Origin: Arthrobacter methylotrophus
GTDB taxonomy: Bacteria; Actinomycetota; Actinomycetes; Actinomycetales; Micrococcaceae
DNA: 64,000 nt
Direction: 5' to 3'
Assembly: GCF_039539965.1 (NCBI RefSeq)
Contig: NZ_BAABED010000001.1
Coordinates: 3,596,001-3,660,000 of the forward strand
In this document: positions 1-64,000 of the stretch, piece by piece
How positions within the stretch are numbered: position 1 is the first letter of the stretch
How the letters are laid out: the number at the start of each line of letters is the position of its first letter
Program-made: the position numbers and the translations under genes
Notes under the pieces: generated by a model
Databases searched by the model: none
What the model saw: the letters and a program-made list of their open reading frames with translations, nothing else
Told to the model about the DNA's origin: nothing

Positions 1-467
1 AGCTCGAAGACCCCCAGAGTCACATGACGGAGAGGGGCGGCCTCGGAGCGGATCGGCGCCGAGAGTGTGTTGAGGAACAAGTTCAGGGTGGGCGCGGCCA
101 GGAGCAATGCAATGGCGAACGCGGCAAGCCCTAGAAGAGTGGCCTGCAGAAGGATCACGGAACGGATCGTGCGCGGGCCGACTCCGGCCAGCTGCCACAG
201 GGCGTAGCGGGAGCGTTGCAGATCGACGATGTATGTCAGCAGCACGTTCAAGGCGCCGATCACCACTGGCACGTTGAAGCTCATGAAGATGATCGCGTGA
301 TTGATCAAACCTCCCGGATCCTCGCTCGCTGGAGTGACGCCGGCGGTCGAGAAGTCGCCGGCGCACACGCAGGCGATGAGCGCCGCGAAGAGGGCGACGA
401 CGAACGCACCGGCCCAGAGCCGCCAGGCGACGAGCAGTTCGGTGGTAACCAGTTTCAGGATCATCAT
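1..467 (-). CDS. ABC transporter permease, FtsX/MacB type (partial)
   Basis: The 5' part (about 155 residues) of an integral membrane permease; the rest lies beyond the left edge. The start ATG overlaps the stop of the upstream ATPase gene as ATGA, so the two are translationally coupled. A hydrophobic segment covers about residues 9-33, followed by a short outside loop and further hydrophobic stretches. The cytoplasmic segment RSRYALWQLAGVGPRTIRS resembles the conserved loop of FtsX-like permeases just before a membrane helix. With the adjacent LolD/MacB-like ATPase it should form an exporter of lipoprotein/macrolide/peptide type. Substrate unknown. Confidence 0.8.
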   Translation of the reverse strand, partial: MMILKLVTTELLVAWRLWAGAFVVALFAALIACVCAGDFSTAGVTPASEDPGGLINHAIIFMSFNVPVVIGALNVLLTYIVDLQRSRYALWQLAGVGPRTIRSVILLQATLLGLAAFAIALLLAAPTLNLFLNTLSAPIRSEAAPLRHVTLGVFE

Positions 468-1195
468 GACCTCCGAGCGTGCTCGACCGCGTCGAGGACG
501 TCGGTCACAGTCGGGCTGTGGAGTTCACCGTGGATCTGCCCGTCGCGCATGACCAGCACCCGGTCGCCGAGCGCAGCCGCTTCGAGATCGTGTGTCACCA
601 TCACCACGCTCCTCCCCTCGGAGGCATAGTCGCGCAGCAGCCGCAACACCCGGCTGCCGGCTTCCGAATCGAGCGCTCCCGTCGGCTCATCGGCGAACAG
701 CAGGTGCGGAGAAGTCGCCAAGGCCCGCGCGATCGCGACGCGCTGTTGCTGCCCGCCCGACAGCTGCCCCGGCCGCCGATCGGACACCTCGCCCAGGCCG
801 ACCGAATTCAATGCTGACGTCACTGCGGTTCGGTCGACGGTGCCACGGGACATGCGCATTGCGAGCGCCACATTGTCGAACGCGGTGAAGGCCGGAATCA
901 GGTTGTAGGACTGGAAGACGAAGGCGATGTTGTCCCGTCGGAACTCGGCCGCCTGATCGGGGTCCAAGGCGCCGATGTCCGTACCAGCGATGGTCACCTC
1001 CCCCGCAGTGACCGCGTCCAGGCCCGACATGCACTGCATGAGCGTCGACTTGCCCGAGCCGCTCGGCCCGACAATCGTCACCATTTCGCCGAGTTGAACA
1101 CTGAGCGAAATACCCTTCAGGACGTCAACCGGGGCCGCGCCGGAACCACTACCGAACGACTTGGAAATATTGCGGGTTGTCAGAACAGTATTCAT
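464..1195 (-). CDS. ABC transporter ATP-binding protein, LolD/MacB type
   Basis: A 243-residue ATPase that would power the FtsX-type permease encoded just downstream. Visible motifs: Walker [10 protein letters not shown] near residue 43, a Q-loop at FVFQSYNL, signature LSGGQQQR, Walker B LLFADEP followed by the D-loop TGALD, and the switch histidine in MVTHD. TGALD after Walker B and the overall length are typical of the MacB/LolD/FtsE group. The ATG start has AAGAGAG a few bases upstream. The C-terminal MRDGQIHGE segment is also family-typical. Confidence 0.92.
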
Positions 1196-1357
1196 GCAAC
1201 TCTCTTTTCAATGAAATGTGCCGTCCACGCCAAACGCAGCACGGCTGTCACACTTGGTAGATGCCAACCCGGCCAGAGTGACGCCATTCAGCTGAAAATA
1301 TTTCCTACCGTGAGAACCAGAATGCGAGAACGCTCCAGTACCCGAAATATCGAAGAG
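1196..1357. other. Intergenic region, no gene seen
   Basis: About 160 bases between two minus-strand genes. It should hold the promoter of the ABC exporter pair. I see no convincing small gene or strong hairpin in it. Confidence 0.4.
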
Positions 1358-1660
1358 TTAGCCTTCGCAGTCGCGGCAGTACTTGAGGCCATTCTTTTCC
1401 AGCGCGATTTGCGAGCGGTGGCGGACCAGGAAGCATGAGGAACACGTAAATTCATCGGACTGCTCCGGGACAACGATGACGGTCAGTTCCTCACCGGACA
1501 GATCGGCACCCGGAAGGTCGATGCCCTCGGCTGTGTCGTTCTCGTCGACGTCGATCACAGCGGTCTGGGCACCGGAGCCGCGTGACGCCTGAAGGGCCTC
1601 GAGCGATTCGGCGGGAGACTCTTCTTCGGTCTTGCGTGGGGCGTCGTAGTCGGTAGCCAT
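1358..1660 (-). CDS. DUF4193 family zinc-ribbon-like protein
   Basis: A 100-residue acidic protein with a disordered charged N-terminal half. The C-terminal half carries two cysteine pairs (CSSC and CRDC) that look like a small zinc ribbon. Proteins of this type (DUF4193) are nearly universal in actinobacteria and have no established function. I chose the ATG giving MATDYDAPRK, the usual beginning of the family; a GTG four codons upstream is also open. GAAAG lies about 11 bases before the ATG. Confidence 0.85.
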   Translation of the reverse strand: MATDYDAPRKTEEESPAESLEALQASRGSGAQTAVIDVDENDTAEGIDLPGADLSGEELTVIVVPEQSDEFTCSSCFLVRHRSQIALEKNGLKYCRDCEG

Positions 1661-1829
1661 TGTGTGGTTCACTTTCGTTGCTGCATAGTGCCATTTCAGG
1701 CACCTCAGTGAAGCAGTTTAGGGCATAGTACACGCCGTCAGCGAATAGTGTGTTGAACAAGACATTCAGCTACCCGGAGCCCCGTAACTCAAGGGTTTTG
1801 GTTACTCTGCGGGAGGATTTTCCGGGCTG

Positions 1830-2684
1830 TCACGCCTGTATTAAATGATCCTGCCGCTCAGGCTCATGGTTCCGCCGCTTGATCGTCATGAGTGCGACCA
1901 GCACGGCTATCCCTGCCGCCAGGGCCAGGCTGACCGGGCCGGTGCCCCAGTCGAGGCCCCCACGGTCAGAAGAAACGGCGGTCCAGTCAGAGAAGGACGC
2001 CCCCAACGGCCGGGTCAGGATGTACGCGAACCAGAAGGCGGGGATCGCCGCCAACAGGCGGCGCCAATGGGCCAGGGCAGGGACGGCGATCACGGCCGCG
2101 AACATGATGCCCGAGGCGAAGTAGCCCAGCCCTAGCGTGTACGCGGTCAGGTCTCCCGTGGCTGTGCCGAGTGCGAAGGTTGTCAGCACCGCGGCCCAGT
2201 AGAAGGACTCCCGACGCCGAGTGGTGATGCTGTGGATGGACAGGGTCTTTTCACTCCGGTGCCAGAGCAGGAAGACGACCGCGAGCGCCACGGTGAAGAA
2301 CAGGGTTGACGCCAGGTAGGGAACGCCGAGTCCGACGTGAACGGCGTCGGCAGCCATGGTTCCGAACACGCTGACCATGGCGACGGCGGTCCAGTACACC
2401 CAGGGGATGTAGCGACGGACCGAGAACTGCAGGAGCAACGAAATCAGCAAGGCCGCGAAGCCGAGGGCCAAGGCGATCTCTGGTTCGAATTGGTGCACCA
2501 GGAAATCGGACGTGGTTTCGCCCATCCCTGTAGTGAGTATCTTCACCACCCAGAACAGGACGGTGACCTCGGGTACTTTCGAGGCGGAGGCTCGGGAGAC
2601 GGCGCTTTGCAGTTGACCGCCAACAGCTACGGTGTCCTTGACACGCGGGCTAGCAGTGAGTTCTTCGGGCATCATGGCCCCCAT
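1830..2684 (-). CDS. COG4705-like multi-pass membrane protein
   Basis: A 284-residue membrane protein with about eight hydrophobic segments in an alternating pattern. Conserved-looking stretches such as KILTTGMGETTSDFLV and TFALGTATGDLTAYTL form an internal repeat, typical of the COG4705 'membrane-anchored protein' group. Function unknown; a metal-related role has been proposed for some members. The open frame extends 41 codons further upstream, but the ATG at 2684 has GGAAAGG about nine bases before it and starts a clean N-terminus (MGAMMPEEL). Confidence 0.75.
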   Translation of the reverse strand: MGAMMPEELTASPRVKDTVAVGGQLQSAVSRASASKVPEVTVLFWVVKILTTGMGETTSDFLVHQFEPEIALALGFAALLISLLLQFSVRRYIPWVYWTAVAMVSVFGTMAADAVHVGLGVPYLASTLFFTVALAVVFLLWHRSEKTLSIHSITTRRRESFYWAAVLTTFALGTATGDLTAYTLGLGYFASGIMFAAVIAVPALAHWRRLLAAIPAFWFAYILTRPLGASFSDWTAVSSDRGGLDWGTGPVSLALAAGIAVLVALMTIKRRNHEPERQDHLIQA

Positions 2685-2799
2685 TGTCCACGGCCTTTCC
2701 GAACGTTTCCCGAAGATGACGCGTGGCGCCGGGAACCGACATTGCGGAACTCCGTCAGCTTCGCACGTTCGCGGTATGGATTCGCGGGATAATGGAACC

Positions 2800-3114
2800 A
2801 TGGCCACGCAGGATCAGGATCCTTGGGATGAGTTCGACAGGCTCAAGCCCGCGGGACCCGATCGCGTCCCCGGCCAACCCGGAGGCGAACCACAGGGATT
2901 CGGCTTCCGGACGGGAGTACGCAGCGCAAGAGTGGCGTTCGGGTTCGCCGTCTACGCGCTGGTCCTGGGATCCGTGCTCGTCCTGGTTGGTGCCATCGAC
3001 TTTATCGGCAAGGGCGAGTTGCTATGGCTGGGATTAATGGTGTTGATCGAGGCCGCCTTCGTCTATGGCTTCATCCAGCTGGCGCACCAGGCGCGCAACC
3101 GGCGCTCCACCTAG
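2800..3114 (+). CDS. Small two-helix membrane protein, unknown
   Basis: A 104-residue protein with a hydrophilic Pro/Gly-rich N-terminal 40 residues and two hydrophobic segments (about 46-70 and 76-97), ending in a basic tail QARNRRST. I chose the ATG giving MATQDQDPWDEF; another ATG eight codons upstream is in frame but would collide with the divergent COG4705 gene's leader. I do not recognise a family. Divergent from the membrane protein on its left. Confidence 0.6.
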   Translation: MATQDQDPWDEFDRLKPAGPDRVPGQPGGEPQGFGFRTGVRSARVAFGFAVYALVLGSVLVLVGAIDFIGKGELLWLGLMVLIEAAFVYGFIQLAHQARNRRST

Positions 3115-3131
3115 GCCGCCATTTCGAACCT

Positions 3132-4345
3132 TTAGCTTGCAGACCCTGTGTTGCCACTGCCGCCAAGGCCGGATCGCTTGCGGCGTCCCGCCGCCAACAT
3201 GAAGACGGCGACGGCGATTGCCACTGTCGCGGCGCCACCAGCGATGGCAGTCATGCTATTCCACGGGCCGACCATCCCATTGCCGGATGGTGTTCCGGCG
3301 GCCTGGTCCGTTTGCCGGGGCCGGGCGCTCGCCGACGCCGGTGTCGAGGCTGCGGAGGTTGCTGCGCCCCCGGCCGTAGAGGCGAAGCGGGATACCGAGC
3401 CGTTGCCCGTACCGTTGCCCGGACTCGTCACGATGATTGTGCCGTCCGGAGCCACCGCAAGGTGGCCGGAGTTCCTACCGGTGGGGACGATCCGACGGCG
3501 GTTGCGCCAGGCGGGATGAGGGCCAGCACTCCGCCTTGGACGCTGGCCACGTAGAGGGTCCCGTCCTGCCCGACGACCGCCTCTTGGGGTCCTCCCGCGA
3601 CTGGAATGCGGTACGCGACCGTGTCAGCACCCGGCTTGATGACAGCGAGCTGATCGGAACTGATGTTGGTGACGTAGATTGTCCCGTCGGGGCCCGCGGC
3701 GATCCCGTGGGGGTTCTCTGTGTGCCCGGGTGTTGAGCTGAGCTGAATGGTCCGTGACACCGCGTCCGCCCCGGCAGGAATGACAGAGACCGTCCCCGTA
3801 AATTGATTTGACACAAACGCGGTCCCGTCCTTCGTGACCGCGACCTCCACGGGTCCGGCCCCGACCGTTACTGTCCGGTCCACGGTCGATCCGTTCGGCG
3901 CGATGACCGACACGGTGTGCTCCAAGGAGTTCGGAACATAGATCGTGCCATCGGGGCCGGAAGCGATCAGATGGTTCCCGGGGGAAATCGGAATTCGCCG
4001 TGTTACGCCGCTTGCGCCGGCAGGAACAACGCCGACGTCGTACTGATTCGTGGCGTTGTCCCGCTCAGCGACATAAAGGGTGCCGTCCGCGGCGATCGCC
4101 AGGCCTGGCGTGGAACCTCCCGTGCTGATGGTCCGGGAGGGCCGGACCGCTCCGGGCGGTATCACCTGGACGCCGCCAGCAGGGCCGTAATTGCCCACAT
4201 ACGCCGTGCCGTCGGAACCCACCACCACGCCAACAGGCACCCCGCTGACGTCGAGAACCTCCGAAGGGGCCGCCACCGCGGGCACCGTCCCTACAGAGAG
4301 GAACGCTCCTGCCGCGACCGCGACGGCCAGACTCCAATTCTTCAC
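3132..4345 (-). pseudogene. Secreted YVTN/NHL beta-propeller protein with C-terminal membrane anchor, split by a frameshift
   Basis: The first frame (GTG at 4345) has a signal peptide (about residues 1-26, ending AVAAPSE). It continues with a series of blades of the form PDGTIYV...VIPPGA...I, typical of YncE/NHL-type surface beta-propellers, and stops at 3428. The next blade (RIVPTGRNSGHLAVAPDG) continues in a different frame starting near 3493. It runs through a Ser/Ala/Pro-rich linker into a membrane helix (TVAIAVAVFMLAAG) and basic tail RRKRS, stopping at 3132. Restoring one base near 3493 would rebuild the blade. GGGGG precedes the GTG by about six bases. Either a real one-base deletion or a sequencing error. 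Confidence 0.75.
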
Positions 4346-4436
4346 TTTCTACCCCCGCAGATGTCCCCACAACGGCGCTGGGCGCCGACTCGACGGAGCC
4401 CTACTCCGCGCCAGCAGCATATCCCGCCGCGGGGCC

Positions 4437-5108
4437 TCACCCTTTGCGGGGCACGTACGTGTTCACCGGCCGCCCGGTCGCGCCATAGGCCAAATGCAGG
4501 TCAACGAGTCCTTTGCGTTCGAGTTCGCTGAGGTAGCGCTGGGCCGTGGGGCGGCTGATTCCGACGCTGCCCGCGATCTCCGAGGCACCCAAGGGCTCCG
4601 TGGAGTGAACCACCATGTCGAGGACTTTTTGCATGGTGGGTGGCAGGCGCCGGGGTCCTTGGGCCGGGGCAGCCGTCCGGCGCAGGCTGAAGAGCTGGTC
4701 CACCGTCGCCTGGTCGGCCACAGTCCGGGATTCCGCCTCCCGCCGCCAGCGCCGATAAGCCTCCAGCTGGGTTTGGAGTTGTTCGAAGCCAAACGGTTTG
4801 ACGAGGTAGTACACAGCTCCCCCGCGCATGGCAGCCCGGACGGTCTCAAGATCGCGGGCAGCGGTGATCATGACGGCGTCGAGCTTTTCTCCTGCCGCCT
4901 GGAGGGACCGCAATAAGCTGATTCCGTCTTCGTCGGGGAGGTACACATCGAGGAGAAGCAGGTCAGGCTTGAGCCGCTGCACGGCTTCCCGGGCTTCGGC
5001 CGCAGTGTGTGCTTCGCCCACGCATTCGTATCCCTCGATTTTGGCCACGCGGCTGGCGTGGATGCGCGCTACGCGGAAGTCGTCGTCGACTACCAAGGTG
5101 CGGATCAT
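4437..5108 (-). CDS. Two-component response regulator, CitB/DcuR family
   Basis: A 223-residue regulator. The receiver domain (about 1-120) shows the acidic pair in VVDDDFR, the phospho-acceptor Asp in LLLLDVYLPD and the Lys in LVKPFGF. The C-terminal part has a helix-turn-helix (GASEIAGSVGISRPTAQRYL) of the CitB/DpiA/DcuR type. Its ATG overlaps the stop of the sensor kinase gene (ATGA), so the two are co-translated. CitB-type regulators normally activate uptake genes for citrate, C4-dicarboxylates or related acids. The divergent ABC importer at 7025 is the likely target, though that is inference. Confidence 0.92.
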   Translation of the reverse strand: MIRTLVVDDDFRVARIHASRVAKIEGYECVGEAHTAAEAREAVQRLKPDLLLLDVYLPDEDGISLLRSLQAAGEKLDAVMITAARDLETVRAAMRGGAVYYLVKPFGFEQLQTQLEAYRRWRREAESRTVADQATVDQLFSLRRTAAPAQGPRRLPPTMQKVLDMVVHSTEPLGASEIAGSVGISRPTAQRYLSELERKGLVDLHLAYGATGRPVNTYVPRKG

Positions 5109-6754
5109 TCGATTGATTTTCCTGTCATGACCGGGGTTTCGGACTCCGAGCGGGGTTCCGGCAACCAGATTTCGAAGCGTCCCCCGGGGCCCGGGAAAAC
5201 ATCCATGGTGCCTCCTGCCCGGTGAACGATCCTGCTTACCAGCGCAAGGCCTATCCCGCGCCGCATTCCTGGCCGCGGTTCCTTGGTGGTGAATCCATCG
5301 GCGGTGATCGTGCCCACCAATTCTGCGGGAACACCGGGCCCATTGTCCGTCACGCAGATGAAAATGCCCGAGGAATCGTCCAGCTGGATGGTCACCTCGC
5401 GTGGCGTGGGTTGTTCAGCAAGGATTTCGACGGCGTTGTCCAGCAGGTTTCCAACGATCGTCAGCAGAGCTTGAGTCTCCAGGAATGGTTGGCGCAGCTG
5501 CGAGTCGTCAGTCACCGATATTTCGACATCCTGCTCCGCAGCCACGGTGATTTTGGCGAGCAATAGCGCCGCGAGCTCCGGCGGCTCGATCCGCGAGCGC
5601 AAGCCCTCGCCAAGCGATCGAGAGGTGTCCGAAATCCGTGACACGAAGTTTCTTGCCTGGTCCACGTCGCCGAGTTCCAGGAGTCCGTCCACCACGTGGA
5701 GCCGGTTCGCGTATTCATGTTCCTGGGCACGCAAAGCCTCCATCAGGCCTTCGACCGAGCGAAGGTCACGCACCAGGCCCTCGACCTCGGTACGGTCACG
5801 CAGCGTCACTACCGAGCCTATGCTCCTTCCAGCCAAGGCAACGGACATCCGGTTCACTACGAGCAAGGCATCCTCAGTGATGACCACCTGGTCCGTTCCG
5901 CTGATCTGGCCGGTCAGCAAAGAACGGAGCCTTCCGGGCGGCAGAAGGTCCTCGATCTTCTCTCCCAGCGCGTTTTCCTCGAGGTGCAGCAGGGAGCGCG
6001 CCTCAGAGTTGATAACGGTGACCCGGCCGTCGTCGTCGAACCCGATCATCGCTTCGCGGATGCCGTGCAGCAGGGCTTCGCGCTCTTGCAGGAGGGACGC
6101 AATCTCCACCGGCTCGAGATCGAAGGTGACCCGCTTGATCCTGCGCGCCAACAATGCCGAACCCATGGCGCTGATGACGAGCACCACGGCTGAATAACCG
6201 GCAATGAGCAACGCCTGTTTGGCGAGCTCGCTGCTCTCCGTGGTCACTAGGATCCCCACTGAAACCTGCCCGACGACGGTCCCGTCCGCCGCGCGTACCG
6301 GCGCCTTGGCATTGACGGAGGCTCCCAGGCTGCCTTGGTCTATGCCGACATGGGTCTGCCCGTCGAGGACGGCGACAGGTTCTTCCAGGGTTTGTCCGAT
6401 GAGTGCTGGATTCGGATGGGAGTATCTAACACCTTTCCGGTCGGTGACGACGACGTAGTCCGGTTGTGCTTGGGACTGGACTTTCGTCGCGATGGCCTGG
6501 ATCGAGTGTGTGGGATCGCCGTTGCCCAGCGATGTCACGATTTCGGGCATCTGCGCCACGGTCGTGGCAATCCCCAGCGCCCGGAGCCTGTACTGATCTT
6601 CGAGCGTCTGGTTGCTGATCTGGGTGTAGAGAAGCGCGCCCAAAGTCACTGTCACGAAAAGGATGCAGAGCAACCACACGAGAATCTGGGAGGCAAGGGG
6701 CCGAGCCTTCCAGCGCGCGCGCAACCCTATGTGCACTGCCAACCCCTTCCTCAT
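5105..6754 (-). CDS. Sensor histidine kinase, CitA/DcuS family
   Basis: A 549-residue membrane kinase. A first helix (about 23-45) and a second (about 180-200) bracket an extracellular PDC/sCache domain of about 130 residues, as in CitA/DcuS. A PAS domain follows (about 215-320, IREAMIGFDDDGRVTVIN). The dimerisation box has the phospho-acceptor His in QEHEYANRLH, characteristic of this family. The ATPase part shows N-box GNLLDNAVEI, G1 DNGPGV and G2 RGIGLALV. Overlaps the response regulator by ATGA. The ligand is probably an organic acid by family precedent. Confidence 0.92.
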   Translation of the reverse strand: MRKGLAVHIGLRARWKARPLASQILVWLLCILFVTVTLGALLYTQISNQTLEDQYRLRALGIATTVAQMPEIVTSLGNGDPTHSIQAIATKVQSQAQPDYVVVTDRKGVRYSHPNPALIGQTLEEPVAVLDGQTHVGIDQGSLGASVNAKAPVRAADGTVVGQVSVGILVTTESSELAKQALLIAGYSAVVLVISAMGSALLARRIKRVTFDLEPVEIASLLQEREALLHGIREAMIGFDDDGRVTVINSEARSLLHLEENALGEKIEDLLPPGRLRSLLTGQISGTDQVVITEDALLVVNRMSVALAGRSIGSVVTLRDRTEVEGLVRDLRSVEGLMEALRAQEHEYANRLHVVDGLLELGDVDQARNFVSRISDTSRSLGEGLRSRIEPPELAALLLAKITVAAEQDVEISVTDDSQLRQPFLETQALLTIVGNLLDNAVEILAEQPTPREVTIQLDDSSGIFICVTDNGPGVPAELVGTITADGFTTKEPRPGMRRGIGLALVSRIVHRAGGTMDVFPGPGGRFEIWLPEPRSESETPVMTGKSIE

Positions 6755-7024
6755 CTCCCACTAGCAGCTTATGTGACAAAGTTCACGGCCACTACGCAGC
6801 AAGAGGCTCGCCCCGGATCTCGGCGTAATGCATAAATGCACAAAACCTGCACTTTTACTGTTAAGCCCCACAACTTACTGAAGACTTCTGGCCCGAACTA
6901 TTCCTTCCTAGGCTCGACGTAGTTTCCGTGATCCGGATCACGCAAGAAAGCGACCACAAGAAGCAGCGCAAGAGGGCCGACGTTCCGGCCCACATGAACC
7001 TAAAGACAGAGAGGTCTTAGCGTA
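6755..7024. promoter_or_regulatory. Divergent promoter region, kinase/ABC importer
   Basis: A 270-base region between the two-component system (leftward) and the ABC importer (rightward). It contains AT-rich stretches near 6830-6900 with a repeated TGCAC followed by A/T runs, and the palindrome described at 6927. Both promoters must lie here. AGAGAGG sits about ten bases before the importer ATPase start. Confidence 0.55.
6927..6942. promoter_or_regulatory. CRP/GlxR-like palindromic site
   Basis: A perfect 16-base palindrome, CGTGATCCGGATCACG, which fits the GTGA-N6-TCAC pattern recognised by CRP/GlxR cyclic-nucleotide regulators. It lies about 85 bases before the importer ATPase start. The role is inferred from sequence pattern only. 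Confidence 0.5.
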
Positions 7025-7873
7025 ATGAATGCTAACCACCCCCATCGGCCGCCCGGGGCCCCCGAAGACGCCGCGGGCATCGACATTGTCGGGTTGACCA
7101 AGCGTTATCTCACTCCCAAGCATGAGACATTCACTGCCATCCGCGATGTGACGCTCCGGGTCGAACCCGGCCAGTTCTGTGCGATCGTCGGGCCGACGGG
7201 CTGCGGCAAGTCCACCACGCTGGCTCAGGTTTCCGGACTGGAGCGGCCAAGCGCCGGCTCCGTGCGAGTCCACGATCAGATCGTTGACGGCATCACCAAC
7301 GGTGTCAGCTACATGTTCCAAGCGGATGCGCTCTTCCCCTGGAAGACCGTCCTCGGAAACGTCCTGATCGGCCCGGTCCTGCTCGGGACGCCCAAGCGGG
7401 AAGCAACCTTGCTCGCGAGGGACTGGCTGCGCCGCGTGGGTCTGGCCGGTTTCGAGGACCGGTATCCGCACCAGTTGTCCGGCGGCATGCGCAAGCGTGT
7501 GGCCATGGCCGCGGCGCTGATCAACAACCCGCGGATCCTGCTGATGGATGAGCCGTTCGGCGCTCTCGACGTGCAGACCAAGGCCATCATGCAGAACGAA
7601 TTGCTGCAGCTCTGGGAGGAACTGCGCCCCTCCGTCCTGTTCATCACGCACGATCTCGACGAGGCAGTGGCCCTTGCGGACAAGGTAGTCATCATGACCA
7701 GCAGCCCCGGCACGATCAAGGACGTCTTCGACATCGACCTTCCCAGGCCGCGTGGAGATGTCCAGAAGATCCGCCACGAGGAGCGATTCCTGGAGCTTCA
7801 GGGCCAGATCTGGGAGTCCCTGAAGGACGAAGTCACCCGGGCCTACAAGCAATCGGCAGGTGCAGCAGCATGA
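7025..7873 (+). CDS. ABC importer ATP-binding protein, SsuB/TauB type
   Basis: A 282-residue ATPase of the nitrate/sulfonate/taurine importer group. Motifs: Walker A GPTGCGKST, Q-loop MFQADALFPWKT (the 'D-LFPW' form is typical of this group), signature LSGGMRKR, Walker B ILLMDEP and switch His in FITHDLDEAV. The C-terminal EERFLELQGQIW segment is also family-like. It overlaps the permease start by ATGA. Operon of three genes with permease and binding protein downstream. Substrate unknown. Confidence 0.93.
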   Translation: MNANHPHRPPGAPEDAAGIDIVGLTKRYLTPKHETFTAIRDVTLRVEPGQFCAIVGPTGCGKSTTLAQVSGLERPSAGSVRVHDQIVDGITNGVSYMFQADALFPWKTVLGNVLIGPVLLGTPKREATLLARDWLRRVGLAGFEDRYPHQLSGGMRKRVAMAAALINNPRILLMDEPFGALDVQTKAIMQNELLQLWEELRPSVLFITHDLDEAVALADKVVIMTSSPGTIKDVFDIDLPRPRGDVQKIRHEERFLELQGQIWESLKDEVTRAYKQSAGAAA

Positions 7874-8760
7874 CTGCCACAATGCATAAAGGTGCTCCCG
7901 TGCAAAAACAAGAGAAAGAGCAAGCGCAGGCGAGCGAGCTCAAGGTTTCCGCCCGGCGCGCCATGACGCGCCGCACCACGTGGGTTTGGGCCGGCCGTGC
8001 CATCCTCGCGGCCATCGTGATCGGTGGCTGGCAGTGGTTCACGACGGAGGGCTGGGTGGACAAGTTTTTCTTCGGCCAGCCCTCCGAAATCTGGAACAGC
8101 CTGGTCAAGCTCTTCACTGAGGGCACGGCATTCGGCACCATCTGGGAGAACCTCTGGGTCACCATGCAGGAAGCAATCTACGGCTTCCTGCTCGGCACGC
8201 TCGTCGGCGTCGTGCTCGGGATCCTCCTGGGCTCGAACAAGTACCTGTCGGAAGTTGTGGGCCCGTACATCCGGATAGTGAACTCCATCCCCCGAATCGT
8301 GCTCGGTTCCATCTTCATCGTGGCGTTCGGCCTCGGAGTATTCCCGAAGGTGCTGCTCGCGGCGGTTCTGGTCTTCTTCGTCGTCTTCTTCAACGCCTTC
8401 CAGGGCGTCCGTGAAGTCGACCAGAACCTGGTCGGAAACGTGCGGGTCCTGGGTGCATCGCCGCTTCAGGTAGCGATCCACGTGACAATTCCCTCGGCCA
8501 TGACCTGGATCATCGCGAGCTTGCACACTGCATTCGGCTTCGCAATCATCGGCGCACTCGTTGCTGAAGTGCTCGGCGCCCAGCAGGGAATCGGCCTGAT
8601 CATCAGCCAGGCACAGGGGACCTTCGATCCGAACACAGTCTTCGCCTGCATGGTGATCATCGCAGTGATCACGCTCGGCGCGGAATACCTCATCGCCCTG
8701 CTAGAGCACACGCTTCTCAAATGGCGGCCGCCAAACCGTTCCGAAGCGCAGGCGATCTGA
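7870..8760 (+). CDS. ABC importer permease, SsuC/TauC type
   Basis: A 296-residue permease with a charged N-terminus and six or so membrane helices. The EAA-like cytoplasmic loop (FFNAFQGVREVDQNLVGNVR...ASPLQVAIHVTIPSA) is diagnostic of the BPD_transp_1 domain in SsuC/TauC/NrtB-like transporters. Translationally coupled to the ATPase gene (ATGA). Partners are the ATPase upstream and the lipoprotein downstream. Confidence 0.92.
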   Translation: MTATMHKGAPVQKQEKEQAQASELKVSARRAMTRRTTWVWAGRAILAAIVIGGWQWFTTEGWVDKFFFGQPSEIWNSLVKLFTEGTAFGTIWENLWVTMQEAIYGFLLGTLVGVVLGILLGSNKYLSEVVGPYIRIVNSIPRIVLGSIFIVAFGLGVFPKVLLAAVLVFFVVFFNAFQGVREVDQNLVGNVRVLGASPLQVAIHVTIPSAMTWIIASLHTAFGFAIIGALVAEVLGAQQGIGLIISQAQGTFDPNTVFACMVIIAVITLGAEYLIALLEHTLLKWRPPNRSEAQAI

Positions 8761-8827
8761 CGCTCGCCGTCTTCCCTTCCACTGACCCAACGCTCGAATC
8801 CTCAGAATAAAAAGGAAACGCACAACC

Positions 8828-9934
8828 ATGATGAAGAACAAGATCTACGCCGTCGGCGCTGCCGGAGTGATCGCCCTGAGCCTTGCTGCTTGCGGCACCA
8901 GTTCCGCAAGCAGCAACAGCACGGCAAGCGGCAGCGCTGCCGCGGACACTGCCTCGATGCCTACCGTGAAAATGATGGTGGGCGGCATCGACAAGCAGAT
9001 CTATCTGCCCTACCAGCTCGCAGAGCAGCTGGGCTATTACCAGAAGTACGGTGTCAAGGTGGAGCTTTCCACCGAGTCCCAGGGTGGCGTTGGCGCCGAG
9101 GACGCGATGGCATCCGGGCAGGTGGACATGGCCGGTGCGTGGTATGTCCACACCGTCGATTTCCAGTCCAAGGGCAAGAACGTCATCAACCTCGTGCAGC
9201 TCTCGAGTGCCCCGGGAGAACGCATCATGTGCAGCCCCAAGGCAAACGTGAAAACGGGCGCAGACCTCAAGGGCAAGACCGTCGGCGTCACAGACCTCGG
9301 CTCGGGAACCGATGAGCTCACCCAGTTCATCGCTTCGAAGGCCGGGCTCGCCAAGACTGACTACCACACCATCGCCGTCGGCGCCGGATCAACCGCAATC
9401 GCGGCCATCCAGCGCGGGTCCGCTGACTGCGTGATGACCACCCAGCCGACCGTGGGCGCACTCGAGAACAAGAACCTCGCCGTTCCTGCGATCGACCTCG
9501 CCACCACTGAGGGAGCCACTGCAGCGCTGGGCGGCACCCTGCCGTCGGCCGGCCTGCTCGCCCAGTCGGACTGGGTCAAGACCCACGAGGACGCAGCCCA
9601 GAAGGTCGTCAACGCCCTTGTGGACACGATGCACTGGATCAGCACCCACTCCGCGCAGGACATCGCCGATAAGCTGCCCCAGTCCTTCGTCCAGAACAGC
9701 ACCATCTCGAAGGACCAGTACGTAGCCGGACTGAACCAGGACAAGGGTCAGTTCCTCCCGGACGGCATCATGCCTGCCGGTGGCCCCAAGACGATCTTCG
9801 ACGAGGAAAAGACCATCGGCGTTGACACCTCCAAGGTCAACATCCCCGATACGTTCACCCAGAAGTACGCCCAGGCCGCGCTCAAGCTTGAGGGCTACAC
9901 CGCGACCACGACGCCTGCCGGCGACAACGAGTGA
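8828..9934 (+). CDS. ABC importer substrate-binding lipoprotein, NMT1/SsuA-like
   Basis: A 368-residue lipoprotein. The N-terminal signal ends in a lipobox (LAAC, Cys near residue 21), followed by a Ser/Ala-rich linker. The body (MMVGGIDKQIYLPYQLAEQL...GVKVELSTESQGG...EDAMASGQVDMAG) is typical of the NMT1/SsuA family that binds thiamine precursors, taurine, nitrate or aromatic acids. AAAAAGGAAA precedes the ATG. Third gene of the operon; an inverted repeat follows it. The ligand is not predictable from this reading. Confidence 0.9.
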   Translation: MMKNKIYAVGAAGVIALSLAACGTSSASSNSTASGSAAADTASMPTVKMMVGGIDKQIYLPYQLAEQLGYYQKYGVKVELSTESQGGVGAEDAMASGQVDMAGAWYVHTVDFQSKGKNVINLVQLSSAPGERIMCSPKANVKTGADLKGKTVGVTDLGSGTDELTQFIASKAGLAKTDYHTIAVGAGSTAIAAIQRGSADCVMTTQPTVGALENKNLAVPAIDLATTEGATAALGGTLPSAGLLAQSDWVKTHEDAAQKVVNALVDTMHWISTHSAQDIADKLPQSFVQNSTISKDQYVAGLNQDKGQFLPDGIMPAGGPKTIFDEEKTIGVDTSKVNIPDTFTQKYAQAALKLEGYTATTTPAGDNE

Positions 9935-9988
9935 TCCAATCCCTACGCAACAGGCGTAGGCGTTCCGGCGCCACCGGCTAGTGACACT

Positions 9989-10025
9989 TCGATCGGTCTG
10001 CGTGATGCCCGCGCAGACCGATCGA
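9989..10025. terminator. Hairpin terminator after the ABC importer
   Basis: Two perfectly complementary 14-base arms (TCGATCGGTCTGCG at 9989-10002 and its reverse complement at 10012-10025) with a nine-base loop. It lies between the importer operon and the convergent amidase gene. It lacks a long T run, so it may act as a bidirectional or weak terminator. Confidence 0.65.
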
Positions 10026-10137
10026 ACCGTTTGTGCGCGGCACAGTCTTGATTCAGCACAGTCTTAGCGATCGCGCCGTCGTCGAGCATCTTCTCCATTG
10101 TGCCGTGGCCGGACTGGGCAGGCAGTCCCCGGCCGAG

Positions 10138-11544
10138 CTACTTCAAGACGGTCGGCAACACGCGCACCGGGACGTTCCTATGCCACTGTGTGGCGCGCTC
10201 GTAGGCGTGAGCGATCGCGAGCACCCTGGCGTCTGATCGTTCCGGCCCCATGATGTGCAGTCCAACGGGCTGCGCGCTGGCAAGGCCGCAAGGCACACTG
10301 ATGCCCGGCATTCCGGTGAGGTTCGCAGGGGAAAGCATGCGCAGGGCGGCTGCCAAAGAATCCTCCCCCGGGGGGCCAGTGAGCTCCGAAGACATCGAAG
10401 ATGCAAACGGCGCGATCGCCGGCAGCGTGGGCGACACTAGACCGTCCACTCCTGTCCGAAGCATGAATTCCGGTATGAGGGACCTGAGGTGGCTCCGGAC
10501 CTGCCAGGCCAGACGGATGTCATCCCTGGACACCAAGGCACCTGTCTCGATCATGACGCGTGTGCTCGGAAGATATTGGCCGGCTGCACCCTTCAGCCGC
10601 TGGCGGTGATGGAGAGCCGCTTCCGACAGCGAAATCGCCACACTCGCGTGCAGGGAAAGGTCCAGATCGGGAAGCGACAGGTCTATGATTTCGATCCCCA
10701 GGTCTTCCAGCACCGACAATGCTTCGTCCACGGCAGCCACAACGCCGCTGGATACTCCCCATTCCGACCATATTTGGCGGTCAACTCCAAGCTTTATACC
10801 AGCAGGAATGTCCTGGATCCGGGCGGAAACCGGCCCTCCCAGACCAGCGACAGCCTGCAGTTCCACCATCCCGTCAAAGAGCATCGCGCAGTCTTCCACG
10901 CTCCGGGCGATTGGTCCTACATGGTCCATGGTGTGGCTAACGTGAAGGACCCCGGAGGAAGACACGACGCCGGTGCTGGGTTTGAGCCCCACCAATCCGT
11001 TGACGGCGGCCGGGTTTCGCACGGAGCCGCCGGTATCCGTGCCCAAGGCCCCGGGAATCGATCCCACGGCGACAGCGACGCCGGATCCGACGCTGGAGCC
11101 GCCTGCGTACCGGTCCGGATCCCAAGGATTCCGTGATGGAGGCGTCCCTTGCCCGAAGGCGAATTCGTGTGTTTGGAGTTTGCCGAGGATCACAGCACCG
11201 CTGGCCCGGAGTTGGCGTACGACGCCTGCGTCGTCCTTCGCGCAGTTTCCGCGGAGGCTCTCCGAGCCGCCTTCGGTCGGCATCCGTCGGACGTCAATGA
11301 CATCCTTCACCCCCAGGGGAATGCCGTGAAGAGCCCCGCCGAACTGCCCCATGGCAGCCTGATCGTCAGCCATTCGGGCTGCCTCGAGGGCTCCGGGATC
11401 ATCGAGGAATGCCCAGGCGTGGGCGTAGTCTTCAGTGTCCTGGAGCCGATCCAGGACGGAGTCGAGGAGTTCAACCGCCGACAGCTCCCGCCGTCGGATG
11501 AGTCCTGCCGCCTCGGCGATGCCCAGCTCCCATGCTTCGGTCAA
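10138..11544 (-). CDS. Amidase signature family amidohydrolase (AtzE/GatA-like)
   Basis: A 468-residue amidase. The Ser-cisSer-Lys triad is visible: Lys in LGVKDVIDV, the cis-Ser in the GGSSVGSGVAVA block and the nucleophile Ser in GTDTGGSVRNPAA. The open frame extends 80 codons upstream, but a TTG at 11544 has a strong AGGAGG seven bases before it and overlaps the stop of the 60-codon gene, so I choose TTG. It is the last gene of a three-gene operon with an amidohydrolase and a tiny protein. It should hydrolyse an amide or biuret-like bond. Substrate not known. Confidence 0.88.
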   Translation of the reverse strand: MTEAWELGIAEAAGLIRRRELSAVELLDSVLDRLQDTEDYAHAWAFLDDPGALEAARMADDQAAMGQFGGALHGIPLGVKDVIDVRRMPTEGGSESLRGNCAKDDAGVVRQLRASGAVILGKLQTHEFAFGQGTPPSRNPWDPDRYAGGSSVGSGVAVAVGSIPGALGTDTGGSVRNPAAVNGLVGLKPSTGVVSSSGVLHVSHTMDHVGPIARSVEDCAMLFDGMVELQAVAGLGGPVSARIQDIPAGIKLGVDRQIWSEWGVSSGVVAAVDEALSVLEDLGIEIIDLSLPDLDLSLHASVAISLSEAALHHRQRLKGAAGQYLPSTRVMIETGALVSRDDIRLAWQVRSHLRSLIPEFMLRTGVDGLVSPTLPAIAPFASSMSSELTGPPGEDSLAAALRMLSPANLTGMPGISVPCGLASAQPVGLHIMGPERSDARVLAIAHAYERATQWHRNVPVRVLPTVLK

Positions 11545-11723
11545 CCCTTCACCTCCTGCTCTCCTGCACGAGTTTGCTGTTCGAAAGTTGCCTTCAGGGA
11601 ATCCATCCCTGTCCGGAAATCGCGATACGCGCTTTCCAGCGCGGGCAGGTCCTCCCTGGCGATCGCTTCGCCCACCAGATCGCGGACGATCATGAGCTGT
11701 ACACGATTCAAGCCTTCGCTCAT
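11541..11723 (-). CDS. 60-residue putative amidase partner protein (GatC/AtzG-like position)
   Basis: A small acidic, helical protein (MSEGLNRVQLMIVRDLVG...). It is tightly locked between two enzymes: its ATG overlaps the stop of the amidohydrolase (ATGA) and its stop overlaps the TTG of the amidase. In other bacteria amidases of the AtzE/GatA type have a small partner (AtzG, GatC) encoded next to them. The position and size suggest the same here, but I cannot show homology by eye. Coding is supported by the double overlap and by the strong ribosome site for the next gene lying within it. Confidence 0.65.
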   Translation of the reverse strand: MSEGLNRVQLMIVRDLVGEAIAREDLPALESAYRDFRTGMDSLKATFEQQTRAGEQEVKG

Positions 11724-13093
11724 CGGTGGGCCTCCGGAGCGAGCTGTCCATCCCGAACCACGCAGACACCATCCACCAAGACAAACCTCACGTCGCGAAA
11801 ATCGTCAGCACGGGCGACAACCACATCGGCAACGCGCCCGGCCTCGAGCCGTCCGCTTCCTGGAGCGACGCCCGGGATCAGGTCCGCCGCTACGGAGCTT
11901 GCCATGGCGACGGCGCCCGCCAAGGAGCGGTATCCATGAGCCGCGATGTCCTGGACGGCGGAGATGAGCTCGTCGTGGTCGCCGTCGTGCCCGTAGTCAG
12001 TGCCGATGACCGAGATGAGGTCCGGTTCCCGGAGCAGCAGGTCCCAGTGTTCACGCGTGGTGACGGTGCGCTTGCGGTGCAGGAGATCGAACACCGAGGC
12101 CTCCGCCGGCCAGCCGATTTTCCGGCCCAGGGCGGCCAGCTGGTAGGCCTCTTCGGGCGTGTGGGAAGGGTGGTTCGCGTGCGCGGCAATCACGGTGGCC
12201 CCACTGCCGTCCAGCTGAAGCATAAGTTCCCGCAGGATGCCGGCGGTGGCGGAGGCACTGTGCACGATGGCCGGCATGCCGAACTTTGCCGCCGCCTGGA
12301 CTCCTTCCCTGATCCCCTCGATCGCCGGGACAAACGAGGGCATCACAGAGTCCGTGACGATCTTGGCAAGCTGACTGGCAGTGAGTGCCTCCGCGAGCCC
12401 TGCCTCCTTGGCCGCTTCAGTCAAGGCATTCAGATTGAACGCACCGACGTCGATAAACCTGCCCAGGACTGCTTCCTTGATGCGCCGTGCCTGGTCGATC
12501 GTGATGAGGATCCCTGAGGCCTGGTGGACGGCAGCGGGGATGTAGACGAGGTCCTGCCCTCCTCCGCCGAGTGTTTGGCCACCGCCCAACTCTCCGATGG
12601 CGACAGCACCGTCCTCGAGCATCCGTTCAACCGTGAGTTCCCTGGACTTCACCGTCAGGCCCCGCCCATCCGCCATCGCGGCCGCTTGGAGGCATTGTGG
12701 CAGGTGCGTCGTGGCGCCCCGTACGTGCACCGCGTGCCGACGGTCAGCTTCGCGCACGTCGTCCATGGACGCGAATCCACAGAGGCTGAGTACGGTGGTG
12801 GTTCCGGACAGGAGGTGCCTGTCCAGATTCCCCATCCAGCTCTCCGTGGACAGCGCCGGTGCTGCGCTCGGGAACAGCGGGCCAGGCGTCACTCCGTGGG
12901 AGTGGATGTTGATGAGGCCCGGCATTACGACGCAACCCGACGCGTCGATGACGTCGCCGTCAAACTCTTTGTCCGCATTCCAGCGGTCAAGGACCCCTGC
13001 GATGCGGCCCTCCCGGATGACCACCGCACCGTCCTCAATGACGGTGTCGCTGGAGCCCGTGACAACAGTGCCTCCGCGAATGAGCGTAGACAT
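11720..13093 (-). CDS. Amidohydrolase family protein (PhnM/dihydroorotase-like)
   Basis: A 457-residue metal-dependent hydrolase. N-terminal beta segment (TLIRGGTVVTGSSDTVIEDGAVVI), metal-binding HSH in PGLINIHSHG, later His residues in MPAIVHSAS and IAAHANHPSH, the catalytic Asp in ISVIGTDYG, and the C-terminal GRLEAGRVADVVVA strand. The arrangement recalls the PhnM/deaminase branch of the superfamily. GAGAGGAG precedes the ATG. First gene of the operon with the mini-protein and amidase. The shared operator and the PuuE-like gene lie divergently upstream. Likely opens a ring or deaminates an N-containing intermediate. Confidence 0.82.
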   Translation of the reverse strand: MSTLIRGGTVVTGSSDTVIEDGAVVIREGRIAGVLDRWNADKEFDGDVIDASGCVVMPGLINIHSHGVTPGPLFPSAAPALSTESWMGNLDRHLLSGTTTVLSLCGFASMDDVREADRRHAVHVRGATTHLPQCLQAAAMADGRGLTVKSRELTVERMLEDGAVAIGELGGGQTLGGGGQDLVYIPAAVHQASGILITIDQARRIKEAVLGRFIDVGAFNLNALTEAAKEAGLAEALTASQLAKIVTDSVMPSFVPAIEGIREGVQAAAKFGMPAIVHSASATAGILRELMLQLDGSGATVIAAHANHPSHTPEEAYQLAALGRKIGWPAEASVFDLLHRKRTVTTREHWDLLLREPDLISVIGTDYGHDGDHDELISAVQDIAAHGYRSLAGAVAMASSVAADLIPGVAPGSGRLEAGRVADVVVARADDFRDVRFVLVDGVCVVRDGQLAPEAHR

Positions 13094-13120
13094 TCGTTCT
13101 CCTCTCGACTAGTTTCATCA

Positions 13121-13142
13121 TATCGAAGTTTGCTTCACTATA
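13121..13142. promoter_or_regulatory. Shared operator, site A (amidohydrolase/puuE-like promoters)
   Basis: TATCGAAG, four spacer bases, then CTTCACTATA: an imperfect inverted repeat (GAAG-N4-CTTC core). It lies in the 91-base gap between two divergent genes of the catabolic locus. The same core recurs at 15537, 17874, 23552, 27325 and 27407. Operator role is inferred. Confidence 0.6.
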
Positions 13143-13184
13143 GCCGCAATGGTGCGGCGCTGGAACCCCCGAATGGAGAACCTG

Positions 13185-14102
13185 ATGGCAAAGCCGCAGA
13201 CCCAGCGCGATTTCGTCGGATACGGCGAAACTCCCCCCGATTTCCGCTGGTCAGACGATGCCCGGGTGGCCGTTTCCCTCGTCCTCAACGTGGAGGAGGG
13301 CGCCGAGCGGAGTATCCCCCGCGGCGACAGCGCCAACGACCTGGGTGCGCACTGGATCCCGGCCCCGGCATCGGCCACACGAAACCTGACGCTGGAATCG
13401 GCCTTCGAATACGGCTCACGCGCAGGCATCTGGCGGTTGCTGCGGATCCTGCGGAAACACGACGTCCGGGCCACCGCCTTCTGCTGCGCCGTGGCACTGC
13501 AACTGAACCCATCCATCGCTGCGGCGTTGGTCCGCGACAGGCACGAAATAGCCGATCACGGCCACCAGTGGGACACACACACAAACCTGGACGACGATGC
13601 CGAGGAACGCCTCATCCGCGCCTCCCGCGATGCCATCGCGGCCAGCACTGGCCGGGCTCCCACCAGCTGGTATTCGCGCGACGGACTCAAGCCCGGAACG
13701 CGCCGGGTGCTCGCCGAGAGCGGATTCGCCTACGAGTCCAACAGCTTCAATGACGACCTGCCGCATTGGGGCTCCGGCCTGGAGAACCCGAAGCTTCCCG
13801 TGCTGCCCTACGCCGGAGACACCAACGATTCCGGGCTGTTCAAGCAGTTTCCCACCGCAAAATCGTTCGGCGACCACCTGATCGCAGCCCTGGACCTGCT
13901 CTTCGACGACCCCCGCGGCGGGCCCTCGGTGATGAGCGTTGGACTGCACCCCCGGCTCATCGGACGGCCGGCCTACGCCGCTGCGCTCGACCGCTTCCTT
14001 GCCCATGCGCGCGGCAAAGCGGCCTGGTTCGCGACGCGCGAACAAATCGTCAACGCCTGGGTACAAACGACGGCGAACGGGTCACCGGCGGGCGGTTTCT
14101 AG
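13185..14102 (+). CDS. PuuE-like polysaccharide-deacetylase-fold hydrolase (paralogue 1)
   Basis: A 305-residue protein of the allantoinase (PuuE) branch of the NodB/polysaccharide-deacetylase fold. N-terminal RDFVGYGETPPDFRW and AVSLVLNVEEGAERS are typical of this branch. The RDRHEIADHGHQW segment carries the His pair, and VMSVGLHPRLIGRP is the usual C-terminal signature. I chose the ATG giving MAKPQTQRD, preceded by GGAG six bases away. It is divergent from the amidohydrolase operon and is a clear paralogue of the gene at 16821. Probably hydrolyses a cyclic ureide or imide. Confidence 0.85.
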   Translation: MAKPQTQRDFVGYGETPPDFRWSDDARVAVSLVLNVEEGAERSIPRGDSANDLGAHWIPAPASATRNLTLESAFEYGSRAGIWRLLRILRKHDVRATAFCCAVALQLNPSIAAALVRDRHEIADHGHQWDTHTNLDDDAEERLIRASRDAIAASTGRAPTSWYSRDGLKPGTRRVLAESGFAYESNSFNDDLPHWGSGLENPKLPVLPYAGDTNDSGLFKQFPTAKSFGDHLIAALDLLFDDPRGGPSVMSVGLHPRLIGRPAYAAALDRFLAHARGKAAWFATREQIVNAWVQTTANGSPAGGF

Positions 14103-14159
14103 GGGGTCCTTCGCCGCACCCGACCCGGCACCATCGCTCGCCTGCACCACGGAATCACG

Positions 14160-14879
14160 CTAGTGCACTGCGAGCAGCGCTCCCCACCCTGGGATCGACC
14201 GGGAGGAGTCGGCAAGGCGAAGCACGTGCCACAGGGTGGCGATGGCACTGTCCACGACCGGGATGGCGAACTCCTGCTCGAAACCCTCCACCAGATAGCC
14301 CGAGCGCAGGTTCGTGCCGACACAGACCACAGCATCGAGGCCATGCGCGAACGCCGGCCGCATCATGGCGCCAATGGCGGCGGTGTCCAACTGTGCGATC
14401 TCGGGGTTGCTCATTGCGGCCTCCGGAACCGAGACGACCTGCACGTCGATGCCGTAGTTGGCGTATTCCCGCTGTATTTGGGAAGCGATGCTTCCGGGGC
14501 CCGGAAAGACGAGACCGATCCGCGTTGCCGACAACGCACCGAGCGCTTCGACGACGGCCACGGAAGCCGTAGTGGCTGGCGCACCGCACACCGCCTTGAG
14601 CTCGTCACAGAGTGACCGGTCTTGGGTGATTCCGGTCCAGGAACCGGAGGTACCGTGGAAGGCGATGGCCTGCAGCTCGGCGTCGTTCAGCAACGCCGGA
14701 GCATCACCGAGAACGCTCAAGTCCACCGTGTCATCAAGGTTTGGCGGGAGACGGAACCGGCTGTAGTGAACCCCCAGGTCCGGTTGCCCGGCAAGGATCG
14801 CCGCCGTGAGCGTCTCCGCGTTCGAGTTGCTTGACGGGACCAGAATCCCCAGCCGTACCGCCGGCCCGGGAATGCCCAC
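14160..14879 (-). CDS. Asp/Glu racemase superfamily enzyme with a single catalytic cysteine (AMDase/maleate isomerase-like)
   Basis: A 239-residue enzyme resembling maleate cis-trans isomerase and arylmalonate decarboxylase: GILVPSSNSNAE at the N-terminus, then IAFHGTSGSWTG, then VVCVGTNLRSG. In isomerases and racemases of this fold each of the last two loops bears a cysteine. Here the first loop reads HGTSGS with no Cys, while the second keeps it, the one-cysteine pattern of arylmalonate decarboxylase. GTG start two bases after the stop of the XRE-cupin regulator, so co-translated with it. It could be a decarboxylase, racemase (e.g. hydantoin-type) or isomerase. Confidence 0.8.
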   Translation of the reverse strand: MGIPGPAVRLGILVPSSNSNAETLTAAILAGQPDLGVHYSRFRLPPNLDDTVDLSVLGDAPALLNDAELQAIAFHGTSGSWTGITQDRSLCDELKAVCGAPATTASVAVVEALGALSATRIGLVFPGPGSIASQIQREYANYGIDVQVVSVPEAAMSNPEIAQLDTAAIGAMMRPAFAHGLDAVVCVGTNLRSGYLVEGFEQEFAIPVVDSAIATLWHVLRLADSSRSIPGWGALLAVH

Positions 14880-14881
14880 GC

Positions 14882-15499
14882 TTAGTGAGCCTTGCCGAGG
14901 GACGGTGGCGTGGAGATCGCGAGCATGACTGCGGCCGAGTTCGTGTTATTGCTCCACCAGTGCGGCAAGGTGGCGTCATAGGTCAGGCTGTCGCCGGCTT
15001 CCAGTACAAAGTCCTGGCCGCCAATGGTTGCCACCAGCGTGCCGGATTGGAGGATGACGCACTCCTCGCCTTCATGGGAGTGCGGAACATGCGCGCCGTC
15101 GAAGTTGGCCGGAATCGTCATATTGATGACCCCCAGCTTACGTTCCGCGTCAGGAACGATCAGCTCCATGATGATGCCTTGTGAGGGGATTTCGATGCGG
15201 CGGCGGTCCGCTCGGCGCACGAGCATGTGGTTCTGCCCCTCGTTGGGGTCAGTAAACATGCTGGCCAGCGGCAGTTCGAGGGAGTTTGCCAAGCGCAGGA
15301 GGGTGGCAAAGGACGGGTTGCCGATTCCACGCTCGATCTGGCTGATGAGTCCTGCGCTGACACCGGCACGTTCGGCGAGCTCCTCCACCGTGAACCGTCC
15401 GAGTCGCTGCTCTTTGATCATTGCGCCAAGGTGGGCTATCCAGAAGTCGCGTTCCATGGACGCGGTTGCTTCGCCGCTGGCTGTGTCCGTGCCGTCCAC
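14882..15499 (-). CDS. XRE-family regulator with cupin sensor domain
   Basis: A 205-residue regulator. The N-terminal helix-turn-helix (about 25-80: FTVEELAERAGVSAGLISQI...GNPSFATLLRLANSL) is of the XRE/Cro type. The C-terminal cupin barrel (about 125-200) has HVPHSHEGEECVILQSG and LTYDATLPHWW. Such SutR/PuuR-like regulators usually repress catabolic genes and release on binding a metabolite. The longer frame is open, but the GTG at 15499 has GAAGGAG five bases upstream. A copy of the shared operator lies 38 bases before it, suggesting autoregulation. It is followed directly by the racemase-fold gene. Confidence 0.88.
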   Translation of the reverse strand: MDGTDTASGEATASMERDFWIAHLGAMIKEQRLGRFTVEELAERAGVSAGLISQIERGIGNPSFATLLRLANSLELPLASMFTDPNEGQNHMLVRRADRRRIEIPSQGIIMELIVPDAERKLGVINMTIPANFDGAHVPHSHEGEECVILQSGTLVATIGGQDFVLEAGDSLTYDATLPHWWSNNTNSAAVMLAISTPPSLGKAH

Positions 15500-15536
15500 A
15501 ACGACTCCTTCATTTGCCCTTGGTTTTGCGTCAGTA

Positions 15537-15553
15537 TATCGAAGATAGTTTCG
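15537..15553. promoter_or_regulatory. Shared operator, site B (XRE-cupin promoter)
   Basis: TATCGAAG, four bases, TTTCG: same spacing and left arm as site A. It lies in the 113-base gap before the XRE-cupin gene, where an autoregulatory operator would be expected. Confidence 0.55.
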
Positions 15554-15612
15554 CCTTGGTGGTTTTTTTGAGAGCCTCGATTCGACGGGCACTCCACTCC
15601 TGCCGATAGCGC

Positions 15613-16335
15613 TCACGCGGTCCTCAGCTCGGTGTAGCCAGTCAACATGGAGGCGAGTTCCTTCTCCCAGTAGACCGCACAACGGTCCGCTCCGCGCTCG
15701 AAAACCCGGGCTGCGGCGGCCATTCCGGGTGCCGGAAGTCCCACGCTGTGCCCCGCGCCGGCCACCACGTCCACCACGCGCTGGACGGCTTCCTGCAAAG
15801 CCTCCGGCCGCTCATCTCCATGCCGAAGAAGGTCTGCTGCCAGATCGGTGGGCCCCACCCAGCCCCCGCCAAACGCAGCGCTGCCAACAAATTCCTTGAC
15901 CCGCTCCACAGCTTCGGCTGTCTCGAACAACACCGCGATCACGGGAGCAAAGGAGTAGTCCATGCCGAATGCCGAGGCTGGCGTCACCTGCCGCGGACGT
16001 GATCCAACAGGGGCGTATCGCGTGGCTTCGTAGGCGCGTTCCAGCTCCTCCACAGTCCGGACCTGGGGCAGCACGATCTCCGCTACACCAGTGTTGGCGA
16101 AGGCCAGCAACGTATTCGTCTCCAGATCGGGCACGCGCACGGCCACCTTCACTCCGGATCCGGACAGGCGCTGCACTACACCACGGCATTCCTGGACGGT
16201 CATCCCGGTCTGTTCCGCATCGAGGACCAGAAAATCCACGGCCGTGTGGGCAAGGAGGGCAAGCAAGGTGGGGCTGGGATCTGCGGTGATGATTCCGACC
16301 CTGCGTTCAAGGGCGGCGGCTGGTTCCTGGATCAT
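15613..16335 (-). CDS. HpcH/HpaI-type aldolase/citrate-lyase family protein
   Basis: A 240-residue TIM-barrel protein of the class II 2-keto-3-deoxy acid aldolase group. Recognisable parts: VDFLVLDAEQTGMTV (normally D-x-E-H), KVAVRVPDLE, GVAEIVLPQVRTVEE, PRQVTPAS and GGWVGPTDLAADL. The family cleaves 4-hydroxy-2-oxo acids to pyruvate and an aldehyde, using a divalent metal. The usual LEHG is LDAEQTG here, and the usual glycine-rich ending is altered, so specificity may differ. GAGGA lies upstream of the ATG. Gap of 60 bases to the preceding cupin gene, same operon. Confidence 0.78.
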   Translation of the reverse strand: MIQEPAAALERRVGIITADPSPTLLALLAHTAVDFLVLDAEQTGMTVQECRGVVQRLSGSGVKVAVRVPDLETNTLLAFANTGVAEIVLPQVRTVEELERAYEATRYAPVGSRPRQVTPASAFGMDYSFAPVIAVLFETAEAVERVKEFVGSAAFGGGWVGPTDLAADLLRHGDERPEALQEAVQRVVDVVAGAGHSVGLPAPGMAAAARVFERGADRCAVYWEKELASMLTGYTELRTA

Positions 16336-16395
16336 GGGAGGTTCCTCATTGGGATGGAAGGGAAATGAACAGCGGTTTGGTGCCTGAACGGCCGG

Positions 16396-16821
16396 TCACT
16401 CGTCAGGGACGAACTGCCAGTCCGCGGGCTTGCTGACCCCCACAATGAGCTCCACGGTTTCGTCGCCGTCGTTAGTGATTCCGTGCGTAGTGCCGCGCGG
16501 GATGTAGATGCCGTCTCCAGGTTTTGCCCGGTAGGTGCTGTTACCGAGGTGGACTATGGGCGTCCCGCTCAGGACGACGTAAAACTCGGACGCGTCAGGA
16601 TGGTGATGGCACAAGTGGTGCTGCCCGGGCAGTATCCTGCCCCAGCTGACGCACAAGTCATCTGAACCGCTGAGATCCCGGGAGATGAGCGTGCTGACCA
16701 GGCCTTGGTCGTGCTGCCCGTTGATGCCCACCTTGTCCAGAGCCGCGAAGCCTTGCTCGTGGACATTGTGGACCAGCCGGTCGATGTTGACGGTGGCGGT
16801 GCTTCCTCTGCCGGCGTGCAT
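16396..16821 (-). CDS. Single-domain cupin protein
   Basis: A 141-residue cupin. Motif 1 (CHHHPDASEFYVVLSG) and motif 2 (PGDGIYIPRGTTHGI) hold the usual three His and one Glu metal ligands. I use the ATG that overlaps the stop of the PuuE-like gene (TGATG); the longer open frame upstream is the shadow of that gene. Probably a small enzyme (isomerase, dioxygenase or similar) acting between the PuuE-like hydrolase and the aldolase. Exact reaction unknown. Confidence 0.82.
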   Translation of the reverse strand: MHAGRGSTATVNIDRLVHNVHEQGFAALDKVGINGQHDQGLVSTLISRDLSGSDDLCVSWGRILPGQHHLCHHHPDASEFYVVLSGTPIVHLGNSTYRAKPGDGIYIPRGTTHGITNDGDETVELIVGVSKPADWQFVPDE

Positions 16822-17753
16822 CAAGACACGCCCTCGAAGGCGGCCCCGGCCGTGACCGAGTGAGCCTGCACGGGCGGGTGTTCCATCCACCAGCGCGCGA
16901 TTTCCTCCCGGGTGGCGAACCAGACTCCAGACTGCGCAAGGGCGTATTCGAGGAACCGGCGTACTCCGTGGGCAATACTGGGCCGCCCTCCAATCCTCAA
17001 ATGCAGCCCTACTGACATCATCTTCGGCACGGTTTCGCCCTCGATAAGGAGGCAATCGAGGGTGTCTTTCAGCACGTTGAAGAAGTCCTCTGCTGTGCCG
17101 AGGCTGCCGTTTCCCCAGAATCTGGCGTCGTTCGTATCGCCGGAATAGGGGACCACCAAATGACGATGGGGGCCTGCCTGCACATAGTACGGAAGGTCGT
17201 CGGCGTAGGAATTCGAGTCGTACAGCACGCCTTCCTCCGCCAGGATGGTCCGGGTATTCTCAGTAATTCCCTCCCGGACGTACCAGCCCGAAGGCCGCAC
17301 TCCGGAAACAGCCTCGATGGTGGCCAGAGACTTACGGATCTCCTGCCGCTCTTCGTCGGGTTCCATTCCCACGGTTCCGCGCCACTTGTAGCCGTGGGCG
17401 CAGATTTCGTGGCCGTCCCGCACCAGAGCCAGGGCGGCGTCGGGATTCCGTTCGAGAGCGGCACCGCAGGCCATCACTGTTGCCCGGACGTTGTACTCCC
17501 GCAGCATGCCGAGGTAGCGCCAGATGCCCACACGGCTGCCGTACTCAAAGAAGGACTCTTTCATGAGGCTGCGCCGCGCGGGGTCGGCGGACCAGCCGCC
17601 GAAGATCGAGACGTCCTCGTCCCGTTCATCACCGTCTTCGATGGAGCTTTCGGCTCCTTCCTCGTAGTTCAGCACCAGGGAGACGGCAACTTTGGCGCCG
17701 TGCGGCCACGTGATAACCGGAGGGTTCTCTCCATATCCAATCAGGTCCCGCAT
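16821..17753 (-). CDS. PuuE-like polysaccharide-deacetylase-fold hydrolase (paralogue 2)
   Basis: A 310-residue paralogue of the 13185 gene: MRDLIGYGENPPVITW, AVSLVLNYEEGAESS, VRDGHEICAHGYKW, MMSVGLHLRIGGRP. It keeps the HGYKW form close to true PuuE allantoinases, whereas paralogue 1 has HGHQW, so the two may act on different substrates. The ATG at 17753 has GGAGAGAG just upstream; the longer frame is not needed. Followed by a cupin with one-base overlap. Preceded by a 138-base gap holding operator site C. Confidence 0.87.
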   Translation of the reverse strand: MRDLIGYGENPPVITWPHGAKVAVSLVLNYEEGAESSIEDGDERDEDVSIFGGWSADPARRSLMKESFFEYGSRVGIWRYLGMLREYNVRATVMACGAALERNPDAALALVRDGHEICAHGYKWRGTVGMEPDEERQEIRKSLATIEAVSGVRPSGWYVREGITENTRTILAEEGVLYDSNSYADDLPYYVQAGPHRHLVVPYSGDTNDARFWGNGSLGTAEDFFNVLKDTLDCLLIEGETVPKMMSVGLHLRIGGRPSIAHGVRRFLEYALAQSGVWFATREEIARWWMEHPPVQAHSVTAGAAFEGVS

Positions 17754-17873
17754 TGACTCTCTCCTTGCTGTTCGTTGGCATCCACTGCAGCATCCGGCCG
17801 GGGGCTCCTGTGGTCCGTAGGTCCCGGGAACGGCCAGGGCTTTCCGCGGCACCCCGAGCCTGTTCGTTCATTA

Positions 17874-17894
17874 TATTGATAATACTTCACTTTA
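17874..17894. promoter_or_regulatory. Shared operator-like site C (puuE-like 2 promoter)
   Basis: TATTGAT then AATA then CTTCACTTTA. The right arm matches site A closely (CTTCACTATA); the left arm is weaker and the spacing one base shorter. It overlaps the end of the upstream MBL gene and lies about 120 bases before the PuuE-like gene. Confidence 0.4.
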
Positions 17895-18716
17895 CAGCTC
17901 CTGCCCTTCGTAGACCCTGCGATGGGCCGCCAGCGACGTTTTGAGCATGCTGTCGACATCGTCGATGACGTTTCCGTGGGCAGGCCCGATCAACCGGGTG
18001 GGGTAGGTTTCCAATGTCTCTTCGATGCCTTGGAAAGCCGTGCCCACATCGACGAATTTCGTCCAATAGAGCGCACGGCCTGTGCCGTACGCGGCCTGTT
18101 CCACCGAGGGAGGCGCCGGCATCTCGCTGGAGAGCAAACGGCACTGCCCTGGCAGGTGCACTGGTTCGTCATCCTCGTCCGGAGCTGGTATGTCGTGAAT
18201 GTAGGAAAAGCCGTCGGAGACGAACATCATCCCTACCGCGGAATCGTGACCCCAGAGCGTGTTCTCCAAGTCACGGATGTATGCCGGAAGGAAGCGGAAC
18301 TCCCTGTTGCCGAGATCCAGAGATTCCCCCGCGGCCTTGGCTTGCAGCCGGTCCGCGAACTCCGGGAAATGAAGGGAGTAGTCACGGACATCCCCCACAA
18401 CCACAGCCGAGGGGTATCGGTCCAATAAAGCGGGAAGATTGCCCGCATGCGGGATTTCCGGATGCGTCGGGAAAACGTAATCAAGCCTCCGGCCCCCCAG
18501 CGCATGGTCCAGTTGCCGAAGGACTGCGTCCCGGTGCGCCGGATCTCCGGTATCGACCAGGATCGAGGCTTCCGACCCGACCACCAGGTATGACGAGACG
18601 TGATAGTGGACTTCCTGGCCTTCAGCGCTGGCGGACAGGCAGCCGCCCAACCAGTGCACGCCTTCGGCGAGGACACGGCCCGTGGCGGGCAACCCGCCCG
18701 GAACTTGCGAGCTCAT
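17892..18716 (-). CDS. MBL-fold protein, pair 1, HPExPH member
   Basis: A 274-residue metallo-beta-lactamase-fold protein. The first metal motif reads THPEIPHAGN, like the H-x-E-x-D-H of flavodiiron-type MBL domains but with Pro in place of Asp. The later Asp (VSDGF) and His (GPAHGN) are kept. The usual intermediate His seems replaced (YIRDLENTLWG). No flavodoxin domain. Closely related over its length to the 21894 gene. Its ATG overlaps the stop of the second pair member (ATGA), so the two are made together and may form a complex. Reaction unknown. Confidence 0.8.
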   Translation of the reverse strand: MSSQVPGGLPATGRVLAEGVHWLGGCLSASAEGQEVHYHVSSYLVVGSEASILVDTGDPAHRDAVLRQLDHALGGRRLDYVFPTHPEIPHAGNLPALLDRYPSAVVVGDVRDYSLHFPEFADRLQAKAAGESLDLGNREFRFLPAYIRDLENTLWGHDSAVGMMFVSDGFSYIHDIPAPDEDDEPVHLPGQCRLLSSEMPAPPSVEQAAYGTGRALYWTKFVDVGTAFQGIEETLETYPTRLIGPAHGNVIDDVDSMLKTSLAAHRRVYEGQEL

Positions 18717-19480
18717 TGGATGCCTACCGTCCTGATTGCCGTGGCCAGGGCCGTAGCCGCCGCGGCAGATTCCGCCATGCCAACAATTGGTTCGCCGTAG
18801 CCGGGACCGATGGCCTTCACCTGTCGCCGGCGGACGGACTCTTCAACATCCCGGGCAATGCCGCGGGTATCGGCCCCGGAAAACCACTGGAACTTCCGCA
18901 AGCCGGCCGCGGCATTCGAGCGGCCGTACGAGCCGTGCGTGAAAGAATCCGAGGTCAGGAGCGCCCCCGATCCGGGATCGAAGATCCATAACGTTGGCAG
19001 GAGACGCATCAGCGGCGACACGAACTCCAAGGTCAGGCCGTCTATGACCTGAGCCTCAAGTGAGGCCCCCGGGTTGACCATGATGCGCCTGGGCGTTGCC
19101 GACATCCTCGGTACCGTGATTCCGCCGGTGTACCAGACCGATTCCACGTCGAATCGGGCCTCGATGGCGGGAAGATTCAGGCAGCATTCCATCTCCGTCC
19201 GTGTCAGCACGACGGCGAGCCGCTCCCCCGGCTCCAGAAGTGATTCCAGCTGCCGGATGATCTCTGCCTCATGGAGCCGGACGCCGGTGTCCACCAGCAC
19301 GGAGCCGTTGCTTCCCTTGATGAGGTAGCAATTGACGGGCTGGATGACGCTGGTGCCGGGTGGACACCAACTGACGTGTTCATCCAGGAGGATGTCCGCC
19401 CCCAAGCGATAGACGCGGTTGCCGATGAGGCTGTGGGGACCGTTGAAGGCGATCGCTGTCTGGGTTGTGTGCGGATTCAA
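18713..19480 (-). CDS. MBL-fold protein, pair 1, degenerate-site member
   Basis: A 255-residue MBL-fold protein (VLVDTGVRLHEAEII, LLTSDSFTHG). The metal motif is replaced by TRTEMECC, with Arg, Glu, Met and Cys where His residues would be. The final His loop reads GPGYGEP. Only the central Asp (TSDS) is clearly kept. The same replacement (TRPEMDC) occurs in the 22734 paralogue, so it is conserved and not random decay. TTG start with AGGAGG eight bases upstream. It lies 35 bases after an isochorismatase-fold gene and is coupled to the HPExPH member downstream. Confidence 0.78.
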   Translation of the reverse strand: MNPHTTQTAIAFNGPHSLIGNRVYRLGADILLDEHVSWCPPGTSVIQPVNCYLIKGSNGSVLVDTGVRLHEAEIIRQLESLLEPGERLAVVLTRTEMECCLNLPAIEARFDVESVWYTGGITVPRMSATPRRIMVNPGASLEAQVIDGLTLEFVSPLMRLLPTLWIFDPGSGALLTSDSFTHGSYGRSNAAAGLRKFQWFSGADTRGIARDVEESVRRRQVKAIGPGYGEPIVGMAESAAAATALATAIRTVGIQ

Positions 19481-19515
19481 CGATTTTTCCTCCTCTCGAT
19501 TCCGAATCGGACGGC

Positions 19516-20193
19516 CTAGGCGGGGGTGCTTGCCGAGTCCCAGACGGCGATCGCCTCATCCAGCGTGCAGACATCGTGGCGGGCCCGCATCACTGTCAGC
19601 GCAGCATCGTGCACCACGGTGTCGTATGCCCCGACGGCATCCTCGAGCAGGACGGCATAGAAATCGTTGTGGACAGCGTCCCGTAGTGTGGCCTCGACGC
19701 ATCCTCCGGTGGAGACGCCAACCAAGGCCACGGATTCGATGCCCTGGCTCCGGAGCAGGAGCGCCAGCTCCGTTCCTACGAACGCGCTGGGGCGGCGCTT
19801 GGTGATGATGACTTCGCCTTCTTCGGGCATGCACTCTGCACAGAACTCCGTCGCCGGATCGCCCGTGACGCTGAGCCTGCCCAAGTCAATGGGCCGGCCG
19901 TTGGCGGCGGTGTACAGGGCCCGTAGCCACGCGGCAGGTGAGCTGGCGCCGTCGGGCAGGTTTTCGACCCGGATGTGGAAGATGGGCACGCCGTTCTTCC
20001 GGGCCGATTCGATGGCCCGTCCGCAGCGCTTGGCGACGTCGGGCATCATGGAGAGGTCGTGGCCGGAGTCGCCGATTGCGCCGCCGGAGTAGACGGCACC
20101 TTCCTGCATGTCGATCACCACGAGGGCGGTGGTGGTCGGGTCCAGCAGTTCCTGCAGGGTGTCGCGGACCTGCTTTCCGCAGATTTCAATCAT
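19516..20193 (-). CDS. Isochorismatase-fold cysteine amidohydrolase
   Basis: A 225-residue hydrolase with the Asp-Lys-Cys triad visible: Asp in LVVIDMQEG, Lys in VIITKRRPSAF and Cys in VSTGGCVEAT. The cysteine-hydrolase branch includes N-carbamoylsarcosine amidase, ureidoacrylate amidohydrolase and nicotinamidase. The context (PuuE-like, hydantoinase, amidase) makes an N-carbamoyl amide the likely substrate, by inference. AGAAGGA lies about ten bases before the ATG. A strong hairpin separates it from the binding-protein gene upstream. Confidence 0.85.
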   Translation of the reverse strand: MIEICGKQVRDTLQELLDPTTTALVVIDMQEGAVYSGGAIGDSGHDLSMMPDVAKRCGRAIESARKNGVPIFHIRVENLPDGASSPAAWLRALYTAANGRPIDLGRLSVTGDPATEFCAECMPEEGEVIITKRRPSAFVGTELALLLRSQGIESVALVGVSTGGCVEATLRDAVHNDFYAVLLEDAVGAYDTVVHDAALTVMRARHDVCTLDEAIAVWDSASTPA

Positions 20194-20213
20194 GAGAGGT
20201 TTCCTTCTGTGAG

Positions 20214-20249
20214 GTGGTGCCGGCCGGATTCTGAGCCGGCCGGCACCAC
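20214..20249. terminator. Intra-operon hairpin downstream of the binding-protein gene
   Basis: Perfect 14-base arms (GTGGTGCCGGCCGG at 20214-20227 and its complement at 20236-20249) with an eight-base loop, in the 73-base gap after the substrate-binding gene. No T run, so it is likely an mRNA-stabilising or partial terminator element rather than a full stop. Confidence 0.6.
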
Positions 20250-20266
20250 GCGGGACTGCCGGCGGC

Positions 20267-21862
20267 CTAGCGGCCCAAGGCGTTGAAGTAGATCTGGCCG
20301 TTGGTCAGAGGCACGGCGCCGGTCAGCCCGGTCTTCGCGACCAGCATCCCCTTGGTTTCGACCAGCGAGAGGATGGCTGCGCCGTCGTCAACCAATGAGG
20401 CCATCTTGTTGAGAATGGTGGAGCGCTTGTCCGTTTCTGAACTAGGCGTGGCAGCAAGTTCGGTGCGCGCCTTGTCGAATTCCGCGTTGGACCAGCCGGT
20501 GCTGTTGCTCGGGGCACCGGTTGAGTAGAACGCGTAGCTGTAGAAAGCGGGATCGGCGATCACGATCGGCTCCGAGTAGAGCACCGCTTGATAGCGGCCG
20601 TCGATCAATGCCGTGGAGAAGTCGGTTGAGCTAGCCACGTTCTGCAATTGGACGTCAATGCCCACGTCCTTGAGCATGGACTGGATCAGGACTGCCGACT
20701 TGGCGGCAACCGGGCCCGGGCGGGTGGTGCTGTAGCTCAGTGTCAGCGGGAACCCATTGGCATATCCGGCGTCAGCCAAGAGCTTCTTGGCCGCATCCTT
20801 GTTGAACTTGTAGATTGGGGAGTCCGCAACATTGGGGAAGATGGAGCTGGCGGGTTTGCCGTAGCCGGCATACGCGCCCTTCACCAGAGCGTCCCGGTCG
20901 ATCGCCATCGAAACCGCCTGGCGTACTTTGGGATCAGCCAACGGACCAGTCTTGGTGTTGATCATCATCGTGTCGCGGGTTTGGCTGGCGCAGTTCAGGA
21001 CAGTCACGCCCGGGGACTGCTCCAAAGACTTGTACTGGTCATACTCGAAGCCGTTGGCCACCTGGACTTCGCCGGTTTCAACCAGCTGGCTGCGGGTGGC
21101 AGTGCTCTGGACAGCCTTGACCGAGACGCGTTTGACGGTTCCGCGTGCGCCCTCCCAGTTCGGATCCGCTGTGACGGTCAGCGACGCGCCCGGCGTAAAT
21201 TCTTCAAGCTTCCAGCCGCTGTAGTCGGCCAGGTTCTTCGAAAGCCAGTTGTTCGCGGTCGGATCGTCCGGCGTGACGTGTTTCTTGGCCTCGACGCTGT
21301 CGTGGATGTAGAACAGGTTGTTTTGCAGGGATTCCTGGGTGTAGGAGGTCAGGGCTGTGGTGTTGAGCTGGAGGGTATGATCATCGATCACCTTGACCAG
21401 GTTGTCCACATTGAATCCGCTGCTTTTTAGGGTTCCCTTCATGACTGGCTGCCGCTTCATGCCGATGTCGAGGCTCCACCGGACGTCCTCGGCCGACAGG
21501 ACATGCCCGAATTGGCTGGTGAGCTTGCGGAGGGTGACAATCACGCTGGTGCCGTCCGGGCTGGGCTTGGCGCTCTCGGCCAGCCGGCCGGATAGCTCCG
21601 TGGACGGTGCGGGGCAGGTCTTGCCGTCGCTGGCCCCGGTCTTGTACTCGAGGAGCTGCGAGCCGAGGCCGCTCAGCACCACATGGGAGGCGCTGCCTCC
21701 CCAGGGCGAGGGCGTGAGGCTGTCCGGCAGGGCTCCGACGGCAACGACAACGCTGTCGATGGCCTGGTTGACGGCCGCCTGCTGTGCGGGAGCACCGCAG
21801 GCGACGAGGGATGTGGCGAGGGCGACAACGGCGCCCCCGGTGAGCAAACGCAGACGATCCAT
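20267..21862 (-). CDS. Peptide/nickel-type ABC substrate-binding lipoprotein (SBP_bac_5)
   Basis: A 531-residue lipoprotein with a signal ending in lipobox LVAC (Cys near residue 22). The body fits the DppA/OppA fold: LRKLTSQFGHVLSAEDVRWSL, DPKVRQAVSMAIDRDALVKG, KKLLADAGYANGFPL. The open frame extends 82 codons further, but the ATG at 21862 has CGGAG eight bases before it and starts the signal peptide. It is the binding partner of the C-D-F-B transporter upstream, from which it is separated by two MBL genes. The ligand is unknown. Confidence 0.9.
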   Translation of the reverse strand: MDRLRLLTGGAVVALATSLVACGAPAQQAAVNQAIDSVVVAVGALPDSLTPSPWGGSASHVVLSGLGSQLLEYKTGASDGKTCPAPSTELSGRLAESAKPSPDGTSVIVTLRKLTSQFGHVLSAEDVRWSLDIGMKRQPVMKGTLKSSGFNVDNLVKVIDDHTLQLNTTALTSYTQESLQNNLFYIHDSVEAKKHVTPDDPTANNWLSKNLADYSGWKLEEFTPGASLTVTADPNWEGARGTVKRVSVKAVQSTATRSQLVETGEVQVANGFEYDQYKSLEQSPGVTVLNCASQTRDTMMINTKTGPLADPKVRQAVSMAIDRDALVKGAYAGYGKPASSIFPNVADSPIYKFNKDAAKKLLADAGYANGFPLTLSYSTTRPGPVAAKSAVLIQSMLKDVGIDVQLQNVASSTDFSTALIDGRYQAVLYSEPIVIADPAFYSYAFYSTGAPSNSTGWSNAEFDKARTELAATPSSETDKRSTILNKMASLVDDGAAILSLVETKGMLVAKTGLTGAVPLTNGQIYFNALGR

Positions 21863-21893
21863 AACAGTGACTCCGTTTATTGGGGGAAGAAAG

Positions 21894-22724
21894 CTAGGGC
21901 TGGGCGGTTTCGTAGCGGTAGGCCCGTTTGTGGCCGGCCCGGATGATGGGCTCCACGTCACGGATGTTGCTGATGAAGTTGCCGTGGGTCGGGGCCACGG
22001 ACTTGACGCCGAGATCATCAATAAGATGAAGGACGCGGTCATACACCGCGTCGGCATCATTGGCGAAGCGAGCCCAGTAGAGGGCGCTTCCGGTAAAGAA
22101 TGCAGCATTCTCGACGGCGACGGGTTCCCGGAGTTCGCTGGTGGTCAGACCGCATTCGCCCGGGAGGTGTACCGGGTCTTCGTCGTCGAGCTCGGGGCGG
22201 TGCATGTAGCAGAAACCGTCCGCGGTGAAGAGCACGCCGGCTTCAGGAACAAATCCCCATTGGGTGTTGGGCAGGTCCCGGATGAGGGCCTCCACCACCG
22301 TGAACTCCTGCCCGCCCAGTTCAATCCTGTCTCCGGGCACCTTTGCGTGGAGGTTCGGAACGATCTGCGGGTAGAAGAGGTGGTAGTCGCGGATGTCCCC
22401 TACCACCTTGATGTCCGGGTACTTCTCCACGAGCCGCGGGAGGTTTCCGGTATGGGGAAGCTCGGGGTGCGTGGGAAAGACGTATGTCAGCTGGCGGCCG
22501 TCCAGCAGTGCGTCGAGAGTGCGGGAAATGATGGGCCAGCTGGACGGGTTCCCTGTGTCCACCAGGATGGAGGAGTGCTCGCCCTGGACGAGGTAAGTGG
22601 AGTTGTGGCCGTGGATCACCCGGTCCGCCAGGTGGAAGGGGAGGCAGGAGCTCATCCAGGTGACGCCCTTCGCGACGCTGCGTGGGAGGTCGCTGCTCAT
22701 CGTTTCTATGAGTTGTTCTTCCAT
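21894..22724 (-). CDS. MBL-fold protein, pair 2, HPExPH member
   Basis: A 276-residue paralogue of the 17892 gene: SILVDTGNP, THPELPHTGNLP, KVVGDIRDYHLFYP, LFTADGFCYMH, ALYWARF and PTHGNF. As in pair 1 the fifth motif position is Pro instead of Asp. AGGAG lies just before the ATG. Nine bases separate it from the degenerate partner upstream and 31 from the binding-protein gene downstream. This ties the MBL pair to the transporter operon. Probably a hydrolase or a scaffold acting on the imported compound. Confidence 0.8.
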   Translation of the reverse strand: MEEQLIETMSSDLPRSVAKGVTWMSSCLPFHLADRVIHGHNSTYLVQGEHSSILVDTGNPSSWPIISRTLDALLDGRQLTYVFPTHPELPHTGNLPRLVEKYPDIKVVGDIRDYHLFYPQIVPNLHAKVPGDRIELGGQEFTVVEALIRDLPNTQWGFVPEAGVLFTADGFCYMHRPELDDEDPVHLPGECGLTTSELREPVAVENAAFFTGSALYWARFANDADAVYDRVLHLIDDLGVKSVAPTHGNFISNIRDVEPIIRAGHKRAYRYETAQP

Positions 22725-22733
22725 GATGGTCTC

Positions 22734-23561
22734 CTAAACCAGCTGCGGGGTGAGCGCGTCGAGCATGAATTCGAGGTGGCGCTGCACCACGTCGCGTCCC
22801 TTCAAGACGCATCCGCGGGACGGGGCGATGACCTCGGGCGCCAGGGTGTCGAACTTGTCCCGGAGCCATTCTCTAAGGGGCTCGCACGTGGAGCGGGGGA
22901 TCCATTCGTATTTTGCGTAGAGGTGGCCGGCCACCTGTTCCACGGTGGTGGTGTCCTCGACCGTGGAGTCGATGATGCGCTGGCCGTCGGGCCGGTCCAT
23001 CACGCCATGGGTGAAGGTGTCCGAGGTGAACAACGTGCCCGTTTCCTTGTCCCAGCCCCAGAAGGTGGGCAGGAGACGCAACAGGGGCGATTCAACTTCC
23101 AGCACGCGGCCGGGAGCTATTTCGATCTCCGCGGCCCGCGCCATGGAGTCGCCTTCCTCGGTCCGCTGGGCGTCGATCTGGTGGCGGCGTCCGCGCAGTG
23201 CCAGCCGGCTCAGGTCATCGAAAGCGTCGAAGGGATTGATGACGCCGCCGGTAAAGAGCCGTTCGATGTCGAACCTGCCGGCGATCGGTTCGAGGTTGGA
23301 CACGCAGTCCATCTCGGGCCTGGTGAAGAAGATGGAAACTCCCCCGCCTTCGCCAATGAGCCCTGCCAGGTCGTCAAGGATCTCTTCCGTGTGGACAGCC
23401 AATCCGGAATCGATCAGGAGACTGGAAGAGCCATCGGTCAAGAGGTAAGCGTTTGACGGCTGGAATCCTGTTGCACCTCGCGATACCCAGCTCACGCGGC
23501 CGTCGAGCGGAATGCTTCCGCCGAGGACCGCCAATTTGCCTGCATGCAATGTATTGAACAT
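22734..23561 (-). CDS. MBL-fold protein, pair 2, degenerate-site member
   Basis: A 275-residue paralogue of the 18713 gene: VSWVSRGATGFQPSNAYLL, FTRPEMDCVSNL in place of the His motif, LLRLLPTFWGWD, LFTSDTFTHG, and PSRGCV where the last His would be. The ATG at 23561 lies inside operator site D and has no normal ribosome site, so the mRNA may be leaderless. A downstream TTG (fifth codon) is an alternative. It follows the dppB-like gene by 55 bases and so may have its own promoter. Confidence 0.75.
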   Translation of the reverse strand: MFNTLHAGKLAVLGGSIPLDGRVSWVSRGATGFQPSNAYLLTDGSSSLLIDSGLAVHTEEILDDLAGLIGEGGGVSIFFTRPEMDCVSNLEPIAGRFDIERLFTGGVINPFDAFDDLSRLALRGRRHQIDAQRTEEGDSMARAAEIEIAPGRVLEVESPLLRLLPTFWGWDKETGTLFTSDTFTHGVMDRPDGQRIIDSTVEDTTTVEQVAGHLYAKYEWIPRSTCEPLREWLRDKFDTLAPEVIAPSRGCVLKGRDVVQRHLEFMLDALTPQLV

Positions 23562-23570
23562 ATCTTCAAT
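23552..23570. promoter_or_regulatory. Shared operator, site D, over the MBL pair 2 start
   Basis: TATTGAAC, four bases, CTTCAAT; the inner arms ATTGAA and TTCAAT are perfectly complementary. It has the same spacing as sites A and B. It overlaps the ATG of the degenerate MBL gene, where a bound protein would block both transcription and initiation. Confidence 0.55.
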
Positions 23571-23616
23571 CTATTGAGCTTTAGAAATTTGTCAAGGGAT
23601 ATTGTGGTGCAGGTTC

Positions 23617-24690
23617 TCAGCCCGGCTGTCCGGCTGGTTCGGCCGCAGGGCGCAGCTTCGATGGGCCCTTCTTGCCCTGGATGACGCCGCTGCGGGTGCG
23701 GGGATCCAACAGCGTGATGAGGGCATCCAGCAGCACGTAGCCCAGGAGACTCGTGGCCCCCATGATGAGGACGAACCCCTGGATGACAGGCACGTCGCCT
23801 TTGAGGACGCCGTCCAGGGACCACCCTCCGACACCGGGCCAGGAGAAGACGCTCTCGACGATGGCGGCGCCACTGAGTGCTGCGGCAAACAGCAGCACCA
23901 TGTACGTCATCAAAGCCGCGCGTACGTCGCTCAGGGCGTAACGGAACACCTGCAGCGGTTTCAGCCCGCAGGCCCTGGCGAATTCGATCTGGGGCGAATT
24001 CAGGACCTGAAGGAGGCCGGTCCGCACGGTCTTGCCAAACGGAGCTGCGAAGAACAGGCCCATCGTGATGATGGGCAGGGCTGCCCTGCCCAGGATGGAT
24101 TGCACTGTTCCCCAGTTCCCGGCGATCACCGCGTCCAAGGCAACGGATCCTGTGACTTTGGGCGGCGGAATGTCTGCGCTGGACAGCATTCCCAGCGGAG
24201 CGGGTGCCACATGGAGTTGTTGGTAGAAGATGAACAAAAGAAGGAGGGCAAGGACAAACTCCGGCATGGCCATGAGGACAGAGACGCCGGCGGTAAAGGC
24301 CTTGTCAGCCCCGCGCCCATAGCGGTAGGCCGCCAGCGCGCCCATGCCCAGGCCCATGAGTAGTGCCAGGACGAGGCCGGGAACCAGGTAAATCAGGGTA
24401 TTAGGCAAGCGTGTCCAAATTTCGCCCGCGACAGGGCTACCCGTGAAGAACGAATTTCCCAGATCTCCGTGCAAGGTGCGGCCCATGTACTCCAGATAGC
24501 GATCCCAGAACGGCTTGTCCAAGCCCAGTTGGGCATTGATCCGGGCAATATCTGCTGGAGTGGCATACTCGCCGAGCAATGCGACTGCCGGGTTGCCGGG
24601 AAGCAGCGAGACCAGGCCAAAGCTCAGTGTGATGAGCCCCAAAAGGAGCAGGAAGGCAATAACCAGACGGGACAGGACGTAGCGGATCAT
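23617..24690 (-). CDS. Peptide-type ABC permease, DppB-like
   Basis: A 357-residue permease. It starts with the typical MIRYVLSRLVIAFLLLLGLITLSF helix (shown here in part) and the GNPAVALLGEYATP/INAQLGLDKPF segment of DppB/OppB. The inner EAA-like loop (EFARACGLKPLQVFRYALSDVRAAL) precedes the last helices. The ATG overlaps the stop of the dppF-like gene (ATGA). It is placed last in the C-D-F-B block, whereas B usually comes first. Confidence 0.9.
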   Translation of the reverse strand: MIRYVLSRLVIAFLLLLGLITLSFGLVSLLPGNPAVALLGEYATPADIARINAQLGLDKPFWDRYLEYMGRTLHGDLGNSFFTGSPVAGEIWTRLPNTLIYLVPGLVLALLMGLGMGALAAYRYGRGADKAFTAGVSVLMAMPEFVLALLLLFIFYQQLHVAPAPLGMLSSADIPPPKVTGSVALDAVIAGNWGTVQSILGRAALPIITMGLFFAAPFGKTVRTGLLQVLNSPQIEFARACGLKPLQVFRYALSDVRAALMTYMVLLFAAALSGAAIVESVFSWPGVGGWSLDGVLKGDVPVIQGFVLIMGATSLLGYVLLDALITLLDPRTRSGVIQGKKGPSKLRPAAEPAGQPG

Positions 24691-25490
24691 GCCATGGTCG
24701 CCTTTTCTTCAGGGGTGTAAGGGATGGGAGGCATTGCCGCCGACATCAGCGCCTGTGTGTACGGCTGTTGCGGATTCGAGAGAACATCATCCGTGATGCC
24801 CGTTTCAACGAACCGTCCCCTGTGCATCACGGCCACGCGGGAACAGAAGTGCCGGACAGTCTCAATGTCATGCGAGACAAAGACATAGGTCAGCCCCCTG
24901 GAGACCTGCAGCTTCGCCAGCATCCGCAGGATGGATGCCCTGATGGTGAGGTCCAGCGAAGACGTCGGCTCATCCAGCACCACCAGGCTGGGGTCCGTGA
25001 CGAGGCACCGGGCGATGCCCACCCTTTGCTGTTGTCCGCCGCTGAGGTTGGCTGGGCGGCGGTCCAGGAACTCCTGGGAGAGTCCTACCTCTTCCAAGGT
25101 GTCGGCGACCCGGCGCAGTCGCTCGGCCCTGGATCCGTATGCCTTTGCGACAATCAGGGGTTCCTCGACAATCTGGCGGATGGTGAGGCGCGGATTCAGT
25201 GATGCGAACGGCTCCTGGAAGACGATCTGCCAGTGCCTCCGCCGTTTCCGCAGCTGTGCTTTCGACAACGCACGGATATCCTCGCCTTCGAGGAGTATGG
25301 TGCCGGAATCGGCTTCAATGAGCCTGAGGATGAGGCGGCCGAGGGTTGACTTGCCGGAGCCGCTTTCGCCAATGATCCCCAAGGTCTCGCCGCGTTCGAC
25401 GGCGAGGGAAATACCGTCCACAGCCTTGACCGGCAGTCCCTGCGGCGTTCGGAACGTCTTCCGGACGTCCTTCAATTCAATGATGGGCAT
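24687..25490 (-). CDS. Peptide-type ABC ATPase, DppF-like
   Basis: A 267-residue ATPase: Walker A GESGSGKST, Q-loop IVFQEPFASLNPR (typical of Opp/Dpp ATPases), signature [10 protein letters not shown], Walker B LVVLDEPTSSLD, switch SHDIETV. It lacks the usual C-terminal oligopeptide/iron-sulfur extension with conserved cysteines, so it is a short version. Two bases separate it from the dppD-like gene; it overlaps dppB-like by ATGA. Confidence 0.92.
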   Translation of the reverse strand: MPIIELKDVRKTFRTPQGLPVKAVDGISLAVERGETLGIIGESGSGKSTLGRLILRLIEADSGTILLEGEDIRALSKAQLRKRRRHWQIVFQEPFASLNPRLTIRQIVEEPLIVAKAYGSRAERLRRVADTLEEVGLSQEFLDRRPANLSGGQQQRVGIARCLVTDPSLVVLDEPTSSLDLTIRASILRMLAKLQVSRGLTYVFVSHDIETVRHFCSRVAVMHRGRFVETGITDDVLSNPQQPYTQALMSAAMPPIPYTPEEKATMA

Positions 25491-25492
25491 GG

Positions 25493-26356
25493 TCAGATGC
25501 TCCTGGATTCGGAGAGCTCGGTAGGAAGAGTTGTATCGTCGGGGCCCGGAACCGGGCTGTCCGCAGCAGCCTTTGGCTGAACGACGGAATTGAGCAGCGA
25601 GACGGTGTAGGGGTCCTGGGGACGGACGAACACCTCAGCCACCGGACCTTGTTCAACGATGCGGCCGCGGTACATCACCAGGACGCGGTCGCAGTAATTG
25701 GCCACCACCCCCAGGTCATGGGTGACGATCAGCATCGACCGGTCGCTCCCCTTCGTCAGCCGCGTGAGGGTGTCCAATACCTGCCGCTGCACGGTGAGGT
25801 CCAGCGCGGTCGTCGGTTCATCCGCGATGACCAAGCGGGGATTGAGGTACAGGGCCATGGCGATGACCACGCGCTGGGCCATGCCACCGCTGAGCTCGTG
25901 CGCGTAGCCGCGCATGACGCGGTCCGGATCGTTGACGCCGGAGGAGGCTAGCAGTTCGAGGGCCCGTCCGCGCGATGCGGCGTCAGCCTTGAGCCCGTGC
26001 GCCTTGGCGATGTTCGAGAACTGCTTTTCGATGCGCACCACCGGGTTCAGTGCACTGAAGGGGTTTTGCGCCACGAAGCCGATTTCCTTGCCCCTGATGG
26101 GGCGGATCTGCCGTTCCGGCATACGGATCAGATCCTGGCCGTTGAACTCGGCGGTGCCCTCCATGACTCGCCCCGGCGGCATCAGCAGCTTGACCACGGA
26201 GCGCACCACGGTGGACTTGCCTGATCCCGATTCGCCCACGACCCCCACGATTTCATTGGCGCCGACATCGAAGGAGATGCCATGGAGGGCACGTTTCACG
26301 CCCTCACGGGAGTGGAACTCCGTCACGAGGTCCCGCACGTGAAGTCCTGTTGTCAT
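25493..26356 (-). CDS. Peptide-type ABC ATPase, DppD-like
   Basis: A 287-residue ATPase: Walker A GESGSGKST, Q-loop FVAQNPFSALNPVVR, signature LSGGMAQRV, Walker B LVIADEPTTALD, switch VTHDLGVVANY. The true start is the ATG at 26356 (MTTGLHVRDL), which overlaps the stop of the dppC-like gene as ATGA. The open frame continues about 100 codons upstream but that part is the shadow of dppC. Confidence 0.92.
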   Translation of the reverse strand: MTTGLHVRDLVTEFHSREGVKRALHGISFDVGANEIVGVVGESGSGKSTVVRSVVKLLMPPGRVMEGTAEFNGQDLIRMPERQIRPIRGKEIGFVAQNPFSALNPVVRIEKQFSNIAKAHGLKADAASRGRALELLASSGVNDPDRVMRGYAHELSGGMAQRVVIAMALYLNPRLVIADEPTTALDLTVQRQVLDTLTRLTKGSDRSMLIVTHDLGVVANYCDRVLVMYRGRIVEQGPVAEVFVRPQDPYTVSLLNSVVQPKAAADSPVPGPDDTTLPTELSESRSI

Positions 26357-27240
26357 CGTGCCCGCTCCACTCGCTCGATCTTGGTTTCGATTGCTCCGGC
26401 AATCACATTGAGTGAGCCGATGGCCAGGAGCATGGCGGCGGTAGGAAACGCGGCCGCCCACCATTCGCCCCGGATTAGCATGCTGACGCCGTCGTTGATC
26501 ATGGCCCCCCACGTCGGCGTGGGCGGCTTGACTCCGACGCCAAGGAAGTTCAGTGCGGCAATGGTTCCCAGCGCGTTGGCCGCTGTCAGTGTTGCCTGCA
26601 CCAGGACCACGCCATATGCGTTGCGGAAGATGTGGTTGAACGCGATGCGGAGCGGTGAACAACCGATGGCCGCCGCGGCCTCCACGTACCTCGCCGAGCG
26701 AAGGGCCATGGCTGCTGCCCGGGACAGACGCACGAACCGTGGAGCCGCAACAATGGCGATCGCAAGGATGACATCCGTTGCCCCGCCGCCCATGAGCTTG
26801 ATGGAGACGACGGCAATCACGATGATCGGCAGTGCGGCGAAGGCATCAACGACCCGCATGATGGCCTCGCCCAGCCTGCCGCTGGTGGCAAACAGTCCTA
26901 GGGGGACGCCCACCAGGAGCGACAGTGCCGTGGCGGCCAGGGCGACCGGAAGGTCCAGCTTCGCGGCCTCGATAGTCCGGGAGAAGATATCCATCCCGTT
27001 TCCATCGGTGCCGAACCAGTGCGTCCCATTCGGCGCGATGCCGATCGCATCGGTGTCCGGACGCAGTGGATCATGCGGGAGCGGGGCCACCAATGCCATG
27101 AGGGGCAGACCCACAATGATGACCACCGCCATGGTGGCCATGATGGGGCTGGACCGGTTAATCAGGAGGGTCTGGCCCCGGCGGGCCCACGCCGCAGCCC
27201 GGAGCCCGGGCGAAGTGCGCGGCAGTCCTTGAATACTCAT
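26353..27240 (-). CDS. Peptide-type ABC permease, DppC-like
   Basis: A 295-residue permease with a first helix near residues 30-55, then the DppC-typical HDPLRPDTDAIGIAPNGTHWFGTD block, and later the EAA loop (RYVEAAAAIGCSPLRIAFNHIFRN). First gene of the operon, preceded by GAGGAGG five bases before its ATG. It is the only permease gene at the front; its partner dppB-like lies after the two ATPase genes. The promoter should lie in the 449-base region to its right. Confidence 0.9.
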   Translation of the reverse strand: MSIQGLPRTSPGLRAAAWARRGQTLLINRSSPIMATMAVVIIVGLPLMALVAPLPHDPLRPDTDAIGIAPNGTHWFGTDGNGMDIFSRTIEAAKLDLPVALAATALSLLVGVPLGLFATSGRLGEAIMRVVDAFAALPIIVIAVVSIKLMGGGATDVILAIAIVAAPRFVRLSRAAAMALRSARYVEAAAAIGCSPLRIAFNHIFRNAYGVVLVQATLTAANALGTIAALNFLGVGVKPPTPTWGAMINDGVSMLIRGEWWAAAFPTAAMLLAIGSLNVIAGAIETKIERVERAR

Positions 27241-27689
27241 GGAGCCTCCTCGGAGAGTCCGGGGGTAGTGATGGTCATAGCGAAGTGGAGACTGGGCCGG
27301 CTCGTATTGAGCCCACTCGCAATGTATTGAAGATTGGCCTGGCTGAGGACCTGCGGCTGTTGCATGTTCAGCTCCCTGTTCGTACCTTGAGAGGTAAATC
27401 CCTCATATCAAAGTCTCGTCACTTTATTGAATTCGACTGTAGCGCCAAGTGTGACCAATTGCACTCTTTTCGGAAAATCGCGAGGAAATGGCCGGATGCG
27501 CAGCCCGATCAAGCCCTTCGCAGCCCTGCCAATTCAAGGTTCAGGGCTCATCGGGACGCGAGGTCAGCGGCAGTCGGACCATTGACACCACCCTTAAGTG
27601 TCTTCAATATAGTGAGCAAGTACCGATTGCGATGAAGCTGGGGTGCCGTCGCCGCCAGCACCACGGAACAGATGAGGAACGGACCTACG
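27241..27689. promoter_or_regulatory. Divergent regulatory region with several operator-like sites
   Basis: 449 bases between the dppC-like gene (leftward) and the aminotransferase (rightward). It holds TATTGAAG at 27325, TATCAAAG...TCACTTTA at 27407-27427 followed by TATTGAA at 27426, and CTTCAATATA at 27602 (complement of TATATTGAAG). All resemble the shared operator. GCAATGTATTGAA at 27320 is identical to a stretch at site D. I see no coding sequence here. Confidence 0.55.
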
Positions 27690-28664
27690 ATGCCCAACTT
27701 TCAAGAAACAGCAGCCGAAGTAGCCACCCGGCAGACCGCCCCGGGACAGCCGGTGAAGTATTTGCTCCACGACGGAGAGCTGGTGGACTACGCCGACGCC
27801 CGCCTCCATGTGCTGAGTACCTCGCTGAAGTACGGCGTCGGCGTGTTTGAGGGGTTCCGCGCGTACTGGAGCGAGGACGACCAGCAGCTGTACGCGTTCA
27901 GGGTGGCGGACCACCTGAAGCGACTGATCGATTCCATGAGGGTGGTGGAGATTGACGGGCCGCAGGATATCGGACTGCTCGGCGATCAGCTGCTGGGCCT
28001 CATTCGGGCCAATGAGCTGCGGGGCAATCTGCACATGCGGGCCCAGGTATTTGTTGATTCAAAGGATGGCAAACCGGAGGATACCGGCCCCTCCACCGTT
28101 TTCATGGCCGCCATTCCCATGGGCAACTATTTCGGGAGCACGGGATTGCATGTGCAGATCAGCAGCTGGGCCCGGCTCTCTGACCGGTCCATGCCGCCCC
28201 GGGTGAAGTCGATTGCCAATTACCAGAACGGCCGGCTTGCCTTGTTGGAAGCCAAGCGGAACGGTTATGGTGCCGCGCTGCTGCTCACGGAGAGCGGGCA
28301 CGTCGCCGAGGGCGCCGGTTACAACGTCTTCATGGTCCGTCAGGGAAGGCTCTGCACTCCCCCGGTGACGGACAGCATCCTCGAGGGAATCACTCGGGAC
28401 AGTGTCCTGCACCTCGCCCGCACTGAGCTGGGTATCGACGTCGACATCCGCCCCATCGACCGCACTGAGCTGTATTCAGCCGACGAAGTCTTTGTGTGCG
28501 GCAGCGCCGCGGAGGTCAACCATGTCGCGTCGGTGGACCGCACCACCATCGGGAAGGGAACAGCCGGCGACATCACCCGCAGCCTCCAGAAGCTATACCG
28601 GCAGGCCGTCGTCGGACGTGTCGCCGGCGACCAAAACTGGGCCACGCCCGTCTACCCGTCCTGA
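27690..28664 (+). CDS. Branched-chain amino acid aminotransferase family (fold IV)
   Basis: A 324-residue PLP enzyme of the IlvE/D-amino-acid-transaminase fold. Visible parts: STSLKYGVGVFEGFRAYW, LHMRAQVFVD, the PLP lysine in VKSIANYQNG, LTESGHVAEGAGYNVF, DSILEGITRDSV and a late CGSAAEV segment. The ATG giving MPNFQETAAE has GAGGAACGG upstream. It starts the rightward operon with the acetamidase and the hydantoinase-like enzyme. It is not in a biosynthetic context, so a catabolic or D-amino-acid role is plausible. Confidence 0.87.
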   Translation: MPNFQETAAEVATRQTAPGQPVKYLLHDGELVDYADARLHVLSTSLKYGVGVFEGFRAYWSEDDQQLYAFRVADHLKRLIDSMRVVEIDGPQDIGLLGDQLLGLIRANELRGNLHMRAQVFVDSKDGKPEDTGPSTVFMAAIPMGNYFGSTGLHVQISSWARLSDRSMPPRVKSIANYQNGRLALLEAKRNGYGAALLLTESGHVAEGAGYNVFMVRQGRLCTPPVTDSILEGITRDSVLHLARTELGIDVDIRPIDRTELYSADEVFVCGSAAEVNHVASVDRTTIGKGTAGDITRSLQKLYRQAVVGRVAGDQNWATPVYPS

Positions 28665-28677
28665 GAGGAGACGCAGT

Positions 28678-29640
28678 ATGCAAGAGATCCCAACCCTGCA
28701 CGAGACGCCGCGCGTCGGCTACGAGGACGCCTCACTGTCCTTTGATGCGAGCTCCGAACCGGTCCTTACCGTCAACCAGGGCGAGCATTTCTGGCTGGAT
28801 GCGAGGAGCCTGCTCACCGGCGGGCTCTTCGAGGAGACCGGCGAGTACGAGAAGCTGTCCATTCCCGTCACCGGCCCCGTTGCCATCCGCGGGGTCAATC
28901 CCGGCGACGCACTGCGCGTGGACGTCCACGAGATCCTGATCGCCCGCCGCGGAGCAATGGTCACGCTGCCCGGACGTGGTGGCTTCACCGATGGTCTCGG
29001 CAGGGCCGGGCATGTGGTGGAGATCGTGGACGGCCAGGTTGTGTTCGACGACCACACCAGGATCCCTGTCCGGCCCATGGTCGGGAAAGTCGGGGTGGCA
29101 CCCGTCGGCGTCGGTCCCAATTCCAGCACCGTGGGGATCCATGGCGGCAACATGGACTGCAAGGACGTGACGGCGGGCGCCGCCGTCGTGATTCCTGTCC
29201 AGGTGACCGAAGCGATGCTGTACGCCGGTGATCTGCACGCGGCGCAGGGCGACGGTGAATGCTCGCTGACCGCCGTCGAGGTTGAAGGCAGCGTGCGGCT
29301 CTCCTGCACTGTCGTTCCAAGCGGTGCGAATCCGAACGTCGGCATCCGGCGGCCAGTGGTCCTCAGCGGCGATTCCGTCATCACCATCGGCGACGGCGAC
29401 ACGCTGGATGAGGCGGCGAGGCTTGCCTTGGACGACATGCTGGAGCTGCTCCAAACCGACAGGAAATGGTCCCGGGAAAAGACAGCGATGCTGCTCAGCG
29501 CGGCCGCGGATGTATCCGTCTCGCAGCTGGTCAATGCCAGGGTCTCGGCCAAGGTCACCCTGGCCTCGCGCTATTTCACTGCCGAACCTTTCACTCTTGA
29601 TTCTTCCGACACCATGAATGCGCAGGTCTCCGATGTTTGA
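28678..29640 (+). CDS. Acetamidase/formamidase family protein
   Basis: A 320-residue protein of the FmdA/AmdA family. Typical parts: GVNPGDALRVDVHEI, the metal-site region GVAPVGVGPNSSTVGIHGGNMDC, the GDLHAAQGDGE block and PVVLSGDSVI near the end. Family members hydrolyse formamide or acetamide and bind zinc. The ATG has GAGAGGAG eight bases upstream; the longer open frame is the shadow of the aminotransferase. It overlaps the next gene by eight bases. The enzyme would release ammonia from a small amide made by the pathway. Confidence 0.85.
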   Translation: MQEIPTLHETPRVGYEDASLSFDASSEPVLTVNQGEHFWLDARSLLTGGLFEETGEYEKLSIPVTGPVAIRGVNPGDALRVDVHEILIARRGAMVTLPGRGGFTDGLGRAGHVVEIVDGQVVFDDHTRIPVRPMVGKVGVAPVGVGPNSSTVGIHGGNMDCKDVTAGAAVVIPVQVTEAMLYAGDLHAAQGDGECSLTAVEVEGSVRLSCTVVPSGANPNVGIRRPVVLSGDSVITIGDGDTLDEAARLALDDMLELLQTDRKWSREKTAMLLSAAADVSVSQLVNARVSAKVTLASRYFTAEPFTLDSSDTMNAQVSDV

Positions 29641-31057
29641 TCTCCTCCTGACCAATGGACTGGTCGTCACGCCCTCCGGTGCTGAACGTTTGGACATCGG
29701 TATTGCCGGGGGCAAGATCGTGTCACTCCGTGCGTCGGGCGTGGGCTCCCCCGATGAAGCCCGGCGAGTGGTGGATCTGAAGGGCCAACTGGTGGTCCCG
29801 GGTGGTGTGGACCCACATGTGCACACCAACTCCGTGCTTCCGACGGCGGCGGAGAGCGGCATCATGTGCTTCGGGCCGGACCGCGTGAGCGAAGGCGCCA
29901 TCTATGGTGGCACCACCACGCTGGTGGACTTTGCCCACTGGAAGCCCGGCGACGAACTGTCCGAATCGTTCGCGCGGAAGTCGGCCGAGTGGGCTGGCTC
30001 CACCTACACGGACTACGCGCTGCACGGCACCTTCAAGGAGCCGGAGATCCCGTTCGAGGTCCTGGAGCAGGTACCTGACGCAGTGGCCAACGGGCACGGC
30101 AGCTACAAGGTGTGGATGACGAATACAACGCCGACGCGCCCAAAGCAGAAGACTGACCTGGGCAACATGTGGGGACTAATGGAGCAGACGGCTGCCGCGG
30201 GCGCCATGCTCGCCGTCCACGCCGAGGACGACGACATCGTCATGTACTCGTACAAGAAGCTGCAGCACCAAGGCAAGACTGACCTCGAGTACATGCACCA
30301 CGCCCACAACAACCTGTCCGAAAAGCTCTCCTTCCAGCGGGCCATCACACTCGCCCACCATGTAGGTGCTCCCATCTACCTGATGCACGTCAGCGCACGG
30401 GAGGGGGTGGATGCCATCCGTGAGGCCCGCGGTCGAGGCCAGGCCGTTTACGGGGAGATCCTTCCCCACTATGCGTACTTCACCGCCGAGGACTACAAGC
30501 AGGAGAACGGCGCGATCTACCACACCTACCCGTCGTTGAAGTCCGAGACGGACCGGGATTCGATGTGGGAATCGCTGTTGGATGGCTCGCTGAGCACCCT
30601 GGCCACCGACGGCGTCTGCACCGACCTCGAGGTGAAGACGCGCGGCAAGACCATCCTGGACGCGACCGGCGGTCATGCCGGCGTCGAGATGCGCATGGCC
30701 GTGGCATACACCGAGGGCGTCAAGAAGCGGGGATTGGCCCTGACGCGCTTCGTGGACATCACTTCTGCGAATGCTGCGAGAATCCTTGGCCTGTACCCGC
30801 AGAAGGGCGTCATCGCCATTGGCGGGGACGCTGACCTGGCGGTCCTGGATACCAATGTGGACCGCCGGATCACGGCCTCGGACCTTCACGAAGCAGACTA
30901 CACTCCCTGGGAGGGCTACCGCGTAGCGGCCTGGCCGAGCATGACCGTTCTGCGGGGAACTGTCATGGTGAAAGACCGAAACCTGCTGACCGGCCCGGGC
31001 GGCTCACTGCTCAAGCAGCGCGTATCCAGCGATGTCCTCAACCGGCCGGCCTGCTGA
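29633..31057 (+). CDS. D-hydantoinase/dihydropyrimidinase-like amidohydrolase
   Basis: A 474-residue cyclic amidohydrolase: LLTNGLVVTPSGAERLDIG, metal-binding HVH in GGVDPHVHTNS, the carboxylatable lysine in SYKVWMTN, later His residues in AVHAEDDD and YLMHVSAREG, and Asp in STLATDGVCTD. The C-terminus has the family VAAWPSMTVLRG segment. It should open hydantoin or dihydropyrimidine rings; exact substrate unknown. The ATG overlaps the acetamidase end by eight bases. A strong terminator follows. Confidence 0.88.
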   Translation: MFDLLLTNGLVVTPSGAERLDIGIAGGKIVSLRASGVGSPDEARRVVDLKGQLVVPGGVDPHVHTNSVLPTAAESGIMCFGPDRVSEGAIYGGTTTLVDFAHWKPGDELSESFARKSAEWAGSTYTDYALHGTFKEPEIPFEVLEQVPDAVANGHGSYKVWMTNTTPTRPKQKTDLGNMWGLMEQTAAAGAMLAVHAEDDDIVMYSYKKLQHQGKTDLEYMHHAHNNLSEKLSFQRAITLAHHVGAPIYLMHVSAREGVDAIREARGRGQAVYGEILPHYAYFTAEDYKQENGAIYHTYPSLKSETDRDSMWESLLDGSLSTLATDGVCTDLEVKTRGKTILDATGGHAGVEMRMAVAYTEGVKKRGLALTRFVDITSANAARILGLYPQKGVIAIGGDADLAVLDTNVDRRITASDLHEADYTPWEGYRVAAWPSMTVLRGTVMVKDRNLLTGPGGSLLKQRVSSDVLNRPAC

Positions 31058-31116
31058 GGTACGCGCGGGCACGCCTCGCTTCTGAACGCAGCGCCCGACG
31101 GCGGCAGCTTCGGTTA

Positions 31117-31150
31117 GCACGACGACGGCGGCTGACCGCCGTCGTCGTGC
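31117..31150. terminator. Terminator hairpin after the hydantoinase operon
   Basis: Perfect 15-base arms (GCACGACGACGGCGG at 31117-31131 and complement at 31136-31150) around a four-base loop CTGA. It closes the aminotransferase-acetamidase-hydantoinase operon. No long T run follows. Confidence 0.75.
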
Positions 31151-31256
31151 GTTCCCTTCCGAGAGAGGTACTGACAGGGACTCCCTGACCGTACTGACGT
31201 ATCCCTAGTGTTGACGGCAAGGCTGGCCTTCGTTTCACAACACAGGAGGACGAACG

Positions 31257-32017
<761 letters not shown>

Positions 32018-32397
32018 CATGGCCTCACCGGGCGCTTAGCGTCGTTAATAGAACCTTGCACGACGGCGGGTCCGCCCCTGAGCGTTCGGGTTTCTTCAGG
32101 CGCAAACCGGGTTCCCGGTTCAGCGCACGACGTCACGGATGAGAAGAAGATGACCATGGATTTTTCGTTGATGATGGCTTGCGCAGTCATCAACATCGTG
32201 AACAACGACAGCCGCAGTGCATTGCCCGATGCGCCGGTTGTACCCGAACGCCGGGTAGGTTGCGGACGGCTGCCTCGCCTGCGGGGTTGGCTGGCGACCG
32301 CCCTCCATCGAGCCGCGTGGCTCATTGAACCCATGCCGCAGCCGGCTACGGAGACTTGCGGGTGAGGCCAGCCGGAAGCCGGACACTCACCGAGTGC
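32018..32397. other. Intergenic region, nothing recognised
   Basis: About 380 bases between the broken reductase and the YCII gene. Short open frames exist on both strands but none looks like a protein. It probably carries debris from the reductase's lost end. Confidence 0.35.
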
Positions 32398-32685
32398 TCA
32401 GGCGGCGTCCGGCGGACCGAACGTTACCGCGTTCCATTCCCGGATCTCGCTCGGAACCGCCAGGCCTTCCAGCACGAACGGATCCCCCGCGATGAACTGC
32501 TCCGCCCTTTCCCTGCTGCTAAAGATGCCCATCGACCCGTTCACGGCGGGATCGTCGAAGGTGCCGATACCGATCAGCCCGCCCTCCGCAGCGAAGGCCT
32601 GAAAGTATGCGGCGTGGCGAGGGTACGCAGCTTGAAGACCGGGGAAAGCCGACGGTTCCGAGCTGTAGAACACGACGAATTGCAT
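32398..32685 (-). CDS. YCII-related domain protein
   Basis: A 95-residue protein: MQFVVFYSS, the conserved His near LQAAYPRHAAYF, then GIGTFDD and FSSRERAEQFIAGDPFVLEGL. This is the dimeric ferredoxin-like YCII fold; function is generally unknown. The ATG overlaps the stop of the SRPBCC gene (TGATG). The pair is probably co-expressed. Confidence 0.8.
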   Translation of the reverse strand: MQFVVFYSSEPSAFPGLQAAYPRHAAYFQAFAAEGGLIGIGTFDDPAVNGSMGIFSSRERAEQFIAGDPFVLEGLAVPSEIREWNAVTFGPPDAA

Positions 32686-33173
32686 CACTCGCCGCCAGTA
32701 CTGAGCCCGGCGGTGCCGCGCCCGGCGGTATCGAGTCCGGCGAGGGTCTGGGCGAGCCGCGGGAGAACATGGTGCCGCCATCCCCCGCTCATGATGCGGT
32801 GCGATGCCACATGCGTCGGATCGTCGGGGTTGAACCCGTCGTGGACAAGGAACAACCGGGTCCCGGCGTCCTCCGGGGTGATTGTCCATGTCACCGTGCT
32901 GCTGAGGCTGTTGCCGGAATTCGCGTCCCGCCAGGAAATACGCAACCGCCTCCCGGCGTCAAGGTCAAGGACTTCGCTAGCCACGAGGCCGCTGAAACCG
33001 ACTGCAGGGACGGGAATTCCGCGCATCTGGAACTGATGCCCGACCATCGCTTGGAAGTCGTTCTTCATCAGCCAACTGGCCAGCAGCTCGGGTTCGGTCA
33101 GGGCCCGCCAAACCTTCCCGGGCGGATGCGGCAGAAACTCTTCGACCTCGATGGTTTCCAGTTGTTCACTCAT
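32685..33173 (-). CDS. SRPBCC (AHSA1-like) domain protein
   Basis: A 162-residue protein of the START/Bet v 1-like fold: LPHPPGKVWRALTEPELLASWLM, LRISWRDANSG, VTWTITPEDAGTRLFLVHDGF and GGWRHHVLPRL. AHSA1-type actinobacterial members often pair with ArsR regulators or YCII proteins; here only YCII is present. The start overlaps the stop of the GGDEF-EAL gene (ATGA). Ligand unknown. Confidence 0.8.
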   Translation of the reverse strand: MSEQLETIEVEEFLPHPPGKVWRALTEPELLASWLMKNDFQAMVGHQFQMRGIPVPAVGFSGLVASEVLDLDAGRRLRISWRDANSGNSLSSTVTWTITPEDAGTRLFLVHDGFNPDDPTHVASHRIMSGGWRHHVLPRLAQTLAGLDTAGRGTAGLSTGGE

Positions 33174-34924
33174 TGCTTGTCCTCAATGTTGTTCAATGTG
33201 ATCATCCTAATTTCCGAGGGGGACATCGGCGGGGAGATCAAATACCCCTGGGCTGTATTGCAGCCCAGGTCCCGTAAGATATCCAATTGCTCCTGGCGCT
33301 CCACTCCTTCGGCGGTGACCCGGACTCCCATGGCGTTGAGGGTTTGAATCAAACCCCGGACCATCGTCTCAGTGTGCGGCTCGCTGTCGATATCTCGGAT
33401 GAAGGCCTTGTCGATTTTTAGCGTCGTCAGCGGGAGGGCCCGGAGCATGGCCCAGGACGAATAGGCACTCCCGTAGTCGTCCAACGCCACACCGACGCCC
33501 ATACTGATCAGTTCCCGCAACTGCGATGCCGCAGACGGCACGTCCGCTATCGCCCTTCCTTCGGTGATCTCAATTTCAAGCATCCGGGCGGGAATTCCAT
33601 GCCGGTTGACGGCGGCCCGGATGTCGGCCGGAAGAGTTCCGGCCGCGAACTGGACCGGAGAGACATTTATGGCGATTTTCCGGGGTGTCCCGGCGTCTAT
33701 CCAGGACCGCGACTGGGCACAGGCTTGGTCGAGGACCCATGCACCGATCCTGAGGATCTCCCCTGTGTGTTCGGCGAGGGGGATGAACTCGTCAGGTGCC
33801 ACCGGACCGATTTCCCGATCATGCCAGCGCAAAAGCGCTTCGACGCCGGCGTCGCCGCCCGTCGCGAGGTCCAAAACAGCTTGGTAGTGGAGCGTCAGTG
33901 CCGAGTCGTCGATGGCGGAGGGCAGCCGACGCCGGATGTGCGCCTGCCGTGCGAACGGTGCGGGTTCCTGGCAAGGTCCGATGCGTCCGATGCGTCGCTT
34001 GCCTTCCTGCTTTGCCCGGAGCATCGCCCCGTCGGCATGCCTGAGCAGGACTTCAGCTCCGGCTAGCATGTCCTCTTCGATGATGTCGATTCCCAGGGCC
34101 ACGCCGATCGTCGCGCTGATGTTCAGCTCGCAACCGTCATGGCGGAAGGGCTCCACCAGGCTCTCCAGGATGCCGTCCGCCACCGCGAAGGCGGAGGCTT
34201 CATCGACGTCGGTGAGAAGGACTGCGAACTCGTCGCCACCCAAGCGCATCAAGGTGCCCTTGGGTCCGACGCTGCGCGTCAGGCGGCGGGCGAACTCTAT
34301 GAGGACAGCGTCCCCGGCACGATGGCCGTAAGTGTCGTTGACCCCTTTGAAATCGTCAAGGTCGATAAAGAGGATCCCGACGCCGGGAAGCCCCGCCGCC
34401 GCAGTGACGTCTGGGCAAAGCTCTTCAAGCATTCGTCGATTGGGCAATCCCGTCAGCGGGTCATGAAGGGAAGCGTGGCGGAATAGCGCGGAAACGGCAG
34501 CGAAGATATCCGACACCGTGACAACGCGGGGGCCGTCAGCGCCCAAGACCAACAGATCCTGATAACGCTGATACTCGGGCCTTTCCAGGACCGCTTGGGC
34601 AGCGGACTGAAGGTCCATATCGGCAGCCATGGACGAGCTTGTTGGGGGGAGCAGCTCCGAAGCTATCCGCCTGCTGTTCAGCGCCCTCCCGTAGCCGAGC
34701 CGGCCGGTCAGCATGAATTCCAGCTGCTCCCTCGTCAGAAGCCCGAAAGTGCCGTCCTGCTCGATCGCGATGGCCCTGAGGTTGCGGTCATTCCGGAACA
34801 TCGCATCGATGTCCGCAGCCGAAACGGTACCGGACACGACCATGGCCGCCACCCCAAGGTCACCTAAACGGGACGGACGTGGACGCAGAAGGAAAGGCAT
34901 CGGACTGCCGCCATCAGAACACAC
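33170..34924 (-). CDS. Diguanylate cyclase/phosphodiesterase (GGDEF-EAL) with N-terminal CBS-like region
   Basis: A 584-residue soluble protein. The N-terminal 150 residues look like a CBS-type pair (VVSGTVSAADIDAMFRNDRNLRAIAI... and VVTVSDIFAAVSALF). The GGDEF domain (about 155-325) has RLGGDEFAVLL. The EAL domain (about 335-580) has EALLRWHD, INVSPVQF, LEIEITE, LDDYGSAYS, LKIDKAFI and TAEGVERQEQ. All these EAL residues are consistent with activity. No I-site RxxD was seen at the usual place. The GTG start has AGAAGG five bases before it; an ATG eight codons later is possible. Makes and breaks cyclic di-GMP. Confidence 0.88.
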   Translation of the reverse strand: MCSDGGSPMPFLLRPRPSRLGDLGVAAMVVSGTVSAADIDAMFRNDRNLRAIAIEQDGTFGLLTREQLEFMLTGRLGYGRALNSRRIASELLPPTSSSMAADMDLQSAAQAVLERPEYQRYQDLLVLGADGPRVVTVSDIFAAVSALFRHASLHDPLTGLPNRRMLEELCPDVTAAAGLPGVGILFIDLDDFKGVNDTYGHRAGDAVLIEFARRLTRSVGPKGTLMRLGGDEFAVLLTDVDEASAFAVADGILESLVEPFRHDGCELNISATIGVALGIDIIEEDMLAGAEVLLRHADGAMLRAKQEGKRRIGRIGPCQEPAPFARQAHIRRRLPSAIDDSALTLHYQAVLDLATGGDAGVEALLRWHDREIGPVAPDEFIPLAEHTGEILRIGAWVLDQACAQSRSWIDAGTPRKIAINVSPVQFAAGTLPADIRAAVNRHGIPARMLEIEITEGRAIADVPSAASQLRELISMGVGVALDDYGSAYSSWAMLRALPLTTLKIDKAFIRDIDSEPHTETMVRGLIQTLNAMGVRVTAEGVERQEQLDILRDLGCNTAQGYLISPPMSPSEIRMITLNNIEDKQ

Positions 34925-34986
34925 GATGTCCTTCTTACCACCCCGACATGAACCGTCCCCTTAGACTCTTGTTTAACGACACTCGG

Positions 34987-34996
34987 CGATATATCG
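34987..34996. promoter_or_regulatory. PadR-type operator candidate
   Basis: CGATATATCG, a perfect ten-base palindrome in the 137-base gap before the PadR gene, 65 bases before its ATG. TAACTATCG just downstream looks like a partial second copy. GATATATC-type sites are common for PadR autoregulation; inferred. Confidence 0.45.
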
Positions 34997-35061
34997 TTAA
35001 CTATCGCAGAACAATATGCGGCCCTCAGGGCGACACCCAAAATAGAAAGGATGATGCCGTT

Positions 35062-35685
35062 ATGAAAGGCATTCATGACAACCAATTCACGGATAGCGGA
35101 TCAGGGATGGGGCGCTTCGAGCGTGGCAGGTCCCGTCGCGGACCGCACGGGCACGGCGGATTCGGGCCAGGCCGCGGGTTTGGGCCGGGCCGCGGTTTCG
35201 GAGCTGGCTTCGGCCCGGGATTTGGACCAGGTTTTGGTCCCGGCGGCCCTCGTCGCGCCAATAGGGGCGATGTTCGCTTCGCGATCCTCTCCCTGCTGGC
35301 CGAAACCCCGTCCAACGGATACGGGCTGATCAAGACGATCGCCGAGAAGACGTCCGGATCCTGGCGCCCGAGCCCGGGCTCGGTCTACCCGACCCTGCAG
35401 CAGCTCGTTGACGAAGAGCTCATCGCACCCGTCGGCGAAGGCCGACGCACCGAGTTCACACTCACCGATGCCGGGAAGGCCTACGTTGCCGAGCACGCCG
35501 AGGAGCTGGAAAATGCGTGGAACATCGATTCCGAAGGATCAGGACCCGCGTTCCACCAGAGCGTGGCAAAGCTCATGGGAGTTATCCACCAATTCCGCTT
35601 CGCCGCCACCGAGGAACAGCGCACCACCGCGACCGAAAAAATCGACGAGACACGGCGCGCCCTGTACCACATCCTCGCCGACTAG
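35062..35685 (+). CDS. PadR-family regulator with a glycine-rich N-terminal extension
   Basis: A 207-residue regulator. Residues about 16-70 form a low-complexity Gly/Arg/Phe region (repeats of GPGRGFGPG and GFGPGFG). The PadR winged helix follows (VRFAILSLLAETPSNGYGLIK, PSPGSVYPTLQQLVDEELI, RRTEFTLTDAGKAYV), then a C-terminal helical part (about 150-207). The ATG giving MKGIHDNQF has AGAAAGGA about ten bases upstream. No obvious transporter partner is adjacent. PadR proteins with such heads occur in actinobacteria, but what the head does is unknown. Confidence 0.88.
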   Translation: MKGIHDNQFTDSGSGMGRFERGRSRRGPHGHGGFGPGRGFGPGRGFGAGFGPGFGPGFGPGGPRRANRGDVRFAILSLLAETPSNGYGLIKTIAEKTSGSWRPSPGSVYPTLQQLVDEELIAPVGEGRRTEFTLTDAGKAYVAEHAEELENAWNIDSEGSGPAFHQSVAKLMGVIHQFRFAATEEQRTTATEKIDETRRALYHILAD

Positions 35686-35829
35686 TGGTTTGTCACCACC
35701 GAGGTAAAAGCTCGGTAACAGCAGCCAACCGGGGGCCGAGCCGCCGTCGATGCAGTGGAGTCGGTCGTCCCGCGCATTTTCGGAGCACGGAAACGACGTC
35801 GGCAGTCGCCTCTCTGCAGTCTTGGAGAG

Positions 35830-36024
35830 TTATTCCGACGGCGTTCGGGACCGTTCGCGGGGCAACGACAGTATGGACGTGATGACCGCTATCGGGACGT
35901 GTGGGTGGGACTCCCGGATAGCGGCGATGAACCCCAGAACCTGGCTCGCGTAGCTACGCGATGTGAACGTGGCCGCGTTGTACGAGTTAAAGCCGAGGCA
36001 TAATGAGATGACATCGGCCGGCAG
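35830..36024 (-). pseudogene. SGNH/GDSL hydrolase fragment
   Basis: On the minus strand a stretch reads LPADVISLCLGFNSYNAATF...VLGFIAAIRESHPHVPIAVIT, which matches the middle of bacterial SGNH esterases (the segment after the Gly/Asn block). The frame stops at 35830 soon after SLPRERSR. The N-terminal GDSL block and the C-terminal Asp-His block are absent or scrambled. Related residues (LHCIDG) may follow after the stop. This is a decayed remnant; exact ends uncertain. Confidence 0.55.
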
Positions 36025-36090
36025 CCTTTTCGTGGTCATTGCAGCGGCAGGATCCAGCTGGGGCAGGGTTTCCGTCCTGTTCAGCTGCGG

Positions 36091-36440
36091 GTGCCGGACA
36101 CCCGCGGCGAGATCTGGACGGTCGCGGGCGGCGTCTTCGCCTCCAAGCCGCGACATCAACCCTCCGGGACGCCCCCTTGTTGCGGATCCCGGTGACACCC
36201 TTTGACCTGTCAGGGCTGGTCCGCGAAAGCCACCTCATGATCGACAAGATCGCCACAGTGCGCAGGGCCAACATCCAGTCCCGGGTGGGGCGTCTGACCG
36301 CAGGGCAGCTGGTGGATGTGGAACGTGCAATGCTGGTCTTCCTCGGGGGCTGCTGCGCGGCCTGCCGACTGATGCCGGCGGCCAGCCCGGCCTCGGCCCA
36401 GGAGGGGCCGCCGCAGAAAACGGACTTTATTGTGTCGTAA
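36091..36440 (+). pseudogene. MazF/PemK-type toxin remnant with internal deletion
   Basis: A GTG-led frame reads VPDTRGEIWTVAGGVFASKPR, the usual MazF N-terminus. Right after this the sequence switches frame (near 36153) to TSTLRDAPLLRIPVTPF and continues VRESHLMIDKIATVRRANI...RVGRLTAGQLVDVERAMLVFLG, the C-terminal half of MazF (ends near 36347). About 20 middle residues are missing. No intact antitoxin gene is adjacent. The later in-frame tail to 36440 is not MazF-like. Confidence 0.7.
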
Positions 36441-36492
36441 GGATGGTTGAGGAAGATGCCTGGCTAGCGCGCATCATTGCGTTTCGGAATAG

Positions 36493-37323
36493 TTACGGGG
36501 TCAGCCGGTATCCCACACCCCGGACGGTCTCCACCCAGCGCGGAGAGCGTGAGCTGTCTCCGAGGCGCTTGCGCAGGTTGCCTAGATGGACCTCGACGGC
36601 GCGTTCCTCGCTGGTGCTGACATAGGAGCCCGTGTTGAAGGGTTCGTTCCGCAGCCGACGGACCAGGTCGGCTTTGGTCTGGACCACCCGTCCGTTCTCC
36701 ATCAGGACCAGGAGAAGGTCAAACTGTGTCCTGGTCAGGTCAACGGGCACGCCGTTGATTGCGGCTGCACGGAATCCTTCATGGAGGGTCAATCCCCTGT
36801 GCTCGAAACCGCTGGAGGTCCCTTCGGTCTGCGGATTGAGCTGCGACTCGGCCGATGAAACGGAAGGAGAGGTTGGCGGTGCCGCGGTCAGAGGCTCGGG
36901 ATGCAGCCGGTACCCGGTGCCTGCGGAGATGAGCGACGGCTTTGGGCTAAGTGACCGGGGCCGCCGGAGCATGGCGGTGATCCTGGCGCGCAGCTCGCGA
37001 GGACGGAACGGTTTCGTCAGGTAGTCGTCGGCGCCGGCTTCGAATCCCATCAGGGCATCGGCCTCCTCAACCCTTCCCGTGACGATGATGAGGTAGGCGT
37101 CGCTGAAGGTGCGGATCCGCCTGCAGGCCTCAATCCCGTCATAATCAGGCAGACCTACATCGATGATGATGATGACGGGGTTGTGCTCCCTGACGGCTTC
37201 GACACCTTCGATCCCGGAGGATGACGCATGCACGGTAAAACCTGATTGCCGGAGTACGTCCTCCAGAATTCCCCTCACGTCTTCGTCGTCCTCCACAACG
37301 ACGGCAATGCCCCGCTCGACCAT
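36493..37323 (-). CDS. Orphan OmpR/PhoB-family response regulator
   Basis: A 276-residue regulator. The receiver (about 1-120) has the acidic pair in VVEDDED, phospho-Asp in IIIIDVGLPD and Lys in LTKPFRP. A Ser/Pro-rich linker (about 128-180) is longer than usual. The winged helix (about 183-275) has VDLTRTQFDLLLVLMENG, RAVEVHLGNLRKRLGD and VRGVGYRLTP. No histidine kinase gene is next to it. The ATG start is not preceded by an obvious strong ribosome site. Confidence 0.88.
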   Translation of the reverse strand: MVERGIAVVVEDDEDVRGILEDVLRQSGFTVHASSSGIEGVEAVREHNPVIIIIDVGLPDYDGIEACRRIRTFSDAYLIIVTGRVEEADALMGFEAGADDYLTKPFRPRELRARITAMLRRPRSLSPKPSLISAGTGYRLHPEPLTAAPPTSPSVSSAESQLNPQTEGTSSGFEHRGLTLHEGFRAAAINGVPVDLTRTQFDLLLVLMENGRVVQTKADLVRRLRNEPFNTGSYVSTSEERAVEVHLGNLRKRLGDSSRSPRWVETVRGVGYRLTP

Positions 37324-37716
37324 CTATCCATGCCCCCGAAGCTCGTCCTTGCAGTCACAACCGAGCGGCTTCCGACATGGTCGGGGTCCGCTCGAACCGG
37401 TCCGCCTCCAACACACAATCTAAGCTATTTCACCTTCTATTCACTAATACAAAAGCTACTGGTTTACATATTTCAATTAACTCGCATTGTGCGCATCGGC
37501 GGCCGAACCCCCTGCACACAAGGTTCCATTTCGAAAATTGTTGCTATTTTGAGTTGATCTTGAGGTTGCGGCAATAGTGCGTCTTTCTTGATATTGTGTA
37601 TTCCTCAAAAATTCATAATGGGTCTATTGCGCTCCGCTCCTGATGTGGCTGATGATCATCGTGTGCTCATTGGGGCGCAAGTTGGTTGACTGGGAGCAAC
37701 AGGCAAGGACTGCTAC
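37324..37716. promoter_or_regulatory. AT-rich divergent intergenic region
   Basis: 393 bases between the orphan regulator (leftward) and the secreted GH16-like gene (rightward), noticeably richer in A and T than the rest of the window. Both promoters must lie here. No gene seen. AAGGA lies eight bases before the GH16-like ATG. Confidence 0.45.
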
Positions 37717-38805
37717 ATGCCTTCTTTTCGAATTTCTACTTTTCATCCCGCCCATTTGGTGAGACCGCTGGCCATTCTGGCTGCGGCCGCCCTGATATTG
37801 ATGGCCTTCGTCTCACCCGTACAGGCCGCTAGTTCGACACCCTTGGACCCCGGTCCTGGCCCGGCAGGGGACTTCGCTTGGAAGGGCTTCAATTGGCAGA
37901 AGAGGTTCTGGGGCGGCGCTCCCCAGTACGACAAGGCATTTGACGCCGCCAATGTGGTCGGCCCCGACGCGAGCGGCCGCGTCACCATGAAGCTGACCAA
38001 CCCCACCGGGCAAGCTCCCGTGGCCGCCGAATTCCAATCCACCAGGCAAGGGTTCGGCTACGGAACCTACAGCACCACGGTTGAAAAGAACCTTAGCCTT
38101 TTGCAAAAGGAAGTGGTCTGGGGGTGCCTGTTTACCTACGATCCCGCGGCCGTGCCCGGCTTCAACGAGATCGACCTCTGCGAAGCATCGGCATGGGGCG
38201 GCGGAGCATCCTACGGCCAGTCGTGGCCGGTAACCCAGGGCCACGGGTACTGGTTTGACGCCAGCAAGCCCCCCGGACTGGGGAACAACACCACCGTCTT
38301 CAACGTGACGACCGACCTTGTCACCACGCAGAGAATGATCTGGGAGCCCGGCAAGCTGACTTTTGAAACCTACGCCGGAGAAGGCTACACGGGAACCCTT
38401 CTCAAGCGCACCGTACTCCAGGGTTCCACGGTTCCTGTCCCGGCCAAAGAGCAAATCCACTTTAACCTCTGGGTGACCGACGGCGGAGGCGGAGATCCCG
38501 CCCACGTGAAGCCCGAGTCCGTGGTGATCCGGGACTTCTCCTTCACGCCCGCGGCAACCCAAACCCCGCTGGCCCCGGTCTCCGCCATCCAACTGACCAC
38601 CGCCGCCAAGGCGAAGAGCTCCAATGACACCACATTGACGTGGACCGGAGCGACCGGAACTGCCGTCGTACTGTGGATTGACGGAGTACGAAAGACACTG
38701 GCCAACACCGGCAGCTTCGTGAACAAGGTCAAGGGCAGAGGCACCACGAGCTACAAGATCTGCGACTCCGGGGGATGCTCCAACATCATCAGCGTCGCGA
38801 GCTAG
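37717..38805 (+). CDS. Secreted GH16-like concanavalin-fold protein with C-terminal Ig-like domain
   Basis: A 362-residue exported protein. Signal peptide about 1-37 (ends SPVQA-AS). The body has a jelly-roll pattern with GFGYGTYSTTVEKN and EIDLCEAS near residue 151, which fits the GH16 E-x-D-x-x-E active-site strand (beta-bulge type). A short Ig-like domain (about 283-362, TTLTWTGATGTAVVLWIDG) closes it, with two cysteines in CDSGGCSN. It may cut or bind a beta-glucan. It is convergent with the glycosyltransferase genes, so a shared extracellular polysaccharide is conceivable. Confidence 0.72.
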   Translation: MPSFRISTFHPAHLVRPLAILAAAALILMAFVSPVQAASSTPLDPGPGPAGDFAWKGFNWQKRFWGGAPQYDKAFDAANVVGPDASGRVTMKLTNPTGQAPVAAEFQSTRQGFGYGTYSTTVEKNLSLLQKEVVWGCLFTYDPAAVPGFNEIDLCEASAWGGGASYGQSWPVTQGHGYWFDASKPPGLGNNTTVFNVTTDLVTTQRMIWEPGKLTFETYAGEGYTGTLLKRTVLQGSTVPVPAKEQIHFNLWVTDGGGGDPAHVKPESVVIRDFSFTPAATQTPLAPVSAIQLTTAAKAKSSNDTTLTWTGATGTAVVLWIDGVRKTLANTGSFVNKVKGRGTTSYKICDSGGCSNIISVAS

Positions 38806-38824
38806 CAGAATCCCTGAAAAACAG

Positions 38825-38859
38825 AACGCAGGGCGTTTGGTCTCCGGACGCCCTGCGTT
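38825..38859. terminator. Bidirectional terminator between GH16-like gene and LAMTG gene
   Basis: Perfect 12-base arms (AACGCAGGGCGT at 38825-38836 and its complement at 38848-38859) with an 11-base loop, preceded by A's and followed by GTTGCTTT. It serves two convergent transcripts. Confidence 0.75.
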
Positions 38860-38896
38860 GTTGCTTTCCAGCGAATCCTGCCCAAGGAATTCTTCG

Positions 38897-39061
38897 CTAG
38901 GACTTTTCGCCCCGGACCGGCACTATCCGTTTGATGGCCAAGCCCAGGGCGAGAAGGGCGAACGCTGCCAGGGCGACCCAGAAGAGGTCACCTGCTCCGG
39001 TCATGGCGAGCGTTCCCGACCCGAGACCCGCGGCTGCAGGTGCTGCTGGGTTGTTATACAT
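38897..39061 (-). CDS. 54-residue mini-protein with LAxTG sorting-like signal
   Basis: A tiny protein: an Ala/Pro/Gly head of about 18 residues (MYNNPAAPAAAGLG), LAMTGAG, one membrane helix (about 25-44, LFWVALAAFALLALGLAI) and a basic tail KRIVPVRGEK. LAxTG followed by a helix and basic tail is the arrangement used by class E sortases in actinobacteria. It lies five bases after the stop of the glycosyltransferase gene. No signal peptide is visible, so if it is exported the helix itself must do it. Function unknown. Confidence 0.6.
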   Translation of the reverse strand: MYNNPAAPAAAGLGSGTLAMTGAGDLFWVALAAFALLALGLAIKRIVPVRGEKS

Positions 39062-39066
39062 AGTTG

Positions 39067-40116
39067 TCACCAGGCTTTCTTGTTGTTGAATGCTGCATCT
39101 ACGTACGCCTTCGCATGGACCACTTGCAGGAACAAATCGATAACTAGTTCGTACATGGTGGCCGCGGCGAGCATGTACTTCCATCCGCGCAACCGGACGG
39201 TCACCACCCGTTCGATCACGAAAACACCGGTCACGGCAAGCCAAAACGGCTGTATATGCAGCCCTGCCCCCGTGACCAGTGCAAACGCCACCGTGCTGAA
39301 ATAGCTCAGTGTGACGAGCACGCCCAGCATGGACAGGCCCTGCCGTGCCCAATATGGCCGGGTAACCCGGGTCCAGCCGTACTGAACGCAGTTCTCCACC
39401 GCTCCGCGCTTCCACCGCAGGCGCTGTGCCCAGAGCTCCCGCCAGGTGGGCATGACCTCAGTGACCAATGTGCAATCGGCGGGGGACTTGATCCTGTATC
39501 GGAGGGTGAGGAGTGCAAAAGAGAGCTCGTTGTCCTCCGTCAGGACCGAAGTGTCATAGACGCCGCCGCGTCCGTCGCCAGCAGGAAGGGTCCCGTCCAA
39601 CCTGGCCGCGATGACATCGCGTAGGGTCCGAACCCTGAACAGCGCTGCCGTGCCGGTCACCACCAGGCATTTACCCCTGAGGCGCTTCACGTCGCGGGCG
39701 TACCGTGCGTACTCATTCCGCTGCAGGTGTCCGACGAACCCTCCGCCGTCTGCCCCGCGGAAGACACCACCCACCGCTCCGAGCCGCGAATCCGCCCGCA
39801 GATGAGCTACCGCCCGCTCGAGGAAATCGTAGGAAAGCTGTGAATCGGCATCCTGGATGAGGATCATGTCCTCAGGTGCGGCCTCCGCGAGGAGCCCGGC
39901 CAGAGCGAAATTCAGCGCGCCAGCCTTCTTGTCCTTGTTCCCGAGGGTGCGGATGACTTCTGCTCCCTCAGCCAAGGCGAGCCTTTCGGTGCCGTCGGTG
40001 CAGTTATCGGCAACAACAATCACCCTGTCCGGAATAAGCGTCAGTTTCTTCAGGGACTGAAGAGTTCCAACGATGCCAGACGCCTCATTGTGCGCCGGGA
40101 TAAGGACCGTGATCAC
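39067..40116 (-). CDS. Membrane glycosyltransferase family 2
   Basis: A 349-residue processive-type GT2: ITVLIPAHNEASGIVGTL and VVADNCTDGT at the N-terminus (nucleotide binding), DADS as the D-x-D motif, TED in SVLTEDNELSF as the catalytic base, and QRLRW as the Q-x-x-R-W motif of cellulose/hyaluronan/chitin-type synthases. Three or so membrane helices fill the last 100 residues (about 255-320). It lacks an N-terminal helix pair. Downstream is the LAMTG mini-protein. Product unknown. Confidence 0.85.
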   Translation of the reverse strand: MITVLIPAHNEASGIVGTLQSLKKLTLIPDRVIVVADNCTDGTERLALAEGAEVIRTLGNKDKKAGALNFALAGLLAEAAPEDMILIQDADSQLSYDFLERAVAHLRADSRLGAVGGVFRGADGGGFVGHLQRNEYARYARDVKRLRGKCLVVTGTAALFRVRTLRDVIAARLDGTLPAGDGRGGVYDTSVLTEDNELSFALLTLRYRIKSPADCTLVTEVMPTWRELWAQRLRWKRGAVENCVQYGWTRVTRPYWARQGLSMLGVLVTLSYFSTVAFALVTGAGLHIQPFWLAVTGVFVIERVVTVRLRGWKYMLAAATMYELVIDLFLQVVHAKAYVDAAFNNKKAW

Positions 40117-40452
40117 CAGAGTTTTTTCCTGCTCCAGATAACACCGTATCTACGAAAATTCCGGACATCCTGAATTCCTAAATGACCTATCAACGAACCG
40201 CTCATTAATCTCATCGTCCCCGAAGTGTCCAAAGTTCTATTGACTTCGAGTGTTCCAAGACGAACGCAAACCATCAGCAGAGAAGATGAAGCAAGGCCGC
40301 AATGTTTGCTGAAAAACAACGCAGCGGAATTCCACCTCAACTTCTCCGCCCTGAGCGGCACCCATCGGCGCTTAGGGAACGGTGCTCCTTGAACGGTGAC
40401 CCGGCGTATCGGCTCCACTTTTCTCCGCGAATGCGGCGATCCAGCCTGAAAT
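40117..40452. other. Intergenic region, nothing recognised
   Basis: About 335 bases upstream of the glycosyltransferase. It should hold its promoter. Short open frames here do not resemble known proteins. Confidence 0.35.
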
Positions 40453-40570
40453 GCCGAGTTCGGCCTCCGTATGCGCCGAGCCGACGTGCTCCACGGTCTG
40501 CTGCCGGCCACGCAGATATTCAGCGATCTGCACTGCCCGAGGCCGTCCGAAGAAGACGCGCAAGACTCAC
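40453..40570 (-). pseudogene. IS1634-type transposase N-terminal remnant
   Basis: On the minus strand AVQIAEYLRGRQQTVEHV plus GSAHTEAELG matches the conserved beginning of IS1634-family transposases. The preceding RTASG, also typical, is in a different frame, so there is a frameshift near 40540. The remainder of the transposase is absent; after AELG the frame becomes unrelated. Only about 40 residues survive. Confidence 0.65.
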
Positions 40571-40753
40571 CGGTGGTAGCGCAGGGGGTGGTTGCCGGTG
40601 ATTCTGTCCGAAGTCCCGGGGCACGGGGCAAGTCCTACGATGCCGCGGACAACGCCTCACCCCTCCGAGGCGGCACCCAGGCATTTGGCCAAGCCAACCA
40701 GCTTTGCTGGTCCTCCACCACAATTGTCACGAGGAAATCAGCGAATTAGGAGT

Positions 40754-41053
40754 GCCGGAGCCGATTCCGGGCGCCGCGAGCTCACCGATGCGCTGACCGG
40801 CCGGTTCAGTGCCCATCACCGCTACATGGCGGCCCTGTATCTATACCGGATCGACGCCCACACCGCCGATATCAACGACCTCAGTGCCAGGATCGAGGTG
40901 GCGATGGAACCCTTTCGTCTCGCCCGCGACCTTCTGACCAGCATCCCGGGATTCAGCACTACCGTCGCCGAGGTCTTCATCGCCGAAACCGGCGCCGACA
41001 TGAGCGTCTTCCCGACGCCGCAACAGCTGGCGTCCTGGGCCGGCACGTCCTGA
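40754..41053 (+). pseudogene. IS110-family transposase fragment
   Basis: The plus strand reads ELTDALTGRFSAHHRYMAAL, then INDLSARIEVAMEPFRLARD, then LLTSIPGF...VAEVFIAETGADMSVFPTPQQLASWAG and stops. This is the central part of IS110/IS116/IS902 transposases, around the helix-hairpin segment before the second catalytic region. The N-terminal DEDD half is missing upstream and the C-terminal part is cut right after ASWAG. No terminal repeats seen; IS110 elements lack them. Confidence 0.75.
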
Positions 41054-41098
41054 GGGACGGCGTGGTGGCGGGCGAGGGAAAAGCCCTCGCCGCGAGGC

Positions 41099-42349
41099 TT
41101 AAGAAAATACGGCGACGCCGTAGACCGCGAAGACCACGAGATGGGCCGCGCCGTGCATCGCAGTCACCTTCTTGGAAGCAAGTGTGGTCACCGACAGCAT
41201 CAACGTGACGCCGAGGAGTAGTAGGTTGGCCGGGGACTCCCCGAGTACGACGGTCTGACCGGTGAGGGCGCCAATGATGAGTACGGCTGGGATTGTCAGA
41301 CCGACCGTGGAAACCAGTGCGCCATGGCATAGGTTGCTGACTCGCTGGATCTCACCCCGCAAGGCTGCGCGCACTGATGTGATCGACTCAGGCAGGAACA
41401 CAATCATGGCGATCAGGATGCCGGAAAGGGCCACGGGCGCACCGACGCGGCCGAGCCCGTCGTCCAGGAGCGTGGCCATGTCGTGCGAAAGCAGCACGAT
41501 GGGCAGTACCGTCACGATCAGCAGCACGACCCGCAGCAATACCTCGGCCTTGTGCTCGGCGATGACTTGGGTAACGCTGGCCCGGCTGCGCTTCTCGGCG
41601 CTGTCAGGTAAGTCCGGGCCGGCCGTGAAGCCTGAATCAATTTCCCGGAAGTCGTCAGCTTGTCTGCCCATCTGCCGGTAAAGGAAGAAGGCATACAAGG
41701 CGAGGGTCAGCGGGATGACGGGGACTTCCTGCCCCAGCGTATATGAGCCGTCACGCCCAATGAGCGCCGGCAGGGCAAAGGCCAGCGAGACGAGCACGAC
41801 GAGCAGGGCGAGATAGGACGAGGTGCCAGTGCGGTTGTGGCCCAGATTGCCGTGCTTCATCGCCCCGACGAGAAGTGAGAGCCCAATCACGGCGTTGAGA
41901 ATGATCATCGACACGGCCATCACCGAGTCCCGGGCGATGGTGGTGTGCTCACCCGGCCCCAGCATGACAGCCGAAATGAGCACCACCTCGATCAGCACAA
42001 TCGAAAGCGTCAGGACTAGGGAGCCGTAGGGATCACCAAGCCGGTGGGCGAGATGTTCGGCCTCGTGGACCACCCCAAAGGCGCAGACCAGAACGACTCC
42101 GACGGTGAGCACGAGTGTAGTAATCAGCAGCCAGGTGGGGACTGGGGGCTCAAGCAGGGGCCCGGCAAACACAAGCCCGACGACGGCGCCCCAGCCGACC
42201 ACGACGGGCACTATGGCTGCAGGTGTAAATATGGACCGAACAGTAGAGGAAACCAAAGGTTGAGCCCCATTCCACGAGGCCGTCCCCGTGTCGATCCAAA
42301 CGAACAGGCCGTCCCGTCCGCAGCGCTGGTGTCTCACTCTGCCGATCAT
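41099..42349 (-). CDS. Calcium/cation:proton antiporter, ChaA-like
   Basis: A membrane protein of up to 416 residues with about eleven helices. Two acidic signature motifs of the CaCA family are visible: SIVLIEVVLISAVML in the first half and IVFLPESITSVRAAL in the second. HEAEHLAHRLG is typical of the ChaA branch. Exchanges Ca2+ or Na+/K+ for protons. The N-terminal 35 residues before SSTVRSIFTP are hydrophilic and unlike the family; the true start may be a TTG near 42254 rather than the ATG at 42349. Confidence 0.85.
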   Translation of the reverse strand: MIGRVRHQRCGRDGLFVWIDTGTASWNGAQPLVSSTVRSIFTPAAIVPVVVGWGAVVGLVFAGPLLEPPVPTWLLITTLVLTVGVVLVCAFGVVHEAEHLAHRLGDPYGSLVLTLSIVLIEVVLISAVMLGPGEHTTIARDSVMAVSMIILNAVIGLSLLVGAMKHGNLGHNRTGTSSYLALLVVLVSLAFALPALIGRDGSYTLGQEVPVIPLTLALYAFFLYRQMGRQADDFREIDSGFTAGPDLPDSAEKRSRASVTQVIAEHKAEVLLRVVLLIVTVLPIVLLSHDMATLLDDGLGRVGAPVALSGILIAMIVFLPESITSVRAALRGEIQRVSNLCHGALVSTVGLTIPAVLIIGALTGQTVVLGESPANLLLLGVTLMLSVTTLASKKVTAMHGAAHLVVFAVYGVAVFS

Positions 42350-42408
42350 GATACTTCAGGCCGACCACGGCCTGGACCAACAGCCGCCCGCGTCGGTGAC
42401 CACAACGA

Positions 42409-42649
42409 GTTGGCGCTGTGGACACTGCCAGGGACGGCGGCGACGTGCCGGGCGATGGTTTCGGCGTGATGGGCCGTGTTCAGCGCCGGACCGCCAGCGC
42501 GCTTCCACCACACAGGTGACCCCGGCCAGGGCTGCAATGATGCGGTTCCTTTGCAGGAACCTGTACCGGGCCGGGTCGGTTCCGGGAGGCAGCTCCGAGA
42601 GCGTCGGACCGTTGGCGCGGATCGCGGCCGCAACGAAGGGTCCAAGCGC
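42409..42649 (-). pseudogene. dprA C-terminal fragment with frameshift
   Basis: The minus strand reads ALGPFVAAAIRANGPTLSEL, PPGTDPARYRFLQRNRIIAA and LAGVTCVVEARWRSGA, which is the conserved Rossmann part of DprA (DNA-processing protein). In a second frame it continues LNTAHHAETIARHVAAVPGSV, the next DprA block. So one frameshift near 42480 and loss of everything before and after. A full dprA presumably lies elsewhere in the genome. Confidence 0.7.
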
Positions 42650-42714
42650 TCGAATTATTGCCGGCCTTCCGGATCCGTCAGACGTTGTCGCGAGGACGCT
42701 CCTGTCTGACCGAC

Positions 42715-44616
42715 TCAGTCCGCCGCGCTGGTGGGACGAAGAACCGCGACGAGCCGCTCCAGAACTTCGGGGTCCTCGATGGTCGAGGGGGTGACATATT
42801 CTTCGCCGTCGACAAGTTGGCGCATCGTCTTGCGGAGGATCTTTCCCGACCGCGTTTTGGGCAGCGCGTCCACCACCTTGACGTTCTTGAAATCGGCGAC
42901 GGGCCCGATGTCTCTGCGGACCATAGCGATCAGCTCCTGCGCGAGCTTGCCTTCGTCCATATGGACACCGGATTTCAAGACGACGTAGCCGCTGGCGCGT
43001 TGGCCCTTCAAGGGGTCGGCGACGCCGATGACGGCGCATTCCGCCACGGCCGGGTGTTGCCCGAGAACCTGCTCCATGGATCCGGTTGACAACCTGTGGC
43101 CGGCCACGTTGATGACGTCGTCGGTGCGACCCATCACGAAGACGTAACCGTCGGCGTCTTGGTACCCGGAATCGCCAGTGGCATAGCAGCCCTTGAAGGC
43201 TTCAAGGTATGAGGAAATGTATCGGGCATCGTCTCCCCACAGCGTGGTGAGGGTTCCAGGCGGCAAAGGAAGGCGCAGGACGATGTTGCCTTCCTCGCCA
43301 GGCTCCACCGCGTCTCCGTTGCCGTCCACAATGCTGAGGTTGAACCCTGGCATCGGCACGGAGGGTGAGCCCGGCTTGATGGGAAGGGCGTCCAGGCCCC
43401 TCGGGTTGGCGCAGATGGCCCAACCTGTCTCGGTCTGCCACCAGTGGTCCACCACGGGAACGTCCAGCGCTTGGTCGGCCCAGTGGTAGGTGTCCGTGTC
43501 CAGCCGCTCACCGGCCACGAAGAGGGTCTTCAAACTGGATATGTCGTAATCGGCCAGCAGCTCCGCCCCGGGGTCGGCCTTGCGGATCGCGCGCAGAGCG
43601 GTGGGCGCCGTGAACAGAACGTTGACCTTGTGGTCCTCGATAACGCGCCAGAACGCCCCGGCGTCGGGAGTGCCCACGGGCTTGCCCTCGTACAGGACGG
43701 TGGTGGCGCCCGCCAGAAGCGGCCCGTAGGTGATGTAGGAGTGCCCCACCACCCACCCGACGTCGGAGGCGGTCCAGAGAACATCACCGGGGCCAATGTC
43801 GTAGATGTTTTCCATCGTCCACGAAAGTGCGACCGCGTGCCCACCGTTATCCCGGACAACCCCCTTGGGAATTCCGGTGGTGCCGGACGTATACAGAATG
43901 TAGAGCGGATCCGTGGAGTTGACGTCTACGGGGGCCGCAGGTGAGGCCGCGGCCATCTCGTCGTCCCAGTCCAGCCAACCGTGGAAGTCCGCTGCGGTGG
44001 CTTTGAAGCCGTCGCGGTCCTTAACCACTACGCGCAGATCCGGAACCCCTGCCAGTTCCAGGGCCTCCGCTACGGCGGGCAGGTATTCCACCCGGCGGGA
44101 CGGCTCGATGCCGCCGGACGAAGTGACCACTACTGCGGGCTCGGCGTCCCGGATGCGGGCAGCAAGTTCCTTCGGGGCGAACCCACCGAAAACCACCGAG
44201 TGGACGGCGCCGAGCCGCGCGGTTGCCAGCATGGCGATCACCGCTTCGGGGATCATAGGCATATAGATCACCACCCTGTCTCCCTTGCCCACGCCCTGTC
44301 CCTTGAGGACGCCGGCGAATTTTGCCACGAGTTCCGTGAGCTCGGCGTACGTATACCGCCGCTGGCTGTGGAGCACTGCGGAGTCGTAGATGAGCGCGTC
44401 CTGGTCCCCACGGCCCGCCAGGACATGACGGTCCAGGGCGTTGAAGGAAGTGTTAAGCACGCCGTCCGGGAACCAGCGGTACAACGGGGCGTTGCCGCTG
44501 TCCAGCGCCCGCTCCGGCGCCGTGGACCACGTGACCTTTTTCGCGGCGTCGAGCCAGAAATCCGGTGCATGCGTCAGGCTGCGTTCGTAGGCATTCCGGT
44601 AGGCGGAGTTGTCCAT
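42715..44616 (-). CDS. prpE: Propionyl-CoA synthetase
   Basis: A 633-residue acyl-CoA synthetase of the acetyl/propionyl branch. AMP-binding motif YTSGTTGIPKG, further WWQTETG, YATGDSGYQD, GRTDDVINVAGHRLSTG and the catalytic Lys in PKTRSGKILRK. The N-terminal YRNAYERSLTHAPDFWLDAA is PrpE-like. The ATG at 44616 has AAGGACTC before it; the frame is open 20 codons further. It is divergent from gntR-prpDBC, so the locus activates propionate and burns it through the methylcitrate cycle. Confidence 0.92.
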   Translation of the reverse strand: MDNSAYRNAYERSLTHAPDFWLDAAKKVTWSTAPERALDSGNAPLYRWFPDGVLNTSFNALDRHVLAGRGDQDALIYDSAVLHSQRRYTYAELTELVAKFAGVLKGQGVGKGDRVVIYMPMIPEAVIAMLATARLGAVHSVVFGGFAPKELAARIRDAEPAVVVTSSGGIEPSRRVEYLPAVAEALELAGVPDLRVVVKDRDGFKATAADFHGWLDWDDEMAAASPAAPVDVNSTDPLYILYTSGTTGIPKGVVRDNGGHAVALSWTMENIYDIGPGDVLWTASDVGWVVGHSYITYGPLLAGATTVLYEGKPVGTPDAGAFWRVIEDHKVNVLFTAPTALRAIRKADPGAELLADYDISSLKTLFVAGERLDTDTYHWADQALDVPVVDHWWQTETGWAICANPRGLDALPIKPGSPSVPMPGFNLSIVDGNGDAVEPGEEGNIVLRLPLPPGTLTTLWGDDARYISSYLEAFKGCYATGDSGYQDADGYVFVMGRTDDVINVAGHRLSTGSMEQVLGQHPAVAECAVIGVADPLKGQRASGYVVLKSGVHMDEGKLAQELIAMVRRDIGPVADFKNVKVVDALPKTRSGKILRKTMRQLVDGEEYVTPSTIEDPEVLERLVAVLRPTSAAD

Positions 44617-44683
44617 GAGTGAGTCCTTGTCCACGACGTTGTGATGAGCAACATGGTAGTCGCTCCCCATCTCCACAACAAGA

Positions 44684-44698
44684 CCTTTGTATACAAGG
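44684..44698. promoter_or_regulatory. GntR-type palindromic operator 1
   Basis: TTGTATACAA inside CCTTTGTATACAAGG, a ten-base perfect palindrome close upstream of prpE. A second GTATAC palindrome lies at 44750. Likely sites of the GntR regulator. Confidence 0.6.
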
Positions 44699-44749
44699 AT
44701 TCAATTCTTGGCCAGCTATTGCGCTCACTTGCGGCATGATGTCATTGTT

Positions 44750-44759
44750 GTGTATACAC
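44750..44759. promoter_or_regulatory. GntR-type palindromic operator 2
   Basis: GTGTATACAC, a perfect palindrome 26 bases before the GntR start and about 60 bases from operator 1. The pair brackets the divergent promoters. Confidence 0.6.
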
Positions 44760-44785
44760 TAATCAAGTTTGAGGGATGTTTACGG

Positions 44786-45445
44786 ATGAAGGAAAGGTCC
44801 ATGCGTGCCAGTGACAGGGCCTACGCGGCCCTCCGTAAGGACATCATGGAGTGGCGTCTTCTGCCGGGAACGGTGCTGGCGGAAGTTGAGCAGTCCGAGC
44901 GTTTGGGGGTGTCGCGCACCCCCGTCCGGGAGGCGCTGGGCCGGCTCAATGCGGAAGGGCTCACGACGGCGGCAGGGGGTCGCGGCGTCGTCGTCACCGA
45001 CATCTCGCTGGAGGACATCGACGAACTATTCGAGCTGCGCGAAACACTGGAAGTCAAGGCGGCGGCCCTGGCCGCCGAACGCGGGGAAAGGGCCGTGTTC
45101 GGCGAGCTTCACGCCAGGCTGTTGGAGGCTCCCAAGCTACTCAATGACAGCGATCCCGCACGGCATGCCTACTACGCCCTGGTTGCCCGCTTGGATGAGG
45201 CGATCGATGAGGCCATCTCCAATTCCTATCTCGCCCAAGCCCTGCGCAGTCTGCGCGTGCACCTGGTGCGGGTCCGTCGCCTCGCTGCCGACGACGCCGA
45301 ACGCCTCAACGCCGCCGCGGCCGAGCACGCCGCGATCGCCGAAGCGATCGCGGCAGGCAATCCGCGGCTCGCCGAGGCGGCCACTATCCTTCATCTGCAC
45401 CGCAGTCTTTCCCACGTCAAAGCCACCCATACACCTCACTCATAA
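44786..45445 (+). CDS. GntR-family (FCD) regulator of the prp operon
   Basis: A 219-residue regulator. Winged helix (about 8-70): [40 protein letters not shown] and [18 protein letters not shown] helical FCD effector domain fills the rest, beginning [20 protein letters not shown]. The ATG at 44786 has GAGGGA ten bases upstream; an ATG five codons later is possible. It sits directly ahead of prpD, 11 bases away, and divergent to prpE, so it most likely controls both. The effector is probably a methylcitrate-cycle acid. Confidence 0.9.
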
Positions 45446-45456
45446 GGAGCACCACG

Positions 45457-46974
45457 GTGAAGAACAACCACGTCCGCGTCTACAAGAGCGAAGAAAACCT
45501 TGCCCGGCAGGATCAGTTGGCGCACAAGATCGCGACCGTCGCCGCCGATCCCGTCGAGGTGACTCCCCTGGTTGCGGAAATGATCATCAACCGGATCATC
45601 GACAATGCCGCCGTCGCCGTTGCCTCGCTGAACCGTGCCCCCATCATCGCGGCCCGGGCGCAGGCCCTGACCCACGCTCCGACCACCAACGGCAAAGGCT
45701 CGTCCGTCTTCGGGATCAGCGACAAGGTCTCCCCCGAATGGGCCGCCTGGGCCAACGGCGTCGCCGTGCGTGAACTGGACTACCACGACACCTTCCTCGC
45801 CGCAGAATACTCCCACCCGGGCGACAACATCCCGCCGATCCTCGCCGTCGCCCAGCACGTCGGCTCCAGCGGCAAAGACCTGATCCGCGGCATCGCCACC
45901 GGATACGAGATTCAGGTGAACCTGGTCAAGGCCATCTGCCTGCACAAGCACAAGATCGACCACGTCGCGCACCTTGGCCCCTCCGCCGCCGCCGGCATCG
46001 GCACCCTCCTGGGCCTGGACGTCGAAACCATCTTCCAGTCGATCGGCCAGGCCCTGCACACCACCACCGCCACCCGGCAGTCCCGCAAAGGCGAAATTTC
46101 CACCTGGAAGGCCCACGCCCCCGCATTTGCCGGGAAAATGGCCGTCGAGTCCGCGGACCGTGCCATGCGCGGGCAGACTTCTCCCGTGCCGATCTACGAA
46201 GGCGAAGACGGCGTGATCGCTTGGATGCTGGATGGCCCGGACGCCTCCTACGAGGTCCCGCTGCCCGAAGCCGGGGAACCCAAGCGCGCCATCCTGGACA
46301 CCTACACCAAGGAACACTCCGCCGAATACCAGGCCCAGGCCTGGATCGACCTGGCCCGCAAACTCCACAAAGAGCACCCCGAGGCCACGGACCCGGCCAA
46401 CGTCGCCTCCGTGCTGATCAAGACGAGCCACCACACGCACTACGTGATCGGCTCCGGCGCCAACGATCCCCAGAAATACTCGCCCACCGCTTCGCGTGAG
46501 ACGCTGGACCACTCCATCCCGTACATCTTCACCGTCGCGTTGCAGGACGGCTCCTGGCACCACGTGGACTCCTACAGCCCCGAACGTGCCGGACGTGCCG
46601 ACACCGTGGAACTCTGGCACAAGGTCACCACCGTCGAAGACCCCGAATGGACCCGCCGCTACCACTCCCTGGACATCGCGGAAAAGGCCTTCGGCGGCAC
46701 CGTTGTCATCACGCTCACGGATGGAACGGTCATCACCGAATCGATCGCCGTCGCGGACGCACACCCCCTCGGCGCCCGGCCGTTCGCCCGCCAGCAGTAC
46801 ATCGACAAGTTCCGCACCCTCGCCGCGGGCGTGGTGCAAGAAGCCGAGATCGAACGCTTCCTCGCCGCCGCCGAATCCCTCCCGGACCTCGGCCCGGGAG
46901 AACTGGACCAATTGAACATCACCGCCGCCCCCGGAGTCATCGACCTCGCCGCGGCACCGAAGGGACTCTTCTAA
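45457..46974 (+). CDS. prpD: 2-methylcitrate dehydratase
   Basis: A 505-residue MmgE/PrpD-family enzyme that dehydrates 2-methylcitrate to methylaconitate. Family segments: [46 protein letters not shown] (with conserved Asp and His), [37 protein letters not shown] and [18 protein letters not shown] start with AAGGAG eight bases upstream. Its stop abuts the ATG of prpB. Follows gntR by 11 bases. Confidence 0.95.
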
Positions 46975-47880
46975 ATGCTGTACTCAAAGACCACGCCGGA
47001 GCAAAAACGCCTGGCCCTGCGCGAGCTGCTCGCCTCCGGGACCATCCAACAGTTCCCGGGCGCATTCAACCCGCTCTCGGCACGCCTGATCGAGGAAAAG
47101 GGCTTCCCCGGCGTCTACATTTCCGGAGCCGTCCTCGCCAACGACCTGGGCCTGCCGGACATCGGCCTCACCACGCTGACGGAGGTGGCCACCCGGGCCG
47201 GGCAGATCGCCCGGATGACCGAACTCCCGTCCCTGGTGGACGCCGATACCGGCTTCGGCGAACCGATGAACGTCGCCCGCACCATCCAGGAACTGGAAAA
47301 CGCCGGACTCGCCGGCTGCCACATCGAGGACCAGTTCAACCCGAAACGCTGCGGGCACCTGGACGGTAAGAACGTCGTCGACGTCGACACCGCCGCCAAG
47401 CGCATCCGCGCCGCGGCCGACTCCCGCCGGGACCCGAACTTCCTCATCATGGCACGCACCGACATCCGCGCCGTGGACGGCATCGAAGCCGCCCAGGAAC
47501 GCGCCCGGGCACTCGTCGACGCCGGGGCTGACGCGATCTTCCCCGAAGCCATGCGCGACCTGTCCGAGTTCCAAGCCATCCGGGACGCGGTGGACGTGCC
47601 GATCCTGGCCAACATGACCGAATTCGGCAAGAGCGACCTCTTCACCGTGGAACAGCTCCAGGGCGTCGGCGTCAACATGGTGATCTACCCGGTCACCCTG
47701 CTCCGCATGGCCATGGGTGCCGCGGAACGCACCCTGGACACCCTGAAGACCGCCGGAACGCAGGAGGCGCAAGTGGAGAACATGCTCACCCGTGCACGCC
47801 TCTACGAACTCGTGGACTACGAGGCCTACAACCACTTCGATACCGGCGTTTTCAACTTCCAGATACCCGGAATCCACTAG
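46975..47880 (+). CDS. prpB: 2-methylisocitrate lyase
   Basis: A 301-residue member of the PEP mutase/isocitrate lyase family that splits methylisocitrate to pyruvate and succinate. Motifs: FPGVYISGAVLANDLGLPDIG, LVDADTGFGEP, GCHIEDQFNPKRCGHLDGK with the catalytic Cys in the KRCGH loop, and MARTDIRAVDG. Metal-binding acidic residues are in place. ATG directly after the prpD stop. Confidence 0.96.
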   Translation: MLYSKTTPEQKRLALRELLASGTIQQFPGAFNPLSARLIEEKGFPGVYISGAVLANDLGLPDIGLTTLTEVATRAGQIARMTELPSLVDADTGFGEPMNVARTIQELENAGLAGCHIEDQFNPKRCGHLDGKNVVDVDTAAKRIRAAADSRRDPNFLIMARTDIRAVDGIEAAQERARALVDAGADAIFPEAMRDLSEFQAIRDAVDVPILANMTEFGKSDLFTVEQLQGVGVNMVIYPVTLLRMAMGAAERTLDTLKTAGTQEAQVENMLTRARLYELVDYEAYNHFDTGVFNFQIPGIH

Positions 47881-47918
47881 ACCGTGACGCGTCCATCAAC
47901 CCCACACAAGGAAGTCTC

Positions 47919-49073
47919 ATGAACACCGCAACCGTCGAAATCCGTAAGGGCCTGGCCGGCGTCGTGGTCGACTACACCGCGATCTCCAAGGTCAACCCCG
48001 AGACCAACTCACTGCTCTATCGCGGATACCCCGTCCAGGAACTCGCCGCCAAATGCAGCTTCGAAGAAGTCGCCTACCTGCTCTGGCACGGCGAACTACC
48101 CACCCAGGATCAACTGGCAGAATTCACAGCCCGCGAGCGTGCCGGCCGCGCCCTTGACGCCGTGGTCAAGCAGGTTATCGACACTCTGCCGACCACCGGA
48201 CACCCCATGGACGTGTGCCGGACGGCAGCGTCAGTGCTCGGAGCCCGGCACCCCCTGGCAGGAGATTCCTCCCCCGAAGCCAACCTGGCAAAAGCCAAGG
48301 ACCTCTTCGCCGCCATGCCGGCCGTGGTGGCATACGACCAACGCCGCCGCCGCGCGGCGGGCCACCCCATCGAACCCGTGGAACCCCGGGACGACCTGGG
48401 CTACTCCGCAAACTTCCTCTGGATGACCTTCGGCGAAGAACCCGTAGACGAAGTCGTCGAAGCCTTCGACGTCTCCATGATCCTTTACGCCGAGCACTCC
48501 TTCAACGCCTCGACCTTCACCGCCCGCGTCATCACCTCCACCCTCTCGGACCTGCACTCCGCCGTCACCGGCGCCATCGGCGCCCTCAAAGGCCCCCTGC
48601 ACGGCGGCGCCAACGAAGCCGTCATGCACACCTTCGACCAGATCGGCATCCGCACCGAAGAATCCCTCGAAGACGCCGCCGCACGCGCAAAAACTTGGAT
48701 GGAAGACGCCCTCGCCCAGAAGAAAAAAGTCATGGGCTTCGGACACCGCGTCTACAAACACGGCGACTCAAGGGTACCCACCATGAAAGCCGCCCTGGAC
48801 AAAATGATCGCCCACTACGGACGCCCCGAACTCCTCGGCCTCTACAACGGCCTGGAACAAGCCATGGACGAAGCCAAAGCCATCAAACCCAACCTTGACT
48901 ACCCCGCCGGACCCACCTACCACCTCATGGGATTCGACACCCCCACCTTCACCCCGCTGTTCGTCGCCAGCCGCATCACCGGCTGGACCGCCCACATCAT
49001 GGAACAAGCCGCCTCAAACTCCCTCATCCGCCCGCTGAGCGAATACAACGGCGTCGAACAGCGGACGGTGTAA
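47919..49073 (+). CDS. prpC: 2-methylcitrate synthase
   Basis: A 384-residue citrate-synthase-fold enzyme: IRKGLAVVVDYTAIS-like start (IRKGLAGVVVDYTAI), LLYRGYPVQELAAKCSFEEV, HSFNASTFTARVITST, GPLHGGANEAVM with the catalytic His, VMGFGHRVYKHGDSR with the second His, and a late Asp in LDYPAGPTYHLMGF. The short length and lack of an N-terminal regulatory domain fit methylcitrate synthases. Condenses propionyl-CoA with oxaloacetate. 38 bases after prpB, with AAGGAAG upstream. Confidence 0.95.
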   Translation: MNTATVEIRKGLAGVVVDYTAISKVNPETNSLLYRGYPVQELAAKCSFEEVAYLLWHGELPTQDQLAEFTARERAGRALDAVVKQVIDTLPTTGHPMDVCRTAASVLGARHPLAGDSSPEANLAKAKDLFAAMPAVVAYDQRRRRAAGHPIEPVEPRDDLGYSANFLWMTFGEEPVDEVVEAFDVSMILYAEHSFNASTFTARVITSTLSDLHSAVTGAIGALKGPLHGGANEAVMHTFDQIGIRTEESLEDAAARAKTWMEDALAQKKKVMGFGHRVYKHGDSRVPTMKAALDKMIAHYGRPELLGLYNGLEQAMDEAKAIKPNLDYPAGPTYHLMGFDTPTFTPLFVASRITGWTAHIMEQAASNSLIRPLSEYNGVEQRTV

Positions 49074-49106
49074 CTGCACGAGCGGCTACCCGCGGCAACC
49101 AAGGCT

Positions 49107-49168
49107 GCGGTGGGGCACCAGATAACCACAGGGGTTATCAATGATCGCAACGTTCGGCGCCCCACCGC
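49107..49168. terminator. Nested inverted repeats after prpC
   Basis: Outer arms GCGGTGGGGC (49107-49116) and GCCCCACCGC (49159-49168) enclose an inner hairpin GATAACC/GGTTATC (49121-49139). It lies between prpC and the MarR gene and is the likely prp terminator. Confidence 0.55.
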
Positions 49169-49205
49169 TTTGACAGACCCCTTGACGGGCATATGGAAAT
49201 ATAGT

Positions 49206-49229
49206 CAAGCAACTTGATCAAGTTGCTTG
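49206..49229. promoter_or_regulatory. MarR-type operator, perfect 24-base palindrome
   Basis: Two 12-base arms, CAAGCAACTTGA and TCAAGTTGCTTG, joined without spacer; TATAGT flanks it on both sides. It ends 13 bases before the MarR ATG. This is the classical form of a MarR autoregulatory site. No Shine-Dalgarno motif lies between it and the start. Confidence 0.75.
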
Positions 49230-49242
49230 TATAGTTGATTCC

Positions 49243-49662
49243 ATGACCGAACTGATGGCGCACTCCTTCTTCGAGACCCTGCACCCCCTCTTGAGAAGAC
49301 TCAATACGGAGCGAACGCTCTCCCCCGGCAAGATCGGCGTGCTGCGCCATTTGACCGAACACGGGCGCGCGACCACCACCGAACTCGCCGCTGCCGGTCA
49401 TGTCAGCCCCCAGGGGATTTCGCTCGCCGTCCGGGAGCTTGACCGATTGGGGCTCGTCGTGAAGATCCCGGACAGCGAGGACCGGCGCCGCATCTGGATC
49501 GAACTCACGGAAGCGGGACGGCAGAGGTTGCTCCAAGAATCGTCGTCGGGACGCGAGTGGCTGGCCCGGGCAATCAACGAGAAGCTGACACCCCAGGAGC
49601 GGACAACTCTTGAGGCTGCCATCCCGGTCCTGCAGAAACTTGGATCGGAGACCCTCACGTGA
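49243..49662 (+). CDS. MarR-family transcriptional regulator
   Basis: A 139-residue regulator with the MarR winged helix: KIGVLRHLTEHGRATTTELA, AAGHVSPQGISLAVRELDRL, LVVKIPDSEDRRRIWIELTEAG. It lies directly behind a perfect palindrome and overlaps the MFS gene by four bases (GTGA), so it most likely represses itself and the exporter. Effector unknown, probably a small toxic compound. Confidence 0.9.
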   Translation: MTELMAHSFFETLHPLLRRLNTERTLSPGKIGVLRHLTEHGRATTTELAAAGHVSPQGISLAVRELDRLGLVVKIPDSEDRRRIWIELTEAGRQRLLQESSSGREWLARAINEKLTPQERTTLEAAIPVLQKLGSETLT

Positions 49663-51089
49663 GTGGGTCGGCCGCAGGCCCGCGCTTGATCCCGGCCCTG
49701 GTCTACGCGGCACTCTCTACGGCGATTGTTAGCTCGCTAGGCATGCTCCTGGTACCTTCCGTCTCCCACGAGATGGGGGTCTCAGTCAGCACGGCCCAAT
49801 GGATGCTCACCCTCAACCTCCTGGTGGGGGCTATCGCCACCCCGGTCATGGGCCGGCTCAGCGACGGACCACACAAGAAGCGGCTCCTCCTCGTGTCGTT
49901 GGCGATCATCCTGCTGGGATCCATCATTGCCGCCGTGGCGCCAAACTTCACCGTATTCCTGATCGGACGGGCCCTCCAGGGCTTGAGCTACGGTATCGTC
50001 CCGGTAACGATCGCCCTCGCCCGTCGCTATGTCGCCGCGGAAAGGGTGCAGTTTTCCATTTCGAGCTTGTCGGTGACCGTATCAACAGGGATAGGGATCG
50101 GCTACCCGCTGACGGGGATCATTGCCGGCCTCTTCCATTTCCAATTCGCGTTCTGGTTTGCCGCGCTATTCGTCCTGACCGCAATGGTTGTAGTCTTCCG
50201 CCTTGTTCCAGCGGGCCCCGACGATCGCGCCCCAAGAACGCCCTTCGATTACGCGGGCGCAAGCCTGCTCGGCCTCGGCCTGGGCGCGCTTCTCCTCGCC
50301 GTCAGCGAAGGACCAGCATGGGGCTGGGGCTCCCCATGGACCATCGGTACGTTCATCATCGCGGTATTCATCCTGACCGTCTGGGTCATGGCAGAACTGC
50401 GGACGCAGCATCCCCTGATCAACCTACGGGTGCTCCGGCACGGGGAAGTCCTGCTCGCCAACGCCACGGCCGCCGGCTTGGGAGCCGCAATGTACATCGG
50501 CCTTTCGATCTCCAGCCTGGTGGCCCAGGCTCCCGTTTCCACCGGATACGGCATCGCACTGCCCGTCTTCTGGGCCGGATTCGTCATGTTCCCGTTGTCT
50601 GTGGGAAGTTTCGGGGCCAACCGGCTGGTCCGTCGCCTCGCGCGTCGAATACGCCTCGCGACGCTTCTTCCAATCGGCGCAGGCATGATGACGGCATCCG
50701 GGATACTGCTCTGGACGGCCCACACGCGACTCTGGGAAATCTTGATCGGCATGCTGGTTTTCGGTTTCGGTATGGGAACCAGCTACGCTGCCATGCCGGC
50801 CCTGATCGCCCGAAGTGTGGCCACCGCCGAGTTGGGCAGTTCGGTCAGCTTTAACCAAGTCCTGCGCACTGTGGGAAGTTCCTTCGGGACTGCTGTTTCG
50901 GGTGCCGTCCTCGCTGCGCATATGAGTCCGGACCTTCACCCGGATGGCGCCGGGATCAGCTTGACGCTCGGTATCGGCGCAATCCTCTGCATGGCGGTGT
51001 TTGTCGCATTGCTCGTCCGCACGCTGACCAAACCTTCCGGCCACGCCCAGGGCAGCCAGCCAGACCAGCAATCAGCTGGCACCCGGTAG
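49659..51089 (+). CDS. MFS transporter, DHA2-like drug exporter
   Basis: A 476-residue transporter with about 14 hydrophobic segments. Conserved loop MGRLSDGPHKKRLLLVSL (motif A) and GIGIGYPLTGIIAGLFHFQFAFW (antiporter motif C region) are visible. GTG start inside the MarR stop region. Regulated with MarR; likely exports an antimicrobial or solvent-type compound. 150 bases separate it from the PanD-PanB gene. Confidence 0.87.
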   Translation: MSGSAAGPRLIPALVYAALSTAIVSSLGMLLVPSVSHEMGVSVSTAQWMLTLNLLVGAIATPVMGRLSDGPHKKRLLLVSLAIILLGSIIAAVAPNFTVFLIGRALQGLSYGIVPVTIALARRYVAAERVQFSISSLSVTVSTGIGIGYPLTGIIAGLFHFQFAFWFAALFVLTAMVVVFRLVPAGPDDRAPRTPFDYAGASLLGLGLGALLLAVSEGPAWGWGSPWTIGTFIIAVFILTVWVMAELRTQHPLINLRVLRHGEVLLANATAAGLGAAMYIGLSISSLVAQAPVSTGYGIALPVFWAGFVMFPLSVGSFGANRLVRRLARRIRLATLLPIGAGMMTASGILLWTAHTRLWEILIGMLVFGFGMGTSYAAMPALIARSVATAELGSSVSFNQVLRTVGSSFGTAVSGAVLAAHMSPDLHPDGAGISLTLGIGAILCMAVFVALLVRTLTKPSGHAQGSQPDQQSAGTR

Positions 51090-51167
51090 CCTGCCAGATC
51101 CGGTCAGCTGCTCTTCCCTCAAGACCGGTCTTTAGGCAGTTAATCGACGTCCGCAAGTCATTAGTGT

Positions 51168-51190
51168 TACTATATATTTTATATATAGTA
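51168..51190. promoter_or_regulatory. Long AT palindrome upstream of panD-panB
   Basis: Arms TACTATATAT (51168-51177) and ATATATAGTA (51181-51190) around TTT; perfect over 20 paired bases. It is about 50 bases before the fusion gene. The form (TATATA-rich, symmetric) recalls YtrA-type GntR operators, but no such regulator lies nearby. Confidence 0.55.
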
Positions 51191-51239
51191 CGGGCCGTTC
51201 GCCTTTCCTGACCGCCCCGCCGGACCCCAGGAGATCCAC

Positions 51240-52571
51240 ATGTCTCGCAGAATGTTCAAGTCTAAAATCCATCGGGGCACCGCCACTCATGCCGACTTGC
51301 ACTACGTCGGCTCGGTCACGGTGGACTTGGACCTGCTGGAGGCTGCCGAGATCCTGCCCGGCGAGCTTGTCGCCATTGTGGATGTCACCAACGGTGCCCG
51401 CTTGGAAACCTATACCATTGCCGGCGATCGGGGTTCCGGCGTCATCGGTATCAACGGCGCAGCAGCCCACCTGGTCCATGAGAACGACATTGTCATCCTC
51501 ATCGCCTATGAGGACATGACCACAGACGAAGCCAGGGCCTACAAACCCAAAGTGGTCCACGTGGACCACCTCAACAGGATCGTCCAGTTAGGCAACGACG
51601 CAGCCGAAGGCATCACCCCCGGACTGCTGCGCCCGCCCTTGGCAGTGAACGACACCCCCTCGCTGCGGCATGACACGTTCAACGTCAGCTCAGGCACCAC
51701 CACCGAAATTCCAGCCCCCTATGGAAATGGCCCCTCCGGAGCTGCTCCTGCGGCATCGGATGCCGCAAGGAAACCGACGGGCAGGATACGCACCCAGCAC
51801 CTGCAGCAGGCGAAGGACAACGGGGAGCATTTCGCCATGCTGACGGCTTACGAACAAAACGCCGCGGAGATTTTCGACCAGGCGGGCATCGAGGTACTAC
51901 TCGTTGGCGACTCGGCTTCCAACAATGTGCTTGGAAATGAAACCAGTCTCCCTGTCACCGTGGATGAAATGCTCCCCCTTTGCCGGGCAGTTGCACGTTC
52001 GGCAAGGCGCGCCCTTGTGGTGGCCGACCTGCCCTTTGGTAGTTACGAAGTTTCCGCCCAACAGGCGGTGGCCACAGGTGTCCGGTTCCTCAAAGAGGGT
52101 TACGCTCACGCGGTCAAAATCGAGGGCGGCAGGTTTTATGCCGAAACCGTCCAGGCAATGGTCCAGGCCGGTATCCCGGTCATGGCCCACATTGGTTTCA
52201 CCCCGCAAAGCGAACATGCCATTGGCGGCTACCGGGTCCAGGGACGGGGAGACGACGCCCAGCGGCTGATCGACGACGCCAAGGTCCTGGCAGATGCGGG
52301 GGCCTTCTGCATTCTCATGGAAATGGTGCCGACCACCACTGCAGCAGCCGTCGACGCCGCCGTCCCGGTTCCCACCATCGGCATTGGCGCGGGAAATGCA
52401 ACCACCGGGCAGGTTCTGGTGTGGCAGGACATGGCCGGTCTGCGCAGCGGAAAGATGGCGAAATTTGTCAAACAGTATGCGGATCTTCGAACAGTATTGG
52501 CAAGCGCCGCCAAGGCCTACGGCGATGAGGTCCGGTCAGGGCAGTTCCCTGGCCCCGAGCACTCCTTTTAA
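51240..52571 (+). CDS. Fused aspartate decarboxylase / ketopantoate hydroxymethyltransferase (PanD-PanB)
   Basis: A 443-residue two-enzyme protein. Residues about 1-120 are Pan[23 protein letters not shown], the self-cleaving Gly-Ser in [18 protein letters not shown], and [17 protein letters not shown] end. A linker (about 130-178, rich in Pro, Ser and Ala) joins a complete PanB (about 180-443): [63 protein letters not shown] and [18 protein letters not shown]. Fusion would make beta-alanine and ketopantoate, both pantothenate precursors, from one chain. PanD must still cleave at Gly-Ser, so the PanB part ends up tied to the pyruvoyl chain. Confidence 0.92.
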
Positions 52572-52679
52572 CCGTTCCGGTGGCAGGAGGCGAGGAGCCC
52601 AACGCACCATCTCTGAGTTTTACGTACGCCTTGGCCACGTTCGAAGTGCGTGCATCGCCCTGAACATGATTGGAAGCAA

Positions 52680-52976
52680 ATGGAATCCGCGCCTGTCGGT
52701 AGTGGCAGAATGCACCGTACAGATCAATGGCAGTCGCTCGTCGGCGAGATCGTCGTGGTTTGGCTCAATGGAGAGTTGTATCGGATTGGGCTAGTAGACG
52801 ACGCCCTGCCCGATGCGTCTGGCCTCTGGCTCGCGTCGGAGGGAGCGTTTCAGCGGAAATTCATTGATGTCGCATCCGGGTTTGAGGTCTGGACGAGCCG
52901 CTACCCGCGCTCCAGACCAAGGCCAAGATCGGAAGGGCGCGAAGTTCCCGGCGGGAATGACACCGACTGCCGCTGA
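52680..52976 (+). CDS. Small hypothetical protein
   Basis: A 98-residue protein: MESAPVGSGRMHRTDQWQSL, VVVWLNGELYRIGLVDDALP, GLWLASEGAFQRKFIDVASG, then a basic tail. The central part has a plausible beta-rich pattern and looks like real coding. TTGGAAGCAA just before the ATG supports the start. I do not recognise the family. 108 bases after the PanD-PanB gene, so possibly independent. Confidence 0.5.
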   Translation: MESAPVGSGRMHRTDQWQSLVGEIVVVWLNGELYRIGLVDDALPDASGLWLASEGAFQRKFIDVASGFEVWTSRYPRSRPRPRSEGREVPGGNDTDCR

Positions 52977-53122
52977 ACAGATTCGCGGGGCACGTTGGAA
53001 GACATTTCCATGACCCTGCCGACATCGTCCAACCCGCATCCTAAGTTACTGCCAGTCCTCATCTAAGCAGTGTTGATCGGAGGCAGCCAACTACACGGTA
53101 ATTCTGGATGGGGACGTTCACT

Positions 53123-54391
53123 TCAGGGCTTGACCTTCATACTTCCGGGGCTTGTTTCTCCATCCTGCTGCGCGAGGTCCCGCAGAAATCGTCTGCGTTG
53201 ACGGCTGACGAGAACCACCGCACACAACGCAGCCAGCAACACGGCGATTCCGCTGACAGCGACTGACCACCGCCCGCCGAACTCTGTGCCAACCCAGCCG
53301 ACCACTGGTCCCCCAACGGCGGTTCCGCCCTGCATGACGGCCAGGTACAGGGACAAAACCCGGCCTCGGAATTGTGGTTCCACCGAAAGCTGGATACTCG
53401 TCATGGAGCTGTTCATGAACGTCATTAACGCCAGGCCGACGAGGACAAGCGACCCCGCATAAAGCCAGTAGTATGGCATCACGCTGGCGACGAGTGAGAA
53501 GACCCCGAGCCCGATGGCCCCACCCAGCAGAAAACGCAGGCGGGGCCCCTGTCTGCCAGCGGCTAGCAGGGCACCGGCCAATGTGCCGACTGCCATGATG
53601 GAACCCAGGAGACCGTATTTCCCCGGGCCCTGCCCGAACACGGCGGTTGCCATGAGTGCATTGGTGACTTGGAAGTTCATGCCGAAGGTCCCCACCACCC
53701 CCGTCAAGATGAATATCAGCATTAGGTCCGGACGTTCGCGTACATATCGGAATCCCTCCGCTATCTGGTGATTGCCATGGGGCGTCGGCTGCATCGGGAA
53801 CAATTCCGCGGTACGCATTCGGAGTAGCGACAGCAAGACGGCAGCAAAGCTTGCCGCGTTCAGCAGGAAAACCGGTCCCGTGCCGATCCACGCAATGAGC
53901 AGGCCCGCAATACCGGGGCCGCCAAGCCGGGCGAGATTGAATGACGCCGAATTAAGGGCGACGGCGTTCGCCAGGTTAGCCGGTCCTACGACGTCTGAGA
54001 CGAAGGCCTGCCGCGCGGTAACATCAAACGAGCTGGCTACGCCCAGTGCAAGCGCCGCAGCATAAACCTGCCACAGCTGTGCGGATCCTGTTACGACGAG
54101 AAGTCCCAGTACCACCGCGAAGAGGCCCATCGCGGTCTGTGTCCACAGCAGCATGGTTCGCTTGCTATGCCGGTCAGCCAGTACGCCGGCGTAGGGACCC
54201 AGGAATAAGATGGGCAGGAACTGCAGGGCGGTGGCAATGCCGACTGATGTGCCGGAATGGTCTGTGAGCACGGTCAGAACCAGCCAGTCCTGCGCCACGC
54301 GCTGCATCCAGGTGCCGACGTTGGACACGAGGGCACCGACAACCCACAGACGGTAGTTGCGGATACCCAAGGCCCGGAAGGTGGCTCTCAC
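53123..54391 (-). CDS. MFS transporter, EntS-like
   Basis: A 422-residue MFS with about 12 helices. It has the MFS_3-type loops: RNYRLWVVGALVSNVGTWMQ, GPYAGVLADRHSKRTMLLWTQ, and AFVSDVVGPANLANAVALNS. This group exports siderophores or drugs. The ATG overlaps the stop of a small upstream gene (ATGA). The operon continues upstream with an SDR and aldehyde dehydrogenase, so it may move an aldehyde, acid or toxic intermediate. Confidence 0.87.
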   Translation of the reverse strand: MRATFRALGIRNYRLWVVGALVSNVGTWMQRVAQDWLVLTVLTDHSGTSVGIATALQFLPILFLGPYAGVLADRHSKRTMLLWTQTAMGLFAVVLGLLVVTGSAQLWQVYAAALALGVASSFDVTARQAFVSDVVGPANLANAVALNSASFNLARLGGPGIAGLLIAWIGTGPVFLLNAASFAAVLLSLLRMRTAELFPMQPTPHGNHQIAEGFRYVRERPDLMLIFILTGVVGTFGMNFQVTNALMATAVFGQGPGKYGLLGSIMAVGTLAGALLAAGRQGPRLRFLLGGAIGLGVFSLVASVMPYYWLYAGSLVLVGLALMTFMNSSMTSIQLSVEPQFRGRVLSLYLAVMQGGTAVGGPVVGWVGTEFGGRWSVAVSGIAVLLAALCAVVLVSRQRRRFLRDLAQQDGETSPGSMKVKP

Positions 54392-54612
54392 CTGGCGCTC
54401 AACTCCCGCATCAGGTGTCCAGGCAAAATGACGTCCCCGCTGGGCTCATTTGGTATCCAGGAGGCCGTGCGCATAATTCCCAGGTCGACCGCGGGGATCG
54501 CCGGTTGAACATCCGCTATCTGCTCCCAGCTGCCGCTGCGTCCGCCAGCCCACGATCCTGCGGCCAGATTTCCAGAATAAAGACATCCCACTTTGAGTTG
54601 GAAGCTCCCCAT
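54388..54612 (-). CDS. Small hypothetical protein before the EntS-like transporter
   Basis: A 74-residue frame: MGSFQLKVGCLYSGNLAAGS, then a Trp/Pro-containing segment and VILPGHLMRELSAR. AGAAGGA precedes the chosen ATG by ten bases; an earlier ATG at 54636 would add eight residues. The stop overlaps the ATG of the MFS gene (ATGA), and the SDR gene stops 34 bases upstream, which supports real translation. No family recognised. Confidence 0.45.
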   Translation of the reverse strand: MGSFQLKVGCLYSGNLAAGSWAGGRSGSWEQIADVQPAIPAVDLGIMRTASWIPNEPSGDVILPGHLMRELSAR

Positions 54613-54646
54613 AAGTTCTGATTCCTTCTTTGCCATCACGAGAATG

Positions 54647-55480
54647 TCAATCCACAAAAAGATCTAACTCGAGATCTCCCTCATGGGCGGGGTCAGAATA
54701 GATAGAAAAGTCGACAGTTCCTCCGACGCGCAGGACATCTTCGTCGATTAGGGTTGCACCGGTGCGTGTCCATGACTCGGAGCTGAATATGGCGTGAGCC
54801 GCGTCCGCCATGATCTTCGGGCTGCGGGCACGCGGCACCGCTTCTGTGCCACCCATCAGGTTCGACACCGCGTCTGTGGCGATTAACGTTCTTGGCCACA
54901 GGCAATTGGCGGCCACGCCGCCGCCGGCAAACTCGGCGGCCACTCCCAGCGTTGCGATCGTCATCCCAAATTTCGCCAGGGTGTAGGCGGGATGGGCGCC
55001 GAGCCAGCGAGGAGTGAGGTTGAGGGGCGGACTTAGACTCAGCACATGCGGGTTGTCAGCCTTGAGCAGGTGGGGCAGGCACGCCCGGCTTAGCTGAAAC
55101 GTGCCACGGACGTTGACGTCTTGCATGAGGTCGTACCGCTTGGGGTCGAGTTCAAGCGTCGACGCCAGGTTCAGCACACTGGCGTTGTTTACACAGATAT
55201 CAATGCCGCCGAAGGTTTCAATTGCCGCTTCGACGGCATCAGCGATATCCGTATCGGAGCGGATATCTCCGGGGAACGCGAGTGCCCTGCCTCCGGCGGC
55301 TTCTATGGCGGCGGCCGCGGTATGGATTGTCCCTGTCAGGCCGGGATGGGGTTCCGTTGTCTTGGCGATGAGCACGATATTGGCGCCGTCGGCTGCAGCG
55401 CGAAGAGCGATCGCTTGACCGATACCGCGGCTGCCGCCCGACATGACTATCGTTTTCCCAGCCAGTGCGCGGGTTGGCAT
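54647..55480 (-). CDS. Short-chain dehydrogenase, HSDL2-like
   Basis: A 277-residue SDR. Cofactor motif GGSRGIGQAIA, NNAS loop in CVNNASVLNL, catalytic Tyr and Lys in HPAYTLAKFG with Ser upstream in VLSLSPP. The PPLNLTPRW segment before the Tyr is typical of HSDL2-type reductases. The ATG at 55480 has GAGGA eight bases before it; an ATG 13 codons earlier lies too close to its ribosome site. 112 bases after the aldehyde dehydrogenase. Confidence 0.87.
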   Translation of the reverse strand: MPTRALAGKTIVMSGGSRGIGQAIALRAAADGANIVLIAKTTEPHPGLTGTIHTAAAAIEAAGGRALAFPGDIRSDTDIADAVEAAIETFGGIDICVNNASVLNLASTLELDPKRYDLMQDVNVRGTFQLSRACLPHLLKADNPHVLSLSPPLNLTPRWLGAHPAYTLAKFGMTIATLGVAAEFAGGGVAANCLWPRTLIATDAVSNLMGGTEAVPRARSPKIMADAAHAIFSSESWTRTGATLIDEDVLRVGGTVDFSIYSDPAHEGDLELDLFVD

Positions 55481-55592
55481 CGTCGAGTTCCTCGTCCTGC
55501 CGTGGCGGTCCACGTGCATTCCTTTCGTTGGGTGGTCTATTGCTTGGTGAGCTTGTGCCGCTTCACGAGCCAGATCGCCCCGTCTCCGGCCG

Positions 55593-57038
55593 TCAATTGA
55601 AAACGAAGAAGCGTTCTTCGGTCATGTCACGCATTGCGAACTTCGGTCCCTCACGACCGGCACCGCTGTCCTTCACGCCGCCGTACGGCATCTGGTCCGA
55701 GCGCCACCGGGACGTGCCGTTGACGATGACCCCGCCGGTTCGGAGCGAGCGGATGGCCGCCAGCGAGAGGTCCAGTGAGTTGGTGTAGATGCCGCACTGC
55801 AGTCCGAACGGACTCTCGCTGATCTTTCGGAAGATGGGCTCAATTTCCTGGTATTGCTGCAGCGTCACCGTCGGACCGAAGACTTCCTGGGAAGCTACAT
55901 CCATCGAGGGATGGACGTCGCTAAGGATCGTGGCAGAAACCTGCGCGCCTGTGCGGCTCCCGCCGCGCAGAAGTTGCGCTCCGGCGTCGACCGCCCGTTC
56001 GACCATCCCCATGACCCGGACAGCCGCCGCTTCGTCGATAAGGGTTCCCACCTCCGTGGCCACATCGAGGGGGTCTCCGAATCGAATGGAGTCGACCTCG
56101 TGCAACAGCATCTCGGTGAACTCCTCCCGTACCCCTGAGTGCATGTAGATGTTCTGCACCGAAGCGCAGCTTTGCCCTGCCAGTTGCATCGCATTACGGG
56201 CTGAGGCCTTGGCCGCCGCGACGAGATCGGCATCGTGGTGGACAAACGTGGGACCGACGCCTCCCAACTCGAGCACGACCGGCTTGAGGCCGATGCTGCT
56301 GCGGATCTTCTTGCCAACGGGAATCGAACCGGTGAAGCTGACCAGGTCAACGTTCGGGTCGGTCACAAGGGCCGGTGCGATGTCGTCACCGTGAAGCACG
56401 TTCACCGCGCCTTCCGGGATGCCCGCGTCCAGGACCGCCTCGATGAACTTCTGCGTGCTCAGTGGCGCTTTTGGTGAGGGTTTAAGAATGATGGCGTTTC
56501 CGGCAGCCAAAGCGGGGCCGAGTTTATGCGCCGCAAGGTTGACCGGTGCGTTGAAGGGCGTGATCGCGGCCACGACGCCCACGGGGAAACGCATGACCAT
56601 GGCAATCTTGCCGGCCCCGACGGCTGATCCGTCTAGGGGCACATGCTCACCCTGGATCCGGACGGCTTCCTCCGCGCACAACCGCAGGGTAGCGGGTGCG
56701 CGGGCGGCCTCGGTTCGGCAGTCAGCGATCGCCTTGCCCGTTTCCAATGCCATGATCCGGGCGATTTCCTCGGCGTTCGCCGCCACTGAGTCGGCGATGC
56801 GCTGCAGCATCGCCGCTCGTTCGTATCCCGGCATGGCAGCCATGACGGCACTCGCTGCCTTCGCGGCGGCCAGGGCCCCGGACAGCTCGGCGGGGGTGGA
56901 CACGCACATACGCCCCACCACAGCGCCGCGGTACGGGTCCCGGATGTCGATCTGGGCGCCTTCGCCGCACCACGATCCGCCGACAAGACTTCGCGCGAGC
57001 ACGGGTGCCACCGATGTGACACGGTCTTCATTTACCAT
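55593..57038 (-). CDS. Aldehyde dehydrogenase (NAD(P)-dependent), copy 1
   Basis: A 481-residue aldehyde dehydrogenase. Catalytic Glu in VVLELGGVGPTFVHHDAD, catalytic Cys in MQLAGQSCASVQNIY, nucleotide loop FTGSIPVGKKI, and late FGLQCGIYTNSL and GGVIVNGTSRWRSDQMPYGG. The GGVGPTFV form places it near the lactaldehyde/GAPN side of the family. A strong AAGGAGG precedes the ATG. 45 bases after the alcohol dehydrogenase, same operon. Confidence 0.92.
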   Translation of the reverse strand: MVNEDRVTSVAPVLARSLVGGSWCGEGAQIDIRDPYRGAVVGRMCVSTPAELSGALAAAKAASAVMAAMPGYERAAMLQRIADSVAANAEEIARIMALETGKAIADCRTEAARAPATLRLCAEEAVRIQGEHVPLDGSAVGAGKIAMVMRFPVGVVAAITPFNAPVNLAAHKLGPALAAGNAIILKPSPKAPLSTQKFIEAVLDAGIPEGAVNVLHGDDIAPALVTDPNVDLVSFTGSIPVGKKIRSSIGLKPVVLELGGVGPTFVHHDADLVAAAKASARNAMQLAGQSCASVQNIYMHSGVREEFTEMLLHEVDSIRFGDPLDVATEVGTLIDEAAAVRVMGMVERAVDAGAQLLRGGSRTGAQVSATILSDVHPSMDVASQEVFGPTVTLQQYQEIEPIFRKISESPFGLQCGIYTNSLDLSLAAIRSLRTGGVIVNGTSRWRSDQMPYGGVKDSGAGREGPKFAMRDMTEERFFVFN

Positions 57039-57083
57039 TGTTTCCTCCTTGAGACGCTCAGCGACCGTCGTTCGTGCTGCTGC

Positions 57084-58214
57084 TTACTTGATGCCGGGGA
57101 TGATCACTGGCTTGATCTCGCTGAGACCCTGCATCCCGCGAAGCGCGTCAGTGACCCCTTCGAGTCCGTAACGATTCGACAGCATCCGGTCGTAGTCGAA
57201 CCGGTCCTGAGTGACACTCATGAAATGCAATGCCCGCCAGTACTCGGCCTCGGACGCTGAGAACGACCCGATGACGCTGATGTGTCCGCGGGTGATTGCG
57301 GTCGGCTGGAACTCCACCGTCTGCGGGCCGACTTGGCCCGCTACGAGGAACCGTCCGCCGCGGCGCACCATATCCAGCCCCTCAGTGAACGCCGTACGCG
57401 CCCCCGAGAATTCCATGACGACCTCACTGCCGGGGCCTCCGGTCAGTTCCCTGATCGCCTCGACCCGGGCCGCGGGGTCCGGGTGGCCGGACACCGCGAC
57501 TACGTCCGTGGCGCCCCATGCCTTGGCGAGGTCAAGGCGGTCGGCCGGGTCGCCGATCACTATGATGCGCGCGGCACCCAGATGAGATGCCATGGCGGTG
57601 GCGAACAAGCCAAGGGGCCCGGCTCCCTGGATGACCACGGACTGCCATGGCTCCAGCGGGCCGAGCCGGTCGAAGGCTGTGATCACCGTGCGCAGCGCAC
57701 AGCTGGCGGCGGCGGCCCACTCCGGCTTCACGTTGTCCGGGACCTTGATCTTCCGGGAGGTCGGGTACACGTAGCAGTGCTCCGCGAATCCCCCGACCAG
57801 GTAGGGGAAGCTCTCACAGTTCGTTCCATAGTTCTTCCGGTTGGCGCAGAGATTGGGTTGGCCCGCCACCGTGCAGTGGTAGCAGTTGCCGCATCGGCCT
57901 TGGGTGAAGAGGATCCGGTCACCGAGTTCGAGCGGTACCCCCATGATGTCGGTTATCCCGTTCGAACCGAACGAGACGATCCGCCCGGCCATTTCATGGC
58001 CGGGGATGATCGGTAGCTCAAGGGGCCGGATGGCCGACAAGGACCCGTCCCAAAGATGAACGTCGCTCCCACACACTGTGGCCGCCTCAATCTCGACTAG
58101 GACCGCCCCGGCCTCCAGCTCGGGGACGGTAATCTCCCGAATTTCAAGGGGCTCGTTAAAGGCGGTCACTACGGCTGCACGGCTGGTTGTTGGCACGTCA
58201 AGAGATGCGCTCAT
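57084..58214 (-). CDS. Zinc-dependent alcohol dehydrogenase, copy 1
   Basis: A 376-residue medium-chain dehydrogenase. Catalytic zinc ligands: Cys in ATVCGSDVHLW and His/Glu in PGHEMAGRI; structural zinc: four cysteines in CGNCYHCTVAGQPNLC. Nucleotide motif in GAGPLGLFATAMASHLGA. It oxidises a primary or secondary alcohol to the aldehyde that the neighbouring dehydrogenases could take. GAAAGAG precedes the ATG by about ten bases. Confidence 0.92.
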   Translation of the reverse strand: MSASLDVPTTSRAAVVTAFNEPLEIREITVPELEAGAVLVEIEAATVCGSDVHLWDGSLSAIRPLELPIIPGHEMAGRIVSFGSNGITDIMGVPLELGDRILFTQGRCGNCYHCTVAGQPNLCANRKNYGTNCESFPYLVGGFAEHCYVYPTSRKIKVPDNVKPEWAAAASCALRTVITAFDRLGPLEPWQSVVIQGAGPLGLFATAMASHLGAARIIVIGDPADRLDLAKAWGATDVVAVSGHPDPAARVEAIRELTGGPGSEVVMEFSGARTAFTEGLDMVRRGGRFLVAGQVGPQTVEFQPTAITRGHISVIGSFSASEAEYWRALHFMSVTQDRFDYDRMLSNRYGLEGVTDALRGMQGLSEIKPVIIPGIK

Positions 58215-58244
58215 GGTTCTGGCTCTTTCTACTACTGTTTGTGC

Positions 58245-59045
58245 TCAGTCATCGGTGACTTGGTGGGTGAGGTCGAAGCAGTCAGCTTCCACCTGGGCAT
58301 AGCGCCTGCCGACACGCGGATCGTGGCCGGGAATGACAATCGTCTTGGGCCGATCGTTCAGGTCCCGCAACCGCTCGTATGCTCCGTACATGTCTTCCAG
58401 GTTGTGGAACATGTTGAAGGCCCGGTCCGTTTCGAACTCTTCGTAGAGGTGGGCGGCGTCGGAGGCGAGCACAATCTGGCCTGCGGTTGAGGTGACTTCG
58501 GTCAAGGTCTGCCCCGGTGTGTGGCCGCCAACGAGGGATACCGCAATCCCGGGAAGCACCTCCGTTCGGTCGTCGACTAAGGTGACCCTTCCCTCGCGGT
58601 TGAGGTTCTGCATCATCTCCCGCTCCTCGGGCTCGACGGTCCAGCAGGTGGGAAACCTGTTGGCGTATGGTCCCTGCATCCATTCAAACTCGGAACGGGC
58701 CATGGAGAACGTCGCGTTCGGGAAGAGGCCGATGTTGCCGACGTGGTCATAATGCATGTGGGAAACGACGACGTGGTCAACGTCTGCGGCCCGCACTCCA
58801 GCCCGGGACAACAATTCCAGCGGGGCCGTACCCTGGTACCGCCCCTTCCGTGCACCCCGTTCCTCGTTGTAGCCACAGTCAACAAGCACAGTCTTACCTC
58901 CGCCTTGAAGCAACCAGAAGTACCAATCGATATGTTGCTCGGCATCAGCTTGCTTTGAAAGGTCGTAACGGTAGAAGAATGAAGACCGTTTGCCCACGCT
59001 CTGGGCGTAGCGAAGGGCATGCACCGAGTACTCTGGTGCAGACAT
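58245..59045 (-). CDS. MBL-fold hydrolase, AHL-lactonase-like, copy 1
   Basis: A 266-residue enzyme of the lactonase branch of the MBL fold. HxHxDH is intact in VSHMHYDHVGN, and further ligands in GGHTPGQ, ASDAAH and PGHDPRV. The N-terminal region (RYDLSKQADAEQHIDWYFWLLQ) matches AhlD-like proteins. AAAGG lies before the ATG at 59045. It is embedded in an operon of alcohol and aldehyde dehydrogenases, so a lactone from the pathway is a more natural substrate than a signal molecule. Paralogue of the gene at 63377. Confidence 0.88.
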   Translation of the reverse strand: MSAPEYSVHALRYAQSVGKRSSFFYRYDLSKQADAEQHIDWYFWLLQGGGKTVLVDCGYNEERGARKGRYQGTAPLELLSRAGVRAADVDHVVVSHMHYDHVGNIGLFPNATFSMARSEFEWMQGPYANRFPTCWTVEPEEREMMQNLNREGRVTLVDDRTEVLPGIAVSLVGGHTPGQTLTEVTSTAGQIVLASDAAHLYEEFETDRAFNMFHNLEDMYGAYERLRDLNDRPKTIVIPGHDPRVGRRYAQVEADCFDLTHQVTDD

Positions 59046-59065
59046 GGTGGACCTTTCTGCGTTCG

Positions 59066-60595
59066 TCACGGCACAGGCCATTGAATGTGAACTGCCTCAA
59101 GGAATTCGCGGATCCCGGCTTCGCCGAACTCACGGCCGATCCCGCTGTTCTTCCAACCCCCGTTGGGCGCGTCGGGCCGCTTCGCGCCCCCGCCGTTGAT
59201 GGAAACCTGGCCGACGTCCAGGCGATACGCAACGTCCATTGCTTCCTCGAGGGGCCCCCACACTGTGGCGTGCAAGCCGAACGTGGAGTCGTTGGCGATG
59301 GCGACGGCCTCTTCAACGGTGCTGTATGTCATGACTGTGGCAACAGGGCCAAAGATCTCCTCCTGGTTGACACGGGCGTCGTTGCCCAATCCTCCAAGGA
59401 GTGTCGGCTGGACCCACCAGCCTGGGCCCGCGGGCTTATGCCCGCGGGCCAGCACCACTCCGCCGTCGGCCACTGCAGAGTCGATGTAGCCCTGCACCGT
59501 TTGGCGGTGCCGCTCGCTGATGACCGGGCCGACGAGAGTCTGCGTGTCCCACGGGTCTCCCACAGCGACCGAACTGAAGTAGTCGCGGCTGTGCTGGAGA
59601 AACGTCTCGAGGGCAGATTCGTGGACCAGGATCCGGGTCGGCGAAGCGCACCCTTGTCCGGCATTGCGCAAGTAGCGCGAGTGGATCGGTCCGACGACGG
59701 ATGCTGCATCCGCCGATGGAAGCACGATTGCCGCAGACTTGCCGCCCAACTCCAGGACCACGTCACGCAGCCCACCGGCGGCGGTCGCCATGACAGCCTT
59801 GCCTGCCGGCACGGAACCGGTGAATGTCACCTTGGCAACGTCCGGCTGTTTAATCAGGTGCTGGGCGACGTCGACTCCGCCGGCCAGCACGCTCACGGAC
59901 GACGCCGGCCAGCCGGCTTCCTCCACGAATCGGCCGAAGTTCAAGATCCCAAGGGGCGCATTGGGCGAGGAAAGCAACACGCTCGGACAGCCGGCGGCGA
60001 ACGCGGCACCCACTTTGATCACGGCGAATAGAAGCGGGTAGTTATACGCCGCGATGCCCGCGACGACGCCGACCGGCCGGTAGATTACCTTCGAATTGCT
60101 CGCCGGCGGACCGTCATCCCTGCCTAGGTATTCCGTCCGATCGGTCAACGTCCCCTGGGCCAGCCACCGCAGGGCACGAAGAGGTGTATCGACGTGCAGG
60201 TTCCGTGCGGTCGACACGGGAGTTCCGACCTCGTTGACCGAGACGGCGAGAATCTCATCGGCATGGGACTCAATGACGTCGGCCAGACGGGTCAGAGCGG
60301 CCGACCGTTCCTCCGCACTCCCCATCTCCTTTCGGTCCAGGCCGGCCCGTGCCGCGGCGACGGCCCGTTCGACCTGCTCTAGATCGGCCGATTGCACCTC
60401 CGCGATGGTCTGCTCGGTCGCGGGATTCAGGACCGGGAATGCCGGGCCTCGACCTCGTTCGAAGGTACCGCCGATCCTGAGGCTGAGCTCCTGCTCAACG
60501 TGGACTGACTGCGCCGAATGCAGGGAAACCTTGGTATTGATGACGACTCCTAGCAATCGAAGGGATGGTGCCGATGACCCGCCGGCCGGCGGCAC
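59066..60595 (-). CDS. Aldehyde dehydrogenase, copy 2
   Basis: An aldehyde dehydrogenase of up to 509 residues. Catalytic Glu in VVLELGGKSAAIVLPSAD, Cys in RNAGQGCASPTRILVHESAL, nucleotide loop FTGSVPAGKAVM. The start is uncertain: the GTG at 60595 has no ribosome site and adds about 20 non-family residues; no ATG is available near the family start around residue 30. It lies 15 bases after the MFS stop and 20 bases before the MBL gene. Confidence 0.88.
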   Translation of the reverse strand: MPPAGGSSAPSLRLLGVVINTKVSLHSAQSVHVEQELSLRIGGTFERGRGPAFPVLNPATEQTIAEVQSADLEQVERAVAAARAGLDRKEMGSAEERSAALTRLADVIESHADEILAVSVNEVGTPVSTARNLHVDTPLRALRWLAQGTLTDRTEYLGRDDGPPASNSKVIYRPVGVVAGIAAYNYPLLFAVIKVGAAFAAGCPSVLLSSPNAPLGILNFGRFVEEAGWPASSVSVLAGGVDVAQHLIKQPDVAKVTFTGSVPAGKAVMATAAGGLRDVVLELGGKSAAIVLPSADAASVVGPIHSRYLRNAGQGCASPTRILVHESALETFLQHSRDYFSSVAVGDPWDTQTLVGPVISERHRQTVQGYIDSAVADGGVVLARGHKPAGPGWWVQPTLLGGLGNDARVNQEEIFGPVATVMTYSTVEEAVAIANDSTFGLHATVWGPLEEAMDVAYRLDVGQVSINGGGAKRPDAPNGGWKNSGIGREFGEAGIREFLEAVHIQWPVP

Positions 60596-60610
60596 CGGGG
60601 CTGGTGTGCC

Positions 60611-61963
60611 TTAGACCAGTGTGTCTGCTGGCTCGGCGAGGGCTGCACGCTCTGCGGTGAAATGAGAGCTCGTCAAACGCCAGAGCACGAACGCGACGCA
60701 CCCCGAGATTCCGAACAAGAGCGATGCGCAAAGATACATGTTCTCGGCGCTCATGAAAGCAACGGCGTAACCGGCGAGGATCGGGGCGGCAATCGAGCCG
60801 ATGCGGCTGATGCCATACATCGACCCGAGTCCTTTGCCTCGAAGGAGAATCGGGTAGAGCTGCGGGGCCGAGGAAACGTATGACGTTAGCGAGGCGAATG
60901 CTGCCACACCCAGGATGCCAGCCAACGCCAGTGCAAGCCCACCCTCCATAGTGAGGGCAAAGACGATTTGAGCAGCCATGGCGACGACAAGCGAGATCCA
61001 GGCCAGCTTGGTGGAGAGTACCTTCATGCCGATGATGCCAAAAGCGATCGCCCCCACGACGCTGCCGAGGCTAAGGACGGTCCCCGCTGTGGTTCCGGTC
61101 GCGGTGCTTCCACTGCTGTTCGTGATCAGCTGCGGGGTCCACGTGGCGACAAAGTAGTAGGCGGCATTGACTACCGTGTAGCCGATCCACAAGAGCAACG
61201 TCCGGGTTCGGAACTGTTTGTCCAGGAGGGAGCCCTTCTTTCCGTCGCGGGTTCCTTCCCTCTCCGGAGGAAGCACAGCCTCGGGGTTGACGTCCGTCAG
61301 TCCCATGGACTTGGAGATCTTTGCAATTTGGGTCCGGGACTTAGTCGTCCGCTGGGCCACAAGGAAGGAGAGTGACTCAGGCATGAAAAAGACTGTGTAG
61401 ATCAACACGATTGCCGTCAGCACGCCTCCGAAGACGAAGAAGACCTGCCATGCTCCCCCGTAGGCGTTGACGAGGGAAAGGCCTACAATTCCGCCCACCA
61501 CACTGCCGACCGAGAATCCAATGGTCACGAATCCTGTTGCCAGGTTTCGCTTTCCTGCGGATGCATACTCCTGAGCCAGAACGATACTCAACGAGGATAG
61601 GACCCCGACAGCAACTCCGGTAAAGAAGCGGCCCACAAGCATGCCTTCGGCGTTACTCACTAGGGCCGTCGCGCAAATCGCGACAAGATTCAGTGCCACA
61701 CCGCCAATGATGAAGAGGCGGCGTCCATAGCGATCCGCCAGTGGTGACAAAACGATGGCGCCGACGGCCATGCCGATGAGGCCCATGCTCACGATCCACC
61801 CCTTCATGACTGGTGAGGCGAAGCCCACCGGCAAATGGGGCAAGGCGAACCCAATGACGGAGAGGTCATACCCGTCAATCATGTTGCAAAGCAAACCGCC
61901 GAATATAACGAGGTACTGGGTCCTACTCATGCGACTCTTCGCAACTGCCGACACGACATCCAT
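60611..61963 (-). CDS. MFS transporter, AAHS (aromatic acid:H+ symport) type
   Basis: A 450-residue transporter with 12 helices. The first helix carries DGYDLSVIGFALPHL, the acidic motif that is diagnostic of the AAHS family (PcaK, BenK, MhpT). Loop LADRYGRRLFIIGG (motif A) follows. It should import an aromatic or related acid, feeding the dehydrogenases of the same operon. First gene of the leftward operon. Confidence 0.9.
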   Translation of the reverse strand: MDVVSAVAKSRMSRTQYLVIFGGLLCNMIDGYDLSVIGFALPHLPVGFASPVMKGWIVSMGLIGMAVGAIVLSPLADRYGRRLFIIGGVALNLVAICATALVSNAEGMLVGRFFTGVAVGVLSSLSIVLAQEYASAGKRNLATGFVTIGFSVGSVVGGIVGLSLVNAYGGAWQVFFVFGGVLTAIVLIYTVFFMPESLSFLVAQRTTKSRTQIAKISKSMGLTDVNPEAVLPPEREGTRDGKKGSLLDKQFRTRTLLLWIGYTVVNAAYYFVATWTPQLITNSSGSTATGTTAGTVLSLGSVVGAIAFGIIGMKVLSTKLAWISLVVAMAAQIVFALTMEGGLALALAGILGVAAFASLTSYVSSAPQLYPILLRGKGLGSMYGISRIGSIAAPILAGYAVAFMSAENMYLCASLLFGISGCVAFVLWRLTSSHFTAERAALAEPADTLV

Positions 61964-62199
61964 ATGAATACCCTTCTGACGAGACTCGAGGGAACGCCGG
62001 GTCTACATCTGGGTGATCAGATCAACGGCGACCGAATGAATATATTCTCTATGATCTAGATTACAGAGTCAACAACTTTTGTGAGACTTGTCACCAGCCC
62101 AAAAATAGGGCAATGTGAATATAATATATTGAAATCGCATACCGGATCAGCGAAGATCACGCTGTTGCTGGACCATGCAGTCTTAGGTGGGATTCAACG
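61964..62199. promoter_or_regulatory. Divergent promoter region, AAHS transporter / alcohol dehydrogenase
   Basis: 236 AT-rich bases with GAATATATTC (palindrome, 62038-62047) and AATATATTGAAA near 62125-62134, which recalls the TATTGAAG core of the 10-31 kb locus. GGTGGGA precedes the rightward ATG. No gene seen. Confidence 0.5.
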
Positions 62200-63330
62200 A
62201 TGAAGATGACAGCGGCCGTTATGTATGAGCAGGGCCTTAGAGCCCCTTACGCCGAAAGCCAGCCTTTCCAGATCGATGAGGTGGAACTTCAGGGACCCGG
62301 AGAGGGCGAAGTGCTCGTAGAAGTCCGGGCTGCCGGGCTGTGCCATTCCGACCTTTCCGTGGTGGGAGGACTCCGCAAACGAACGCTGCCAGTAGTCGGT
62401 GGACACGAGGGGGCAGGAATTGTGCGGGAAGTAGGCGCGGGCATCCGTCACCTGGCCGCCGGTGACCATGTTGTCATGACCGTGGCCGGGGGCTGTGGCG
62501 CGTGTGCTTACTGCGTGGGAGGGAGGCCGGGCCTCTGTGACAACATCGGCACCAGCCGGTACCAAGGCATGCTGCCGAACGGCTTCGTGCGGCTGAGCCG
62601 CAACAATTCCCCCATTTACCATTACAGCGGCATCTCCTGCTTCGCCGAGTATGCGGTAACTGTGCCCAGTTCCCTCGTCAAGATCGACCAGGATGTCCCG
62701 TTCGACGTCGCCGCACTCTTTGGCTGCGCCGTCGTTACCGGTGCCGGCGCAGTCTTCAACGCCGCGGACGTGCGCCCCGGGTCGAGCATCGTCGTCATCG
62801 GCCTCGGCGGTGTAGGCCTGAACGCCGTCATGGCTGCGAAGATCGCCGGCGCAAGCACCATCATCGGTATCGACATCCTGGCCTCCAAGTTCCCGCTGGC
62901 CCACGAGCTGGGCTGCACGCACAGTTTCCTCGGACAGGCGCCTGACGCCGTGGAAAAAGTCCGGGACCTTACCTCAGGCGGGGTTGACTACGTCTTCGAG
63001 TTCTCAGGCAACCGGCAGGCGATGCTGTCGTCAATCGCGATGACCCGCAAGGGCGGGGAGATCATCTGCATCGGGCTCGGCGCGACAGGCGACATGTTCG
63101 AATACCCCCATGCCCAGCTGGTGTCCGAGGAAAAAGTCATCCGCGGCTCACTCATGGGCAGCGGGATCGGGGAACGCGACATCCCGCGCTTCCTGCGCTT
63201 CTATCAGGAAGGCAAGATGCCGGTGGAAAGGCTCATGACCTCAGCAATCGGCTTCGACGGCCTTAACTCGGCCCTCGATCAATTGCACGGTGGAGGCGTT
63301 GTTCGTCAGGTGCTGCATCCGAATGGCTGA
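62200..63330 (+). CDS. Zinc-dependent alcohol dehydrogenase, copy 2
   Basis: A 376-residue medium-chain dehydrogenase: catalytic zinc ligands in AAGLCHSDLSVV and VGGHEGAGIV, structural zinc cysteines in CGACAYCVGGRPGLC, and nucleotide motif GLGGVGLNAVMAAKIAGA. It resembles the class III/NDMA-dependent branch, judging by length and the CHSDLSVV segment. Divergent from the AAHS transporter; followed by a second lactonase-like gene 46 bases later. Confidence 0.9.
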   Translation: MKMTAAVMYEQGLRAPYAESQPFQIDEVELQGPGEGEVLVEVRAAGLCHSDLSVVGGLRKRTLPVVGGHEGAGIVREVGAGIRHLAAGDHVVMTVAGGCGACAYCVGGRPGLCDNIGTSRYQGMLPNGFVRLSRNNSPIYHYSGISCFAEYAVTVPSSLVKIDQDVPFDVAALFGCAVVTGAGAVFNAADVRPGSSIVVIGLGGVGLNAVMAAKIAGASTIIGIDILASKFPLAHELGCTHSFLGQAPDAVEKVRDLTSGGVDYVFEFSGNRQAMLSSIAMTRKGGEIICIGLGATGDMFEYPHAQLVSEEKVIRGSLMGSGIGERDIPRFLRFYQEGKMPVERLMTSAIGFDGLNSALDQLHGGGVVRQVLHPNG

Positions 63331-63376
63331 GGTGGCCTCGCACCGTGCGGTGCACGATCAGGAAAGAGATTGCGGA

Positions 63377-64000
63377 ATGAACCACACGGAACCCAAATAC
63401 GAGGCATTCGCCCTTCGATATGCTTCCAGACCAGGAATGAAGTCGGAGCACTTTTTTCACTACGCCCTCTATCAGGAGCCCGACACAGAACTGGGCCTCG
63501 ATTACTATTTTTGGGTCCTCAGGAATCAGAACCGGACGGTCCTCGTCGACTGCGGCTATAACCGAGACCGCGCCTTGGAACGAAAGAACCGCAGACAGGA
63601 CGTCGAGCCTGTCGAACTGCTGAAGATGATCGATGTACGTCCGCAGGACGTCGACCATCTGGTCATATCCCACATGCATCACGACCACGCCGGCAACATC
63701 AACCTCTTTCCGAACGCCACCGTGAGTATCGCCAAAGAAGAACTGGCATTCTGGACCGGCGAATTCGCGGGGCGCGACATCATGGCGTGGACCGTGGATT
63801 CCGAGGATGTGAAAACCGTGCAGCGCCTCGCCAAAGAGGAACGGCTTGTCGTAGTGGACGGAGAATCAGACGTGGCACCGGGGATCAGCGTCACCCGCCT
63901 GCCTGGACACACACCGGGCCAGCTCATTACGCATGTCGATGGCCTGTCCGGCCGGCTGGTACTGGCTTCCGACGCACTGCATTACTACGAAGAGATGGAC
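63377..64000 (+). CDS. MBL-fold hydrolase, AHL-lactonase-like, copy 2 (partial)
   Basis: The first 208 residues of a lactonase-branch MBL protein, cut by the right edge. HxHxDH is intact in ISHMHHDHAGN, with PGHTPGQ and ASDALHYY later. The N-terminus (FALRYASRPGMKSEHFFHYA) and overall order match the gene at 58245, its paralogue. AGGAAAGAG lies before the ATG. Confidence 0.88.
   Translation, partial: MNHTEPKYEAFALRYASRPGMKSEHFFHYALYQEPDTELGLDYYFWVLRNQNRTVLVDCGYNRDRALERKNRRQDVEPVELLKMIDVRPQDVDHLVISHMHHDHAGNINLFPNATVSIAKEELAFWTGEFAGRDIMAWTVDSEDVKTVQRLAKEERLVVVDGESDVAPGISVTRLPGHTPGQLITHVDGLSGRLVLASDALHYYEEMD

Follow-up and report, generated by a model that had tools for sequence, protein, structure and literature searches.

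A conserved pair of flavodiiron-branch MBL-fold proteins, one with a degenerate metal site, as a putative two-subunit enzyme in a catabolic operon of Arthrobacter methylotrophus

INTRODUCTION

Why would a bacterium keep, directly beside a gene for a metallo-β-lactamase (MBL)-fold protein, a second, related gene whose product has lost most of the metal ligands? The question is raised by a 64,000-nucleotide stretch of the Arthrobacter methylotrophus genome (the window), in which two such pairs, a1-b1 and a2-b2, lie in an operon with a peptide-type ABC transporter. A preliminary description of this DNA had suggested a heteromeric hydrolase, or an enzyme with a catalytically altered partner. Here we argue that each a-b pair is probably a single heteromeric enzyme of the flavodiiron protein (FDP) branch of the MBL fold, with a catalytic a and a metal-free b, and that two of these would belong to the catabolic operon of the window.

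RESULTS

The four genes were found where the preliminary description had put them, with the motifs it had read (Table 1); their products are 255 to 276 amino acids long. The spacing also agreed, b1 and a1 overlapping by 4 bp and b2 and a2 being separated by nine bases, and the two pairs do enclose the genes for the binding protein and the isochorismatase. Identity is 44% for a1/a2 and 37% for b1/b2 versus 22 to 31% between a and b, so each member matches its counterpart in the other pair. That the pair was duplicated or acquired as a unit is supported by the trees, in which pair 1 and pair 2 members form separate clades for both a and b.

TABLE 1 Positions of the paired genes and their neighbors in the window
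Feature	Position	Strand	Remark
Amidohydrolase	11720..13093	-	
Second PuuE-like protein, divergent	13149..14102	+	
AMDase/Asp-Glu racemase family	14160..14879	-	EutA-like, below cutoff
XRE-cupin regulator	14882..15499	-	Start inferred
HpcH/HpaI aldolase family	15613..16335	-	
Cupin	16396..16821	-	
PuuE-like protein, polysaccharide deacetylase fold	16821..17753	-	Start inferred
a1, MBL fold, FDP-like metal site HPEIPH (THPEIPH)	17892..18716	-	AlphaFold model pLDDT 90.1
b1, MBL-fold partner, degenerate metal site TRTEMEC	18713..19480	-	AlphaFold model pLDDT 90.0
Isochorismatase-like hydrolase, between pairs	19516..20193	-	PF00857; closest to the BiuH and RutB models but far below cutoff
SBP_bac_5 binding protein	20267..21862	-	Start inferred at ATG 21862; longer ORF would overlap a2
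a2, MBL fold, FDP-like metal site HPELPH (THPELPH)	21894..22724	-	9 bp downstream of b2
b2, MBL-fold partner, degenerate metal site TRPEMDC	22734..23561	-	Orthologues directly beside a2 orthologues in the loci examined
ABC permease (OppB/NikB-like)	23617..24690	-	
ABC ATPase (DppF-like)	24687..25490	-	
ABC ATPase (DppD-like)	25493..26350	-	Start inferred
ABC permease (OppC/NikC-like)	26353..27240	-	
Class IV aminotransferase	27672..28664	+	Branched-chain model above cutoff
FmdA/AmdA acetamidase/formamidase family	28648..29640	+	Start not determined
Dihydropyrimidinase/allantoinase-like amidohydrolase	29618..31057	+	

Profile searches and predicted models place both a and b in the FDP branch of the MBL fold. 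The a profile matched the FDP 2ohh (E 2.3e-25) and the b profile the FDP 1ycf (E 2.9e-5), and FDPs stood at the top of the fold lists for the AlphaFold models of both a1 and b1, lists in which the absence of a family does not exclude that family. No flavodoxin domain was found among the Pfam matches of the window a and b proteins. Against PF00753 (MBL superfamily; gathering threshold, 22.7 bits), a1 and a2 scored above threshold (48.0 and 44.7 bits) and b1 and b2 below it (21.5 and 16.1 bits); the b1 model is an MBL fold despite this score. The scores against the ODP family (PF19583; gathering threshold, 27.2 bits) were 22.8 bits for a1, 22.3 for a2, and 13.6 for b2, with none for b1, and many relatives of a bear PF19583 in precomputed annotation.

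Aligned with 10 FDP rows, a reads H-E-P-H, Asp149, Asp168, and His247 at the ligand positions (the a alignment is without P0207 and P0208, one a short fragment and the other a marginal match). Most positions of the FDP set, H-x-E-x-D-H, His148, Asp, and His, are thereby retained, but a has Pro at the motif 2 Asp and Asp at His148. The alignment suggests that the metal ligands of a1 would be H85, E87, H90, D149, D168, and H247, an acidic, iron-type set, and the metal of a would be iron; without the motif 2 Asp and His148, this could be a one-metal or weak site. A canonical MBL hydrolase was rejected on the motif, HxHxDH being absent from the window a and b proteins. The term "hydrolase" gained no specific support: the closest proteins are flavodiiron oxidoreductases, and a is without the motif 2 Asp of HxHxDH hydrolases.

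Compared with the FDP rows, b has R-E-[DE]-[CS] in place of H-x-E-x-D-H: Arg replaces two of the FDP histidines and Cys or Ser a third, while at the position of the last one Tyr or Arg predominates. In an alignment of 208 b rows (b1 counted twice; Agrobacterium b left out), none has a His in the motif stretch, Arg81 and Glu83 (b2 numbering) are present in every row, and the Cys position is C in 163, S in 42, and A in 3. Proteobacterial-type rows read RINEYMS at the motif, and in the Agrobacterium protein Asp replaces the Glu (RRDVDS). All 208 rows retain the bridging Asp, and 18 of them still have His as the last ligand, so some b proteins may bind metal weakly. Conservation extends far outside the motif, to invariant Ser, Trp, Asp, Asn, and Pro positions. 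At one locus (L014), b1 is split.

In all 12 comparisons of a1, b1, a2, and b2 across three orthologous loci, dN/dS was 0.05 to 0.24 (0.09 to 0.24 for b alone), ratios that are rough because dS exceeded 1 in 8 of the 12. The b genes are under purifying selection and are not decaying. Selection had been proposed to keep Arg-x-Glu-Met-Asp/Glu-Cys; the low dN/dS agrees with this, except that the exact string varies, the Arg and the Glu being the residues constant across the 208 rows.

The preliminary description had also suggested a search for genomes in which the two families always occur together. The genes were adjacent in 43 of 43 pairs from 28 loci, and on some plasmids their order is reversed. 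Every genome with a also had b, in as many copies (3 of 396 and 5 of 197 genomes), and neither was seen alone in those samples or at the 28 loci. The a tree mirrors the b tree (r 0.95). Co-occurrence, adjacency despite reversal, mirrored trees, and purifying selection on b strongly support the earlier idea of a paired, selected unit with an altered partner.

Among the 396 genomes, 77 matched a at E 1e-15; a genes were counted in 3 of them (5 places, at least 288 bits), and the remaining 74, at 89.7 bits or less and mostly with frames of about 400 amino acids, were set aside as FDP-like by score alone. Further sampling gave 1 match in 398 genomes of Pseudomonadota and 1 in 180 of the order of the seed genome (G601), which was the sole match each time, and 3 in 179 for the class of G100, G100 included; the thresholds (E 1e-30 or 1e-35) were too strict to pick up remote relatives. 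A third protein search, with the b alignment, yielded at least 1,784 matches among the 8,000 candidates scored; 120 of these were covered. No fusion of a and b was found: two long frames in G100 (593 and 611 amino acids) that looked like b-a fusions are overlapping read-through frames of two separate genes.

Plasmid contexts cover 7 of the 8 records with an a2 match (H4 left out) and 4 of 6 further records (H10, H13, H15, and H17; H11 and H14 left out). The pairs lie among ABC, TRAP, or tripartite transporters, aldolases, or Rieske/amidohydrolase genes, and visual inspection showed no further gene that they all share. Near the pair in the annotated plasmid contexts are ordinary regulators (GntR, LysR, IclR, and sigma-54 type), with a PAS-domain gene in L112, and no regulator type was seen in every context. 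L103, L106, and L110 encode a Rieske and an Amidohydro_2 protein at a distance of up to about 8 kb from the pair, and in L024 a gene for a flavin reductase adjoins a. As a hint of redox chemistry these neighbors are thin; the scanned genes of the window cluster included no electron donor of the Rieske or flavin reductase type.

Haloarchaea and Paracoccus have adjacent pairs in which both members retain the His motif. Because b clusters with the intact partner from Paracoccus, pairing probably preceded loss of the metal site, and the intact partners in both groups suggest that the ancestor of b was probably a working enzyme.

DISCUSSION

In the enzyme that we favor, a and b would form a physical heteromer in which a carries the catalytic metal site. 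Its metal-free sister b would not itself be catalytic; it probably stabilizes a and probably shapes, or controls entry to, an active-site cleft that the two share. The window genome would have two such enzymes, a1b1 and a2b2, in its catabolic operon. We imagine that the operon imports a nitrogen-containing organic compound via the peptide-type ABC transporter and that amidases, the aldolase, and the aminotransferase then take it apart; hydantoins, cyclic imides, and nicotinate-type rings could be candidates. The reaction of the a-b enzyme could quite plausibly be an iron-dependent redox or O2 step; hydrolysis is possible, and a reaction of some other kind is unlikely.

Two separate enzymes catalyzing consecutive steps of one pathway, with b metal independent and its conserved Arg, Glu, Asp, and Cys put to new catalysis, would also give linkage and mirrored trees if they moved together. 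The conservation of b far beyond the motif and its probably active ancestor fit such a scheme. However, two independent enzymes would be expected to separate in some genomes, and no such separation was seen in the samples; the surroundings of the pairs differ widely; and the Cys is replaced by Ser or Ala in some rows. We consider separate enzymes rather improbable. That b is a regulatory subunit sensing substrate or redox state outside the active site recalls the stand-alone ODP proteins of the FDP branch, described as oxygen sensors. The window cluster has its own XRE-cupin regulator, however, and the plasmid contexts have ordinary ones, with no type in all, which makes a sensory b very unlikely. 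That b is a degenerating copy of a, preserved through linkage alone, would explain the lost ligands but is hardly credible given the dN/dS of b, the Arg, Glu, and Asp kept in every row, and the finding of no a without b in the samples.

If each pair is indeed one enzyme, the intact pairs of haloarchaea and Paracoccus and the one-sided loss elsewhere form a natural series showing how a heteromer loses one of its active sites, and the fold, known for reductases of O2 and NO and for sensors, gains a catabolic branch. The two genes stay together from Arthrobacter to Roseomonas, yet database annotation tends to hide the unit, because on the four annotated bacterial plasmids examined that have a degenerate partner (from Rhodococcus, Agrobacterium, and two from Roseomonas) it is labeled "MBL fold metallo-hydrolase" beside "hypothetical protein." The pair would also open a way to test which substrate a conserved actinobacterial catabolic cluster acts on. 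One can envision that a-b founds a whole family of FDP-fold iron enzymes, each of two subunits, spread over bacteria and archaea. These would perform O2 activation or other redox chemistry on imported organic acids, in some lineages with Rieske proteins or flavin reductases as electron donors, and one subunit would have lost its metal site after the heteromer formed; we regard this broader picture as doubtful.

How does the pair compare with known systems? The FDPs (FprA, ROO, and the FlRd core) have an MBL domain of the same branch, with a motif 2 Glu for His, a bridging Asp, and the last His, as in a. The a-b proteins differ in having no flavodoxin domain and two different chains, and a has Pro for the motif 2 Asp and Asp for His148. 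The ODP diiron oxygen sensors (6qrq, 6r9n, and 6qwo) have other ligand changes and a sensor role, and the window proteins fall below the PF19583 cutoff. The hydroxylamine oxidase DnfA, also considered, is an AurF-type diiron protein unrelated to a-b.

No description of such a pair or cluster was found in the open-license papers searched, which is weak backing for the earlier statement that no enzyme made of such a pair is known; the two-part a-b enzyme appears to be undescribed. As a kind, active/inactive MBL pairs are known. The cyanobacterial Flv1/Flv3 and Flv2/Flv4 are three-domain electron transfer proteins of photosynthesis, whereas a and b consist of the MBL domain alone and are found in catabolic surroundings; one Flv3 of Anabaena is thought to work without Flv1. 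INTS11/INTS9 and CPSF73/CPSF100, like a-b, join an active MBL protein to a sister that has lost motif 2, with 21.7% identity between INTS9 and INTS11. They are beta-CASP RNA nucleases joined via C-terminal domains, neither of which a and b have, and in INTS9/INTS11 the nuclease domains make only minor contact. Although similar to Flv1/Flv3 and INTS9/INTS11, the a-b pair is a member of neither system, and it shows the genomic pattern of active/inactive MBL heteromers: homologous chains, one without most metal ligands, in the same genomes.

Gene layout and surrounding cluster

Four metallo-beta-lactamase (MBL)-fold genes were found as open reading frames where the preliminary description had placed them, all on the minus strand (see the table) and arranged as b2, a2, the binding-protein gene, the isochorismatase gene, b1 and a1. 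The a proteins carry an HPExPH metal site and the b partners the degenerate motif TRxEM(E/D)C. The b1-a1 overlap is 4 bp, and a 9-bp gap separates b2 from a2; identity is 44% between a1 and a2, 37% between b1 and b2, and 22 to 31% between a and b. A 687-codon open frame antisense to a2 and most of b2 probably stems from the high G+C content of the coding sequence.

The importer beside the pairs is of the Opp/Nik ABC type, and further neighbors encode two PuuE-like proteins, a cupin, an HpcH/HpaI family protein, an XRE-cupin regulator, an AMDase/Asp-Glu-racemase family protein, two amidohydrolases, an FmdA/AmdA protein and a class IV aminotransferase. A cluster of this make-up would fit the import and breakdown of an organic compound that contains nitrogen.

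Gene order (both pairs, the isochorismatase and seven downstream genes) is kept in 14 of the 22 loci found with b as the seed, L004 to L017, from Arthrobacter, Sinomonas and Microbacterium. It is retained in part in L018, and in Amycolatopsis (L019) pair 2 is on a separate contig. Microbacterium sp. ASV81 (L016) retains both pairs; no importer of the window's type was found beside them, and a divergently placed transporter set, 47 to 57% identical, lies upstream. Several cluster genes of Arthrobacter sp. Hiyo8 occupy two frames each, and b1 of L014 is split into two, reflecting either sequencing error or decay. Arthrobacter sp. StoSoilB13 has both pairs on a plasmid of 1.0 Mb, about 4 kb apart.

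Coordinates of the features discussed
Locus	Feature	Position	Strand
Window	a1	17892-18716	-
Window	b1	18713-19480	-
Window	a2	21894-22724	-
Window	b2	22734-23561	-
Window	687-codon open frame	21393-23456	+
Window	Cluster	11720-31057	
L008 and L014	Split frames (Hiyo8 genes; b1 of L014)	10001-10782	
L103 (genome of the phylum)	Amidohydro_2 and small Rieske proteins near MBL pair	10421-12437	
L106 (genome of the phylum)	Amidohydro_2 and small Rieske proteins near MBL pair	10387-12254	
L110 (Natrinema, haloarchaeal plasmid)	Amidohydro_2 and small Rieske proteins near MBL pair	3394-4685	
L114 (Halocatena)	Third MBL-fold gene near pair	2623-3525	

Co-occurrence of a and b

It had been set beforehand that a and b occurring mostly alone would argue against a paired system; instead, they share genomes in both samples. 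In 396 genomes of the phylum, five a genes (at least 288 bits) fall in three genomes and five b genes in the same three, once four weaker hits of the b search, themselves a genes, are left out; the family sample (197 genomes) has two of each in the same five genomes. Because each sample includes the genome of the window, two and four genomes, respectively, are independent of it. In the b-seeded scan a adjoins b at all 22 loci; across 28 loci, a and b are neighbors in all 43 pairs and no a or b stands alone. Each of 36 loci fetched with a as the query has a neighboring b; 15 came from samples drawn blind to b, including the window's two pairs, and 21 from genomes already known to carry b. The a and b trees (45 pairs) correlate at 0.948, a value reached in 0 of 2,000 permutations, and both place pair-1 and pair-2 members in separate clades. 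Co-occurrence and mirrored trees demonstrate inheritance as a unit rather than contact, since linked genes moving together yield the same signal.

Metal sites of a and b

In the a alignment (120 rows: 118 matches plus a1 and a2, a1 being counted twice), H85, E87 and H90 of a1 are present throughout, and P89 is kept in 116 rows, D149, H174 and C192 in 119 each, and D168, E198 and H247 in 118 each. Profile alignment to 1ycf, a flavodiiron protein (FDP) structure, puts P89 at the position of the FDP Asp and D149 at that of His148. According to a paper on the superfamily, the replacement of His by Glu in FDP motif 2 likely helps to retain Fe(III), and metal binding is prevented by changes in divergent FDPs of Synechocystis (PMC7785958); on this basis, a would bind iron and b none.

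The b alignment (208 rows: 206 matches plus b1 and b2, b1 being counted twice) has Arg81, Glu83 and the bridging Asp181 (b2 numbering) in every row and no His in the motif stretch of any. By profile comparison, Arg159 of b1 occupies the position of FDP His148 (Arg in 205 rows, Lys in 2), and the last-ligand position holds Tyr in 117, Arg in 71, His in 18 and other residues in 2. The majority of the ligands, though not invariably every one, are thus gone from b. In the Agrobacterium b, outside the 208 rows, Asp replaces Glu83. The dN/dS of the four genes against L004, L014 and L005 is 0.05 to 0.24, with dS above 1 in 8 of 12 comparisons and b1 of L014 a fragment; b is maintained as a protein.

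Distribution and possible order of events

Plasmid records carry the finding beyond Actinomycetota: a pair is present in all 11 examined (7 of the 8 with an a2 match and 4 of 6 further records). The order is b-a on a Rhodococcus plasmid and a-b in Roseomonas haemaphysalidis (b motif RREQDC), R. marmotae (RREHDC) and Agrobacterium (RRDVDS). In Natrinema zhouii, N. salinisoli, Halalkalicoccus, Halocatena, Halobaculum and Paracoccus, both adjacent MBL genes have H-x-[ED]-x-P-H; most of these both-intact pairs (L110, L111 and L114 to L117) have a TRAP, tripartite or ABC transporter next to them. L023, titled a Thermoflexus hugenholtzii MAG, has a pair and neighbors almost identical to those of betaproteobacterial L021 and L022, and is probably a mis-binned contig.

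A 66-sequence tree rooted on 10 FDP rows as the outgroup recovers a monophyletic b (support 0.81) and joins it in one clade to the intact partner from Paracoccus (1.0); support is low at several deeper nodes (0.49 to 0.70). The simplest reading, in which the pair formed before the site of b was lost, is suggestive and not firm, because a single intact relative stands at the b/Paracoccus node.

Possible reaction

Many pairs are flanked by transporters of varied types. At three loci (see the table) both a Rieske gene and an Amidohydro_2 gene occur no more than about 8 kb from the pair, and in L024 the gene immediately downstream of a encodes a flavin reductase. Agrobacterium (L109) also has a flavin reductase near its pair, but there an LLM-class oxidoreductase, possibly the partner of the reductase, adjoins it. 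No Rieske or flavin reductase donor gene was found among those genes of the window's cluster that were scanned. Given these nearby genes, the FDP ancestry and the lack of Asp in motif 2, we lean tentatively toward iron-dependent redox chemistry, itself somewhat short of probable, over hydrolysis, which the preliminary description had raised and which is possible but less likely.

Comparison with known systems

Partnerships of an active with an altered MBL-fold protein are, as a kind, already known. Canonical ligands are absent from Flv1 and Flv2; Flv2 heterodimerizes with Flv4, and Flv1 is needed for Flv3 accumulation, one Anabaena Flv3 being thought functional without Flv1 (PMC4390876). INTS9 is described as having lost motif 2 and as pairing with active INTS11, mainly via C-terminal domains (PMC7980224). 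No published description of the a-b pair was found in the literature searched, which weakly suggests novelty. Since two defining features of FDPs are missing from the pair, and the domains of the INTS9/INTS11-type RNA nucleases are absent, we place it as a variant beside both.
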